A stretch of DNA of 46,471 nt from a virus, in IMG/VR virus record IMGVR_UViG_3300019850_000187, positions 1-46,471 of that record, one strand, 5' to 3'. Positions 1-46,471 of the stretch are shown here, piece by piece. Every line of letters begins with the position of its first letter. The stretch's first letter is position 1. Under the pieces are notes generated by a model that had not been told where the DNA came from, made no database searches, and saw only the letters and a list, made by a program, of their open reading frames with translations. Both the position numbers and the translations under genes were made by a program.

Positions 1-141
1 ACGCAACCATTAACGAAGAGGAACGTAGAGTCCCCATTGTTATTAGTACCGAAGCACCCGTAACCATGTGTGAGTGGAACAGACGTAACTATGAAACAGA
101 CTGTTACCCACAAGTGTTAGTGCATACAGATGACAGCGTTG
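1..141. repeat. Left copy of 141-bp terminal overlap
   Basis: Bases 1-141 are identical to 46331-46471. Both lie inside the same open reading frame of the capsid fusion gene. This is what a circular or circularly permuted genome gives when an assembler leaves one k-mer of overlap; 141 is a common maximum k. A real short terminal repeat inside a capsid gene is unlikely. The unique genome is 46,330 bp. Confidence 0.95.
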
Positions 142-1895
142 TGGTTAACAGAGAGATAGTGAAACTCTTGTCAAACCACAATGCCCATTCATTACCGATT
201 GGTCGAATTGAAAACATTAGAGTCGAAGAGAAAAAGTTAAAAGCAGATGCCATTTTCTCAAAAGCAAACCCTGACGCTGAAGTGCCTTGGCAAATGGTAG
301 TAGAAAAAACACTCGATGAGATTAGTGTTGGTGGAAGAATTATAGAAAAGTCTGAGGTTCGTGATGAAAACGACAAAGTTACTCAGGTGGATGTTACAAA
401 GTGGGAACTCTTTGAAGCATCACTCGTAACCATAGGTGCTGATGCAAATGCAGGGGTTAACAGAAATTTAAAACAAGGAGAAGATGTGGGTTTAGAAGAG
501 ATTAGAAGAGAGTTGCAAAGCATTAAAGCAAAGCTTGAAAATGAAAAAGATGAAAGTGTTCAGCGTACTTTAGTAGCAGAGCAAGAAGTACTGGAAAGAG
601 AAGCGTTAAAGCTTGAAAATGAAGCGTTAAAAAGAGATGCTTCTGAACGTGACAGAAAAGACAAAATCACGGCTTTAGCACGTCATCATAATATTGAAGA
701 TGGGAACGAGGTTTTACAAAGACATCTTAACGATGCCAATAAAACTGAAAATGATTTTGCAAAGGAGTTGCTGGAGATGCAGAGAAAAGAGCAGGTAGGT
801 GTTGGTTTTAAAAGAGGTACAGAGTCAGGGAATGAGCAAGAAGAGATAGCAAGAGCCGTTTCAGACTCTTTACTTATGAGAGCTGGGTTTAATCTGAACA
901 ATCCTCATGATGATGTGGCACGTTATTCGTCTGCGTCTCTTTTGGACATCGCTCGGGTGCTTGGAGGTCAAGCAGATAACTTTAACCGTGATGACATCGT
1001 AAAAAGAGCCATGACCACAGCAGCGTTTCCAAACCTTCTTTTGTCTACAGCTCAAAGAGTTTTAGAGCAGAGCTGGGATGAGATAGCAACAACTTATCAG
1101 CTATGGACGCAAACAGAGTACTTTACTGACTTTAGACCAAAGCAGTTTATTGAACGTAAAAGTATTCTGGGAACCTTTGATGAAGTTTCTGAAAAGGGAG
1201 AGCGTAAAAATGTAACCTTTGAAGAAAATGGTAGAAGCTGGGCGATTAAATCTTACGGTGAAAAGTTACTCTTTACGCGTCAGATGCTCATTAACGATGA
1301 CCTTGGGGCATTACTTGGAATCATTAAGGATTTCATTGACAAAGCAAAAAGAACAATCAACACGCATGTGTATGACATGCTCTTAGGTGAAGGTCTGTAC
1401 AAAAACTACAAGATGGGAGATTTAAAAGCAATTTTCCATGCTGATCATAACAACTTAGGAGCAGCTGCTGCTTTAAGTGAAGAATCACTTGAAAAGCTTG
1501 ATACCATGATTGGTGAACAGGTCTATACAAATGGTAAAGAAGAGATTGCACTGAACATTACTCCAGAGTTTTTATTAGTCGGTAGAAAAAACAGATTAAC
1601 AGCTCGTAAGCTCCTTGGAAGTACAGCTTCAGTCGATGGTAAAAATGCAGGTGTGGTTAATCCATTTAACAATCTTTATACATTGGTTGAAGAGCAAAGG
1701 CTAAAAGATGCCTACATCTTAGCAGCGAAAACAAGAACCATTGCTGTTGGTTTCTTGGCTGGAAACACAGAGCATATGCCAATCATTGAGATGACCAACA
1801 AAGGTCTTGATGGTATTGAATTTAATGTAGAGCTTGACTTTGGTGTAAGTGCAACAGACCACCGTGGTATGGCTAAAAACAAAGGAGTAGCATAA
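1..1895 (+). CDS. Prohead protease-scaffold-major capsid fusion (3' part; 5' end at 46270)
   Basis: One polypeptide carrying the capsid maturation protease, a scaffold-like helix and the major capsid protein. Position 1 is mid-gene. Across the circular join the frame is open back to GTG 46270, giving 651 residues. Residues about 1-180 resemble HK97-type prohead proteases (U35), with candidate catalytic His at 80 or 83 and Ser129 in the DEISVGG motif. Residues about 185-255 are Glu/Lys-rich coiled coil, the delta or scaffold domain. Residues about 310-651 form the capsid domain of the kind annotated as protease/major capsid fusion. The protease presumably cleaves itself off during maturation. 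The stop overlaps the next ATG by one base, so translation is coupled. Family assignment is by recognition; the catalytic residues are inferred from motif position. Confidence 0.9.
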   Translation, partial: ATINEEERRVPIVISTEAPVTMCEWNRRNYETDCYPQVLVHTDDSVVVNREIVKLLSNHNAHSLPIGRIENIRVEEKKLKADAIFSKANPDAEVPWQMVVEKTLDEISVGGRIIEKSEVRDENDKVTQVDVTKWELFEASLVTIGADANAGVNRNLKQGEDVGLEEIRRELQSIKAKLENEKDESVQRTLVAEQEVLEREALKLENEALKRDASERDRKDKITALARHHNIEDGNEVLQRHLNDANKTENDFAKELLEMQRKEQVGVGFKRGTESGNEQEEIARAVSDSLLMRAGFNLNNPHDDVARYSSASLLDIARVLGGQADNFNRDDIVKRAMTTAAFPNLLLSTAQRVLEQSWDEIATTYQLWTQTEYFTDFRPKQFIERKSILGTFDEVSEKGERKNVTFEENGRSWAIKSYGEKLLFTRQMLINDDLGALLGIIKDFIDKAKRTINTHVYDMLLGEGLYKNYKMGDLKAIFHADHNNLGAAAALSEESLEKLDTMIGEQVYTNGKEEIALNITPEFLLVGRKNRLTARKLLGSTASVDGKNAGVVNPFNNLYTLVEEQRLKDAYILAAKTRTIAVGFLAGNTEHMPIIEMTNKGLDGIEFNVELDFGVSATDHRGMAKNKGVA

Positions 1896-2218
1896 TGGCA
1901 ACACTATACAAAGATGGAAAAGTTTTAGAGTGGACTGCAACCAAAAAAACAGAGGTGGGTGACATCGTTCCTCTCAAAAATGTGTGTGGCGTAGCGATGG
2001 GTTCAGGAGCCATAGGAGATGTAATTGTCCTTGATATGACAAGAGCATATACAGATAGTGCAAAGATTGATGATGTGATTGAGGTTGGTACCCGTCTCTT
2101 TTGGGATGCCACTGCTAAAGAGATAACGGTTGTTGATACAGACAATACTCCTTTGGGCTTGGCGATGTATGCTAAGGCTAGTGGAGTGAGTGAAGTTACT
2201 TTTAAGTTGAATGCCTAG
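1895..2218 (+). CDS. Capsid decoration/cement protein, DUF2190-like
   Basis: 107 residues. The beta-rich pattern with GDIVPLKNVCGVA near the start and PLGLAMYAKASG near the end is typical of DUF2190 proteins, which sit on the capsid surface or stabilise it, like lambda gpD in position. The ATG overlaps the capsid stop (TAATG), so it is translated in step with the major capsid protein, as expected for a protein needed in similar copy number. No catalytic residues are expected. Confidence 0.8.
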   Translation: MATLYKDGKVLEWTATKKTEVGDIVPLKNVCGVAMGSGAIGDVIVLDMTRAYTDSAKIDDVIEVGTRLFWDATAKEITVVDTDNTPLGLAMYAKASGVSEVTFKLNA

Positions 2219-2220
2219 TA

Positions 2221-2529
2221 ATGACTTTTAAAGAACTGCTTAATGATGATTTAAAGGAAGTCTTTTTTAATGAAGATGAATTTACAAGCATCTTGAAAAA
2301 AGAGGATTCAAAAACTGAAATCCTATGTTATTTCGACACAAAAGCAAACATAGAAACAGAGTTCACAGAGATGGTAATCTCTGAACCTTCTGTTTTGGTA
2401 AAAGCAACAGATGCAGAACAAATAGAAGCCGACATGATAGTTTATGTTGATGAAAAAAAATTTAGAGTAAATTATAAAGAAGATGAGAACTCAGACTTGG
2501 TTCGCATCTATCTTGAGAAAAGGAGATAA
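2221..2529 (+). CDS. Head-tail joining protein, gpFII-like
   Basis: 102 residues, starting two bases after the previous stop. Short acidic beta-rich protein with the pattern (EADMIVYVDEKKFRV then a charged tail) seen in the lambda gpFII/'ATP-binding sugar transporter-like' head-completion family. Its place directly after the capsid decoration gene and before a tail-completion gene fits that role: closing the head and docking the tail. Assignment rests mostly on size, position and overall look. Confidence 0.6.
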   Translation: MTFKELLNDDLKEVFFNEDEFTSILKKEDSKTEILCYFDTKANIETEFTEMVISEPSVLVKATDAEQIEADMIVYVDEKKFRVNYKEDENSDLVRIYLEKRR

Positions 2530-2534
2530 AACGC

Positions 2535-2741
2535 ATGAAAATCGAAATGACCAGAGATTTTAGTTGGAACGGCACACCCCTTAAAAAAGGGAAAGTTCTA
2601 ACAGTGCATACAGCATTCAAGAAAAATGACATTGATCCGGGTACAGCCGAAGCCCTAAAAGCCAAAGGCGTAGCCAAAGATTATGTTGAACCAAAGAAAA
2701 ATGACCACAAATCAGCAGATAGTCGACCAGCTAAAAAATAA
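2535..2741 (+). CDS. Small hypothetical protein of the head-tail junction region
   Basis: 68 residues, Lys-rich. A short beta motif (FSWNGTPLKKGKVLTVHTAF) is followed by an Ala/Lys helix and a basic tail. Preceded by an AAAAGGAG ribosome site about 8 bases before the ATG, which supports translation. It overlaps the next gene by about 40 bases. Position matches small head-completion or tail-completion proteins, but no family is recognised. Confidence 0.6.
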   Translation: MKIEMTRDFSWNGTPLKKGKVLTVHTAFKKNDIDPGTAEALKAKGVAKDYVEPKKNDHKSADSRPAKK

Positions 2742-3120
2742 GCTGGAGTCCATAGAGGGTATTAAAAAAGTATTTGAATGGCTTTCTCGTCCTCTCAATG
2801 AGGGTGAGTATCCGTGCATTATACTTAGAGACCCTACGGACAAAGTTCAGCATGACAAAAGCTCAGAAACAGAAGATCATGCTCTTTTGGTAGAAATAGA
2901 TGTGATTGTCTCTCCTGATGATTATGAGGCTGTAGAGCTTAGAGACCTGGTCCCGAAAGTCAAAGGGGCTGTGAGAGATGCGATTACGCAGGATGATTTT
3001 TATTATTATGGAAGTTATCTTGGTAGAACTATCGTAGGTGAGCATAAAGACTACTTTTATGTAGCGAGTAGGCTTAGTTTTGAGATTGAATATCAGACAG
3101 AAAAATGGAGTGAATCATGA
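2701..3120 (+). CDS. Tail completion/terminator-type protein
   Basis: 139 residues from ATG 2701; an in-frame ATG at 2683 is possible and neither has a strong ribosome site. The fold pattern is that of phage tail-terminator proteins: an N-terminal helix, then strands such as YPCIILRD and DHALLVEIDVIV, a helix and C-terminal strands. Likely caps the tail tube and joins it to the head. It overlaps the spike gene by four bases (ATGA). Exact family (gpU/Gp37/gpS-like) is uncertain. Confidence 0.6.
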   Translation: MTTNQQIVDQLKNKLESIEGIKKVFEWLSRPLNEGEYPCIILRDPTDKVQHDKSSETEDHALLVEIDVIVSPDDYEAVELRDLVPKVKGAVRDAITQDDFYYYGSYLGRTIVGEHKDYFYVASRLSFEIEYQTEKWSES

Positions 3121-3737
3121 TAACCCTTGCAGAGATAGAGCGAAGATTAAATAACATTTGTCAGATTGGAACCATAAGCGAAGTTTACACCAAGCAACGC
3201 CCAAATGACCATGACGACTATGCTCTGTTCGCAAAAGTGGACATTATGGGAAGAGTTACCGATTTTTTCCCTCTAATGGCTCAACAAGGGTCTTTTAAAA
3301 AACATTATTGTCCTCCTCAAATAGGAGAGCAGGTTATGGTGCTTTGTCCGTTTGGAAATGCGAATGTAGGTTATATTTTACGAGGTGTTTTTCACTCAGA
3401 TGGTGAGCCTATAACCCATACGGAAAAAGACAGAACCACTGAGTATGTAAAATATAAAGATGGTACAAAGACAGAAATATCGTTAAAAAATAAAAAGATA
3501 AAACTTGAAACTCCAAATGATATAGAAATAGATGCAGATGGAAACATAAGCATAAAAAGTAACAAAGATATAAAAATAGAATGTACGAATGCAAAAGTAA
3601 AGGCAAACGCTGTAACGATAGATAGTTCTAGTATAGATTTAGGTGTAGGTGGGGTTCCTGTTGTAACCGAGATGACAATTTGCCCTTACACAGGAAGCCA
3701 TCATGTAGGTGGGTCAAAGACCACAAGAAGTACGTAG
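3117..3737 (+). CDS. V: Baseplate assembly protein V (central spike)
   Basis: 206 residues, close to P2 gpV. An N-terminal OB-like region contains PLMAQQGSF, CPPQIGEQVMVLCPFGNANVGYILRGVF, the hallmark of the baseplate V family. Residues about 110-175 are short alternating strands (DIEIDADGNISIKSNKDIKI), the trimeric beta-helix of the membrane-piercing needle. The tip has Cys189, His195 and His196 in a Gly-rich end, a plausible metal-binding apex like the iron-binding tip of P2 gpV. First gene of the baseplate block. Confidence 0.92.
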   Translation: MITLAEIERRLNNICQIGTISEVYTKQRPNDHDDYALFAKVDIMGRVTDFFPLMAQQGSFKKHYCPPQIGEQVMVLCPFGNANVGYILRGVFHSDGEPITHTEKDRTTEYVKYKDGTKTEISLKNKKIKLETPNDIEIDADGNISIKSNKDIKIECTNAKVKANAVTIDSSSIDLGVGGVPVVTEMTICPYTGSHHVGGSKTTRST

Positions 3738-3741
3738 TTCA

Positions 3742-3768
3742 TATAGAGTTTATTTTTTAAATTCTATA
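3742..3768 (+). repeat. Hairpin between spike gene and next gene
   Basis: An 11-bp stem with one G-T pair (arms 3742-3752 and 3758-3768) and a five-T loop sits in the 67-base gap after gene V. No T-run follows on the + strand, so it may be an RNA processing or stability element rather than a full terminator. Confidence 0.5.
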
Positions 3769-3804
3769 GGCACTATGCCAAAAAAATAAAGCAATGGAGA
3801 CACC

Positions 3805-4500
3805 ATGGTAACAACAGAACAAAACAACACCCCTATTGAAGAGGTAATGAAACTGAACCTTGAGAGTCAAAAAAATATGACTCTAGCAATTTTAGCAGAG
3901 ATTAAAAACAGTGAGTATGATGATGCTGCAATTAAGCAGACTCTTGCTGATTACGATATTGCACTCAATGAAGTAAAAGAGATGGCAAAGATTCTTGACA
4001 ATTTAGAAAAAGGTCAAATCGAAGAGATGCTCCTTAAGCTTCTTAACGATGCGAATCTTCAAGACATTTTGGCAGGCATTTCTGTTAGCGTTAGAGGAAA
4101 AAACTATTCTGTAAAAAGCGTAGTAGAAGCACTTGCCAATGTTCCAAAAGTGGTAAAAGAAGAGATTATTGAAGATGAAAATGGTGTAACAACTGGTCGC
4201 AAGATGACGCTTGATGATGGAACTTTTGTGACACTTGCAGCAACAAAAACAGAAGCTGAAGATGGAAAAACAATTACTTTTGTATTTGCAGGAGATGTAA
4301 AAGGCTTCCCTGTAGAGATGGGAATGGTTCTTGCTAAAAAAACAACTGTTGCTGGAACTGTAAATATTGACACATGGATGCCAAAAGAAGTTTCTCACAT
4401 TACCTTTGACCTCACGCAACTCCTTACAGCACCTGTAACAGCAGGAACCAATGAAGAGATTGCTGATACCAATGATGATGGAACAGTAGGACAATCGTAG
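3805..4500 (+). CDS. Hypothetical protein in baseplate operon
   Basis: 231 residues with a GGAG ribosome site. Residues 1-85 are helical and acidic; residues about 90-210 are beta-rich (VSVRGKNYSVKSVVEAL, ITFVFAGDVKGFPVEMGMVL). The tail is Asp/Asn/Thr-rich with repeated TNDD-type turns. No signal peptide or membrane segment. It lies between spike V and baseplate W, where P2 has nothing comparable; it could be a baseplate accessory or a decoration protein. Family not recognised. Confidence 0.75.
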   Translation: MVTTEQNNTPIEEVMKLNLESQKNMTLAILAEIKNSEYDDAAIKQTLADYDIALNEVKEMAKILDNLEKGQIEEMLLKLLNDANLQDILAGISVSVRGKNYSVKSVVEALANVPKVVKEEIIEDENGVTTGRKMTLDDGTFVTLAATKTEAEDGKTITFVFAGDVKGFPVEMGMVLAKKTTVAGTVNIDTWMPKEVSHITFDLTQLLTAPVTAGTNEEIADTNDDGTVGQS

Positions 4501-4935
4501 ATGTTCTCTAACACAGCATTTATTGAGGAAAGTATAAAAATAAACAATAATACTTTCCTTGAAAAAATTGTTGAGTTAGATAATAAAATTAGCATGATTG
4601 GTTCTATACAAGTGGTACAGAATGAAGAATCTGTAAATAGTATAGAATATAAAGATAAAAAAGAAGAGGGTAGACGTTATATTATCTCTGTTATAGAAGA
4701 GATTGTTCGTCTTCTCTCTACTCCCATCGGAAGTAGAGTAATGCGACCAGAGTATGGTTCTGAACTCTACAAACTGCGTGATAGAGAATTTAATGTTGAG
4801 TGGCGATTGATGGCTACAAAATATACTTTTGTAGCCATCAATCATCACATAGAGCGTGTAAGGTGTCGAAAAGTGCTTTTTGAAGTACTTGGAGATGGAA
4901 AACTGAAAATGAAATTGCAACTGGAGGCGAAATGA
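4501..4935 (+). CDS. W: Baseplate wedge protein W (gp25-like)
   Basis: 144 residues. The core (about 55-140) has the gpW/gp25 signature: IISVIEEIVRLLSTPIGSRVMRPEYGSELYKL, then a helix and closing strands. It builds the baseplate wedge that starts sheath polymerisation. The N-terminal 50 residues are extra compared with P2 gpW; an internal ATG in the MIGSIQ stretch is a possible alternative start. The gene begins right after the previous stop and overlaps J by four bases. It contains a perfect 17-bp inverted repeat. Confidence 0.88.
   Translation: MFSNTAFIEESIKINNNTFLEKIVELDNKISMIGSIQVVQNEESVNSIEYKDKKEEGRRYIISVIEEIVRLLSTPIGSRVMRPEYGSELYKLRDREFNVEWRLMATKYTFVAINHHIERVRCRKVLFEVLGDGKLKMKLQLEAK
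4805..4843 (+). repeat. Perfect 17-bp inverted repeat inside gene W
   Basis: Arms 4805-4821 and 4827-4843 are exactly complementary with a 5-base loop (TATAC). The mRNA would form a very stable hairpin within the coding region. Perfect arms of this length are rare by chance in coding DNA. Confidence 0.85.
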
Positions 4936-6041
4936 TAAACGTATCAACATTAGCAACACCTAATGTTCTTTTAGATTTTGACTATGAAGATTTGCTTCAA
5001 GAACATATTGCTGAAGTTCAAGAACTTCTCCCCGATTGGAAACCAAGCGAGGGCGATTTGATGTTGATTGAGAAACAAGCATCAGCTTATCGTGAAATGC
5101 ACTTACGTGCAGAATTTAACAGTCTTTCTAAAGCCTTTTTTCTTTCCACTACTACGGATTCAAATTTAGAAAATTATGCTGTCTTCTATGGTATAAAGCG
5201 ATTGCAAGGTGCAAAGCCTACAGCAAATTATAAATTTTATTTGACTGCTACGCTTACTTATCAAGTTATTTTACCTGCAGGTTCCGTTTTGATGGATGAT
5301 GGTGGGCAGTATAGAGCTGTGTTGCTAGAAGATGTTGTATTTGTTTCAGGCGTGACAAATGCAACTGGCTTGATTGAACTACAAATGTATGAGAAGCAAA
5401 ACGAAGTTAAAACAACGCTACTTCAAACCCCATTACCTTACATCGGGAATATAGAAGCTTTAGAAGTTTTTCAAAATGGTGACAGTATAGAGAGCGATGA
5501 AGATTTACGAAAAAGAATCCTTTTGAGCCTTGCCGATAAATCTACAGCTGGTAGTGAAATGAGCTACAAAAGCTATGCGCATGGAGCTGATAGCCGTGTA
5601 GAAGATGTATCGGTGTTTTCTGAAGAGTGTGGAGTGGTTAATGTGGTTATTTATGCCCCTACCGATGTGGAAAACACAGCATCAGATAGAGTATATAGTG
5701 CTTTAACTGCCTCTGAAATTCGACCATTGACAGACAAAGTTGTTGTGAGCTATGCCAAAGCCATTACTTATGAAGTGGATGCAACACTTAAGATTTTTGA
5801 AGGAAATGACAGTGCTTCGGTGTATACCCAAGCGATGCAGTCACTCACTACGGGGGTAAATGGGCTTTTGAAAATAGGGGCAGATATTACTAAGAGTGAA
5901 ATAAATGATTTTTTACGCGTAGCTGGAGTAAAAGAAGTAGTACTAAGAAGTCCAGTAGAGCGTATAGCTGTTGACAGAGACAGTATAGCAATCTGTACAG
6001 CCAAAAAAGTTAATTACGAGGTTTACAATGAGCAATACTAG
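4932..6041 (+). CDS. J: Baseplate J-like protein
   Basis: 369 residues, somewhat longer than P2 gpJ. The family signature is clear: an N-terminal region with LPDWKPSEGDLMLIEKQASAYREM, a middle beta domain (LPAGSVLMDDGGQYRA), then SDEDLRKRILLSLADKSTAGSEMSYKSYA and a C-terminal region ending in a KEVVLRSP strand. It forms the outer wedge of the contractile-tail baseplate with W and I. Four-base overlap with W upstream and 14-base overlap with I downstream show one operon. Confidence 0.93.
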   Translation: MINVSTLATPNVLLDFDYEDLLQEHIAEVQELLPDWKPSEGDLMLIEKQASAYREMHLRAEFNSLSKAFFLSTTTDSNLENYAVFYGIKRLQGAKPTANYKFYLTATLTYQVILPAGSVLMDDGGQYRAVLLEDVVFVSGVTNATGLIELQMYEKQNEVKTTLLQTPLPYIGNIEALEVFQNGDSIESDEDLRKRILLSLADKSTAGSEMSYKSYAHGADSRVEDVSVFSEECGVVNVVIYAPTDVENTASDRVYSALTASEIRPLTDKVVVSYAKAITYEVDATLKIFEGNDSASVYTQAMQSLTTGVNGLLKIGADITKSEINDFLRVAGVKEVVLRSPVERIAVDRDSIAICTAKKVNYEVYNEQY

Positions 6042-7065
6042 TTACAAACCGACCTCTCTTTTACCTGCTGTTTACCCAGTAGAAGAACATGCTTTAGACA
6101 TTGCCAACGCCAAACGTGTAGAGCAGTTACGTTTAGAGATGCAAACCATTAAAACCCTTGCCAATCCTAGAACTTGTCCTGTAAAGTTCTTACCATTACT
6201 GGCTCACTCTTTTGGTTCGGATTTTTACTGGGAACTTGAAGATTTAAATGAAGCAGAACAAAGGGAGATGATAGCGAACTCTCTACAGCTCCATAGACGC
6301 AAAGGGACACGTTGGGCTGTTGAAAAAGTGCTAAGTGTGCTGGGCGTAGATACAGAGATTACTGAGTGGTGGGAAGATAAAGAGGATTTGTTAGGTATTA
6401 AACCAACTGAGCCGTACACCTTTATTGTTGTTGCTGACATTGCAAGACTTTTTAATATTACGGGAAAAGCTTTAGGAGAGTATGAGCAGAAACGATTACT
6501 AAAATATATCAATGTGTATAAGAATGTTCGCAGTCACTATAAGATGTATCTTAAAGCCACATACGGAAATGAAGTGGCTCTACCCGTTTCTATTTCTGTT
6601 GCTGAAAAAAATGATGGTCGTGGAACAAGCCCACAGTATAAAAACAGTGGTGCAGATAAGATAAGCATTTTACCTGCTATTGAGACCAAAAGCGTTGATA
6701 GAGCCGATATGACTTCGCCACAGTATCGGGCTGAGAGTGATAACAATAAGGTTGCCTTAGTTGTGTCGATGTCAAACAGTGAAATAAACAGATCAAGTGG
6801 GGTATCACCTCAAGGTGATTTTAAATTTGCTCAAGTCGGTTCAGTGGGAGCAATGGTTCAATCTAAAACTCTTCAACGTAATAATCTTCTGTTTGAAGAT
6901 TACACAAAAGAGTCAGAGCTTGATTTAGGAATGCATGGTGTGGTCAATGCGATGCAGATAGAGCAGATAGGAGGAGAGATTAAACGACCTGTTGTATCGG
7001 ACAGTCATCTCTCTCCTGTTATGACACTTAGAATACAGGAGGTAAACAGATGGCAGAACCCATAG
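6028..7065 (+). CDS. I: Tail protein I with a repeat extension
   Basis: 345 residues, about twice P2 gpI. Residues 1-175 carry the Tail_P2_I pattern (NPRTCPVKFLPLLAHSFG, then LQLHRRKGTRWAVEKVL). Residues about 180-335 are an added region with roughly 30-residue repeats, each with a V/I-rich strand and an SPQY-like motif: TSPQY at 200-204 and 229-233, VSPQG at 259-263, SPVM at 329-332. gpI links baseplate and fibre, so the extension may be an extra fibre-docking shaft. It overlaps both neighbours. Confidence 0.88.
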   Translation: MSNTSYKPTSLLPAVYPVEEHALDIANAKRVEQLRLEMQTIKTLANPRTCPVKFLPLLAHSFGSDFYWELEDLNEAEQREMIANSLQLHRRKGTRWAVEKVLSVLGVDTEITEWWEDKEDLLGIKPTEPYTFIVVADIARLFNITGKALGEYEQKRLLKYINVYKNVRSHYKMYLKATYGNEVALPVSISVAEKNDGRGTSPQYKNSGADKISILPAIETKSVDRADMTSPQYRAESDNNKVALVVSMSNSEINRSSGVSPQGDFKFAQVGSVGAMVQSKTLQRNNLLFEDYTKESELDLGMHGVVNAMQIEQIGGEIKRPVVSDSHLSPVMTLRIQEVNRWQNP

Positions 7066-9338
7066 TTAGTGATAAAATCATACCTATTATTACGGATATT
7101 GGTAAACAAGCACTTTTTCAAAAGGATATTGATGGACTCAAAATTAACATCACGCATGTGGCGATTGGTTCAGGTAGGTATGCTCCAAATACGGAGCAAA
7201 CCACCTTAAAAAACGAAAAGCTTAGAGAACCATTTTTAAGCTCAAACGTTGACAAAGAGAACTATCAAATTTCTTTGAACTCAATTTTCAAAGATAAAGA
7301 GAAAGAGTTTTGGGTTACGGAAGTGGGGTTCTTTTTAGATGATGGTACGCTCTTTGCTGTGTGGAGTCATCCGACTACGGCAATGAGTTATAAATCTTTG
7401 GTTGCTGAACCGATTTTTGCGTTTACATTAAAACTGGTTGATGTCAACATTGATGCGATTGAGATCATTGACCAAGGTGTTGACCTGACGCTAAATTATG
7501 CTAAAGAGTTTTTGTCCATGGGTCTATCCATTACACGCCTCTCTGGTGTGGTTTTGGGTATGGGTGAACAACTTCGTGATGCTTTAGATGAGTTCGATGC
7601 ACGGGCAAACATTCAGCTGGAGAAGATGGCTGAGACACAAAAAGCATTTGATGAAACTAAAGATGAATTTTCTCTTGAAATATTTAAAAAATCTGTCATT
7701 GATTGGCAGGTATTTGAAGCTTTAGCAGAATACATTCGCCATGAAAAAAACACGGGTATCTTCAATGTAAATCAAAACAAAGAGTCTTTGGGGGATGCTT
7801 ATAATCAGCCGGTGGATATTCGCTATAGCCCATTGAATAAACACAATCATCCCAACTATAGAGCCATGCCTGGTTCTGGTTGGTTTGTGGCGAATGCCAA
7901 TGGATACTTGTTTCAAACTAGACATAATGACTATAGGCTAAAGCGACCTAAAGCCGATGGTGGGTTTATGGAGCTTGAAGACAATCTACCTGAACCGTTG
8001 GTGCTTACTGGAACAGTAGCAGGGCAAACGGAGTATGTGAAGGGGATGTACGAAAATTTCCTAGATGGAACATTGGCTGATGACGAGAAAAAGTATTTTA
8101 GATACTCTATCTCTATGTTAGAAGCATGGTTTGAAATTGTTGATGAGATTGATGGTGACATCACTGATGCTGTTGATAGTTTCCGACATGCTTTTGATGC
8201 ACACAGCCCAATAGGACTGGCTCAAAAAGCTATAGAGTTTAGAACCCTTGGGAAAAAAGCACGGTTTGAAAACTATCCATACCTACCAATGGTTGCGAAG
8301 ATTGACCAAGAGGGTGTAGAAAAATATGTGGTACTGAACTATCGGATTGTCTCTGTTCCTGTGCCACAATGGGATGGAAAGAAATGGGATGAGATTATGA
8401 GTGAAAAAGAGGACATTGTCGCTGAAGCACGCTTTGGTGATATTCCTTTTGATTCTACGCGAAAAAAGTTTTCATTGAACGATGTTGATTCCATCTTGGG
8501 TGATATACCGGGGCTTGGAGGGTACAGTGAAAGCATTACGAAGAAAACACCTGATGGACACACCATTGTATCGCCTGAAAATGGGGCGAGGTATCACAGA
8601 AACTATACCATTGCAACTGATGCTACAGGAAGAGCAAACTATACAAACGGCTGGAACGACCCAACGCTTATACTTGCTTATACCGACAACGAAAAAGTGT
8701 TTGGTGGGGTAAGCTATGCTATTCCATTGGAGATTACTTTGAGTACACCAGTGCAGAGCTGGAACCCATACGAATTCGTAAATGGAACGGTAACAGGTGA
8801 TGGAAGTGAAGCCAACCCATATACAAAAACAAATCCAAATGGAAGATGGTACCAAACACCAGCAGAGTTATATGCTGGATTTGACCAAGCCGACCCAGCC
8901 GATACAGGTACGGGGGCAAAATGGGTACTGGACCCGAATGAAGAGAAGCATTTGGTTGTTCCGAGTGGTGTTTGGATTTTGTTACCGAAGTTAGAGGGTA
9001 TTGAAGAGCGTATTCGTTGTCGATACCCTATTTATTATACAGCCCATGAGTATAGTCCTGAAAATATTGCACTGAGTGCAGCACGAAAACAGATGCTTGG
9101 TGTTGGTGTAGCGAATACAAAAGCTATCACTTACTTGAATAAAAAGCTACTTGAGGGTGCTGGTCATCTCTCTAACGCAGAGATAGAAGAGGTTTTAGAG
9201 GCTCTTAAAAATTCTGATTCCGATTTGGGAGCAGAACTGAAAGAGCAGAGAGAAGCATTGTTGCTCCCAATTGTGTCTAACACACTTGGGATAACACGTA
9301 TAACAAACATTTTAATTAACAACAAGGAGAAAAAATGA
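7050..9338 (+). CDS. Tail fibre protein (gpH-like, DUF3751 N-terminus)
   Basis: 762 residues. Residues 1-165 match the phage tail-collar/fibre attachment domain: a start with IIPIITDIGKQAL, then ITHVAIGSGRY, and the WVTEVGFFLDDGTLFAVW core. This part binds the baseplate. The rest is large and without obvious collagen or short repeats; residues about 240-300 hold FNVNQNKESLGDAYNQPVD, and the last 80 residues are helical with LGITRITNILI. It probably carries receptor-binding surface. A smaller putative fibre partner and an assembly-type protein follow directly. Confidence 0.82.
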   Translation: MAEPIVSDKIIPIITDIGKQALFQKDIDGLKINITHVAIGSGRYAPNTEQTTLKNEKLREPFLSSNVDKENYQISLNSIFKDKEKEFWVTEVGFFLDDGTLFAVWSHPTTAMSYKSLVAEPIFAFTLKLVDVNIDAIEIIDQGVDLTLNYAKEFLSMGLSITRLSGVVLGMGEQLRDALDEFDARANIQLEKMAETQKAFDETKDEFSLEIFKKSVIDWQVFEALAEYIRHEKNTGIFNVNQNKESLGDAYNQPVDIRYSPLNKHNHPNYRAMPGSGWFVANANGYLFQTRHNDYRLKRPKADGGFMELEDNLPEPLVLTGTVAGQTEYVKGMYENFLDGTLADDEKKYFRYSISMLEAWFEIVDEIDGDITDAVDSFRHAFDAHSPIGLAQKAIEFRTLGKKARFENYPYLPMVAKIDQEGVEKYVVLNYRIVSVPVPQWDGKKWDEIMSEKEDIVAEARFGDIPFDSTRKKFSLNDVDSILGDIPGLGGYSESITKKTPDGHTIVSPENGARYHRNYTIATDATGRANYTNGWNDPTLILAYTDNEKVFGGVSYAIPLEITLSTPVQSWNPYEFVNGTVTGDGSEANPYTKTNPNGRWYQTPAELYAGFDQADPADTGTGAKWVLDPNEEKHLVVPSGVWILLPKLEGIEERIRCRYPIYYTAHEYSPENIALSAARKQMLGVGVANTKAITYLNKKLLEGAGHLSNAEIEEVLEALKNSDSDLGAELKEQREALLLPIVSNTLGITRITNILINNKEKK

Positions 9339-10042
9339 GTTTAGAGAAACAAATTTCAGATTTGATTGACCTCGAAACGAAGAACTTGAAAAAGTATACA
9401 GATGAGTATGATGAGCGTACGGCGTTTATTAAGGGAAAAGGGAAAGAGGTTGATGAATTCATAGAATTATCTAATGATAATTTTCCAAGTTTCAACTTAA
9501 TTCCTAACGCAAAGCTAAATATAACCGACGATGAAGGGAATTTTGTTCCATACGGTTTTAGTTGGTGGACTTCAAGAATGACCCCAACAATAGAAAGATT
9601 CCTCATTAAAGCAGCAAATTGGTCGACTTCACATCAATATGGACTTAGACTCACCGTTACTGGTCCAGATGTAAAAAATGTAAATAGATATGGTGCTTTA
9701 TGGGCTGGGTCAGGTTACGGTACATCAAATCCAATCGTAGGACAAGAGGCAATTCGAACAACAAGAGCATTTGAATACAGAGTTGTTTCACAGTCTGGAA
9801 ACGGAAAAGCTTACATCGGTTGGGAAACAGGAAAAACAGAATTGGATATGGAGATTAGCAAAGAATGGAAATTTGCATCAAAGACAACAAAAGGTTTTCA
9901 GACCAATCCACTCATATCATTTTATTTAGAACAAAATGAAACAATTGTAATTGAAATTACAAATATGAGAATTAATCTTGGAACAAGTGACAGAATGACA
10001 TATCCACTTAATACATTAGCAAAATTGGCACTGGAGGACTAA
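9335..10042 (+). CDS. Putative fibre-tip/receptor-binding protein
   Basis: 235 residues, four-base overlap with the fibre gene. Residues 1-50 are a charged helix that could trimerise. Residues about 55-235 form a single beta-rich, aromatic domain (PYGFSWWTSR, YGLRLTV, AYIGWETGKTELDMEI, IVIEITNMRINLG), with the look of a carbohydrate-binding jelly-roll. Such a helix-plus-lectin layout after a main fibre gene suggests a second receptor-binding subunit. Inferred from composition and place only; no family is recognised. Confidence 0.6.
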   Translation: MSLEKQISDLIDLETKNLKKYTDEYDERTAFIKGKGKEVDEFIELSNDNFPSFNLIPNAKLNITDDEGNFVPYGFSWWTSRMTPTIERFLIKAANWSTSHQYGLRLTVTGPDVKNVNRYGALWAGSGYGTSNPIVGQEAIRTTRAFEYRVVSQSGNGKAYIGWETGKTELDMEISKEWKFASKTTKGFQTNPLISFYLEQNETIVIEITNMRINLGTSDRMTYPLNTLAKLALED

Positions 10043-10044
10043 AA

Positions 10045-10461
10045 ATGAAAATTATCGAAAATAAAGAAACAGGTTTGGCTATTCATCTTGATTATATTCC
10101 AAAAACAAATGAGCTTTTAAAAATTATTGAGGAGTTCAAACTTTCAAATCCTTCTGAAAATGGATTTGAAATGAATCCTGAGGTAAGGAGCTTAATTAAT
10201 AGCTATACGCTAAATACAAAAAGAGACAAAGAACTAAAAACACTAATCATCAACAACATCTCTTGTACCGAATCAAATCTGTTCAAGATGGCAGTAAAAC
10301 ACAGTGTTTTGCCTGAGAGTGGAACGGTAAACTGGATTGATATTGATAACAATACAGTGGAGATGAGCAAAGATGAGCTTGGGCAGTTGATTGGCATGGG
10401 TGCTGGAGCTGTTGAGGAGATTTATCTTCGGTATAGACAGTTGAAGGATGAGATTAAATGA
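10045..10461 (+). CDS. Tail-fibre assembly-type protein (DUF4376-like)
   Basis: 138 residues. The C-terminal half (VNWIDIDNNTVEMSKDELGQLIGMGAGAVEEIYLRYRQLKDEI) resembles the DUF4376-type domain often found at the end of tail-fibre assembly proteins. Residues 65-100 are Lys-rich and helical. Such proteins usually follow fibre genes and help them fold or trimerise. The ribosome site is weak but the ATG is two bases after the previous stop, and the end overlaps the sheath gene by four bases. Confidence 0.6.
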   Translation: MKIIENKETGLAIHLDYIPKTNELLKIIEEFKLSNPSENGFEMNPEVRSLINSYTLNTKRDKELKTLIINNISCTESNLFKMAVKHSVLPESGTVNWIDIDNNTVEMSKDELGQLIGMGAGAVEEIYLRYRQLKDEIK

Positions 10462-11606
10462 ACCTAAATTTCGGAATAAACGGACTAATTTCCGTAAAAG
10501 CAGCACGACCCATCTTGGTCAAAAGCTCCACCCCTATCGGTATGGCTGTTACAGCTAATACAGACACAGTTGGATTTAAAAAGTTCAACAATGCCGAAGA
10601 GGGTTTGGCGTGGTGTGAAGAGAATGGTGTGACTGATGGAACGCTAAATAAAGCTCTGCTTGGTATCTATCTGCAAGGGGTGTCTAATCCTCTTGTGGCA
10701 TATATTGTGAAGTTGGATACAGATGATACTGTAAACAGAGATGCTGTCTCTAATGCCATTGAAGAGATGCCAAAGGCTTATACGATTACAGGGGTGAAGC
10801 CAAATCTACTTATTGCACCAGAGTACAGTGCAGATAATGGTGTAGCAGCCAAATTGGATGCTATGGCTGCGAAGATGTGGGCTACAGGGATTGCATGTAG
10901 CTATGCCAACAATGAAGCTGATAGTAATGAATATCTATCTAACTTTGGTAGTCGGTTTATGTTGATCACCAATGGTGTTTCTGTTATTGATGGTGTAGAG
11001 ATTTCTAACGATATCTTCTATGCTGGACTTATCGCATACTGGGATAATGGTGGAGATAATGGTTTTGACCCATTTGGTTGGGCTAAAGACCACTCTAACC
11101 GTGTTATGCGAGGTGCAGAGAAGTCTACTCGTAAAGATGGTACTTTTGTAGAGTATATCCCTACAGGAGATTGCGAGGGTAGACGGCTACGACAAAAAGG
11201 TATGGCTCACATTGTGCGTGATGAGGGGTGGAGAGCCTATGGGTTTGAAACAACCGATATAGACCCTATTTGGCAACCGTTAGATCGTGTGAGAACTTTT
11301 TACCGATTGCTTGAGACGATGATAAAAAGCATCAAATGGGCTAGAGACAGAGAGGCTGACATCTTACTTTATGTTAAAAAGTCTATCGAGGAGTTCTTTA
11401 GAGAGCTAAAAGGAAATGGGGTCATTATAGGCTTTAACGTCTACTTTGATATGAATAAAAACACCAAGGCTACCGTAACGGCTGGTAAGTTTTATCTTAC
11501 TATGGAGATTCAGGATATGCCAGCTGTTAGAGAGCTGAACCTTGAACTTGTGTATGTAGATGACTACAGTGAAGTCCTTTTAAATTTTATTAATGGAGAA
11601 TCGTAA
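10458..11606 (+). CDS. FI: Contractile tail sheath protein FI
   Basis: 382 residues (P2 FI is about 396). The pattern is that of phage sheath proteins: an N-terminal region with VKAARPILVKSSTPIGMAVTA, a long alpha/beta middle, and a conserved C-terminal domain (GWRAYGFETTDIDPIWQPLDRVRTFYRLLETMIKSI and FYLTMEIQDMPAVRELNLELVYV). Around 300 copies would form the contractile sleeve around the tube. The stop overlaps the ATG of FII by one base (TAATG). Confidence 0.95.
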   Translation: MNLNFGINGLISVKAARPILVKSSTPIGMAVTANTDTVGFKKFNNAEEGLAWCEENGVTDGTLNKALLGIYLQGVSNPLVAYIVKLDTDDTVNRDAVSNAIEEMPKAYTITGVKPNLLIAPEYSADNGVAAKLDAMAAKMWATGIACSYANNEADSNEYLSNFGSRFMLITNGVSVIDGVEISNDIFYAGLIAYWDNGGDNGFDPFGWAKDHSNRVMRGAEKSTRKDGTFVEYIPTGDCEGRRLRQKGMAHIVRDEGWRAYGFETTDIDPIWQPLDRVRTFYRLLETMIKSIKWARDREADILLYVKKSIEEFFRELKGNGVIIGFNVYFDMNKNTKATVTAGKFYLTMEIQDMPAVRELNLELVYVDDYSEVLLNFINGES

Positions 11607-12112
11607 TGGCAATGATTAAACCACAAACGCTGGTCGATGCAAACATTTTTGTAAATGGTAAACATCATTTGGGCGTGAGCAGTAAAGTAAAACTACCAAC
11701 TATTGAGTTTTTGAAAAATGAACAAAAAGCTGGAGGTTTTGAGCGAGAGTTGTTCAACGGTGTTTTAGGGAAAATGGAGGGAGAGCTTACTTTTAGGACG
11801 TTCTCGGACAAAGCCTTTGATGCTGCGAAACTTGCTTATCAATCTAGTGATCACACGGAGATTTTGATTAAAGCTTCTTATTATCAAGATGGTAAAAAGT
11901 ATGCCATTGTAGCGAATTGGAAAGGTAACGCCAATGTGGAAGACAAAGAGTTTGAAGCAAGTGGTGAGGTTGAGCGAACGCTTAAAATGTCTATTGTTGT
12001 CGCAGACTTGACGATCAATGGGAAACAAGAGTATCAGATTGACTCTGATAATATGGTATTGGTTGTTGCTGGTACTGATATGTTGGCTGACCTTCGTGGT
12101 CAGATTATGTAG
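11606..12112 (+). CDS. FII: Major tail tube protein FII
   Basis: 168 residues (P2 FII is about 172). Recognised by the early LVDANIFVNGKHHLGVSSKVKLPTIEF and the GGFERELFNGVLGKMEGELTFRTF segment of the phage tail-tube FII family. Copies stack as hexameric rings to form the inner tube through which DNA passes. Coupled to the sheath gene upstream; an AGGGAGTAAG site at the end precedes the chaperone gene. Confidence 0.94.
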   Translation: MAMIKPQTLVDANIFVNGKHHLGVSSKVKLPTIEFLKNEQKAGGFERELFNGVLGKMEGELTFRTFSDKAFDAAKLAYQSSDHTEILIKASYYQDGKKYAIVANWKGNANVEDKEFEASGEVERTLKMSIVVADLTINGKQEYQIDSDNMVLVVAGTDMLADLRGQIM

Positions 12113-12123
12113 GGAGTAAGTAA

Positions 12124-12459
12124 ATGAAAGGTTTAGAATTATTATCATCATTTAAAAATGAAGCTGAAATTAAAAAAGATGGTTCAAAAGTAAAACTTGT
12201 TTTTGAAAACACCATAAAAGTATCGGATAGCGAAAAGAGCAAAGAATTTGAATTTACGATTCCGACACTTCAAGACATAGAAATAGCAATGGATAGTACA
12301 AAAGATGAAGAGAATGAAGAGATACGACAGCTTAAACAAGCTTATTATCTTATTTCTTCTCAATTTTCACCGAAATTTTCACCAACAGAAATAGCAGAAA
12401 ATATTACAGTGCAAGAGATGAAGAGCTTTAGCCTGGTGCTAGAGCCTTTTTTGTCGTAA
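12124..12459 (+). CDS. E: Tail assembly chaperone gpE (zero-frame product)
   Basis: 111 residues, acidic, with the small alpha/beta pattern of tail assembly chaperones. It lies between the tube and tape-measure genes, exactly where P2 has E. Like P2 E, it ends in a slippery heptamer (T TTT TTG at 12447-12453) two codons before the stop, so a fraction of ribosomes should make the longer E+E' product. The chaperone keeps the tape measure soluble and guides tube polymerisation. Confidence 0.88.
   Translation: MKGLELLSSFKNEAEIKKDGSKVKLVFENTIKVSDSEKSKEFEFTIPTLQDIEIAMDSTKDEENEEIRQLKQAYYLISSQFSPKFSPTEIAENITVQEMKSFSLVLEPFLS
12447..12453 (+). promoter_or_regulatory. Programmed -1 frameshift site T TTT TTG
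   Basis: In the E frame the codons read CCT TTT TTG TCG TAA. The heptamer T TTT TTG fits the X XXY YYZ rule for -1 slippage and is the sequence established for P2 E/E'. The -1 frame then stays open for 49 codons. Confidence 0.88.
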
Positions 12460-12602
12460 AAGACACGGAAAGTATTATTACTATAGTCACTATGATAGGG
12501 CATATACTTCACTTCGGTTACGATGAAGTGATGAGTATGCAAATAGACAAAGCAATGAAATTTTATAAAAATGCAACCATATTGTCAAAAACACGAGAGT
12601 GA
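12453..12602 (+). CDS. E': E' extension read in the -1 frame (gpE+E' fusion)
   Basis: After the slip at 12447-12453 the -1 frame reads GTC GTA AAA GAC and runs to a TGA at 12600-12602, adding 49 residues after residue 110 for a 159-residue E+E' product. The extension contains IVTMIGHILHFGYDEVMSMQ and a helix ending KFYKNA, matching the short P2 GpE pattern (helix, Phe/Trp, acidic turn, helix). It has no ATG or ribosome site of its own at the junction. The longer form should bind the tape measure. Confidence 0.85.
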   Translation, partial: VVKDTESIITIVTMIGHILHFGYDEVMSMQIDKAMKFYKNATILSKTRE

Positions 12603-12610
12603 AATAAGCG

Positions 12611-12647
12611 TTTTTAGTGTGCTAGAGTATACCTAGCACACTAAAAA
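12611..12647 (+). repeat. Perfect 15-bp inverted repeat between E' and tape measure
   Basis: Arms 12611-12625 and 12633-12647 pair exactly around a 7-base loop. The arms carry A/T runs at their outer ends but no T-run follows the stem on either strand, so it is not a canonical intrinsic terminator. It may set the dose of the very long tape-measure transcript or protect upstream mRNA. Confidence 0.75.
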
Positions 12648-12699
12648 GGGCTTAAAATGGATGTGGAAACTTAAAAGAATATTAAAATAGGGTATAAAA

Positions 12700-15600
12700 G
12701 TGAAGAAGATAGGTTTAAACATTAGTATCGGTGCGAATCTGGGTAATCTAACTTCTAAACTCGGTAGTGTTACAAAATCTTTAGGAAATATTGGTGTCTC
12801 TATCGATAGGCTTGGAGCTAAAAAAATAGACATCATAGCCAATGATGAAAATGTTTTAAAAGCCAAAAAAAACATTGATGATGTTGGTGTACGTCTTGAT
12901 TATCTTAAAAATAAAAAAACTTCTCTTTCTCTCCAGTTAGATAAAGCTAAAGTAGCTGAACTCAACAATCAAATCAATAATATAAATGACAAAATAGATA
13001 AGCTTCGAGATCGAGAAGAGATAATAAAGCTAAAGATAAAAGCGACTACCGATGAAAAAGAGTTAAAAAGGCTCAATAAGTCTTTGGACACTACTCGTAA
13101 AAATATCACTAAACTATCCGAAGAAAAACTTGAAGTAAAAGAAGAGCTTACCAAGGTAAAAGAAGAAAATGAAGAGGTCAATAAAGAGCTTAAAAAAACC
13201 TCTTCTGAAATATCTTCACTCAACAGTAAAAAAGTAAAACTAAAAGATGAGCTAAAAGAGGCTGAGAATCAAGCCCAAGAGACGAACCGAGAAGTAAAAA
13301 AAATAGACGGCACAATTAAAAGTCTAAACGGCTCTAAGATAAAAATAGAAGCCATTGTGGCAAATAGAGAGAAGTTTAAAAACAACATCATGGAGATGGT
13401 GGCTATGGCTTCTTCTGTTGTAATTCCTCTAAAAACAGCGATTGATTTCGAAAGCTCTTTGTCAAATGTAAAAAAAGTTACTAACTTTGATGATGCTGGG
13501 CTTAAAAATTTTGGTAATAAGATTATTGATTTAAGTAATAATAAAATGCCAATGATGCGTGAAGAGCTTTTAGGCATCTCTGCCGAAATGGCTCAACTTG
13601 GTATAAAAGACAAACAGTTGCTTGACTACACAAAACTAACAGCCAAAATGTCTGTGGCGTGGGACATGGAAGCCAGTGATACAGGTGAAGCTGTTGGTAA
13701 AATGAAGAACATCTTTAAGCTTAACTTAGAGGGTGTAAAACGCATTGGTGATGCTATAAACCATTTATCTAACAATACTTCGGCTAAAGCTTCAGAGATG
13801 ATTGTGGCTATGAAAAAAGTCGGTGGTATCGCAAACTCTTTTGGTATGAGTGCCGTAAAAACTACAGCACTGGTTGATACTTTTATCGCATTGGGTGAAG
13901 AACCTGAGAATGCAGCAACAGGGATTAACTCTTTACTTGGAGAGTTAAATAACATCGGAAGTGCTACCAAAAAAGCAAAAAGTGCTTTTACTAAATTAGG
14001 ATTTAGCACAAGCACATTTAAAGAAGACATCAAAAACAATGCGACAGGTGCATTAATGAGTTTTTTGGAAAAGTTAAAATCTGTTGATAAGATAGACCGT
14101 TCAGGTATTGCTATTGATATTTTTGGTAAAGATCATTCTCCTAAAATATTGAAGATGGTTGATAGTTTAGAGGAGTATAAAAAAGCTTTAAAGTTAATTG
14201 ATGTTGGCTCTAAGTCTTTTAAAATAGATGTTTTAGCAGAGTCTTTTGCTAGGCTCTCTTTGGCTCCTAAAAAGTCAAAAGATGCTATTGCTGATTTAGC
14301 AGCGTCTTTTGATAACTTAGATTTTAATGAAGATAAGATTTTAGATGTTTTTGAATCTTTAAAAATTGATGATAAAAAGTTTAAAATAAAACTTGACAAA
14401 AATGAAAGTGGTGCTATAGATGAGTTTTTAAAGTCCATAAAAGGGCTTAATGATGAGAAAAAATTAAAAGTAACGACTGAACTTTTTGGAGCTGAGAAAG
14501 CTAAAAAGATATTAACTCAGCTTGATAACGTAAAAGAGTATAAAATAAATATTGATGTTTCTACAAAAAATATGAGTAAAACCATTGGAACCCTTTCTAA
14601 GTTGGATTTTGATTCTAAAAAAATTGTTGATACTTTTTCTAAACTGGGCATGAATGCCAAACGCTTTGGTGTAGACATAGAGAAGAATACTGACAAAGCG
14701 TTCATGAAACTTTTAAAAAACTTGAAAAAAGTTGACTCTGAAACACGCAAAGACGTTTTAAAAAATCTTGTTGGTTCAGAAGAGTCTCCAAAACTTTTAA
14801 AACTTGTTTCCAACCTTGGCGACTATGAAAAAAAATTAAAAGATGTAAGAAAAGAAAAAGAGTTTAACAATTCTGTAGAAAGAGAGTTTGAAGCGAGAAG
14901 TGAAACTACGGCAAACAGCTTAAAACTTCTAAATAATAGTATTAGTTCCATTGGTGTTAATTTGGGAACATTGTTTTTACCTGCTATTAATGGGCTAAGT
15001 GAAGGACTTAAAACAATAAGTACAGGAATAAGCGATTTTATAACAGAGTTTCCCATACTGAGTAAATATGTTGGTGGTGCTGTTGGTGGGTTGATTGCTC
15101 TTACTGTAGGTGGTTCTGCTCTTGGGTTTGCTCTTAGTTTTTTAAGAGCTGGGTTGGCTCGTACTGCTATTACATTGGGTGTTTTCAAGGGTGCATTGAT
15201 TGCAGGTGGTATTGCATCTAAAGCAAAAGCTTTGGCTCTTGGGATACTAACCGTTGCTACAAAAGCCTATGGTTTGGCTTCTACTTTGGCTGTAGGTGGG
15301 GTTAAGATGCTAGGTGGAATTATTGCTACTGTTGGTCGTGCTATGTTACTTAACCCTATAGGCTTGGCTGTTACAGCCATTGCTGGTGGGGCTTATTTGC
15401 TATATGAGTATTGGGAACCAATTAGTAGTTTTTTTAGTTCATTATGGGCTGGAGTAAAAGGGGTATTTAGCTCTGCTTGGAATGGAATTAAAACTTTGTT
15501 TAGCTGGTCACCTTTGGGAGTCTTGGTTAATAATTGGCAGCCGATAGTGAGTTTTGTAAGTGGTATTGGTACTGGTGCTAAAAACTTACTTGGTAATGCT

Positions 15601-16527
15601 TGGGAGGGGTTAAAGAGTATTGTTTCTTGGAATCCCATAGAATTTGTTTCTTCTAAGTGGAATGGGCTTATGAGTTTCTTTTCTAACTTCTCGTTAAAAG
15701 ATGCTGGGTCTAAAATAATCAGCTCTGTTATAGATGGAATGTCTGCTACTTGGCAAAAGCTTGTTAAAAAAGTGGGTGACATTACTAAGAGTATACGAGA
15801 CTTTTTTCCTTTTTCTCCTGCTAAAAAAGGTGCGTTAACTGACATCCATAAGATTAAACTTATGGAGACTGTCGCAAGTGGAATTAATGAAAAACCTCTT
15901 TTAAAAGCTGTTAACAACACTACAGGTAAAGTCCGTAAAGCATTAGCTGTTACAGGTGCTAGTGTTGCACTTAGTGGGTCTTTGGCTGTGGCTTCTCCTA
16001 CTTTACCATCTTTGGAATCGGAAGCTTTAGCTTCGAATATGTCGAGGCTAAAGCCATCGGTTCCTAGTAATAGAACTTTTCAAACGAAAGAAGTTTTTGC
16101 TGCTGCAAATATTCCAACTCTTCAAAACAGAGAATTTTTTACAAAAGAGAAACTTTTAACAAACACTTTACCAACTTTAGAAAACAGATCATTCAATACG
16201 TTAGAAAATTTAAAACTAAAAAATATTAATCCTATTTCAGATAGAACTTTTCAAACACAAGAGCTTTACTCTCCAGCAAATATTTCAACTCTTCAAAATA
16301 GAATTGAAGAGAAAACACCAAAAGAAACATCCGTAACGCATCATCATAATAACAACAGTCAGATTCATGTAAGCATAGGAGATATAATCGTCCAGGCAAC
16401 AGATGGAAAAGTAGCAGAGCCAAAGATACTACAAGAAGAGATACAACAACTAATAGAAGACGGCATACGGCAGAGCCAAGAAAACAATCAAGACAGAGGA
16501 TTTTCAGACATAGGAGGTCTAGGATGA
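12700..16527 (+). CDS. T: Tape measure protein
   Basis: 1275 residues, GTG start, much longer than P2 gpT, so a longer tail is expected. Residues about 60-205 are a Lys/Glu coiled coil. Residues about 245-430 are the conserved tape-measure core (DFESSLSNVKKV, ISAEMAQLG, NTSAKASEMIVAMKKVGGIANSFGM). Three diverged repeats of about 75-100 residues follow, starting near 430, 551 and 646 (FxKLGxxxxxFxxxI motif, closing with K-LxxLD-Y). Residues about 785-920 are hydrophobic Gly/Ala-rich segments, then Trp-rich amphipathic helices (about 905-1000). Four 19-residue repeats occupy 1124-1199. The last residues overlap gene U by four bases. Confidence 0.93.
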   Translation: MKKIGLNISIGANLGNLTSKLGSVTKSLGNIGVSIDRLGAKKIDIIANDENVLKAKKNIDDVGVRLDYLKNKKTSLSLQLDKAKVAELNNQINNINDKIDKLRDREEIIKLKIKATTDEKELKRLNKSLDTTRKNITKLSEEKLEVKEELTKVKEENEEVNKELKKTSSEISSLNSKKVKLKDELKEAENQAQETNREVKKIDGTIKSLNGSKIKIEAIVANREKFKNNIMEMVAMASSVVIPLKTAIDFESSLSNVKKVTNFDDAGLKNFGNKIIDLSNNKMPMMREELLGISAEMAQLGIKDKQLLDYTKLTAKMSVAWDMEASDTGEAVGKMKNIFKLNLEGVKRIGDAINHLSNNTSAKASEMIVAMKKVGGIANSFGMSAVKTTALVDTFIALGEEPENAATGINSLLGELNNIGSATKKAKSAFTKLGFSTSTFKEDIKNNATGALMSFLEKLKSVDKIDRSGIAIDIFGKDHSPKILKMVDSLEEYKKALKLIDVGSKSFKIDVLAESFARLSLAPKKSKDAIADLAASFDNLDFNEDKILDVFESLKIDDKKFKIKLDKNESGAIDEFLKSIKGLNDEKKLKVTTELFGAEKAKKILTQLDNVKEYKINIDVSTKNMSKTIGTLSKLDFDSKKIVDTFSKLGMNAKRFGVDIEKNTDKAFMKLLKNLKKVDSETRKDVLKNLVGSEESPKLLKLVSNLGDYEKKLKDVRKEKEFNNSVEREFEARSETTANSLKLLNNSISSIGVNLGTLFLPAINGLSEGLKTISTGISDFITEFPILSKYVGGAVGGLIALTVGGSALGFALSFLRAGLARTAITLGVFKGALIAGGIASKAKALALGILTVATKAYGLASTLAVGGVKMLGGIIATVGRAMLLNPIGLAVTAIAGGAYLLYEYWEPISSFFSSLWAGVKGVFSSAWNGIKTLFSWSPLGVLVNNWQPIVSFVSGIGTGAKNLLGNAWEGLKSIVSWNPIEFVSSKWNGLMSFFSNFSLKDAGSKIISSVIDGMSATWQKLVKKVGDITKSIRDFFPFSPAKKGALTDIHKIKLMETVASGINEKPLLKAVNNTTGKVRKALAVTGASVALSGSLAVASPTLPSLESEALASNMSRLKPSVPSNRTFQTKEVFAAANIPTLQNREFFTKEKLLTNTLPTLENRSFNTLENLKLKNINPISDRTFQTQELYSPANISTLQNRIEEKTPKETSVTHHHNNNSQIHVSIGDIIVQATDGKVAEPKILQEEIQQLIEDGIRQSQENNQDRGFSDIGGLG

Positions 16528-16904
16528 TGGCAATTTTAGGGAGTTTTATTTTCAAGATGAAGCCCAACGACCGTTCGGCTGCTGAATATATGGGAATGGA
16601 TACAAGTGAAGATTTTCGCTATGTCACACATAAAAAGATAGATGCGTTTGACACGCATCAGGACGTGGCAAAGTATGCTCAAAAGTTCTCTGTAAAAGGG
16701 GATTTAGTACTAAAAAAAACAAATATCATTGACCCTATCTCAGAGTTAGCGAAGCTAAAAGGTGATATTCCCTTTTGTATAGCAGACACAGGTGAATGCT
16801 GGATGGTTATTGTCAAAAACATTAAAAGAGGTCGTAGTGTCATGGACAAAGGGGGATTGCACTTTAGACAGAGCTTTACTGTGGAATTAGAGGAAGTTCT
16901 ATGA
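16524..16904 (+). CDS. U: Tail protein U (P2 gpU-like)
   Basis: 126 residues. Recognised by the P2_GpU pattern: ILGSFIFKM, FRYVTHKKIDAFDTHQDV, then PFCIADTGECWMVIVKNIKRGRSVMDKGG and a final FTVELEEV strand. It acts in tail completion between tape measure and hub. Start overlaps the tape-measure stop (ATGA); the stop overlaps the X start in the same way. Confidence 0.9.
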   Translation: MMAILGSFIFKMKPNDRSAAEYMGMDTSEDFRYVTHKKIDAFDTHQDVAKYAQKFSVKGDLVLKKTNIIDPISELAKLKGDIPFCIADTGECWMVIVKNIKRGRSVMDKGGLHFRQSFTVELEEVL

Positions 16905-17101
16905 CAATTTACATTGTAAAAGATGAAGATGAACGTCTTGATACTGTTGTGTATAAGCACTATAATGACTTGGCAAATATTTTTACAATATTAGATCTTA
17001 ATCCTCATATTCAACAAGATGTTTTTTTAGAAGTTGGAGCAGAGATTAAACTACCCTACTTTGCAGAGAAAAAGATAAAAGAGATACAGTTATGGGATTA
17101 A
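16901..17101 (+). CDS. X: Tail protein X (LysM-like)
   Basis: 66 residues, the usual length for gpX. It has the LysM-like fold pattern DEDERLDTVVYKHY, then IFTILDLNPHI and a closing EVGAEIKLPYF strand. gpX joins hub and tube or binds peptidoglycan. It lies between U and D as in P2 and overlaps D by 10 bases. Confidence 0.92.
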   Translation: MTIYIVKDEDERLDTVVYKHYNDLANIFTILDLNPHIQQDVFLEVGAEIKLPYFAEKKIKEIQLWD

Positions 17102-18027
17102 CAAAGCCTGATTATTTGCTAACGCTTAGTGGAAATGTAGTCAAAAAAAAATATGTCAAATCCATAACTTTTAAGGATGAGATTGATAACAAATCTGATG
17201 AAATAACTGTAGTGACTACACGAGAATTTCCACGACCCTCTTTCGGAGATGTTGTAACACTGGAGTTAGGCTATAAAGATAGTGGATTAGTTTTTGTCGG
17301 AAAGTTTTTTGTGCAGAGCTCTACTATTACTAATCAAAACTTAATGTTTCGTGCTACTGGTGCTGATTGGACTGAAGAGATTAAAAAGCGTAAAAATAGA
17401 AAATGGGAAAATGTAGAGATAAGTGGAATTGTCTCTAATATAGCTGGAGAGCATGGATTAGGAAGTAAGGTAGATAAAAATCATTTTTTTAGACATGAAG
17501 CACAGGCTCATGAGAGTGACATGCACTTTTTGCATAGATTAGCAAAATTTTTGGATGCTACACTAAGTGTAAAAAATGCCAAAATTCTTTTTTTGGATAA
17601 GACTACTCCTAAACCCCGGTACACCTGTAATGTCAAAGAAGCCATTAGCTCTAGCATAGAGCTGGTAAACAAGACAAAATATAAGAGCTGTAAGTGTACC
17701 TATAGAGATAGTAAAAAAAATATAGATGTTACGGTAACCGTAGGGAGTGGCACACCAGTGCTGGAGTTAAAAAAGTCTCTGGATAGCTTCTCTAAAACCT
17801 CCACACCTCTTAAGGAGACGGCTAAAACCCACGCACAAAATCAGCTCAATCTTGCTAATGTAGGCACAGTAAGAGGCAGGGTAAAGATAGAGGGGACAAC
17901 TACACCAAAGGCAGGTGGAGAGATAGAGATAATAGATAGCAAGTATGATGATGGGGTTTATAAAGTCAAAAGTGTTACCCATTCACTTGGGAATGGGTGG
18001 GTGAGTGATGTGACATTTGAGAAGTAA
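17092..18027 (+). CDS. D: Late control/baseplate hub protein D
   Basis: 311 residues (P2 D about 387). The hub signature is present: VTTREFPRPSFGDVVTLELGYKD, then FVGKFFVQSSTI, a middle domain with HFFRHEAQAHESDMHFLHRLAKFLDATLSV, and a C-terminal Gly-rich beta end (GTTTPKAGGEIEII, YKVKSVTHSLGNGWVSDVTFEK). It is the baseplate hub at the tube base, beneath which the spike V docks. Last gene of the structural operon, followed by a terminator. Confidence 0.93.
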   Translation: MGLTKPDYLLTLSGNVVKKKYVKSITFKDEIDNKSDEITVVTTREFPRPSFGDVVTLELGYKDSGLVFVGKFFVQSSTITNQNLMFRATGADWTEEIKKRKNRKWENVEISGIVSNIAGEHGLGSKVDKNHFFRHEAQAHESDMHFLHRLAKFLDATLSVKNAKILFLDKTTPKPRYTCNVKEAISSSIELVNKTKYKSCKCTYRDSKKNIDVTVTVGSGTPVLELKKSLDSFSKTSTPLKETAKTHAQNQLNLANVGTVRGRVKIEGTTTPKAGGEIEIIDSKYDDGVYKVKSVTHSLGNGWVSDVTFEK

Positions 18028-18138
18028 TTTGAAGTTTTTTACTTTCAATTTTCTTTTCTTCTTTTTTTTCTTGACTCATATTTTTCCTTTATTAACATTT
18101 ACACAAATGCTTTACCGAGCCTCTTCTGAAGAGACTCT

Positions 18139-18160
18139 ATAAAAAACTTATGTTTTTTAT
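18139..18160. terminator. Bidirectional intrinsic terminator between convergent genes
   Basis: A perfect 9-bp stem (18139-18147 and 18152-18160) with a 4-base loop. Its arms are runs of A and T, so each strand has a T-run at the 3' side. Just upstream, 18119-18137 holds another short stem (GAG.CTCTTC against GAAGAG.CTC). It separates the late + operon from the convergent - strand gene and overlaps that gene's stop codon. Confidence 0.65.
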
Positions 18161-18726
18161 TTTATGATAGCTGGTGAAACGTTGATGCTTCTCATCGATA
18201 CACCAGTGATAATACCCTTAAATGTAACGATATCATCTGTTTTAAGTGTTTTCACTTTAGCCAATTCACTTTCGTTTCTTGGATAAATATTTACAAATGC
18301 ACTTACTACTTTTGGGGTGCTCATCATTTCTGTCTGAGTTTGAACTCTATAGTAGTCTTCATGTTTTGAAACTTCATAAACTCTCAAACTCCACTCCACT
18401 ACCTTTCCTTTTATGTATGCTTCCGACTCTTCTCTTTGAATGTCAGTATGCTTACTTCCAAGGTTAAACATTTCTCCAAGTTTTCCACTTGCTTTAAGAT
18501 CTGAAACTTCTGCTTGTTCCAGGGAACTCATGGTCTCTTGAAGCTTTTTTGCTTTTTCTTCTGACGATGGTTGAAGAAGTGTTCCTATTACACCTAAAAC
18601 TATTATTAAAATAATAAGTTTTAAAAACCAACCCATTTTTAACTTTTTGCCACAATGTGGACAAACTTTAGCCGATTTGGCTACCTCTTTACCACAAGCC
18701 TTGCACTCTTTTAAGTTACTTGACAT
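18157..18726 (-). CDS. Zinc-ribbon membrane-anchored protein
   Basis: 189 residues from ATG 18726, which has GGAG five bases upstream; an in-frame GTG lies two codons earlier. A zinc ribbon starts the protein (CKACGKEV then CPHCGKKL, Cys-x2-Cys twice), followed by one transmembrane helix (about 32-52: FLKLIILIIVLGVIGTLL). Residues about 60-95 are a charged helix; the rest is beta-rich (ESEAYIKGKVVEWSLRVYEV, VTFKGIITGVS), resembling an OB-fold, outside the membrane. It has its own upstream gap and so its own promoter. A lysogenic-conversion or envelope role is a guess. Confidence 0.75.
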   Translation of the reverse strand: MSSNLKECKACGKEVAKSAKVCPHCGKKLKMGWFLKLIILIIVLGVIGTLLQPSSEEKAKKLQETMSSLEQAEVSDLKASGKLGEMFNLGSKHTDIQREESEAYIKGKVVEWSLRVYEVSKHEDYYRVQTQTEMMSTPKVVSAFVNIYPRNESELAKVKTLKTDDIVTFKGIITGVSMRSINVSPAIIK

Positions 18727-18749
18727 ACACACTCCATCTGTTAAAATAA

Positions 18750-18818
18750 GTGCAAATATAAAAAAGTTAGATATAATTTAAAACGCAATTAAACATATAC
18801 TAATTTGGATATTTGCAC
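18750..18818. repeat. Spaced 10-bp inverted repeat upstream of zinc-ribbon gene
   Basis: GTGCAAATAT at 18750-18759 and its exact complement at 18809-18818 are about 49 bases apart, in the 99-base gap between two - strand genes. The span is A/T-rich and is where the promoter for 18726 should lie. A regulator binding both arms, or a terminator-like fold, is possible. Confidence 0.4.
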
Positions 18819-18825
18819 AAATGCA

Positions 18826-19101
18826 TTATATCCACTTTTCTTTTTCACAAATCTTTAACCACTCTTCATTTAGGTCTTTCCATACTATATCAGTAACGGC
18901 TTCTTTCCATTTAAAGTAGAAACCGTCTTCTAAAAGTGACTCACAGGTCTCTAAGTCTTCCTTGATGTCCTCTAATACTTTGTTGAAGGTTACACCGTAT
19001 TGTGTGGATTGTACCACTTCTTCTTGATACTCTTTTAAAGCATGGTTGGTTCGCAGGAACGAGATGAACTCGTCTTGGATTGTTTTGTACAGCTGTGGCA
19101 T
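18826..19101 (-). CDS. Small acidic helical protein (end of - strand operon)
   Basis: 91 residues, all helical and acidic, with Trp and aromatic residues (KVLEDIKEDLETCESLLEDGFYFKWKEAVTDIVWKDL). No signal peptide or membrane segment, so cytoplasmic. The ATG directly follows the stop of the 56-residue gene, indicating the same mRNA. No family recognised. Being the last gene of the FtsK operon it could be an accessory or immunity-type factor, but there is no direct evidence. Confidence 0.65.
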   Translation of the reverse strand: MPQLYKTIQDEFISFLRTNHALKEYQEEVVQSTQYGVTFNKVLEDIKEDLETCESLLEDGFYFKWKEAVTDIVWKDLNEEWLKICEKEKWI

Positions 19102-19272
19102 TTATGCGACTCCTAATTCCCAATTTTGTAGCAGTTCTTTTGCTTCTGACAAAGAACAGAACTCATTGATCATGATGATGGTTATAGCGAAGCTTCTTCT
19201 GTAGCGATCCTCATAACTTTCATTATCGTATAGGTTGTGTAGTTTTTCTCTTGTTTTTTTGTGCAGTGCCAT
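19102..19272 (-). CDS. 56-residue protein in FtsK operon
   Basis: The frame is open back to 19308, but the ATG at 19272 has AAGGAG nine bases upstream and overlaps the previous stop as TAATG, so it is the better start. The product is basic at the N-terminus (HKKTREKL) and helical after that (SFAITIIMINEFCSLSEAKELLQNW). It could be a small membrane-associated or DNA-contacting protein. Not recognised. Confidence 0.6.
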   Translation of the reverse strand: MALHKKTREKLHNLYDNESYEDRYRRSFAITIIMINEFCSLSEAKELLQNWELGVA

Positions 19273-19544
19273 TACTTCTTCTCCTTTTTTGCTTCTGATT
19301 TTTGACATGTTTTAAACTCTTTCCATGTGGCTTTGGCTCCGGTGAGCATAACGGTTTGCATGTAGTAGGCATCTTTTGCCGGTACACCGATTTCACGGTC
19401 CCCAAGTTCTTTGAATGCTTCGGCTTGAGTGAGCAGGTCGTTTGCGTATTGAAACAACGGTTCACACTTGGGTGCGATGTACTCGTCGTAAGAGAAAGAT
19501 AGAGTTGTTAGTAGAGCCAATGCTGGTAGTATTTTTCTAGTCAC
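19272..19544 (-). CDS. Small secreted protein with signal peptide
   Basis: 90 residues from GTG 19544, with AAGGA seven bases upstream. Residues 1-18 form a signal peptide (MTRKILPALALLTTLSFS), so it is periplasmic or exported. The mature part has two Cys (about 27 and 79) that could form a disulfide, helices rich in Ala/Glu/Lys, and a Lys-rich tail. It is translationally coupled to the next small gene. No family recognised; in this operon a periplasmic adaptor for the FtsK/membrane machinery is conceivable. Confidence 0.7.
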   Translation of the reverse strand: MTRKILPALALLTTLSFSYDEYIAPKCEPLFQYANDLLTQAEAFKELGDREIGVPAKDAYYMQTVMLTGAKATWKEFKTCQKSEAKKEKK

Positions 19545-19681
19545 AATTATTCCTTGTTATTTTTAGTGTTTTAACGGTACAATTATGATGAATTACATTT
19601 TTCATGAATTGTACCCAGTGCAATTTGTTCAAGCGTAAGGAGTCGGATCCTTATGTTTGAAACCTCTTTTTAATCTACCCT
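19545..19681 (-). promoter_or_regulatory. Non-coding gap with 9-bp inverted repeat in FtsK operon
   Basis: The 137-base gap between the 41-residue gene and the secreted protein gene contains GGTACAATT (19576-19584) and its exact complement (19607-19615), and further down TAAGGA...TCCTTA around 19637-19654. Either an internal promoter with operator or an attenuating hairpin on the - strand. Confidence 0.45.
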
Positions 19682-19807
19682 TTAAATTCCTGAATTTCTT
19701 ACCTCCGTTTTTTGTGGATAAACACCAAGATCTAGCTTCCAATCTAGCCAGATGGTAAAGCTAAATACCACCAAGCCTAAAAGAATTAATTTAACGACTG
19801 TCTTCAT
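19682..19807 (-). CDS. 41-residue single-pass membrane peptide
   Basis: Too short for most gene calls. ATG 19807 overlaps the stop of the previous gene (ATGA). The product starts MKTVVKLILLGLVVFSFTIW, a positively charged N-terminus and one membrane helix, followed by about 20 polar residues. The helix could equally be an uncleaved signal anchor. Such tiny membrane proteins next to a DNA translocase recall accessory subunits in DNA-transfer or filamentous-phage assembly operons, but there is no sequence match to cite. Confidence 0.65.
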   Translation of the reverse strand: MKTVVKLILLGLVVFSFTIWLDWKLDLGVYPQKTEVRNSGI

Positions 19808-20448
19808 GCTGCTAAACCTCTATCTTTTCTGAATGCTTTTGTAACTTCGTTTTCTTCTTCATGTTCTTTTTTTTGTGCCGGTGTGGTCGGTCTGCCTGAT
19901 GGCTTGAATATAGCAGGTAGAGCGATAAGTAACCATACAGAAACAAAGAATCCAACCACATACCCAGCGACTGTTAAGGCTCCTGATGTTACCTCAGTAA
20001 CGGCTGTGTCAAATTCGGCAGCCATACTACTAGTAGGAGTCGGATTGCCGTAGACTTCAGTACCCATAGGGACACTGCTCGGCGTGTCTGTCGCTACTAT
20101 AGCGGTAATAAGCATAAGGATTGCTACAACCAATACAAATCCGAATATATTTCCTGCTGAAGAGCTGCTTTGATTTTCCGATTGTGCTTGCTGGTACGCT
20201 ATGGCTTGCACGGCTTCGGCTGCTGCTTCTTCTGCACATTTGGGTTTACACGGTGGTTTGCCACCGTAGTAGTTGTTTGTTGTGTTGGTGCTGTTGTCTA
20301 TATAGCTGTTGTCTTCGATCTGTATGTTGGTGTAGGGTACCAGTTCTGATGGGGAGTACCCTTGAATGTTGTTGTCGACGAAGTACTCTTGTAGTTCGCC
20401 TACGCTGTTGATGCTTTGTAGCTCTGCTACGGTCGGTGTGTGTTGCAT
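19804..20448 (-). CDS. Two-pass membrane protein in FtsK operon
   Basis: 214 residues. The N-terminal 75 residues are polar with an Asn/Thr/Tyr stretch (DNSYIDNSTNTTNNYYGG) and a Pro/Cys motif CKPKC. Membrane helices lie near 98-120 (NIFGFVLVVAILMLITAIVA) and 158-182 (LTVAGYVVGFFVSVWLLIALPAIF), separated by a Ser/Thr/Pro loop. The C-terminus is charged (KKEHEEENEVTKAFRKDRG). GGAG precedes the ATG. Probably an inner-membrane partner of the translocase encoded just upstream. Family not recognised. Confidence 0.75.
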   Translation of the reverse strand: MQHTPTVAELQSINSVGELQEYFVDNNIQGYSPSELVPYTNIQIEDNSYIDNSTNTTNNYYGGKPPCKPKCAEEAAAEAVQAIAYQQAQSENQSSSSAGNIFGFVLVVAILMLITAIVATDTPSSVPMGTEVYGNPTPTSSMAAEFDTAVTEVTSGALTVAGYVVGFFVSVWLLIALPAIFKPSGRPTTPAQKKEHEEENEVTKAFRKDRGLAA

Positions 20449-20449
20449 T

Positions 20450-21709
20450 TTATGGCTCCCAAGTAATGATTTGTTCTAAAACGTCTACCGTTTCGTCTAG
20501 AAAAACACCTGTGAAACGGTGTTTTTCGCCTCTTTTGTCTATGTAGTAGCCGTCACCCATACCTGTCAGGTGGGATGCTTCGGGTACTTTTAGCACTTGA
20601 TCACTCTCGGTTTTATTACCTGTTTTGAAAATAACTCGTGTTAAGAGATTTCCAAGGATTTGACCGGGTAACACGTCGGCTCTTGGTGTTTGGGTTGCAA
20701 TGACCAGGATGATACCCGATGCACGTGCTTCGGCTGTGAGTCTTTTGACTGCTGAAAAGAGCTGATCGTTGTCCCCTACCTCGACCAGTTTCGCGAACTC
20801 GTCTATGATGCATACCAAATACGGCATTTTGTCTTTTGGGTGTTTTTGATTGTACTTTTTAATATCTTTTACCCGTGCGTCTAAAAGCTTTCTGTAACGA
20901 CGTTCCATCTCTAGTACCAATGAAGATAGGTAATTGATGGAGTCGTTTACGTCTGTAAAGAATGCTTTCAAAGGTTTATCTTGGTTAGCGTAGTATGCGA
21001 TTAGTGGGCTGTTTTCGTAAACGGCCATTTCTAAGAGCTTTGGGTCTATAAATGCAAACTGCACATCACTACGTGTGTAGCGATGGTGAATGCTAAGGAT
21101 CATTCCGTTTAAACTTTCTGATTTACCTGCGCCAGAGGTTCCCGTCCAGAGCCCATGAGGAAAATTTGCCAAATCTGCAAAAAGTGGACCATTGCCACGA
21201 CCAAGTGGAAAGACCAGTTCGCCTTTTGTTTTCCAATAAGACTTAGAGTTTAAATAATCACCCAAGTGTACGGGTTGTTCAGTGATGCGTTTAAACGTGA
21301 TTTCAATAATGTCTTCACGCAGTGGGTTACCTTGTGGATCTACCCAGTCACCTTTTAGTAGAGTAATTTCGGGTTTCTCTTTTAAACCGAACTTGCCCAT
21401 AATGCGATGTTTTACTTTATCTGACAAGAACACATCAATGTGATGCTCCGGTACATACAGGGCATGGGTTTCGGTTTTACCACCGACCTCGAAGTCGACG
21501 TCGGTTACGGTAAAGCCTAATTCATCAAACTTCGACTCTATCAGCTCTTTAGAAAAATCAGATTTTACAAAGGCATCTATATTAATGCCTGTACCTTTTA
21601 TGTTTAAATTTCCTTTTGGTACCTGATATTTTGCTCTTTTTTTGATTTCTACTTTTGGGTAGGTGATCGGCTTTGGTGGATCACCCTTGAAAAAATCGAA
21701 TAGTGACAT
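20450..21709 (-). CDS. FtsK/SpoIIIE-type DNA translocase
   Basis: 419 residues. Residues about 1-150 are an N-terminal adaptor resembling FtsK alpha, without membrane helices. Residues about 150-395 are the RecA-like motor: Walker A GTSGAGKS (190-197), the FIDPKLLEMAVYE segment, Walker B CIIDEF (300-305), then ARASGIILVIATQTPRADVLPG and the LTGMGDGYY end motif. It lacks FtsK's membrane domain, linker and the C-terminal winged-helix gamma domain that reads KOPS. It would pump double-stranded DNA, tethered by the flanking membrane proteins. AAGGA precedes the ATG, which overlaps the previous stop. Uncommon in tailed phages; typical of conjugative, plasmid or segregation systems. Confidence 0.93.
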   Translation of the reverse strand: MSLFDFFKGDPPKPITYPKVEIKKRAKYQVPKGNLNIKGTGINIDAFVKSDFSKELIESKFDELGFTVTDVDFEVGGKTETHALYVPEHHIDVFLSDKVKHRIMGKFGLKEKPEITLLKGDWVDPQGNPLREDIIEITFKRITEQPVHLGDYLNSKSYWKTKGELVFPLGRGNGPLFADLANFPHGLWTGTSGAGKSESLNGMILSIHHRYTRSDVQFAFIDPKLLEMAVYENSPLIAYYANQDKPLKAFFTDVNDSINYLSSLVLEMERRYRKLLDARVKDIKKYNQKHPKDKMPYLVCIIDEFAKLVEVGDNDQLFSAVKRLTAEARASGIILVIATQTPRADVLPGQILGNLLTRVIFKTGNKTESDQVLKVPEASHLTGMGDGYYIDKRGEKHRFTGVFLDETVDVLEQIITWEP

Positions 21710-22143
21710 TATTTTCCTTTGGTTGCTTTGTGCTGTAGGAACTCGAACTCTTCTCTTTGTTTGTCGGTTAACTTGCTCAAGTCTACTTTTTTCTCTTTTG
21801 GCTGTGATGCTTTCTTTTTAGGAAAGAGGCTTGAGGTCAGTGCGAAAATAAAGACTGACACCAAAAAACCTATGGCTACATCTAAAAACCAGTGAGATGA
21901 CGGTGTATAAACCATAGATAGTATGGTAAACAGAATAGCTACTGTAAAAAATAAAATCATTTTTGCTCCTATAGGGGTGAGTGCTGCTTGACCTGCCATG
22001 CTACCTATGTGCGAGGTTGCGTTTAGTGTGGATTGTGCTACACGCTTATGGCGTGGTACTACACCACTGCTACCCAAGTTTGGTTCAGGTTGCTTGGGTG
22101 GTCGGTTTTGTTGTTCCTGTTGAATATATGCGTTTTTTCTCAT
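21709..22143 (-). CDS. Two-pass membrane protein, first gene of FtsK operon
   Basis: 144 residues. The N-terminus is Gln/Pro-rich (QQEQQNRPPKQPEPN). Two adjacent membrane helices lie near 62-80 (MILFFTVAILFTILSMVY) and 87-107 (WFLDVAIGFLVSVFIFALTS). A Lys/Glu tail follows (KKKASQPKEKKVDLSKLTDKQREEFEFL). An AAGGAAATAAACT ribosome site precedes the ATG, and the stop overlaps the FtsK start (TAATG). Likely anchors the motor at the membrane in place of the missing FtsK transmembrane domain; this is inferred from gene order. Confidence 0.75.
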   Translation of the reverse strand: MRKNAYIQQEQQNRPPKQPEPNLGSSGVVPRHKRVAQSTLNATSHIGSMAGQAALTPIGAKMILFFTVAILFTILSMVYTPSSHWFLDVAIGFLVSVFIFALTSSLFPKKKASQPKEKKVDLSKLTDKQREEFEFLQHKATKGK

Positions 22144-22413
22144 AGTTTATTTCCTTAAATTAGATTAGTGTTAAACACTGTTACAGCTCTACAAATAGAG
22201 TTCTAAGAGTGCTTACATAAAAATAGAACCTTTTACTTAACAATGTAATGTTAATGATCGTGAAACTTTAAAGCGACTGATCGTTTTTGTTTCGTAAGAG
22301 CATTATGCCATTTGTAAGCTTAAACAAATGCATACTTTTTTAAAAAGGTATGCATTTTAAGAAAATTCTGATACACTTTTATTATAAAACTAAATTTTAA
22401 TAAAGGATAAGAA
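22144..22413. promoter_or_regulatory. Divergent promoter region with palindrome
   Basis: The 270-base gap serves the - strand FtsK operon and the + strand operon at 22414. It holds the palindrome AAATGCATAC (22326-22335) and GTATGCATTT (22348-22357), repeated exactly at 24709-24741. TGATACACT at 22369-22377 fits an extended -10 element for the + operon (TG-n-TACACT), 36 bases before the GTG. A regulator bound to the palindrome would sit beside that promoter. Confidence 0.5.
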
Positions 22414-22821
22414 GTGAGTAAAATCTTTAAAGATGAAAATATGTTATTATTGTACAAATATAACAGAAAAGGCATTCTCATGGAGAATAATGAAGAAACA
22501 GCAAGAAATATAGCTGTATCACTTAGGATCAATAAAAAAGACAAAGACTTTTTAAGGGATATGTCTAAGCTTAGAAGTGAAAAAAAGTTCATGCCGGGGA
22601 AAGAAGTATACAATCTTATGCAAATAGGAATAGATACAGTAAAAAAGCAAATGAAAAAAGAGATTGGTGACCGTGAAGTTTCCTGTTTTATAAAGCAGGA
22701 TGTTCTTGACGATGCAATCAAAATAGCTGCTGCACTTGATGAGTTCAATATGTCTTTGCAAATAAAAATAAAAGACAAAAACGACAAGAAAAAACATGAA
22801 AACTCTAATAAAAAAAACTGA
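22414..22821 (+). CDS. Ribbon-helix-helix-like DNA-binding protein (putative)
   Basis: 135 residues from GTG 22414, which has AAAGGA seven bases upstream. Residues about 28-75 fit a ribbon-helix-helix plan: a strand (RNIAVSLRIN), helix (KKDKDFLRDMSKLR) and helix (GKEVYNLMQIGIDTVKKQM). The C-terminus is very basic (KDKNDKKKHENSNKK). Such proteins act as plasmid-copy, partition or relaxosome regulators, or as phage Arc-type repressors. It lies beside one palindrome, and the AATGTCA repeats lie 1.2 kb downstream; either could be its site. No close family recognised. Confidence 0.6.
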   Translation: MSKIFKDENMLLLYKYNRKGILMENNEETARNIAVSLRINKKDKDFLRDMSKLRSEKKFMPGKEVYNLMQIGIDTVKKQMKKEIGDREVSCFIKQDVLDDAIKIAAALDEFNMSLQIKIKDKNDKKKHENSNKKN

Positions 22822-24019
22822 CACTGCCCTCTTTTCCTATTTTAAACTTTTTTCTGTTGCGTTTTCAACCATAGCTATGGTTGGGGTTGCACAGACACTA
22901 TATAAAGATACAAATATATGGATAGCTGGAGCGATTGCCCTGCCATTTGCTTGGTTTTATGCATTCAACTGGATAGGAGCGTTTGAACAAAGATTTAAAC
23001 TGCTCCCTATACTGATAAGTGGAACGATTATGATGGCTTTTTACACGACATGGGTACCAGGGATAAAAAGTTATTACGATAGCAATGCATTGAGTGTCTT
23101 GAAAAGTAATGTCGACTATCAGAACTTAAAAGAGCAACATGGTAGGCTTGGGTATGACGATGCTAAATACAAAGCACTGATTGCTAAATACTCGAATATA
23201 GAAGATACCGTTGCCTCTTTTGAGAGCAATAAAAAAGAGTGGATAGCCAATAAAAATGAAGAGCTTTTAAGTGTAAAATATGAAGCTAATGGAAAAACAA
23301 AGTCGTTAGCTTATAGATCTGATGTTTCGACTGCTTTGAACTTTAGAGAAAATAATACCGAGCTGGATCTACCAGGAAGCCTAAGAACCCCTATGGATGT
23401 AGCGACAATACTTTACGAGAAAGAACTAAAAGAACTAAAAGAACCGGGGACGGTCGCAGCACTAAAAGAGAAAGCCTATAAAAATAGTTTCGCGTACCTC
23501 AAGGCAAAAAGAGATGAGCTTAGAGCTGAGTATGTGGTGTATGAAAACAGAGCTTTAAAAAATAGCTATAGTGAAACGTTTATTTTAACCATGGTTTTGA
23601 TTTTGGGTTTTGTGGTAGAGATACTGCTGAACGCCCTAAGCTTATGGCGAAACCTTATAGTAAAAGAGAAAGAAGAGAAGAGCGAGGTCAATACACTGCT
23701 GACCCTTTTAAACAAAACGTTGTTGATGGACAGACTAAAAAGTTTGAAAGTCATTCATGCCAGTGGTAAAGATGCAGGAAAAGTAGAAGCGATTTACGCA
23801 ACGATGATAAACATAATCGTACTGTATAAAGAGAGAAAAAAAGAAGCGTTTGTACGGTACCGAGATATTAAAAACAGAGATATATGTGAATTCATCTATT
23901 TAGATGTCTATGCAGAGAGACATATTAAGAGTGCTTTTGATTTGCTACAGGGTAAAAAAGTGCAAAGCTTGAGCATGGACGAGATAGAAGAGATGATAAA
24001 AACACACAAAAACTCATGA
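22796..24019 (+). CDS. Multi-pass membrane protein with large loop
   Basis: 407 residues, overlapping the previous gene by 26 bases. Three membrane helices lie near 14-38, 43-62 and 72-92. A large helical, charged domain (about 100-250) follows, with a fourth helix near 257-281 (FILTMVLILGFVVEILLNALSLW). The C-terminal 120 residues are cytosolic and basic/helical (RLKSLKVIHASGKDAGKVEAIYATMI). No enzyme motif is seen. With the FtsK operon opposite it could be part of an envelope DNA-transfer complex or an exclusion protein. Not recognised. Confidence 0.75.
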   Translation: MKTLIKKTDTALFSYFKLFSVAFSTIAMVGVAQTLYKDTNIWIAGAIALPFAWFYAFNWIGAFEQRFKLLPILISGTIMMAFYTTWVPGIKSYYDSNALSVLKSNVDYQNLKEQHGRLGYDDAKYKALIAKYSNIEDTVASFESNKKEWIANKNEELLSVKYEANGKTKSLAYRSDVSTALNFRENNTELDLPGSLRTPMDVATILYEKELKELKEPGTVAALKEKAYKNSFAYLKAKRDELRAEYVVYENRALKNSYSETFILTMVLILGFVVEILLNALSLWRNLIVKEKEEKSEVNTLLTLLNKTLLMDRLKSLKVIHASGKDAGKVEAIYATMINIIVLYKERKKEAFVRYRDIKNRDICEFIYLDVYAERHIKSAFDLLQGKKVQSLSMDEIEEMIKTHKNS

Positions 24020-24368
24020 CATTTTGATGACATTGAAAGCATTTTTTACTACATTTTTCAATGTCATGCCAATGTCAACACTATTTTTTATGATATTTTA
24101 AAAAATTCAATATTTTACTTATGAATATATTTTAATATAATACTTTTTTTAATTAATTATAATATTTTTGGATTTTTGTTAGTTAGATGAAGTATAATAA
24201 GCTAAAACACCTAAAATATTGACAACCATTACACATAAGAACAACATTTAAAAGCATGTTGTGTTGGGTAAGATTTGTTATTTTTTTAGAAATGGGTCAT
24301 TTTTGCTGTTTTTGGGGTAAAAAAGCCAATGTCATTAAATCGCATCGTTCAATGTCATGGCAATGTCA
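24017..24368 (+). repeat. Iteron-like AATGTCA repeats around an AT-rich core (putative origin or operator)
   Basis: Seven AATGTCA copies lie in a 397-base gap. Cluster A: inverted at 24017-24023 and 24028-24034, direct at 24060-24066 and 24071-24077. Cluster B: direct at 24328-24334, 24351-24357 and 24362-24368. Within each cluster two copies are spaced exactly 11 bp, as AATGTCATGCC/AATGTCATGGC, one helical turn. Between the clusters is a long A/T-only stretch (about 24110-24170), suited to strand opening. This is the layout of a plasmid iteron origin or of a multi-site operator. No Rep protein was recognised next to it. Confidence 0.6.
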
Positions 24369-24377
24369 TTGGAATCT

Positions 24378-24390
24378 ATGCTACACTTTT
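24378..24390 (+). promoter_or_regulatory. Extended -10-like promoter for 24417 gene
   Basis: ATGCTACACTTTT ends 26 bases before the ATG and contains TG-n-TACACT, the same form as at 22369 (CTGATACACTTTT) and 24842 (ATGATACACTTCT). Three + strand genes of this block thus share a promoter-like motif. It directly abuts AATGTCA cluster B, so a protein bound there could control it. Confidence 0.45.
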
Positions 24391-24416
24391 AAAAATTTAA
24401 AAAAGAAAGGTGATAG

Positions 24417-24704
24417 ATGGAAGATGTGATTATAAACGTGCTAGATAAAAGCTTTAGGTTCCTCGCTGAAAATACTACTTTTTGCTTGGTGGTATTTTAC
24501 ATTTTGTTCATACTGATAACGTATGATCATAGTGGTAATGACGTGTGGAGTCAAAAACTAAAAGAGATAAATGAGAGAGAGCAACGGGGTGAGTATGTGT
24601 GCCTAGAGAGAATTATGGTAAATGTGTCTATGTTTACCATAGCGATGCTCATGCCATTCATTTTGCTGTTCGAGTGGGCAACTTGTAGTTTTCATAAAAA
24701 ATAA
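24417..24704 (+). CDS. Small two-pass membrane protein
   Basis: 95 residues, with an AAAGAAAGGTG ribosome site. Two membrane helices lie near 18-37 (NTTFCLVVFYILFILITYD) and 68-90 (MVNVSMFTIAMLMPFILLFEWA), with a charged loop between. It has its own promoter-like motif and is followed by the second copy of the ATGCATAC palindrome. Function not recognised; a superinfection-exclusion or channel-type role is possible. Confidence 0.7.
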   Translation: MEDVIINVLDKSFRFLAENTTFCLVVFYILFILITYDHSGNDVWSQKLKEINEREQRGEYVCLERIMVNVSMFTIAMLMPFILLFEWATCSFHKK

Positions 24705-25014
24705 TAAAAAATGCATACAAAATATAAAAATGTATGCATTTCTTAAGTTTCACTACGCTATACTTCAATAAGAAACTAAAAGTTATAAAATCTTTTTATA
24801 GTTAAGATAAAAAGTTTTACTGCTTGATTCTTAAAAAAAATATGATACACTTCTTTTAAGAATTGGTTGTTCTACATAGATTTAACCACTATTTGAACTA
24901 TTTCCTTTATGAAAATGGTTCAGATAGTCGTTTAAGACTTGATGATCTTTAAAATTTTAAACTAAGATAAAAAACATAAAACTTTAATGGTTTAAAAGTG
25001 TTAAGCTTTTGATC
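24705..25014 (+). promoter_or_regulatory. Integrase upstream region with palindrome and operator-flanked promoter
   Basis: No gene in about 310 bases. AAATGCATAC (24709-24718) and GTATGCATTT (24732-24741) repeat the palindrome of 22326-22357 with a 13-base spacer. ATTCTTAAAA (24827-24836) and its exact complement (24854-24863) flank the extended -10-like TGATACACT (24843-24851), which looks like a promoter with an operator over it. About 160 bases of leader then lead to the integrase. Confidence 0.5.
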
Positions 25015-26082
25015 ATGAAAAGTGGACTATCTATTTATATTAGAAACAATGTTATACAGTTGAGTCGACCGACCATCACCGATGGCAGAAAGGTCTATAA
25101 GTGTGTATCTACCAAGCTTCTTAATACTCCAGAAAATATTTCTTATGTTAAGTCATGTGCTGAATCTCTTTTTTTAGAGTTAACAGATCAGCTAGACAAA
25201 AGTGATGTGACTTTTAAAGAGTTTACACCACATGCATTAAGATATATTAACGGTTTTTGTACAAAAGAGACAGCAGACGACAGGGTAGGTAAAATAGAAA
25301 AATATATCTTTCCTGCTTTTGGGTCGGGCAAAGTTGCTTTGATAAAGTCAAAAGACATAGAAGAGTGGCAACTAAAGATGACACAGAAGCATGGAGCAGA
25401 CTTAACTAGACGTTGTAAACAGCTTTTAAAGCGTATATTTGACAGAGCTGTTGTAGAGGAAGTTGTAGAGCTAAACCCAGTAAAAGGTACTGCCACCATA
25501 CGACAACCAAAACAACAACTGCGACAGATATATAGCAAAGAAGAGGTTTCGAGCATTTTAAAACATGCTGACGGTTGGCTGAAGGTTTTTATACTTCTAC
25601 TGGCAACAGGAGGGGTGAGAACCGGTGAAGCCAGTATAATAATGCGTTCTGATGTGGATCTAAAAAGAAGAACCATAAAAATAGATAAATCTCTTAGAAG
25701 AGGGCAGATTAACCCACCCAAAGGTGATGAACGTTTAATCGATATGAATGAGATGCTCTATGGAGCAGTAAGTGAGTATTTAAGTTTATACCATGGTGAG
25801 TATCTTTTTTCACCAGATGGTGGGGAAAGTCCTTTTTACGATGGTGCGAACATAAACCAAAAACACTTTCAGCCACTGCTTAAAAGAGTAGGGGTTAAGT
25901 ACAAAAGTTTGTATTCGCTTCGTCATACTTTTGCTACACTTCAGCTTAGTGGGGGGAATGATTTGGTTTACATTTCAAATCAGCTTGGACACAAAGAGGT
26001 AAGTACTACTTCAAAGTTTTATATTAAGTATATTAAAAATGAAAAAAACATCACGAAAAGTGATGAAATTTTGAATTTTTAA
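25015..26082 (+). CDS. int: Tyrosine recombinase/integrase 1
   Basis: 355 residues from ATG 25015; an in-frame TTG at 25009 is less likely. N-terminal beta-rich arm-binding region (about 1-80), a SAM-like core-binding domain (about 80-165: KIEKYIFPAFGSGKVALI) and a catalytic domain. The catalytic set is visible: Arg in GGVRTGEAS, the YSLRHTFAT box, the QLGHKEVS His and the nucleophile Tyr in SKFYIKY. The first His of the HxxR box is Tyr here, as in many phage integrases. An attP in tRNA sequence starts about 80 bases after the stop, so this is the enzyme that sets the integration site. Confidence 0.95.
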   Translation: MKSGLSIYIRNNVIQLSRPTITDGRKVYKCVSTKLLNTPENISYVKSCAESLFLELTDQLDKSDVTFKEFTPHALRYINGFCTKETADDRVGKIEKYIFPAFGSGKVALIKSKDIEEWQLKMTQKHGADLTRRCKQLLKRIFDRAVVEEVVELNPVKGTATIRQPKQQLRQIYSKEEVSSILKHADGWLKVFILLLATGGVRTGEASIIMRSDVDLKRRTIKIDKSLRRGQINPPKGDERLIDMNEMLYGAVSEYLSLYHGEYLFSPDGGESPFYDGANINQKHFQPLLKRVGVKYKSLYSLRHTFATLQLSGGNDLVYISNQLGHKEVSTTSKFYIKYIKNEKNITKSDEILNF

Positions 26083-26296
26083 CACATAATTCACACACTT
26101 AGTTTAGATAATCTTCATAAAGACCTAAATATAGGGGTCTTAAGAAGTGTCAAGCCACCTCTCATAAGCCGGAGGTCGAGGGTTCGAGTCCCTCTCTTGA
26201 CACCACTTAAAATCCCATATTTTAACACTTTATAAGGTATCTTCACTTTTTTGTAAAACTGTTAAAATTCACACATATTCACACATTTTTAACACA
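26076..26296 (+). repeat. attP region with arm-type repeats
   Basis: Two motifs recur on both sides of the tRNA-like core. TTTTTAACACA is at 26076-26086 and 26286-26296. TTCACACA is at 26090-26097, 26268-26275 and 26278-26285. This is the usual plan for arm-type integrase sites flanking a core. The first copy overlaps the end of the integrase gene. A short AAGACC/GGTCTT stem lies at 26120-26141. Confidence 0.7.
26161..26205 (+). other. attP: attP core: 3' half of a tRNA(CAU) gene
   Basis: Starting at the anticodon loop (CTCATAA), the sequence continues as a 3' anticodon stem GCCGG, variable loop AGGTC, T-stem/loop GAGGG-TTCGAGT-CCCTC, acceptor strand TCTTGAC, discriminator A and encoded CCA. 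The bases before it do not form the 5' half (no D-arm, wrong stem), so it is not a tRNA gene. It is the part of attP that restores the host tRNA on integration. Anticodon CAU with this variable loop best fits elongator tRNA-Met. Confidence 0.9.
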
Positions 26297-26326
26297 CTAT
26301 ATTTTTTTATGTTAGTATTGCACACT

Positions 26327-26454
26327 GTTAAGCATTAAACTAACCCATCTACAGAACCTATAGATTATATTCTCCTCCTTATACCTCCTTGAATTATAAA
26401 AGATGGGTTGCTTTAGTGCTTAACCGAGTGTTAACACGAGCAGCTTTTTTTTTT
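26327..26454 (+). ncRNA. Candidate structured RNA with anti-Shine-Dalgarno loop
   Basis: A 24-base arm (26327-26350) pairs with 26401-26424 at 21 of 24 positions. The 50-base loop contains a C/U-rich stretch at 26371-26390 with CTCCTCC and ACCTCC, complementary to ribosome-binding sites. A run of 10 T ends the element at 26445-26454. On the + strand this has the form of a small regulatory RNA; on the - strand the loop reads AAGGAGG but no good start codon follows. There is no gene from 26083 to 26605 and no recognised RNA family. Confidence 0.4.
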
Positions 26455-26520
26455 GATTTTCCCCTAATCATGATATTTCCTTTTTTATGGCTGCTCTTGT
26501 TAGCATTTTTTGCTAATGGT
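26427..26520 (+). repeat. Imperfect inverted repeats downstream of candidate RNA
   Basis: Arm 26427-26444 pairs with 26490-26507 at 15 of 18 positions. A smaller stem TTAGCA/TGCTAA with a five-T loop is at 26500-26516. ATCATGAT at about 26467-26474 is a perfect palindrome. With the adjacent stem, about 190 bases of this gap can fold. Confidence 0.55.
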
Positions 26521-26605
26521 GTTTAGAATTTAATGTTGAGGGGTTCCTGATGAGAAAAATATTTTATTTTTTCAAAAGACTGCTTAAGTGTGATAAGCAA
26601 AGTCA

Positions 26606-26824
26606 TTACAACAAAAGGGTTAAAGAGCTTGGAAACATTATTGTTTCCAAGCTCTTTAGTTTTGGGTTGTGCATGCAGATAAGGTTTGCTTCTAGCATAT
26701 CTTTTTCTGCTATGTATCCAACATTTAGGACAGTGAAGGTTTCCTCATTGAAGATTTTATCTTTTAAGATTATGGTTTCTCCTTTTCTTGGAATGAAGTT
26801 TCCCTTTAGGATTGCAGTTTTCAT
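26606..26824 (-). CDS. Small hypothetical protein
   Basis: 72 residues. The first 55 have a convincing small beta-barrel pattern (ILKGNFIPRKGETIILKDKIFNEETFTVLNVGYIAEKDMLEANLI). The last 15 codons read through a strong terminator hairpin (26621-26658), which is odd for a native C-terminus; a TAA lies just before the hairpin in the +1 frame, so the original stop may have been lost to a frameshift. Ribosome site weak. Lone - strand gene between attP and the replication operon, where a lysogeny-control gene might be expected. No HTH is seen. Confidence 0.5.
   Translation of the reverse strand: MKTAILKGNFIPRKGETIILKDKIFNEETFTVLNVGYIAEKDMLEANLICMHNPKLKSLETIMFPSSLTLLL
26621..26658. terminator. Strong terminator-like hairpin, perfect 17-bp stem
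   Basis: Arms 26621-26637 and 26642-26658 are exactly complementary with a TTAT loop. On the - strand CTTTAACCCTTTTGT follows; on the + strand GTTTTGGG. It could stop transcription in both directions, shielding attP and integrase from the replication region. Confidence 0.65.
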
Positions 26825-27286
26825 AGATTCATCTTCTAGATCAAGATGATTTCTTACATTGATTCGTATGCTCTGTGTTCTTTTGTTGAGTACTTTTTGA
26901 TTGGTTCTTATATGGTGTACGGGTCATATTGGAGAGTACTTTAACGTGTTAAGTTTTTTAATATTTCTTATAAAGTTTTCATTGGAAGATTTTTTAAGAG
27001 GTAGAGGGGTGATTTCGTCATCATACGTATCCCCTCACCTCGACCGTTTCTATCTGTTACAGAATAACCTGGTTAAAGGTTACGACTTAAGAAAGGCGAG
27101 TGTTATTATACTGCTTTTCACTTTTGGTTAACCTTTAACCTTTAATTGTTCTTTCTGTTAAATTTCGTTGTACATACGATACAAATAGATTTAGAGAGAG
27201 ATGTTGAATATTTGAGATGTGGTAGTTTTGGCTTCTTCATCTCTCGGGCTTCTCGCTCTAAGTCGCCAAACTACCAAGGATGAATT
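26825..27286 (+). promoter_or_regulatory. Control region upstream of replication operon
   Basis: No convincing gene in about 460 bases. GGTTAAAGGTTA (27071-27082) and its exact complement (27129-27140) flank a TATTATACT-type -10 (about 27104-27112), the look of a promoter between operator halves. TTGTA-N7-TACAA at about 27169-27185 is a further palindrome. TGGTAGTTTTGGC (27220-27232) pairs with GCCAAACTACCA (27265-27276), forming a leader stem that ends at the AAGGA ribosome site of the first gene. GGTTAA/TTAACC also recurs in the origin iterons at 28050. Confidence 0.55.
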
Positions 27287-27559
27287 ATGAAAATTTTCTA
27301 CCGTGTTCCGTTCCTGACTACGAACGGTAAAATTAATCTACTTATTACTCAAGGGCGAACCGAAAAAGGTTTTGTTCGAATTGCTTCTTTTACGTCAAGA
27401 TCGGGCTACATATTTTGGAATGTTGTTGTTCAGGACCAGGAGCGTAAGCTGTTTGCGTTCAAAGATGTTGGTCTTGCTCTTAAGAAGGCTATTGCTGTGG
27501 TTCGGGACAAGTCTGTGCATTCTACTAGCTCGGTTGAGTTGTTGGAGGTGATGGGATGA
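27287..27559 (+). CDS. Hypothetical protein, first gene of replication operon
   Basis: 90 residues with AAGGA six bases before the ATG. A compact alpha/beta protein: strands KIFYRVPFLT, INLLITQG, FVRIASF, YIFWNVVVQD, then a basic helix (GLALKKAIAVVRDK). No Cys pairs or HTH are obvious. It overlaps the next gene by four bases. Position suggests an early regulatory or single-strand/replication accessory role, but the family is not recognised. Confidence 0.75.
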   Translation: MKIFYRVPFLTTNGKINLLITQGRTEKGFVRIASFTSRSGYIFWNVVVQDQERKLFAFKDVGLALKKAIAVVRDKSVHSTSSVELLEVMG

Positions 27560-27708
27560 AAACCTCAATTAAAAAATCAAATGTCCAAGCATTTGTTATT
27601 AACAATACGGATTTGATTAATGCAAAAGTTCGAAATCTTAGGAAAGAGCGTCCTTGGATAGAGGAGGAGTTGCGTGAATTTCGTGAGATGGGGAGCGTGG
27701 AATCATGA
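27556..27708 (+). CDS. 50-residue basic protein
   Basis: Short gene lying between two four-base overlaps (ATGA on both sides), with GGAGGTGATGG as ribosome site, which makes translation likely. The product is MKTSIKKSNVQAFVINNTDL followed by a charged helix with RKERPWIEEELREFREMG. It could be a small DNA-binding or replication accessory protein. Not recognised. Confidence 0.65.
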   Translation: MKTSIKKSNVQAFVINNTDLINAKVRNLRKERPWIEEELREFREMGSVES

Positions 27709-28652
27709 GTAAATTTATACCGAATAGTTTTCAAACGCCAAACATATTGGTCGATGAATGGCTTAAGAAATTAACCCCTGTGGAGGGGATAATACTGGTA
27801 CTAATTATCAGAGAAACGTCTGGATGGAATAAAGATATTTCTAAAAAATTACCTGTTGATTATATCGTAAGTATGATTAAGCCTACAAAACCAACTACAC
27901 TGAAGGGGTTAAAAGGGCTTAAAGAACTTGGATTAATAACCGAGCATGGAAGTGAATCAAGAGGCTATAGCTACTCGTTTAATTGGGAAATATCAGGTGA
28001 AAGAAGTGTTAAAAAACCAACTAAAATTTGGTTTGATGATAGAGAGGAGTGGTTAAAAAATTTAACCGATATGAGAACCACCAGTGGTAAAAAAATTTTA
28101 CCACTGGTGGTAAAATATTTTAACCACCTATATATTAAACCCAATATTAAACCCAATATTAAAAAATATATAAAAAAGTTTAAGGAAGAATCTGCACTTA
28201 AAAGCAAAGAAGATTCAAACAATGAAGTTGAAAAAACTACTGCTCCTAAAAAGCAAGAGAAAGATGAACTTGATAGTCAAAAAGTTTTTGAAGAGTTTAA
28301 GAGCAAATTTGAATTTCTAAATTTTGTTGATTACGTGAGAATGGTAAAGCATCTTAAAAAACTAAATGGTGCTTTGACTAAAAACAGAATTTCAAAAAAT
28401 CTTGGTAAGTGCAAAATGAAAGATGGAAGTTTTGTGAGTGTTGAAGATTTTAACAAAGTTATTGATGACTTTGTTGCACAAGAGCATTACCGAGGGGTAT
28501 TTGTCTCTTGGGAAATTCAAACTGGTAAAGCAGCTGGAATTAAAGGTCGAGCAAACAAAGCTGAAGACCTACCAGAGAAAAAAAGTGAAAACAATATGAG
28601 CGATGAAGAGCTTGATGCTCTTGTTGCTAAAGCTTCTAAGGAGGTGGCTTAG
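27705..28652 (+). CDS. O: Replisome organiser, lambda O-like
   Basis: 315 residues. Residues 1-95 are a winged-helix like phage replication protein O: PNSFQTPNILVDEWLKKLTPVEGIILVLIIRETSGWNK, then a recognition region TTLKGLKGLKELGLI. A low-complexity Lys-rich linker (about 140-195) follows and contains the DNA repeats of the putative origin. A C-terminal DnaD-like helical domain (about 200-270, SKFEFLNFVDYVRMVKHLKKL) probably recruits the helicase or loader. A DnaC-like loader follows, as in lambda-type O-P or DnaA/DnaC-like phage pairs. It binds the origin and brings in host DnaB. Confidence 0.85.
   Translation: MSKFIPNSFQTPNILVDEWLKKLTPVEGIILVLIIRETSGWNKDISKKLPVDYIVSMIKPTKPTTLKGLKGLKELGLITEHGSESRGYSYSFNWEISGERSVKKPTKIWFDDREEWLKNLTDMRTTSGKKILPLVVKYFNHLYIKPNIKPNIKKYIKKFKEESALKSKEDSNNEVEKTTAPKKQEKDELDSQKVFEEFKSKFEFLNFVDYVRMVKHLKKLNGALTKNRISKNLGKCKMKDGSFVSVEDFNKVIDDFVAQEHYRGVFVSWEIQTGKAAGIKGRANKAEDLPEKKSENNMSDEELDALVAKASKEVA
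28050..28157 (+). other. ori: Putative replication origin: palindromic iterons plus tandem AT repeats inside gene O
   Basis: Three related palindromes lie in a row: GGTTAAAAAATTTAACC (28051-28067), TGGTAAAAAAATTTTACCA (28085-28103, core of a perfect 16-bp inverted repeat 28077-28111) and TGGTAAAATATTTTAACCA (28108-28126). Two exact tandem copies of ATTAAACCCAAT follow (28134-28145, 28146-28157), then an A/T-only stretch. Lambda has the same plan: palindromic iterons and an AT-rich region inside O. Confidence 0.75.
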
Positions 28653-29462
28653 ATGTCAAGTGTTTATACAGAAGAAGTTAAAATTGAGAATGCTTGGGCG
28701 AGAGTAAGAGCAGAGAGAGTTAGAAATGAAGAGGCTAGAAGGTTGGCTGAAGAAGAGACAAAAAATAGGCTAAGAGGTCTTTTTGTTAGCATTGGTAAGA
28801 GCAGAGAGAAGTTTAAAGTCAATGAAGATGAGATGAAACGTAAAAGAGCTGAAGAGGAGCAGAAAGCCAAAGAAGTAAAAAGAGTTGAGCTCATGAAGAG
28901 ACGATGGAAACTTTCAAATGTTCCTGAAGCTTTTAGAAAAAGTGCTTTGACACCTTTTGTTCAGAGTCCTGTTGAGAAGCAGGATAAGATTGATTTTTTA
29001 AATCAGAGTAGAGTAATAAATATTTTAAAAACTTTTAACCCTTTGGCTACCAATGCCGTGTTTTATGGTTTCTACGGGCTTGGTAAGAGTTACTTTGCCA
29101 GTTTCTTTGTTAGAAAGGTGATTGTAGAGGGTAAGCGTGCCGGGTTTGTTTCAGCTTCGGATTATATTCGGTTTTGTAAAAAAGACTTGGTTAGGGCTGA
29201 AAGAATGGAAGAGATGGACTTTTTGGTTCTTGATGAAGTTGGTAATAGTGACATACCAGATTGGGATTTGATGCATTTAAAAGATCTTCTAATTCGTAGA
29301 GGGAACAAAGGACTTAGGACTTTGATCACTACAAACTTAAGCATGTGGGAGTTGACAAAATATTTAAAGGGTACTGCACAAGATAGGATGCTGAATAGTT
29401 CAACTTTTTATGTTGATTTTAATCAGGTTGATGGGGCTTGTAGTTTAAGAGGGAGGATGTGA
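28653..29462 (+). CDS. DnaC-like helicase loader ATPase
   Basis: 269 residues, starting right after O. Residues 1-85 are a charged coiled coil (EEARRLAEEETKNRLRGL, MKRKRAEEEQKAKEVKR), likely the DnaB contact. The AAA+ core has Walker A GFYGLGKS (about 139-146) and Walker B FLVLDEVG (about 190-197), then LRTLITTNLS (sensor 1) and a C-terminal DRMLNSS arginine-finger-type region, as in DnaC/IstB proteins. It loads the replicative helicase at the origin bound by the O-like protein. The stop overlaps the next ATG (TGATG). Confidence 0.9.
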   Translation: MSSVYTEEVKIENAWARVRAERVRNEEARRLAEEETKNRLRGLFVSIGKSREKFKVNEDEMKRKRAEEEQKAKEVKRVELMKRRWKLSNVPEAFRKSALTPFVQSPVEKQDKIDFLNQSRVINILKTFNPLATNAVFYGFYGLGKSYFASFFVRKVIVEGKRAGFVSASDYIRFCKKDLVRAERMEEMDFLVLDEVGNSDIPDWDLMHLKDLLIRRGNKGLRTLITTNLSMWELTKYLKGTAQDRMLNSSTFYVDFNQVDGACSLRGRM

Positions 29463-29824
29463 TGGAGTTATTGGAAGTTGGAAAAGAAGTGATATTTAAA
29501 CAGGTCGGATTTGAGATTTTAGTAAAAGTTTCTAAAGTCTCAAAAACTCTCATTACCTTGGAGAATGGAACGAGATTCCGAAGAAAAGATTTGACTGAAG
29601 TTGGAACACATGGGTTTTCAATCGTGATTCCTACCTCTGCTGAATTAGAGCATCAGATGATGGTTGAGGCTGTAAAGTCAATAGCGATTGATATTAAAAA
29701 TATTGATTTTTTAACCAAGTCACCTGCATCGATTTTGAGAGTAGCTGAATGGTTTGAGATAGAAGGTGATGCAGTTGAGTATTTGAAAAGTTTAAGGGAA
29801 GCGAAGGGGGTTGGTTGTGAGTAA
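29462..29824 (+). CDS. Hypothetical early protein
   Basis: 120 residues from ATG 29462 (TGATG overlap, GGGAGGA upstream); a GTG at 29459 is too close to the ribosome site. Residues 1-50 form a small beta-barrel (VGKEVIFKQVGFEILVKVSKVSKTLITLENGTRFRRKDL), KOW/SH3-like in look. The rest is helical (MMVEAVKSIAIDIKNIDFL, ILRVAEWFE, EYLKSLREAKG). No catalytic motif. Part of the replication operon; role unknown. Confidence 0.7.
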   Translation: MELLEVGKEVIFKQVGFEILVKVSKVSKTLITLENGTRFRRKDLTEVGTHGFSIVIPTSAELEHQMMVEAVKSIAIDIKNIDFLTKSPASILRVAEWFEIEGDAVEYLKSLREAKGVGCE

Positions 29825-30119
29825 GTTAAATTATAAAATAAATCTAAGAACAGAGATTCAAAATATCGTCCCTATTTTGGGTAAAGTTACCTTTATCCTC
29901 CCATATCGTGGGAAAAAAGCAACAATCCGAAAGTATTGTCTTCCATCTAATAATTTAAACTTAAGACATTGCTACAGAGTAAATATAGAAGATGATGTAC
30001 ATGGGGACTTTGAGTTTTATAGAATATTCTCCATGCTGGATTATTTTCTCTTCTTCGATGCACATGACTTTGGAAGCAGTGCTGGATTAGGGGGGGTGGT
30101 AGATGAGCTTTCAGCCTAG
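29817..30119 (+). CDS. Hypothetical early protein
   Basis: 100 residues from GTG 29817 (GAAGGGGG upstream), overlapping the previous stop by eight bases; the frame also allows TTG 29811. Mostly beta: KVTFILPYRGKKATIRKYCLP, CYRVNIEDDVHGDFEFYRIF, then a hydrophobic SMLDYFLFFDAHD. Ends Gly/Asp-rich. It overlaps the next gene by 17 bases. Not recognised. Confidence 0.65.
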   Translation: MSKLNYKINLRTEIQNIVPILGKVTFILPYRGKKATIRKYCLPSNNLNLRHCYRVNIEDDVHGDFEFYRIFSMLDYFLFFDAHDFGSSAGLGGVVDELSA

Positions 30120-30786
30120 TTTATTTGATAGGGAGGCTCTACTTCCTTCAGGAACAAAAATTAAAGAATTTGAAAAGTATATCGGTGTTGAAGTTGATGC
30201 TATTGATGCGAGTGCTTATTATGTTGGGCATAAAAAAGGATCTGTTAAGCTGATTGAAAAGGTGGAAGTTAACGGTTATGATATGTACAGGGTAGAGCTT
30301 GATCAAGCTGGTGCTATTGGGTTTGGTACAACAAAAGAGGTTCATGATTTTTTTGAAAGTGATTTGAAAATTACACAATATGATTTTGATGTTTTGTGTA
30401 GAGATAAAAAAGTGTGCTTTGTATCACATACTGAAAGTGAAGCGATTGTTCTTTATAAGAAGTTAAAATATTTTAATCCCCGTTTTGCTTCGATAGAAAT
30501 TGAGGCAATACCTCTGTACCAAGATGGATATGAATTTTTTAGCTTAGATAGAACAATTTATTATCGTGGATATGACATTAAAAGGGTTACTTTTTTTGAG
30601 AATGATTTTTATCAGATGTCAAAAGAGAAGGAACTGGGCAAAATATTCCACATCATCAAAAATGGTGAGCTTTTGACATCTTGTGGTAAAGAGCTTGAAT
30701 ATTTAATTGATTTACAAGAGATTGAGACTGAGTTTAGTGATGTTTGTAAGAAGTGTTTATCAAAAATAAATACAACGATGTATTGA
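30103..30786 (+). CDS. Early protein with N-terminal sliding-clamp-binding motif
   Basis: 227 residues. The first residues, SFQPSLFD, fit the bacterial beta-clamp-binding consensus QxxLF (Gln4 to Phe8) and sit at an exposed terminus, which suggests docking on the replication clamp. Residues about 25-90 and 105-200 are two beta-rich, charged regions (VKLIEKVEVNGYDMYRVEL and IEAIPLYQDGYEFFSL). Near the end CGKELEYLIDLQEIETEFSDVCKKC has three Cys that might bind metal. Last gene of the replication operon, before a hairpin. Enzyme family not recognised. Confidence 0.7.
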   Translation: MSFQPSLFDREALLPSGTKIKEFEKYIGVEVDAIDASAYYVGHKKGSVKLIEKVEVNGYDMYRVELDQAGAIGFGTTKEVHDFFESDLKITQYDFDVLCRDKKVCFVSHTESEAIVLYKKLKYFNPRFASIEIEAIPLYQDGYEFFSLDRTIYYRGYDIKRVTFFENDFYQMSKEKELGKIFHIIKNGELLTSCGKELEYLIDLQEIETEFSDVCKKCLSKINTTMY

Positions 30787-30788
30787 GA

Positions 30789-30814
30789 ACCAGTAGCCTA
30801 ACAAGGTTACTGGT
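30789..30814. terminator. Terminator-like hairpin between convergent genes
   Basis: A 10-bp stem with one G-T pair (30789-30798 and 30805-30814) and loop TAACAA lies right after the replication operon stop and before the convergent - strand gene. The T-run is poor, so termination strength is uncertain. Confidence 0.5.
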
Positions 30815-30823
30815 CTATGTGGA

Positions 30824-31036
30824 CTATAGCTTATTTTGCTCAAAATAGCTGTTTATGGTCTCTTTGAAGTCGTCTTGAGAGAGTATTAGACTGTCTAATT
30901 GTTTTCCTATTGCTATTCTGCTACTTTTATCTGAATCTTCCATCTTTTGCCGAAGATAAAAGAGTGAATATTCTGAAACGTATAGGCTTTCAGAGTTTTT
31001 TGTCTTGATATTTCTTGGTAAATCTTCTTCTTTCAA
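30824..31036 (-). CDS. Small - strand hypothetical protein
   Basis: 70 residues, TTG start with AGGAG six bases upstream. Acidic and helical, with SEYSLFYLRQKMEDSDKSSRIAIGKQLDSLILSQDD. No membrane segment. Alone on the - strand between the replication operon and the late operon, close to the repeat array at 31256. Such placement fits a small transcription regulator, but no HTH is clear. Not recognised. Confidence 0.5.
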   Translation of the reverse strand: MKEEDLPRNIKTKNSESLYVSEYSLFYLRQKMEDSDKSSRIAIGKQLDSLILSQDDFKETINSYFEQNKL

Positions 31037-31394
31037 AATTATCTCCTAATTCACTTTGTTAATAATAAATATTATATCAAAATTAAACTATATAATTAAG
31101 TTATTTTATATGTTTTTTACCACCCCTAATCCACTTTTCTTTAAATTTACTCCATATTTATGCTGTTTTCCTTGCCGTAAATGGGGGGTAGAATGGCTCT
31201 TTTCTTCTTTTTTGTAGTTTGAGTTTTCAAGTGGGCTAAAAAGGCTTGTTTTAGCTTCTATATAGAAAATCTCTTCTATATAGAAAATCTCTTCTATATA
31301 GAAAATCTCTTCTATATATTAAAAATCTCTCCCTTAACTTTTATTTAAATTTAAAATATTCTATAAAAAATAATTTTTTATAGAAAGGAGAGCC
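31037..31394 (+). promoter_or_regulatory. Upstream region of lysis-packaging operon
   Basis: No gene in 358 bases. It holds the four-unit array (31256-31327), then a perfect 11-bp hairpin (arms 31360-31370 and 31374-31384) whose 3' arm ends at the AAAGGAG ribosome site of the first gene. The hairpin could mask the site or stabilise the leader. Confidence 0.6.
31256..31327 (+). repeat. Array A: four 18-bp direct repeats before late operon
   Basis: Units start at 31256, 31274, 31292 and 31310. The first three are identical, TTCTATATAGAAAATCTC; its first 12 bases (TTCTATATAGAA) are a perfect palindrome. The fourth is TTCTATATATTAAAAATC. The same fourth unit with one change, in the same 18-bp register, ends array B at 44561-44578. 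Both arrays stop about 65 bases before a start codon and continue as TCTC(C/T)CTTAA. The likely reading is clustered operator or activator sites controlling two late operons. Confidence 0.85.
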
Positions 31395-31844
31395 ATGATA
31401 GAGACCAACTTGACAATGGCTGCAACCAAAGCAGGTGGACTGTTGAGTGGTTCAAGCTTGTTTGCCAGTATGGTGATTAGCCAAGATCCAATTTATCTGT
31501 TTTTGGGTGTTTTGGGTGCTGTGATTTCCCTGCTGGGGATGATACATGAAGTTGTTAAAAATAGGATTGAGGCTATCGGGAAATTTAAAATAATAGGAGA
31601 GCTTTTAAAGGCTCTGTTGTTTGGATTTATCCTCACGCCAATGATTTTTATGATTTATTTGCGTTTTGGGAATGAGTTTTTTGCTTATATACTAGGAAGT
31701 GAAAGTGTGGTTGAGGGCAAACTAAACTCTTTTTGGCTTTTGGCTTCTATTTTGACCAGCTGGTATGTGTTGCCGATTTGGGATTTTGTGCTTAAAATTA
31801 TTCCTATGGTACTTAAAAAGTGGATTGAGAGAAAAATAAAATGA
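31395..31844 (+). CDS. Holin-like multi-pass membrane protein
   Basis: 149 residues, strong AAAGGAGAG ribosome site. Membrane helices near 20-48 (LFASMVISQDPIYLFLGVLGAVISLLGMI), 70-90 (LLKALLFGFILTPMIFMIYL) and 112-140 (FWLLASILTSWYVLPIWDFVLKIIPM), with a basic C-terminus. First gene of a clear lysis cassette, so it most likely forms the membrane hole that releases the endolysin. Some tail-anchored phage membrane proteins look alike; the call rests on topology and neighbours. Confidence 0.7.
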   Translation: MIETNLTMAATKAGGLLSGSSLFASMVISQDPIYLFLGVLGAVISLLGMIHEVVKNRIEAIGKFKIIGELLKALLFGFILTPMIFMIYLRFGNEFFAYILGSESVVEGKLNSFWLLASILTSWYVLPIWDFVLKIIPMVLKKWIERKIK

Positions 31845-32089
31845 ATGGAAATATACTCTTTGAGAATTTAAATTTATTTACGATAACTCCTTTGATATTT
31901 GCTTCATTGTTGGCTCTTCTTTTAACAACAGGCATATGGAAAAGAGAGATTATTTTGTCTCTTTTTATGGTTGTTTATGCGATTTGTAGCACTTTGGTTT
32001 TATATGGAGAGATGGAGTGGTCTTTTGTTATCAATGATGTTTCTTCGGTTACAGTTGTGCTTTACGCACTGTTTAGAAAAAGGATTTAG
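31841..32089 (+). CDS. Small membrane protein, second holin or antiholin
   Basis: 82 residues, four-base overlap with the holin-like gene. Two or three short membrane helices (LFTITPLIFASLLALLLTTGIW, IILSLFMVVYAICSTLVLY, VSSVTVVLYALF). A Lys-rich end (RKRI). Two adjacent small membrane proteins before the spanins is typical of holin/antiholin pairs. Which is which cannot be told from sequence. Confidence 0.65.
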   Translation: MNGNILFENLNLFTITPLIFASLLALLLTTGIWKREIILSLFMVVYAICSTLVLYGEMEWSFVINDVSSVTVVLYALFRKRI

Positions 32090-32090
32090 A

Positions 32091-32411
32091 GTGATTGGTG
32101 GGTTAAATGTTCTGAGCTTCATTTATGATAGTCGAAAGGTTTTTGGTTGGCTCTTTGGCATGGCTATGGTTGGCTCTTTGGTTTGGTACCTGGTGTATAC
32201 GTTTCATTTCAAAGTGATAGATGAGCTTGAAAATAGAGTTACATTGGTTCAGGTTGATTTATCAAAATGCAAAAAAAGAAACATTAAGATTTTTAATACT
32301 CAAAATGAGAGTGTGTTTGATGGGTATAGAGAAAGAATAAAGGAGATAGACGATGAAGAGATTGTTGTTGATGAGTTTAACAGCTCTAACTATGATTGGA
32401 TGTACCAGTAA
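32091..32411 (+). CDS. Rz: Inner-membrane spanin (Rz-like)
   Basis: 106 residues from GTG 32091, with AAAAGGA before it; the frame is open further upstream but only as a shadow of the previous gene. One N-terminal membrane helix (FGWLFGMAMVGSLVWYLVYTF, about 17-38), then a periplasmic helix rich in charged residues (VIDELENRVTLVQVDLSKC). This is i-spanin topology. The o-spanin gene starts inside it in the +1 frame, the nested plan of lambda Rz/Rz1. Together they fuse inner and outer membranes in the last lysis step. Confidence 0.8.
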   Translation: MIGGLNVLSFIYDSRKVFGWLFGMAMVGSLVWYLVYTFHFKVIDELENRVTLVQVDLSKCKKRNIKIFNTQNESVFDGYRERIKEIDDEEIVVDEFNSSNYDWMYQ

Positions 32412-32691
32412 GGATTGTGTTCCTTGTAAGGATGCTTTGTTTCCAAAGTTGAAAACAATAGAGCTTAATAGTACGATGTTGATTCCTGCTTACAGGATAG
32501 ATAGAGATGCGATACGGATAGTTGATGATAATGTATCTATGAAAATAGATACTTTTCGAGAAATAAAAGAGGGTGATGATTTAAAGGTTAAGTATCTTTT
32601 GAATCGTTTGAAAGCATTTATACTTGGTCTTAGTGCTATGAATGAACAAGCTATCAGATTTAATAAGGAATTTGGTGATGAAAAAGAGTGA
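32353..32691 (+). CDS. Rz1: Outer-membrane lipoprotein spanin (Rz1-like)
   Basis: 112 residues. Lipoprotein signal peptide with a lipobox-like MIGC (Cys17) after MKRLLLMSLTALT. The mature part is longer than lambda Rz1 and lacks its Pro-rich stretch, but has acidic helices (FREIKEGDDLKVKYLLNRLKAFI). Overlaps Rz by 59 bases in another frame and the endolysin by 14 bases. An o-spanin is the best explanation for a lipoprotein nested in an Rz-like gene before an endolysin. Confidence 0.78.
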   Translation: MKRLLLMSLTALTMIGCTSKDCVPCKDALFPKLKTIELNSTMLIPAYRIDRDAIRIVDDNVSMKIDTFREIKEGDDLKVKYLLNRLKAFILGLSAMNEQAIRFNKEFGDEKE

Positions 32692-33169
32692 TGCTATTGT
32701 ATTGATAACGTCGAAATGTAGAGAGATGGGTATAGATAGGGTTGAGCAGATTCAGTATGTGATAGCGACTGTTGAGCATGAGACTGCTGGAACTTTTGAA
32801 CCTGTTGAAGAGGCTTATTGGGTAAAGAATCCTGATAAATGGCGAAGAAAAAATCTAAAGTATTATCCTTACTATGGTCGTGGGTTTGTTCAGCTTACTC
32901 ATAAGTATAATTATGCAAAGTTTAGTAAGATTATGGGTATTGACTTGGTTGGAAAACCTGAGCTGGCATTGGATTTTGATAACTCTTTGTTTATTTTGAT
33001 TTACGGGATGATTCACGGAACTTTTACAGGTAAAAAGCTTGATGATTATTTTAATGATGCTGGGTCAAACTTTGTTAAGGCTCGTAAGATTATCAATGGT
33101 ATGGATAAAGCTCGTAAGATTGCTTTGTTGGCACAATATGTTAGGGTTGGGGAACATGAGATTTTATAG
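32678..33169 (+). CDS. Endolysin, GH19/chitinase-like lysozyme
   Basis: 163 residues from ATG 32678 (AAGGA upstream), not from the ATG 36 bases earlier. The GH19-type core is clear: YVIATVEHETAGTFEPVEEAYW with the catalytic Glu most likely Glu33 or Glu35, then YYPYYGRGFVQLTHKYNYAKFSKIMGIDLV (about 62-92) forming the substrate groove. It cuts the glycan strands of peptidoglycan. No signal peptide, so it needs the holin. It overlaps the DUF1353 gene by 14 bases. Confidence 0.9.
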   Translation: MKKSDAIVLITSKCREMGIDRVEQIQYVIATVEHETAGTFEPVEEAYWVKNPDKWRRKNLKYYPYYGRGFVQLTHKYNYAKFSKIMGIDLVGKPELALDFDNSLFILIYGMIHGTFTGKKLDDYFNDAGSNFVKARKIINGMDKARKIALLAQYVRVGEHEIL

Positions 33170-33521
33170 AGATGTGGTTATTTCTCCATTACCTGAACAT
33201 AAGTATATTTTGAATGAAGAGTATAGATATAGAGATGTGATTGTTCCTATTGGGTTTGTGACCAATGGGGCTGATATTCCTAGAGTTTTTTGGTCTTTTT
33301 ATCCTCCTAATAGAAGTGATTATCTACCTGCTGTTGTGGTGCATGATTATTTATGTAATATTGGTGAATATGAAAAGGCTGATAGGTATTTTAGAGAGAT
33401 ATTGGTAGCTCTTGGGATTAGTGATGTTGATGTGTTTGTGTTGTGGGGTGGGGTTAGGTTTTATTCTATTTATTTACGACCAATAGAAAAAAAGTTAAAA
33501 AATGCTGTAGGGGTAAAATAG
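33156..33521 (+). CDS. DUF1353 family phage protein
   Basis: 121 residues from ATG 33156. Typical DUF1353 features: FYRDVVISPLPEHKYILNEEYRYRD, then IPIGFVTNGADIPRVFWSFYPP and YLPAVVVHDYLCNIG, with a conserved His-Asp pair (HDYL). The family is common next to phage lysis genes; its function is unknown, and the His/Asp pattern has suggested a metal-dependent hydrolase. Here it ends the lysis cassette. Confidence 0.8.
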   Translation: MRFYRDVVISPLPEHKYILNEEYRYRDVIVPIGFVTNGADIPRVFWSFYPPNRSDYLPAVVVHDYLCNIGEYEKADRYFREILVALGISDVDVFVLWGGVRFYSIYLRPIEKKLKNAVGVK

Positions 33522-33527
33522 GGGTAA

Positions 33528-33689
33528 ATGGTGAAAAATAAAAACCTTTTTGAATCCCTAAAGTATGGGCTTTTGTTTGAATTATTAAAGAAAAGTAAGA
33601 GTTTTCTTATATTATTCCATAGTATCCACTATATTTGGGGATTTGCTTCTATTTTGGCTATTTTGCTTAGGGGTAAACGATGGGGGTAA
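33528..33689 (+). CDS. Possible 53-residue membrane protein
   Basis: ATG 33528 (or GTG 33531), with AGGGG just upstream. One membrane helix (FLILFHSIHYIWGFASILAIL) follows a basic N-terminus. It overlaps the integrase 2 start by 10 bases. The gap also contains AGGGGTAAA at 33509-33517, 33520-33528 and 33669-33677, and GGGGGTAAA at 33682-33690. These could be protein sites around integrase 2, so coding is not certain. Confidence 0.4.
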   Translation: MVKNKNLFESLKYGLLFELLKKSKSFLILFHSIHYIWGFASILAILLRGKRWG

Positions 33690-34771
33690 AAAAGGGTTTT
33701 GTGAATTCTAAGAAGTATGAGGCGAAGGTTAAGCTTTATTATCCTGCTGATTATGCTGATACGAAAGATATTATTTATTATGTTACGTACAAAACATCAG
33801 GTGGGAAAAAAGAACTTGTTCCTGTTGGGAGAAAGTCGAATGGTTGGAACGAGAAGAGAGCTTTTAACCAGAGAGCAAAGTTGATTGATAAAGATAAATT
33901 TGGCTCAGGTGTTCATAATGATTCTGTAACGGTTGGTGAATTGGCTGCTGAATATTTTGAATGGGCTGAAGTACACAATAGGTCCTGGAGGAAAACGCAA
34001 CAAAAATATAATAAGCATATTTCTTATTTAGACAATGTGGTTGTTATGTCTTTGAAAGATTTAGACGTTACTAAGTTACAGAAAAAGTTGAAAGATAAAA
34101 AAGTGGCAGATTCTTATAACAATGACATTGTTGGAATATTGACTGCTGTCGTGAATTTTGGTGTTAAAAAAGGAATTATTGAGTATAGCCCATTTAAGGA
34201 TTTGAAAAAGATGAAGGTGGATAACAGCAGGAAAAGGTGGCTTAAGAAAGATGAGATTGAAAAACTCTTAGAAGTAGTTAAAGACAATGAATATTTCAGA
34301 AGATTTGTATTGATTGGTATTCATACTGGAGCTAGAGCTTCAAGTATCTTGAGCATCAAAAAATCAGATATAGATTTCGATAACATGAGAATAGAAATAA
34401 GGAATCAGAAAGGGAGCAGTAGCTACACGAATCCAATTAGTAAGGAGTTTTGTGATGCAATGATTGACATTGATGATGGTTATATTGTTGGTGGAAATTC
34501 AAAAATAAGATATAACACTTTTTATAATACTTTTTCTAAAGTTTTGAACTCTTTATTTAACAGTTGTCTTGATAAATCTAGCAAAAAAAGAGTAAAGATG
34601 CATACGCTAAGACACACTTATGCTTCACATTTGGCTCTAAAGAATACTCCTTTAGACAAAATTAAAAAGCTTATGGATCACAAGGATATCAATATTACGC
34701 TTAGGTATGCTCACCTTATGCCAGATGCTGGAGAGGAGTTTGTGAAAAAATTATATAAAGAAAGTGAGTAG
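33680..34771 (+). CDS. Tyrosine recombinase/integrase 2
   Basis: 363 residues. N-terminal beta-sheet (about 1-75, YVTYKTSGGKKELVPVGRK), SAM-like domain (about 85-175), catalytic domain with all residues: Arg in GARASSIL, Lys in the beta-hairpin, HTLRHTYAS, MDHKD and the nucleophile Tyr in LRYAHLMPDAG. It is not a close copy of integrase 1: different N-terminus and a full HxxR box. Unusually, it lies in the late operon between lysis and packaging genes, on the late strand. It could resolve genome multimers, invert or excise something, or be a relic of a second mobile element. No att site could be assigned. Confidence 0.92.
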   Translation: MGVKKGFVNSKKYEAKVKLYYPADYADTKDIIYYVTYKTSGGKKELVPVGRKSNGWNEKRAFNQRAKLIDKDKFGSGVHNDSVTVGELAAEYFEWAEVHNRSWRKTQQKYNKHISYLDNVVVMSLKDLDVTKLQKKLKDKKVADSYNNDIVGILTAVVNFGVKKGIIEYSPFKDLKKMKVDNSRKRWLKKDEIEKLLEVVKDNEYFRRFVLIGIHTGARASSILSIKKSDIDFDNMRIEIRNQKGSSSYTNPISKEFCDAMIDIDDGYIVGGNSKIRYNTFYNTFSKVLNSLFNSCLDKSSKKRVKMHTLRHTYASHLALKNTPLDKIKKLMDHKDINITLRYAHLMPDAGEEFVKKLYKESE

Positions 34772-34776
34772 TAATT

Positions 34777-35565
34777 GTGAAGTTTAAAAAACTAAAAGCT
34801 CCATTTGGGTGGGTCGGTGGCAAGAGTCAGTTAGCAACTGATATTGTTAAGATGATGCCTGAACATAAGATGTATGTTGAAGTGTTTGGAGGTGGGCTTA
34901 ATGTGTTGTACGCAAAAGAGAAGATTAACCTTGAGGTTATTAATGACATTAATGGAGAGTTGGTTAACCTGCATAGGCACATTAGAAAGAGTCCAGAGAG
35001 TTTAAGTTTTTATCTCAAGCAATTTTTGATTAGTCGTGAGTTGTTTGATGATATGAAGTTTAAGAGATTTAAACCTAGAAATGATATTGAAAGAGCAGCC
35101 GTTTATTATTATCTTATCTCTCAAAGTTTTGGGAGTAAGGGTGATAATTTTGCGATGAGTACCAAGAGCTTTAGAAAGCCTAAATATATTTACAAGAGTT
35201 TTTATAAATGGTCAAGGCGTTTACGCAATACAACGATAGAAAATATGAGCTTTGAGAAGCTAATTAAGACTTATGATAAAGAGGGTGCATTTTTTTATTG
35301 TGACCCACCTTATTATAAAACTGAGAAGTATTATAAAAATATTGGTGAGTTTGGTGAGAGGGAGCATAGGCTTTTGGCAGATTTGTTGCGTAAGTCCAAG
35401 AGTAAGTGGCTGGTCTCTTATAATGACTGTGAGTTTATTTGTGAGCTTTACCAAGGATTTAACATTTTAGAATCTAAAGAGATTGAATATTTACTTGGTA
35501 AGAATGCACATGGTAAAAGGAAAGTTATTAAAGAGATTTATATTTGTAATTATGAGGTAGGATAA
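34777..35565 (+). CDS. dam: Adenine-specific DNA methyltransferase (Dam/D12 class)
   Basis: 262 residues, GTG start five bases after integrase 2. Class D12 motifs: PFGWVGGKSQL (SAM-binding motif X), YVEVFGGGLNVLY (motif I) and FFYCDPPYY (motif IV, DPPY catalytic). The target cannot be read from sequence; GATC is usual for this family. It would methylate phage DNA against restriction, or tune packaging and gene expression. Cotranscribed with the packaging genes. Confidence 0.93.
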   Translation: MKFKKLKAPFGWVGGKSQLATDIVKMMPEHKMYVEVFGGGLNVLYAKEKINLEVINDINGELVNLHRHIRKSPESLSFYLKQFLISRELFDDMKFKRFKPRNDIERAAVYYYLISQSFGSKGDNFAMSTKSFRKPKYIYKSFYKWSRRLRNTTIENMSFEKLIKTYDKEGAFFYCDPPYYKTEKYYKNIGEFGEREHRLLADLLRKSKSKWLVSYNDCEFICELYQGFNILESKEIEYLLGKNAHGKRKVIKEIYICNYEVG

Positions 35566-35566
35566 T

Positions 35567-36157
35567 ATGAGCAATAATACTATTTTAAGCCTAGACATAG
35601 ATGCTTATGGATTTGAAGAGTTGTTAGAAGCTATTGAGCCTAAAAATGCAATTAGGGCAATTGCTAAAACTGCAAAAGAAGAGGGTCGTAGATTTACTAC
35701 TCAAGCGACAAAAGATGTTAGAGCAGAATATAATATAAAGTCTGGTGATATAAAAAAATCCATAAAGACCAAGTTTCATAATAGACCACCATATTTTGCC
35801 TATGAAATTGTGATTGAGGATAAAAAGCTGTCTCTTAATTACTTCGGTACAACAACTAAGAATAAAAAAGTGAATGCAACATCACGAAAAGGTAAAAAGT
35901 TTAGGACCACCAGAAAATTTGTTAGTGTGAAAATAAAACGTAAAGAAAAAAGAAAAGTAGTAAAGGGAGCTTTTTATGGTAAGAACCATAAGTTGTTTAA
36001 GAGAGAGGGTAAAGACAGGATGCCAATCAAATCACTTAGTACGTTATCTGTTGCACAGATGTTTCATGAAGATAATCTTCAGCCAGCAATTGATAAGTTT
36101 AAAGAGAATTATCCTAAGACAATGGAGAGAAATTTACTTTTCTATATGGGGAAATAA
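35567..36157 (+). CDS. Minor tail protein Z-like (GPZ)
   Basis: 196 residues, close to lambda gpZ in length. The pattern is AIAKTAKEEGRRFTTQATKDVRAEYNIKSGDIKKSI, then a basic beta region and an end with NLQPAIDKFKENYPKTM, typical of prophage minor tail protein Z. It lies before the terminase genes rather than among the tail genes, an unusual position seen in some Campylobacterota prophages. Role: tail completion or head-tail joining. Confidence 0.7.
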   Translation: MSNNTILSLDIDAYGFEELLEAIEPKNAIRAIAKTAKEEGRRFTTQATKDVRAEYNIKSGDIKKSIKTKFHNRPPYFAYEIVIEDKKLSLNYFGTTTKNKKVNATSRKGKKFRTTRKFVSVKIKRKEKRKVVKGAFYGKNHKLFKREGKDRMPIKSLSTLSVAQMFHEDNLQPAIDKFKENYPKTMERNLLFYMGK

Positions 36158-36234
36158 AAAAGGTACTCCTAAGAGTGGCTTTATTCTACGGTTCATCGAA
36201 TCCCATTTTTTACCTAGATATAGGCTAAAATATC

Positions 36235-36353
36235 ATGTTACGCTGTTACTCATTGTTTGCGTAACATTTTTTATTGAAAGCCCAAAATTTAGGAGTTTTC
36301 TTGGTTTTACATGAGTTGAAACATCGTAACATTTTAAGGAGGTAGCGTAACAT
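36235..36353 (+). other. cos/pac-like CGTAACAT repeat cluster
   Basis: ATGTTACGC (36235-36243) and its exact complement GCGTAACAT (36259-36267) form an inverted pair. CGTAACAT recurs at 36325-36332, and GCGTAACAT at 36345-36353 overlaps the start codon of the small terminase gene. In lambda the R sites bound by the Nu1 subunit lie at this point. The cluster is therefore a candidate packaging-start site or an autoregulatory operator. It fills a 194-base gap. Confidence 0.6.
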
Positions 36354-36816
36354 GAAGTGGAGTTCAACTGATTTTGGTGCAATTATTGGTAAAAGTAAAA
36401 TGCAGGTCAATAGATATAGGAAAGATGGAATGCCATGTATACAGGAAGGTAAGAATTATCTTTTTGATTTTGATTCAATTAGGTGGCTATTTAATAATGG
36501 CATAGAGCAGATAAATAGAATAGATGATTCGGATGATGTCGAACTGTTACCAGCTCGTGAAAGAAAAGATTTGGCTGATGCTAAAAATAAAGAGTTTGAT
36601 CTTGCTGTTAAGATGAAGCAGTATATCCCACAAGACGTAGCTAAATCAAATGGTTCAAATGCTGGACTTTTTGTTAGAGAGGTGTTATCAAGTCTGCCTG
36701 ATAGGTTTATACCAAGGTTGGAGATTTCTGATGAGGATAAGCACTATTTAAGAGTCGAACTAAAAGAGGAGATATATGAAACGCTAGTGAAAATTAGCAA
36801 TTTTGCAAAAGGATAG
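36352..36816 (+). CDS. terS: Terminase small subunit (Nu1-like)
   Basis: 154 residues with AAGGAGGT before the ATG. Residues 1-45 are a MerR-like winged helix (MKWSSTDFGAIIGKSKMQVNRYRKDG), as in lambda Nu1. The middle has ARERKDLADAKNKEFDLAVKMKQYIP, a long helix for oligomerisation. The C-terminus (LPDRFIPRL, LKEEIYETLVKIS) contacts the large subunit. It recognises the packaging site, probably the repeats around its own start. Followed at two bases by the large subunit. Confidence 0.88.
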   Translation: MKWSSTDFGAIIGKSKMQVNRYRKDGMPCIQEGKNYLFDFDSIRWLFNNGIEQINRIDDSDDVELLPARERKDLADAKNKEFDLAVKMKQYIPQDVAKSNGSNAGLFVREVLSSLPDRFIPRLEISDEDKHYLRVELKEEIYETLVKISNFAKG

Positions 36817-36818
36817 AG

Positions 36819-38714
36819 ATGTCAATATTAATAGATTTTTTAGAGATTAATAGTTTAAACTTTGTTAATGCTGTTAAGCCACTACCAAATCTACTAATAT
36901 CTGATTGGGCTGATGAATATCGTGAGATTCCTTATGGAAGCTCTGAACCTGGGCGATGGCGAACAGTCCGAACACCATATCTGAAAGAGATAATGGATGT
37001 GATGAGTCCACAATCTTCTGTTCAAAAAGCCGTTGTTATCAAAGGCACACAGCTCGGTTTTACAGAGCTGGGCAACAATATAATAGGCTACTATATTCAC
37101 ATAGATCCTAGAAGTATTGGTCTATGGCTCCCAACTGATGCACTTGCAGAGCGACATGCTAAAAAGAAGATCTGGAAGATGATAGATGCTACTCCATCAC
37201 TTAAAGATGCTGTTCGACCTCGTAACAAAGGTACAGGTGAAAACTCAACCATTACACAGCTAATGTTTACAGGTGGTGCTGCTTCCATCTATGGTTCAAA
37301 CTCCTCTGCATCTTACCGTTCTGATTCTATCTCTGTAGCCATCAAAGATGATATTGATGGTTTTGTTGATGATGTAGAAGGCGAGGGTTCCCCGATAGAG
37401 CTTATTGAGAACCGTACCGATTCTTATGCCAATCGTAAGATCTATGAAAACTCTACACCAACCATTGATGGCATGAGCCATATTCAAACTGAGTTTGAAG
37501 AGTCCACACAGTCTGAATATTATATGCCATGTCCAGAGTGTACCCCAAAAGACAAAACACTTCAAAATAAATCCAACATGGTTAAGTTTGACATTGATAA
37601 CTTTAAATACACCCATGAAAACTACAAACTCATTTCCAATGTAGAATTTTGTTGTCCTCACTGTGGCTCACTCATCAAAGAGCATAACAAAACATGGATG
37701 ATGGACTATAACAATGGTGCTAAATTCATCAACAAACAAGAGCATAAAGTCAAAGGGTTTAAAGTTAACTCTTTTTACTCTCCTCTAGGCTGGACCAGCT
37801 GGGTAAGAATCATAGAAGAGTACCTAAAAGCCAAGAAAAAGCTCAAAGATGGTGACGACAGGCTGATGAAACGTTTCATCAACACGCGTTTGGCTGAGGT
37901 CTACAAACCAATGGTTAAAAAAACCGATGCAGACGAGCTTAAAAAACTGGTAATCGGTATAGATGAAGGAGTAGTACCAAAAGACACTTGGAAAATTGTT
38001 ATGTCAGTGGACGTACAAGGTGACCACTTTTGGTATGAGGTTCGCTGCTTACTTTATGGTGTCTCTTATCATGTTTTACAGTATGGAAGAGCCGAAACAT
38101 GGGAAGACATAGAAAACATCATGCGTGACCAATACTATGATGCAGAGGAGAGAGCCTACCAAGTAACTGTATGTGCTGTAGATAGTGGATACCGAACCGA
38201 TGAAGTCTATGAATTCTGTGTGGAAAATGAAGACATGTGTATACCGATCAAAGGTAAAACCACCATGGAAGCACGTTATCAAATCTCTACTCAAGAGAGG
38301 GAAACGTATAACATTAGACTCTATACTATCAATCCAAACAACTTTAAAGACATTTACGATGGTAAATTAAAAAGAAGTTTAGCACTGGTAGAAAAAAGAG
38401 AGTTGTCTGAAAAAAATGTCATAACATTCCATGCTCAATCAGATGCAACGCTCTATGAACAACTCACATCAGAGTACCGAATAACCATTAAAAACCGTGG
38501 TATAGAAAAGTTTGACTGGAAACGGTACAAAAAAGACAACCACCTCTTTGACTGTGCAACCTACAATACCTTTTTAGCAGAGTTCCTACACCATAGACGG
38601 CAAAAGAGACCAGCAGAAATTAAGAAAGTAGCACCAAAGCCTAAAGGTTCTAAGAGTGCTGGTAAAAGTAGGGGTGGTGGTCGTATTGATAGGAGTCATT
38701 TAGATAATTACTAA
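36819..38714 (+). CDS. terL: Terminase large subunit (GpA family)
   Basis: 631 residues. N-terminal ATPase: adenine-binding region near residue 25-60, Walker A-like VIKGTQLGFTE (about 72-82) and the YRSDSISVAIKDDIDGFVDDVEGEG Walker B region. A Cys pair region (CPECT, CPHCG, about 235-290) may bind zinc. Nuclease domain with MSVDVQGD, VDSGYRTDEVYEF and NHLFDCATYN, the acidic residues for DNA cutting. The end is basic and Gly-rich. Drives DNA into the prohead. In lambda-like genomes gpW and portal follow directly; here 5.9 kb of other genes come between. Confidence 0.95.
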   Translation: MSILIDFLEINSLNFVNAVKPLPNLLISDWADEYREIPYGSSEPGRWRTVRTPYLKEIMDVMSPQSSVQKAVVIKGTQLGFTELGNNIIGYYIHIDPRSIGLWLPTDALAERHAKKKIWKMIDATPSLKDAVRPRNKGTGENSTITQLMFTGGAASIYGSNSSASYRSDSISVAIKDDIDGFVDDVEGEGSPIELIENRTDSYANRKIYENSTPTIDGMSHIQTEFEESTQSEYYMPCPECTPKDKTLQNKSNMVKFDIDNFKYTHENYKLISNVEFCCPHCGSLIKEHNKTWMMDYNNGAKFINKQEHKVKGFKVNSFYSPLGWTSWVRIIEEYLKAKKKLKDGDDRLMKRFINTRLAEVYKPMVKKTDADELKKLVIGIDEGVVPKDTWKIVMSVDVQGDHFWYEVRCLLYGVSYHVLQYGRAETWEDIENIMRDQYYDAEERAYQVTVCAVDSGYRTDEVYEFCVENEDMCIPIKGKTTMEARYQISTQERETYNIRLYTINPNNFKDIYDGKLKRSLALVEKRELSEKNVITFHAQSDATLYEQLTSEYRITIKNRGIEKFDWKRYKKDNHLFDCATYNTFLAEFLHHRRQKRPAEIKKVAPKPKGSKSAGKSRGGGRIDRSHLDNY

Positions 38715-38779
38715 AGAACATATTTCTTAAATGTGCTAAAGCATTATACTAATACTAGAATATCTACGAGGAGTATAAA

Positions 38780-38821
38780 ATGAGTCTTGTTTCAAATTCA
38801 ATTCACCAGTTATCTATCTAG
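38780..38821 (+). CDS. Possible 13-residue leader peptide
   Basis: ATG 38780 has a strong CGAGGAG site at proper distance, but the frame stops after 13 codons (MSLVSNSIHQLSI). Either a regulatory leader peptide for the cargo genes or the remnant of a truncated gene at the island edge. The 105 bases after it hold no gene. Confidence 0.35.
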   Translation: MSLVSNSIHQLSI

Positions 38822-38926
38822 GTTTAAACGTCTGTTTTTTGTAAAAATATGCATATTGTTGTCTCTTTTTATGTAAAAATAAGACAAAATAGAGTAAAAT
38901 ATTATAAATAAACAAAAGGATAAAAG

Positions 38927-39034
38927 ATGAAAAATACATTTATGAAAAATCCAACAGCCGAACTAATCGAGAAGAGTTACTCTTCATACCTTGAAGAGGG
39001 TGATGCTGAGATTTTGGAGCAATTTTATAATTAG
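38927..39034 (+). CDS. 35-residue protein at start of cargo island
   Basis: AAAAGGA site eight bases before ATG 38927. The product starts MKNTFMKNPTAELIEKSYSS and ends acidic (YLEEGDAEILEQFYN). It ends 11 bases before the HTH gene, whose ribosome site overlaps the stop. A small partner of the HTH protein (toxin/antitoxin or co-regulator) is possible. Not recognised. Confidence 0.5.
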   Translation: MKNTFMKNPTAELIEKSYSSYLEEGDAEILEQFYN

Positions 39035-39045
39035 AGGAAAGGAAT

Positions 39046-39378
39046 ATGATGAACAGAAAAATATCTGAATATGAACTAGCATCTTTTGCAAATGTTTCAA
39101 CTCGGACATTGAGCAGATGGAAAAAGTCGGATTTAAAAAAGTACGACAGGCTTACAAAGCAGTATCAAGAGAGTGAGATTTTTTCTCTAAGAAGTTTTCT
39201 AAAAGAAAACAAAATTGAGTTGATGGGAAACTTTGGTATCTATTTTACAGATGTAGATGACTACTCTGTTGGTATTTTAGCAGAAGATACAAACAGCATG
39301 ATAACTAATCTGAATAATTCAGAGGAGGTAATAGAAAAAATAAAAGAAAATCTGAAGCTACTTAAAGAGTGGCTTTAA
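39046..39378 (+). CDS. HTH DNA-binding protein of cargo island
   Basis: 110 residues, GAGGAAAGG site. Residues about 5-30 form a helix-turn-helix (SEYELASFANVSTRTLSRWKKSDLKKY), Xre- or transposase-like. The rest is a small alpha/beta domain (LMGNFGIYFTDVDDYSVGILAEDTN) and a C-terminal coiled coil (VIEKIKENLKLLKEWL). Probably the local regulator of the island. It is followed by a perfect 8-bp hairpin at 39387-39408. Confidence 0.65.
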   Translation: MMNRKISEYELASFANVSTRTLSRWKKSDLKKYDRLTKQYQESEIFSLRSFLKENKIELMGNFGIYFTDVDDYSVGILAEDTNSMITNLNNSEEVIEKIKENLKLLKEWL

Positions 39379-39386
39379 CTGGAGGT

Positions 39387-39408
39387 GAGAGAAGTTGTAG
39401 CTTCTCTC
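39387..39408 (+). repeat. Hairpin between HTH gene and cargo operon
   Basis: GAGAGAAG (39387-39394) and its exact complement (39401-39408) with a 6-base loop. No T-run follows. It could limit readthrough from the HTH gene into the large cargo operon. Confidence 0.5.
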
Positions 39409-39464
39409 GGTAGGGTCAATTTCGAAAACTGATCCTTTATTATACAATTTTAAAGGTTAATATT

Positions 39465-40667
39465 ATGGCAAGATATACAGTAGCATGTGATACATGTGGT
39501 TTAGATATGGACTTTGTTACATTTGGTGGGAATAGTAGAGACAGACAGTGGAGAGCTGACCATTGGTCGCATGAATGTGATGAATGTAAACAAAAGAGAA
39601 TTACTGCTGAAAATGAAAAAAATGCAGTGAAAAACAGAGAAGATGGCTTACCTGTTTTAGTTGGAAGCGAAAAACAGATTGCTTGGGCTGAAACTATTAG
39701 ATCAAAGTTTTTAGATATCTCTTCAAAAGTTATGGAAAATATCGGAAGCATCTATGAAGTGATAGATGAAGTCTCAAGAATAAAGATTAAGGGTATAATT
39801 TTTAAAAACCCTAATTTGAAACATGAAATCAATGTTGACTTTGTGTTTCAAAATAATATAGAGCAAATTAATTATAAGCTTACTAAGCTATTTGAAAATC
39901 AATCCTCTTCATTTTGGATAGATAGACGAGGTAGAGAACTGCATCAGCTCTTGGAAGAGATTGAAGATGAAGAGATAGTAGTTCAAAAAGATATTGAAAA
40001 AAACTTACAAAAAGAGGCAGAACTAGAAGCAACTGTTCGCCCATCGGAGCCAATCACAGAAACCATAGCAACTATATCAATCATATCTGATGAGAAAATC
40101 TCTATCTCTTTCCCTGAAAAAAGAGAAGACTTTAGATTGTTAGTCAAAGAGCATAGGTATAGTTGGAGTGGTGGAGCATGGGAAAGAAAAATAGGTTATA
40201 TTTCTGGAAATATTACAGATAGAGTAGCCAATATAGGAAATATTCTACTTGATGCTGGGTTTATAGTTAGAATTTTTGACCAAGAGCTTCGACAAAAAGC
40301 AATAGATGGCATCTATGAGCCTGAACATACTCGCTGGATTCAGCTATACAAAGGAAAGTTCTCTATTAGGTGGAGAAGATACCACGAGGATTTTTATGAG
40401 GAAGCTCGAAAAATCCCAACATCAAAGTGGGATAATCCAACAGTAGATGTGAAATCAGAGCAGTTTGAAGCTGTTTTGGACTTTGCAAATGAGTATGATT
40501 TTAGATTCACTTCAAAGGCACAGGAACTTTTGGAAAAGGCAAAGAGAGCCAAAGAGGCTCAACTTATACCTGAGGTTAAAAAAGGGAAAGAATCCACAAA
40601 AGTAAAACTAAAAGAGAGAGATTTTACAGTAGAAGAGGTTGAGGTAGATGAAGCCTTTCTTGATTAA
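39465..40667 (+). CDS. Zinc-finger protein encoded beside SNF2-type helicase
   Basis: 400 residues. The N-terminus has a zinc-binding set Cys8, Cys11, Cys38 and Cys41 (CDTC and CDEC). Residues about 45-185 are helical with EKQIAWAETIRSKF, a motif seen in small primase/helicase-associated domains. A second region (about 205-275) has KISISFPEKREDFRLLVKEHRYSWSGGAWERKI, reminiscent of the HARP-like DNA annealing modules fused to some SNF2 helicases. The C-terminus is charged. It overlaps the helicase gene by 20 bases, so the two probably work as one complex. The domain names are impressions from sequence. Confidence 0.7.
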   Translation: MARYTVACDTCGLDMDFVTFGGNSRDRQWRADHWSHECDECKQKRITAENEKNAVKNREDGLPVLVGSEKQIAWAETIRSKFLDISSKVMENIGSIYEVIDEVSRIKIKGIIFKNPNLKHEINVDFVFQNNIEQINYKLTKLFENQSSSFWIDRRGRELHQLLEEIEDEEIVVQKDIEKNLQKEAELEATVRPSEPITETIATISIISDEKISISFPEKREDFRLLVKEHRYSWSGGAWERKIGYISGNITDRVANIGNILLDAGFIVRIFDQELRQKAIDGIYEPEHTRWIQLYKGKFSIRWRRYHEDFYEEARKIPTSKWDNPTVDVKSEQFEAVLDFANEYDFRFTSKAQELLEKAKRAKEAQLIPEVKKGKESTKVKLKERDFTVEEVEVDEAFLD

Positions 40668-42063
40668 AACCGAGCTTATGCTCCAACAAAGTAAAGCAGT
40701 CAATAAATTCACAAGAGTGATTGACGGTAAAACCAAGTTTTTTAGATTCTTGGGTCTTTTTATGGAGATGGGAACAGGAAAAACCCTAACAACAATGGAG
40801 TTAGTACGCCAAAGAGCCGAGCGAATCTCTAAAGTTGTATGGGTTTGCCCAGTATCTACCAAAGAGACCATTAGAAAAGAGATTCAAAAGCATACAACAT
40901 CAAAAGATGTGTATGTTTTTAATGATAAAACAGATGATGCTAATATGCCTGATGTCTCTTGGTATATTGTTGGTTTAGAATCCATTAGTCAAAGCGATAG
41001 AGTCACTTTAGCTTTTAATGCATTGATTGATAGTGATACATGCGTGATAGTAGATGAATCCTCTTTTATTGCAAATCACAAATCCAAAAGAGCAGAACGA
41101 TTATCATTTATCACAAAAGAGTGCCGATATAGATTTATCTTAACTGGAACACCCTTGACCAATGGGATTGTGTCTCTCTATAGTCAAATGAAGTTTCTAA
41201 GCCCAAAGATTTTGAATTACCAAAGTTTTTATAGCTTTGCCAATAATCACTTGGTCTATAGTGATAAGTTCCCTGGTATGATTGTTAGCACTCTACACGA
41301 GGAGTATTTAGCCTCCAAGATAGCACCTTATGTTTATCAGGTCACAAAAGAGGAGTGTTTAGATTTACCTGAGAAGATATATGACACACGATACTTTAGA
41401 ATGAGTGAAGAGCAGAGAGAGGCTTACGACAATGCAAAGATGGAGTTTTTGGAGATGATAGACCCAACAGAGTTTAGTGCTGTTGATATTTTCAAACTCT
41501 TTCAGGCTCTTCAGCAGATTGTGAGTGGGTACAGAAATATAGATATGCGTGAGCCTATCTATTTTGAGGATAGCTATAGAGTTGATGCATTAGAAAATGT
41601 TATCAGAACTATACCAGATGGGAAAAAGGTGATTATTTGGGCAAAATATCATTATGATATTGAGCTTATCAAAAAATCACTTGGTGACAAAGCTGTTTAC
41701 TATACTGGTCTTTTGAGTGAAAAACAAAAGTCAAAAGTTTTAGAAGAGTGGAGAGCTGAAAAAGATTACTTGGTTATTACTCAAGCATCAGGTGGGTTTG
41801 GTCTTACTTTAGTAGAAGCTCATTATGCCATCTACTATAACAATAGCTTTAGTTACTCAAAGAGGGTTCAAAGTGAGGATAGGTGTCACCGTATCGGTCA
41901 AGATGAAAAGGTGACTTATATTGATATTTGTTGTTCAGATAGTATTGATGAGAGGATTTTGGGAGCTATTTGGGACAAAGAGAGTGTAGCAAATGCTTTT
42001 AAATCAGAGATTGAAAAAATCAAAGATGAGAAATCTTTGAAAAAATTTATAAAGGGGCTATGA
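40648..42063 (+). CDS. SNF2-type DEAD/DEAH helicase-translocase
   Basis: 471 residues, short for the family, with the core only. Walker A EMGTGKT (40-46), motif Ia VVWVCPVSTKETI, DEAD-type VIVDESS (133-139), motif III LTGTPLTNG, and the second lobe with KKVIIWAKYH, VITQASGGFGLTLVEAH and motif VI SEDRCHRIGQ (about 409-418). Such enzymes move along DNA and remodel bound proteins; phage versions occur in recombination and DNA-modification or restriction loci. No nuclease domain is fused. Tight overlaps on both sides place it in the cargo operon. Confidence 0.93.
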   Translation: MKPFLIKTELMLQQSKAVNKFTRVIDGKTKFFRFLGLFMEMGTGKTLTTMELVRQRAERISKVVWVCPVSTKETIRKEIQKHTTSKDVYVFNDKTDDANMPDVSWYIVGLESISQSDRVTLAFNALIDSDTCVIVDESSFIANHKSKRAERLSFITKECRYRFILTGTPLTNGIVSLYSQMKFLSPKILNYQSFYSFANNHLVYSDKFPGMIVSTLHEEYLASKIAPYVYQVTKEECLDLPEKIYDTRYFRMSEEQREAYDNAKMEFLEMIDPTEFSAVDIFKLFQALQQIVSGYRNIDMREPIYFEDSYRVDALENVIRTIPDGKKVIIWAKYHYDIELIKKSLGDKAVYYTGLLSEKQKSKVLEEWRAEKDYLVITQASGGFGLTLVEAHYAIYYNNSFSYSKRVQSEDRCHRIGQDEKVTYIDICCSDSIDERILGAIWDKESVANAFKSEIEKIKDEKSLKKFIKGL

Positions 42064-42257
42064 TGAAAATTAGAGTTAGAGATTATGGGGAAAAGTTTGA
42101 GATTGAAAATGTTGAAACAAAGACAAAGTTTAAACTTTTTTATGACAATGACAAAAGCTATATCAAGAACATATTATCATGTCTGCCAAATATGGGTATT
42201 GTTGAGTATATTTCTTATGAGAAATATGATGAATTTGAGTTAAAAGAGCTGAAATGA
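42060..42257 (+). CDS. 65-residue protein between helicase and IbrA-like gene
   Basis: Four-base overlaps on both sides (ATGA), so clearly translated with its neighbours. A small beta-rich fold: KIRVRDYGEKFEIENVETKTKFKLFYD then NMGIVEYISYEKYDEFEL. Could be a specificity or adaptor subunit. Not recognised. Confidence 0.7.
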   Translation: MMKIRVRDYGEKFEIENVETKTKFKLFYDNDKSYIKNILSCLPNMGIVEYISYEKYDEFELKELK

Positions 42258-43543
42258 AAAAGAAATATACCAACCAAAATGTATATCAAGCCACTCAACA
42301 ACGGCTTGAATATATTTTTAAAGAGTTTGAAAACATAGAGATAGCCTTTAGCGGTGGAAAAGATAGTGGAGTGCTTTTAAATCTCGTAATCGATTACAAA
42401 AAAGCTCACAATCTTAGCAACACTATTGGACTCTTTCATTTGGATTATGAAGCTCAATACTATGCTACAACAGAGTATGTAGATAGTGTATATGCAGAGC
42501 TTGATGGAGAGATAGAGAACCTTAGATGTTGTGTGCCTGTTCGATGTTCTACCTCTACAAGTATGTTTCATAGCTACTGGAGACCGTGGGAGGAGAGCAA
42601 AAAGGATATTTGGGTTAGAGATTTACCTCCAAAGTATCTTTCAAAAGATGATTTTGATTTTATCCATGATGATATGACAGATTATGAGTTTCAGGAGAAA
42701 ATATCTCTTTGGTGGAGTAAGAAGACTGGGTTAAAAACAGCAGTACTTATTGGTATTCGTGCTGATGAATCGCTTGATAGGTTTAGAGCTATCGTGAGTG
42801 ATAGAAATATCAACAAATATGATGATATCAGTTGGTCAAAAAAGACCAATGAAATGGTTTCAAACTTCTACCCAATTTATGACTGGACCACTGAAGATAT
42901 TTGGACAGCTAACACAAAATTTGGCTGGTCGTACAACAAATTGTATGATCTGTTTTATTACGCAGGGGTATCAATTCATGACATGAGGGTTGCATCACCA
43001 TTTCATGACGCTGCTAAATCATCATTGGCACTTTATCGAATACTTGACCCAAATGTATGGGGAAAAATGGTAAGCCGTGTAAATGGTGTTAATTTTACAG
43101 CTCTGTACGGGGGAACAAAAGCCATGGGTTGGAGAAACATTGAGAAGCCCTCTCATTTTACGTGGGAACAATACGCAAACTTTCTCCTTGATACACTTCC
43201 AGTTGATCTGGCAAATAGCTACAGAGAAAAACTAGCAACAAGCATAACCTTTTGGCAGAACAAAGGGGGAGTTTTACCAGTAGAAGCCATTGAGGACTTA
43301 AAAAGTGCAGGTATAGATATTGCAGTTGGAACAAAGACCAACTACAAAACAGACAAGAAGCCTGTAACCATGAATTACATTGACGATATAGACTCAAAGA
43401 ACTTCACGCTTATACCTACATGGAAGCGATTGTGTATCACCATACTTAAAAATGACCACGTGGGTAAATATATGGGCTTTAGTCAAACGAAAAAAGAGAG
43501 TGCAAAGAGAAAAAAAGCACTTGAAAAATATAAAGGACTGTAA
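42254..43543 (+). CDS. ibrA: PAPS reductase-family ATP pyrophosphatase (DUF3440, IbrA-like)
   Basis: 429 residues. PP-loop SGGKDS (33-38) binds and splits ATP to AMP and pyrophosphate. The family motif GIRADES (167-173) and the LRCCVPVRCSTSTSMF, YWRPWEESKKDIWVRDLP region (about 90-125) match IbrA. The C-terminal redox Cys motif of true PAPS reductases is not seen, so sulfate reduction is unlikely; the related DndC uses the same fold in DNA phosphorothioation. Typically paired with a ParB-like IbrB gene, as here. What it modifies in phages is unsettled. One-base overlap with the GNAT-like gene. Confidence 0.92.
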   Translation: MKKKYTNQNVYQATQQRLEYIFKEFENIEIAFSGGKDSGVLLNLVIDYKKAHNLSNTIGLFHLDYEAQYYATTEYVDSVYAELDGEIENLRCCVPVRCSTSTSMFHSYWRPWEESKKDIWVRDLPPKYLSKDDFDFIHDDMTDYEFQEKISLWWSKKTGLKTAVLIGIRADESLDRFRAIVSDRNINKYDDISWSKKTNEMVSNFYPIYDWTTEDIWTANTKFGWSYNKLYDLFYYAGVSIHDMRVASPFHDAAKSSLALYRILDPNVWGKMVSRVNGVNFTALYGGTKAMGWRNIEKPSHFTWEQYANFLLDTLPVDLANSYREKLATSITFWQNKGGVLPVEAIEDLKSAGIDIAVGTKTNYKTDKKPVTMNYIDDIDSKNFTLIPTWKRLCITILKNDHVGKYMGFSQTKKESAKRKKALEKYKGL

Positions 43544-43950
43544 TGAAAATTGAAAAATACATACAAGGGAAAGATGACAAAGCGTTCTTTGGACTTTTAG
43601 GCTTCTGGTTGACCAGCCAAGATGTGCATAAAGAGTTAGGAACGGCTATTACATCAAAAAGTGATGATGTTTGGTATGTTCAGACAGTTGATAGTCAAGC
43701 AGTCTCTTTTGTGCTTGGTAGAAAAACCAAAAGTACTAATGCTATGCATCTAATATTTATCTATGGATTACACAAAGATAAGATACTTAAAAAAGTTATA
43801 GCTGATTGTACAAATGATGGTCTATCTATGCTTTGGACAAATGCACGAGACACAGATAAAATCTGGTCTCAATTTGGATTTAAAAACAAACGAGAAACAA
43901 ATGGTACAGGTAAATTTACAAGATTTGAAAAGGAATTAAAAGATGATTAG
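43543..43950 (+). CDS. GNAT-fold acyltransferase-like protein
   Basis: 135 residues. The strand-helix order fits GNAT: VWYVQTVDSQAVSFVLGR, then AMHLIFIYGLHKDKILKKVIADC (beta4-alpha3) and MLWTNARDTDKIWSQFGFKNKRETN (beta5, the NxxxxxxxxxGF end motif). The acetyl-CoA loop is not a perfect match. Mu Mom, which modifies adenine, has the same fold, so a base-modifying role alongside IbrA/IbrB is attractive but unproven. It overlaps the ParB-like gene by eight bases. Confidence 0.7.
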   Translation: MKIEKYIQGKDDKAFFGLLGFWLTSQDVHKELGTAITSKSDDVWYVQTVDSQAVSFVLGRKTKSTNAMHLIFIYGLHKDKILKKVIADCTNDGLSMLWTNARDTDKIWSQFGFKNKRETNGTGKFTRFEKELKDD

Positions 43951-44449
43951 CCCAGTATATAACATTAAAAAGATACACGAAAGTAAAATCAGAGCAAACA
44001 GCTACAATCCAAATAGTGTGGCAAGTCCAGAGATGAAACTTTTATTAAAGTCCATCCGAGAAGATGGCTACACCATGCCAATAGTATGTTACTACATAGA
44101 AGAAGATGATATATATGAGATAGTGGATGGATTCCATCGCTATACAACACTTATGCAAAATAAAGATATTTATGACAGAGAGGAAGGGTGTTTACCAGTA
44201 TCTGTTATAGACAAAGACATCTCAAACCGTATGGCTTCAACCATTCGTCACAACCGTGCAAGAGGTTCGCACAACATTGACCTCATGGTAAACATTGTCG
44301 GTGACTTAGTAGATGCAGGAATGAGTGACACATGGATTATGAAAAACATTGGTATGGATGCTGATGAGTTATTAAGACTAAAACAGATTAGTGGCTTGGC
44401 TTCTATGTTTGCCAATGGCGAGTTTGGTAAAAGTTGGGTGGCTTCATAA
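43943..44449 (+). CDS. ibrB: ParB/Srx-fold protein (IbrB-like)
   Basis: 168 residues. ParB-like N-domain: NPNSVASPEMKLLLKSIREDGYTMPIVCYY, then EIVDGFHRY (nucleotide-binding loop) and a TIRHNRARGSHNIDLM segment as in IbrB. The C-terminal third is HTH-like (WIMKNIGMDADELLRLKQISG). ParB-like domains bind CTP or ATP and DNA. In IbrA/IbrB pairs it is thought to guide or regulate the ATP pyrophosphatase. Last gene of the cargo island; array B begins 58 bases later. Confidence 0.9.
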   Translation: MISPVYNIKKIHESKIRANSYNPNSVASPEMKLLLKSIREDGYTMPIVCYYIEEDDIYEIVDGFHRYTTLMQNKDIYDREEGCLPVSVIDKDISNRMASTIRHNRARGSHNIDLMVNIVGDLVDAGMSDTWIMKNIGMDADELLRLKQISGLASMFANGEFGKSWVAS

Positions 44450-44506
44450 TGGGATGACACCATCTTATAGCCCCTAGCCAAGCAGTGGTGCTTCTACCCT
44501 AAACTT

Positions 44507-44578
44507 TTCTATATATATAAAATCTTCTATATATATAAAAACTTCTATATATATAAAAACTTCTATATATTCAAAATC
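44507..44578 (+). repeat. Array B: four 18-bp direct repeats before head operon
   Basis: Units start at 44507, 44525, 44543 and 44561: TTCTATATATATAAAATC, then TTCTATATATATAAAAAC twice, then TTCTATATATTCAAAATC. Unit length, number and the last unit match array A. The flank TCTCTCTTAATTT also matches. It lies 63 bases before the gpW-like start, with a weak hairpin and an AGAGGAG site between. It probably carries the promoter/control sites for the head-tail operon that runs to 18027. Confidence 0.85.
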
Positions 44579-44641
44579 TCTCTCTTAATTTAAATTTTAA
44601 AAACTGTTAAAGTTTTAAATAATTTAAGAGAGGAGTGTTTT

Positions 44642-44875
44642 TTGGAAACTTTAGGTGAAGAGTTAGAATTTGTTAAGAAACAACTCAAAAAAGCTTTAAT
44701 GGCTTCTTCTCGTGAAATCAATAACCGTAAAGTACAACAAGAAGTTAAAGAGCTTCGAGCAGAACGCGATGGTCTTATTGAAAAAATAAACAAATACGGT
44801 AGCAATCACATCGAAGGTGCCAACACTTCTCCAAAACAAGTCAATAGGAAATCACGTGTCATTATTTCCTACTAA
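44642..44875 (+). CDS. Head completion protein, gpW-like (lambda)
   Basis: 77 residues, TTG start with AGAGGAG upstream. Two charged helices (LGEELEFVKKQLKKALMA and VQQEVKELRAERDGLIEKI), close to lambda gpW in size and place (before the portal). It overlaps the portal gene by 20 bases. First gene after array B. The call rests on position and helix pattern; sequence similarity to gpW is weak. Confidence 0.6.
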   Translation: METLGEELEFVKKQLKKALMASSREINNRKVQQEVKELRAERDGLIEKINKYGSNHIEGANTSPKQVNRKSRVIISY

Positions 44876-46277
44876 AAAGCTCATAGCCTTGGCACGTGAC
44901 TACATCCACAGAGCCACAGCACCAACCCAAATCAAAAGAAACTTTTATGAGGGGGGCAAACGTAACGGTTCTTCTAATCTCTTTATAGGGCTACAACCTT
45001 TTGAAAGCACAGCAGGTCATGCACGTGATGTGCTTAGAGCAAGAGCTAGATACTTGCACGAAAACAACGGCATAGTATCAGGGATAGACAGCTCCATAAA
45101 GGTAAACTCTATAGGAAACGGCTTAAAGTTTCAGTCAAAAACAGGTGATGCAAACTTAGACAATGCTATTGAAAAACTTTGGGGTAAATGGATAGAGGCT
45201 GAAAACTGTGACTATACTCAACGTGAAAACTTTAATGACATGCAAAAGACCATCCTTGGTGCAAGAATGACTGATGGTGAAATACTTATTAATAAAGTAA
45301 TAACCAAATCTAAAAATCATCCTTTAAAGCTTCAACTCATAGAAGTAGACAGGTTCGCAGCAGTACAAAGTAAATTCACTCCTAAACAAAACTTTTTTGT
45401 TGATGGTATAGAGCTTGGCACACGTGGTGAGCCAAAGTACTTTAACATTACAGAGGGTTGGTCGACTGTTAAACGTGTCCCTGCTAAAAACATTATCCAC
45501 TATTATAAACGAGACAACCGACCAAGCCAATACCGTGGCATTAGCGAGTACAAGCAGACCATTGTAGACCTACGAAACTTTGCTAAATATACTCAGCTTA
45601 CGGTAGAGGGTGCAAGTGCTAGAGCCTCTTTAGCCTATGCAGTAGAGACAGAAAACCTTGCATCTCATCAAAACTTTAGAGAAAACAATGATGCCAATGA
45701 ACCCATAGAGTTTATTAACGACGCGTTTGTTTATTACCTAAACAAAGGTGAGAAAATGCATCAGTTAGACGGTGCAAAGTCTACTGGAGAGTTTGGAGAG
45801 TTCATTAAAGCAACCATTCGTCTTATAGCTGTTGGTCGTAAAATCTCTTATGAGTTAGCATTTAGAGACTATTCTCAAGTAAACTTTTCATCAGCTAGAG
45901 CTTCTATTTTGCAAGATCATAAGAAGTTTGATGAAGAGCAGATACTTATGGCTAGGTATGTGCTTACACCCATTTTTAAAACTTGGATAGAAGCCAATGT
46001 TTTAGCAGGGAATCTACCTATTTCTCCATTTATGTTTTATCAAGATAGAGATTATTTTGAACAACCGAGATGGGTAGCTCCTAAAAGAGAGTGGGTTAAC
46101 CCACTCCAAGACATTAAAGCCATAGAAAAAGAGTTGGCTTTAGGGTTAATCACTTACGAAGACGTGCTGGGTTCACGTGGTAAAGACCTTCATGAGGTTA
46201 TAGAGCAAAAGAAAAAAGAAAATGAACTGTTAAAAGAAGCAGGGATAATTACACAAGAGGAGTTAAAAAGTGCCTAA
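44856..46277 (+). CDS. B: Portal protein (lambda gpB family)
   Basis: 473 residues from GTG 44856, which has AGGA six bases upstream; the frame is open to GTG 44817 without a ribosome site. Lambda-portal signature: HARDVLRARARYLHENNGIVSGI, then DGEILINK, LQLIEVDRFA, HYYKRDNRPSQYRGIS and the FRDYSQVNFSSARAS box. The C-terminus is a Lys/Glu helix (HEVIEQKKKENELLKEAG). Twelve copies form the DNA entry ring. The protease-capsid GTG lies inside its last codons. Confidence 0.93.
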   Translation: MSLFPTKKLIALARDYIHRATAPTQIKRNFYEGGKRNGSSNLFIGLQPFESTAGHARDVLRARARYLHENNGIVSGIDSSIKVNSIGNGLKFQSKTGDANLDNAIEKLWGKWIEAENCDYTQRENFNDMQKTILGARMTDGEILINKVITKSKNHPLKLQLIEVDRFAAVQSKFTPKQNFFVDGIELGTRGEPKYFNITEGWSTVKRVPAKNIIHYYKRDNRPSQYRGISEYKQTIVDLRNFAKYTQLTVEGASARASLAYAVETENLASHQNFRENNDANEPIEFINDAFVYYLNKGEKMHQLDGAKSTGEFGEFIKATIRLIAVGRKISYELAFRDYSQVNFSSARASILQDHKKFDEEQILMARYVLTPIFKTWIEANVLAGNLPISPFMFYQDRDYFEQPRWVAPKREWVNPLQDIKAIEKELALGLITYEDVLGSRGKDLHEVIEQKKKENELLKEAGIITQEELKSA

Positions 46278-46471
46278 AAAAATGAAGCCTGATGAAAACA
46301 TGATATTTCGTGGTGCAACGGTTGATGATGACGCAACCATTAACGAAGAGGAACGTAGAGTCCCCATTGTTATTAGTACCGAAGCACCCGTAACCATGTG
46401 TGAGTGGAACAGACGTAACTATGAAACAGACTGTTACCCACAAGTGTTAGTGCATACAGATGACAGCGTTG
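46270..46471 (+). CDS. 5' end of protease-capsid fusion gene (continues at position 3)
   Basis: GTG 46270 has AAGAGGAG seven bases upstream and overlaps the portal stop by eight bases; ATG 46282 is in frame but too far from the site. The reading continues through 46330 into position 1 of the window and to 1895: 652 codons including stop. The first residues are polar (PKKMKPDEN) and lead into the protease domain. Confidence 0.88.
   Translation, partial: MPKKMKPDENMIFRGATVDDDATINEEERRVPIVISTEAPVTMCEWNRRNYETDCYPQVLVHTDDSV
46331..46471. repeat. Right copy of 141-bp terminal overlap
   Basis: Identical to bases 1-141. It closes the circle; the capsid frame is continuous across it. Count it once when measuring the genome. 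Confidence 0.95.

Follow-up and report, generated by a model that had tools for sequence, protein, structure and literature searches.

A conserved IbrA-IbrB cassette between the terminase and portal genes of a phage is a candidate DNA-modification machine

Why a phage would keep a block of non-structural genes between its terminase and its portal gene is the question raised by IMGVR_UViG_3300019850_000187, a circular assembly with a 141-bp end repeat whose full 46,471 nucleotides make up the window analyzed here. The preliminary description of this DNA had placed five such genes between terminase and gpW/portal, named them as SNF2, zinc-finger, IbrA/PAPS-reductase, GNAT and IbrB/ParB genes, and stated that this exact set has no assigned function. 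We found all five intact on the + strand (Table 1), profile matches and the predicted GNAT fold bore out their identities, and the statement about function stands. From the zinc-ribbon gene through ibrB (39465-44449), stop and start codons overlap, with neighboring genes sharing 20, 4, 4, 1 and 8 bp in order, an arrangement that looks like that of translationally coupled operons. The 65-aa ORF within this run matched no family in Pfam and PHROG profile searches, and it is uncertain whether the HTH-like leader ORF belongs to the cassette. Position 38780, the earlier start of the island, is merely a 13-codon ORF. On the right flank, the gpW-like ORF gave no Pfam gpW match, and its homologues lie immediately before portal in the relatives L208-L211, L003 and L121. 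The isolate phage closest in TerL is Sulfurimonas phage SNW-1, at 33% identity, from which a Campylobacterota host can only be guessed.

Table 1. Features of the cassette and its flanks, in window coordinates.
Feature	Position	Strand	Evidence
Terminase large subunit TerL (GpA type), left flank	36819..38714	+	Pfam GpA_ATPase 2.7e-67, GpA_nuclease 4.7e-51
HTH-like ORF, 110 aa, leader of stretch	39046..39378	+	Weak matches only: Phage_CI_repr 0.16, phrog_4151 0.0026
Zinc-ribbon protein, 400 aa	39465..40667	+	24-sequence alignment; AF2 pLDDT 87
SNF2-family ATPase, 471 aa, motor core only	40648..42063	+	SNF2-rel_dom 2e-22; phrog_62 7.6e-105
65-aa ORF in SNF2-ibrA gap	42060..42257	+	4-bp overlap at either side
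IbrA, PP-loop ATP pyrophosphatase + DUF3440	42254..43543	+	DUF3440 2.3e-81; PAPS_reduct 7.9e-13; phrog_2302 2.5e-98
GNAT-fold protein, 135 aa	43543..43950	+	Homologue profiles and predicted fold
IbrB, stand-alone ParB/sulfiredoxin-fold protein	43943..44449	+	phrog_2159 5.3e-74
ibrB piece matching 60-bp scar beside TerL in L208, L211	44308..44367	+	blastn 91.7% identity
gpW-like head-completion ORF, right flank	44642..44875	+	Position and conservation in relatives only
Portal protein, right flank	44817..46277	+	Phage_portal_2 1.1e-69

A search for this neighborhood in other phages, as the preliminary description had suggested, showed the set to be widely conserved: all five genes recur in the same order in 17 other viral contigs, and the carriers include many unrelated phages, a recurrence far beyond chance. 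The cassette is under purifying selection (dN/dS 0.04-0.14, and about 0.04 for IbrA against L003), and the motifs of the motor and of IbrA are intact. Next to TerL, L208 and L211 carry only the ibrB scar (Table 1), after which they are collinear with the window from 44538; L209 lacks the cassette at this site, and in L210 the site holds just GNAT, ParB and a 166-aa ORF. Because close relatives carry such deletion scars, the cassette is better read as old at this site than as newly inserted, with at least two losses among those relatives; the "inserted" island described earlier is a non-structural stretch as claimed, but an old accessory locus. A recent chance insertion of unrelated cargo with no joint function would account for the variability of the site (L209, L210), but the gene order shared with unrelated phages already goes most of the way to refuting it. 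Purifying selection, scars that indicate loss rather than gain, and the base composition and restriction-site avoidance that cassette and phage have in common also speak against it, and we consider it very improbable. Whether the cassette is present or absent, the lineage avoids GGCC and GCGC, both to an extreme degree, as well as GATC, which argues against the blanket protection from restriction that had been one of the earlier suggestions. This persistent avoidance also differs from what is seen in phages protected by base modification, and it counts against a modification machine of the kind discussed below.

The makeup of the cassette varies around a fixed pair. IbrA and IbrB occur together in 185 loci and form its core. 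The slot between the two genes, or next to them, is empty or contains a GNAT, an ectoine-synthase-type cupin or, in rare cases, a methyltransferase. GNAT and cupin never shared one of the 185 loci, but in the ParB-only sample, which is unbiased, this exclusivity did not reach significance (p = 0.29), and we therefore rest the claim of exclusivity on the companions of the core, which are either SNF2 or an undescribed protein of ~140 aa and almost never both (p = 3e-17, a statistic that ignores relatedness). The zinc-ribbon/SNF2 pair and the IbrA/GNAT/ParB group also recombine separately, as seen in L091 compared with this phage and in L210. The cupin matches ectoine synthase over its full length (PF06339, 1.8e-43), and the phage cupins retain E, Y and H at the positions expected to carry the metal ligands in true ectoine synthases; the literature searched contained no report connecting ectoine synthase with phage IbrA/ParB. 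Mycobacterium smegmatis phage Nebkiss has a core of the cupin type. The small ORFs beside IbrA in XCL1123 and Amjad_SA were considered as GNATs and rejected, one being a cupin and the other a member of a third, unnamed family.

Beyond phages, IbrA/IbrB homologues extend to E. coli, Listeria, Bacteroidales and Helicobacter, in addition to hundreds of phage contigs, and their conservation reaches far beyond that of the SNF2 motor. GNAT adjoins IbrA in 18 bacterial loci, mostly on Bacteroidales chromosomes. On many bacterial chromosomes the IbrA-IbrB pair stands by itself or with GNAT, amid varied housekeeping genes and without SNF2; the motor is usually absent from chromosomal operons of this kind. 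Such motor-free GNAT-IbrA-ParB operons, together with the full-length ectoine synthase match and a weak alignment of IbrB with free serine kinase across the DGxHR region (E 0.47), would fit a role in small-molecule or nucleotide metabolism, in which IbrB behaves as ParB-fold serine kinases do, the substrate activated by IbrA is an amino acid or nucleotide, and GNAT or cupin completes a soluble product that aids infection or blocks a defence signal. We think this unlikely, since the core is linked to the SNF2 DNA motor in 60 of 106 phage loci and a soluble pathway would need no motor.

IbrA consists of a PP-loop domain followed by DUF3440, and its SGGKDS motif, D64, E66, R169, E172 and S173 are conserved among 165 homologues. 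Of its cysteines, only C93 is widely conserved in the same set, and the otherwise common C404 is a glycine in this phage. The kinship with DndC proposed in the preliminary description is weakened: the DndC profile match (7.8e-7 over 66 residues) is marginal, and the homologues do not conserve a set of cysteines for an iron-sulphur cluster like that of DndC. The GNAT assignment is not visible from the single sequence, and searches with this protein's own sequence returned no relatives, which were found only via neighborhood and profile; PF00583 was matched by 10 of 24 homologues (best 7.4e-11). Structure prediction, also suggested earlier, yielded a GNAT fold (AF2 pLDDT 92) with GCN5 and SACOL1063 structure matches at TM up to about 0.7. 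EctA was rejected as its identity, the NCBIfam matches being RimI-type with no EctA among them. The R/Q-x-x-G-x-G/A CoA-binding loop is missing from the GNAT of this phage, and a similar loop occurs in the homologues from L036, L091, L095, L098 and L099. The missing CoA loop and the missing C404 of IbrA both count against a modification machine.

IbrB is a short single-domain protein whose NPN, DGxHR and HNRARGxH motifs are nearly invariant in 175 homologues, one of which, in CHPC877, is annotated IbrB. IbrA and IbrB are named in annotation as co-activators of prophage genes, with IbrAB credited with eib gene activation, and the literature searched assigns them no biochemical function. This background raises the alternative that the cassette controls transcription or host takeover, with IbrB as an NTP-driven DNA clamp, IbrA making or sensing an adenylated ligand, and SNF2 remodeling protein on DNA, such that host or phage genes are switched. 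Chromosomes often carry IbrAB as an operon by itself, and in E. coli the ybdNM operon is regulated and its YbdM is a predicted regulator (PMC9068703). On the other hand, IbrB, short as it is, lacks the signature of ParB/RepB/Spo0J partition proteins, scoring 19.6 bits with TIGR00180, whose cut-off is 58.45, and the swappable GNAT, cupin and methyltransferase partners resemble tailoring chemistry rather than gene control; we give this alternative a minor chance.

The other half of the cassette looks like a motor divided over two genes. The SNF2 ATPase has a two-lobed core with Walker A and a DExx box, in which K45 and D136-E137 (box II) are conserved in 79 homologues. The zinc-ribbon protein begins with a ribbon (C8/C11/C38/C41), continues with a helical QIxWA...WWIDxR domain, and ends in two beta-beta-alpha-beta-beta-alpha modules and a V-x-V-D-E-x-L tail; C11, C38, C41, Q71, W74 and R79 are invariant in the alignment. 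The tail motif recurs terminally in unrelated 107-132-aa ORFs that precede SNF2 in other phages, and the zinc-ribbon protein resembles a partner that has split off from the motor. Its helical domain matches the profile of the anti-CRISPR AcrIF23 (6.4e-5; best domain i-E 0.034) and, faintly, AcrIE7 (0.5-0.7), a protein that sequesters R-loop ssDNA (PMC13131331), and its C-terminal part has a weak fold match to the XPB N-terminal domain. Together with the position of AcrIIA5 in Streptococcus phage D4276, where it lies two genes upstream of the SNF2-IbrA-IbrB unit, these matches could point to counter-defence at R-loops or ssDNA, where the zinc-ribbon protein would bind exposed ssDNA, SNF2 would re-anneal DNA or strip CRISPR or repair complexes, and IbrA/IbrB would be regulators or passengers. 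The Acr match spans a short motif, however, and may merely mark a common DNA-binding helix, the HARP domain (PF07443) gave no match at E 10, and IbrA/IbrB have a far broader distribution than the motor, all of which leaves counter-defence quite improbable.

The explanation that we prefer, though tentatively, is that the cassette is an accessory DNA-modification machine of two separable modules. In the first, the zinc-ribbon protein would grip DNA and dock on the SNF2 motor via its conserved acidic tail, forming a split translocase. In the second, IbrA would spend ATP on activating its substrate through adenylation of a carbonyl or carboxylate, IbrB would be an NTP-binding partner coupling this activation to DNA, and the variable small enzyme (here GNAT, elsewhere cupin or methyltransferase) would tailor the activated group, while the SNF2 motor would move this module along phage DNA, presumably to the benefit of the phage. 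The earlier proposal is thus partly supported: the presence of a cupin or methyltransferase in place of GNAT in other phages strengthens the link to modification chemistry, and the link to DndC is weakened. In published work, ParB-fold genes often neighbor phage DNA-modification enzymes, as with CmoX/CmoY (PMC12783734) and methyltransferase fusions (PMC12704722). DNA need not be the substrate, because many chromosomal IbrA-IbrB(-GNAT) loci have no SNF2.

More broadly, IbrA-IbrB may possibly form the core of a modification pathway that is widespread but undescribed, in which activation is combined with interchangeable tailoring enzymes (GNAT, ectoine-synthase-type cupin or methyltransferase) and brought to phage DNA in one lineage through a split SNF2 motor, in another through the unrelated ~140-aa companion. 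With a constant core, small enzymes that are swapped, two companion modules that almost exclude each other and repeated loss, a gene pair that had lacked an explanation becomes a pathway open to testing: the tailoring enzymes indicate the classes of chemistry to look for, and natural cassette-plus and cassette-minus phages provide matched controls.

Several known systems share parts of this design. Like Dnd (DndC/DndB), the cassette combines a PAPS-reductase-type ATPase with a ParB-superfamily protein; the cysteines of IbrA and the absence of Dnd partners (a PADLOC scan of the cassette proteins gave no match to DndD or DndE) led us to reject a DndC/phosphorothioation assignment. The SNF2 core matches profiles of DpdE (1.9e-30) from the Dpd 7-deazaguanine system, whose DpdB is ParB-like, as is IbrB, but no DpdA-like transglycosylase or other Dpd protein was found in the cassette. 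With SMARCAL1/HARP and XPB-type helicases the cassette shares beta-beta-alpha modules, here predicted, beside an SNF2 motor, along with the weak XPB fold match; in the cassette these parts are split over two genes, and HARP is undetectable by sequence. Mom of phage Mu has a GNAT-like fold, which is its likeness to the cassette. CmoA/CmoX/CmoY (PMC12783734) resemble it in joining ATP-dependent activation and tailoring to a ParB-domain neighbor, while the cassette, unlike Cmo/Mom hypermodification, has neither a C5-methyltransferase homologue nor an asparagine-synthetase-type ligase. The Streptococcus Moineauviruses D4276 and CHPC877 and Lactobacillus phage AQ113 carry an SNF2-like helicase, IbrA and IbrB in the same order; their units are annotated but assigned no function, are located after the lysis genes, have no GNAT, and have a 109-132-aa ORF in place of the zinc-ribbon protein. 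In E. coli, IbrA/IbrB of ECOR-9 and YbdN/YbdM of K-12 are the same two families, a DUF3440 PP-loop protein and a short ParB-fold protein, in the same adjacency, to which the phage cassette adds an SNF2 motor, its zinc-ribbon partner and a GNAT.

Between the terminase large subunit gene (TerL, ending at 38714) and the gpW-like and portal genes (starting at 44642), the window carries seven plus-strand ORFs, with overlaps of 20, 4, 4, 1 and 8 bp across 39465-44449. The SNF2, IbrA, GNAT and ParB-like genes that the preliminary description had placed here are present: the identities of the SNF2 ATPase, of IbrA, a PP-loop ATP pyrophosphatase (DUF3440, 2.3e-81), and of IbrB, a stand-alone ParB-fold protein (phrog_2159, 5.3e-74), are secure, as is the GNAT assignment through its family (PF00583 matched by 10 of 24 homologues), which the predicted fold also backs. 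The usual CoA loop is absent from this GNAT and kept in some phage homologues. No Pfam family was found for the zinc-ribbon protein.

The ParB and zinc-ribbon proteins served as scan queries, and profile searches were then run over every locus fetched; IbrA and IbrB occurred together in 185 loci. The five-gene neighbourhood, for which a search elsewhere had been proposed, recurs in full (zinc-ribbon, SNF2, IbrA, GNAT, IbrB) in 17 other viral contigs, two pairs of which are close copies (L099/L100 and L095/L101). These contigs are phages whose terminases and portals only distantly resemble those of the window. The cassette of contig L092 (TerL 5e-24, portal 2e-14) lies between TerL and portal, as in the window, and in L003 IbrA-IbrB are followed by a gpW-like ORF and by a distantly related portal.

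Partners of the IbrA-IbrB core vary. Among the 77 loci that came from scanning with ParB only, counted with kinship ignored, SNF2 accompanies the core in 35, a protein of about 140 aa (no known family, no Pfam match) in 38, with both present in one locus and neither in the remaining three. The slot separating IbrA from IbrB is occupied by GNAT in 18 loci (window counted), by an ectoine-synthase-type cupin in 27 viral loci (PF06339, up to 1.8e-43; L008, L009, L052, L055 and others, mostly metagenomic contigs), sometimes as the N-terminal part of IbrB, and by a methyltransferase in two; other loci have no gene there, and in 18 bacterial loci, mostly Bacteroidales, GNAT lies directly upstream of IbrA. 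GNAT and cupin co-occurred in no locus, an exclusivity that did not reach significance in the unbiased sample (ParB scan alone). Many cupin-type phages also carry, beside IbrA, a stand-alone protein of about 90 aa that corresponds to a C-terminal piece of DUF3440 (1.1e-9). In the relative L091, the zinc-ribbon and SNF2 genes share 77% DNA identity with the window while IbrA, GNAT and IbrB are far diverged, which means that the two halves recombine separately. A 342-aa ORF between SNF2 and IbrA in L091, faintly similar to the SNF2 protein and with no Pfam match, is possibly a degenerate second motor.

Coordinates of features in the window and in compared loci
Locus	Coordinates	Feature
Window	18157-26082	Likely nested element
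Window	20450-21709 (minus strand)	FtsK/SpoIIIE-like gene
Window	25009-26082	Tyrosine integrase
Window	33680-34771	Tyrosine integrase
Window	34777-35565	Dam-type gene
L055	3320-3766	~140-aa family, near IbrA/IbrB when SNF2 absent
L083	3545-3988	~140-aa family, as above
L010	5628-6026	~140-aa family, as above
L015	533-802	~90-aa DUF3440 C-terminal piece
L055	3672-3953	~90-aa DUF3440 C-terminal piece
Others		~90-aa DUF3440 C-terminal piece
L091	12461-13489	342-aa ORF

The stretch had been described as an inserted island, a view that close relatives contradict. L208 and L211, with flanks 81-90% identical to the window in DNA, have the order TerL, 26 bp, a 60-bp fragment, gpW-like gene and portal; the fragment matches the 3′ part of window ibrB (44308-44367) at 92% identity, so the cassette was deleted there, leaving a scar. 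A second, independent loss is seen in L209, which closely matches L210 on both sides of the site and retains only about 33 bp from the end of a 166-aa ORF that in L210 occupies the site together with GNAT and a diverged IbrB. The cassette has the base composition of the phage and shares its GATC avoidance (4 seen versus 24.5 expected); the 18.0-26.1 kb region does not show this avoidance (22 versus 18). From the scars, composition and avoidance together, we concluded that the cassette is an old, dispensable resident and no recent insert. It is under strong purifying selection (dN/dS 0.04-0.14; most pairs are close to saturation in dS).

The window spans its entire virus record, and the exact 141-bp direct repeat at its ends marks the assembly as circular, with a length of about 46.3 kb. 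The genome (36% G+C) encodes a head protease/major head fusion, tail genes, two integrases, a Dam-type methylase, a GpA-type terminase and a lambda-type portal; among isolated phages, Sulfurimonas phage SNW-1 has the nearest terminase, at 33% identity. The likely nested element is a block that carries an integrase of its own, the first of the two, along with the FtsK/SpoIIIE-like gene and small membrane-like ORFs. GGCC occurs once in the window (40 expected) and GCGC twice (19 expected), and GATC, nearly fully avoided in relatives (L091: 1 seen versus 63 expected), is less strongly avoided in the window, the genome with the Dam-type gene. GATC and CCGG are at normal frequency in the block and avoided in the remaining phage sequence, and the sole GGCC (21023) and one of the two GCGC sites fall within it. 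The block looks like a recently acquired element, perhaps inovirus-like.

The zinc-ribbon protein has three cysteines, C11, C38 and C41, that do not vary among 24 homologues. Its helical segment (G-S-E-K-Q-I-A-W-A-E...W-W-I-D-x-R) matches the anti-CRISPR AcrIF23 (6.4e-5) and, only faintly, AcrIE7, reported as an R-loop ssDNA binder (PMC13131331). Two beta-beta-alpha-beta-beta-alpha modules are predicted in its C-terminal half, which weakly matches the XPB N-terminal domain; sequence search found no HARP in the protein. The acidic tail motif also terminates unrelated 107-132-aa ORFs upstream of SNF2 in other phages. The zinc-ribbon protein and SNF2 may thus form a split translocase, in which the zinc-ribbon tail would dock on the motor.

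A single position filled by exchangeable chemistry-type partners, next to a PP-loop activating enzyme and a DNA motor, suggests that the cassette modifies DNA or something DNA-bound, and the modification system proposed in the preliminary description is partly supported. Several findings count against this reading: many chromosomal IbrA-IbrB(-GNAT) operons lack a motor, no DndC-type cysteines were found in IbrA, and the lineage avoids GGCC and GCGC with the cassette present or absent (L091 and L208-L211 examined). DNA modification is therefore a tentative reading. A role in gene control is less likely, as is one in small-molecule synthesis. Modification by the cassette can be set beside published phage systems that pair ParB-domain neighbours with ATP-dependent tailoring, namely CmoX/CmoY (PMC12783734), and beside surveyed phage ParB folds, which include methyltransferase fusions and bind CTP, ATP or GTP (PMC12704722).
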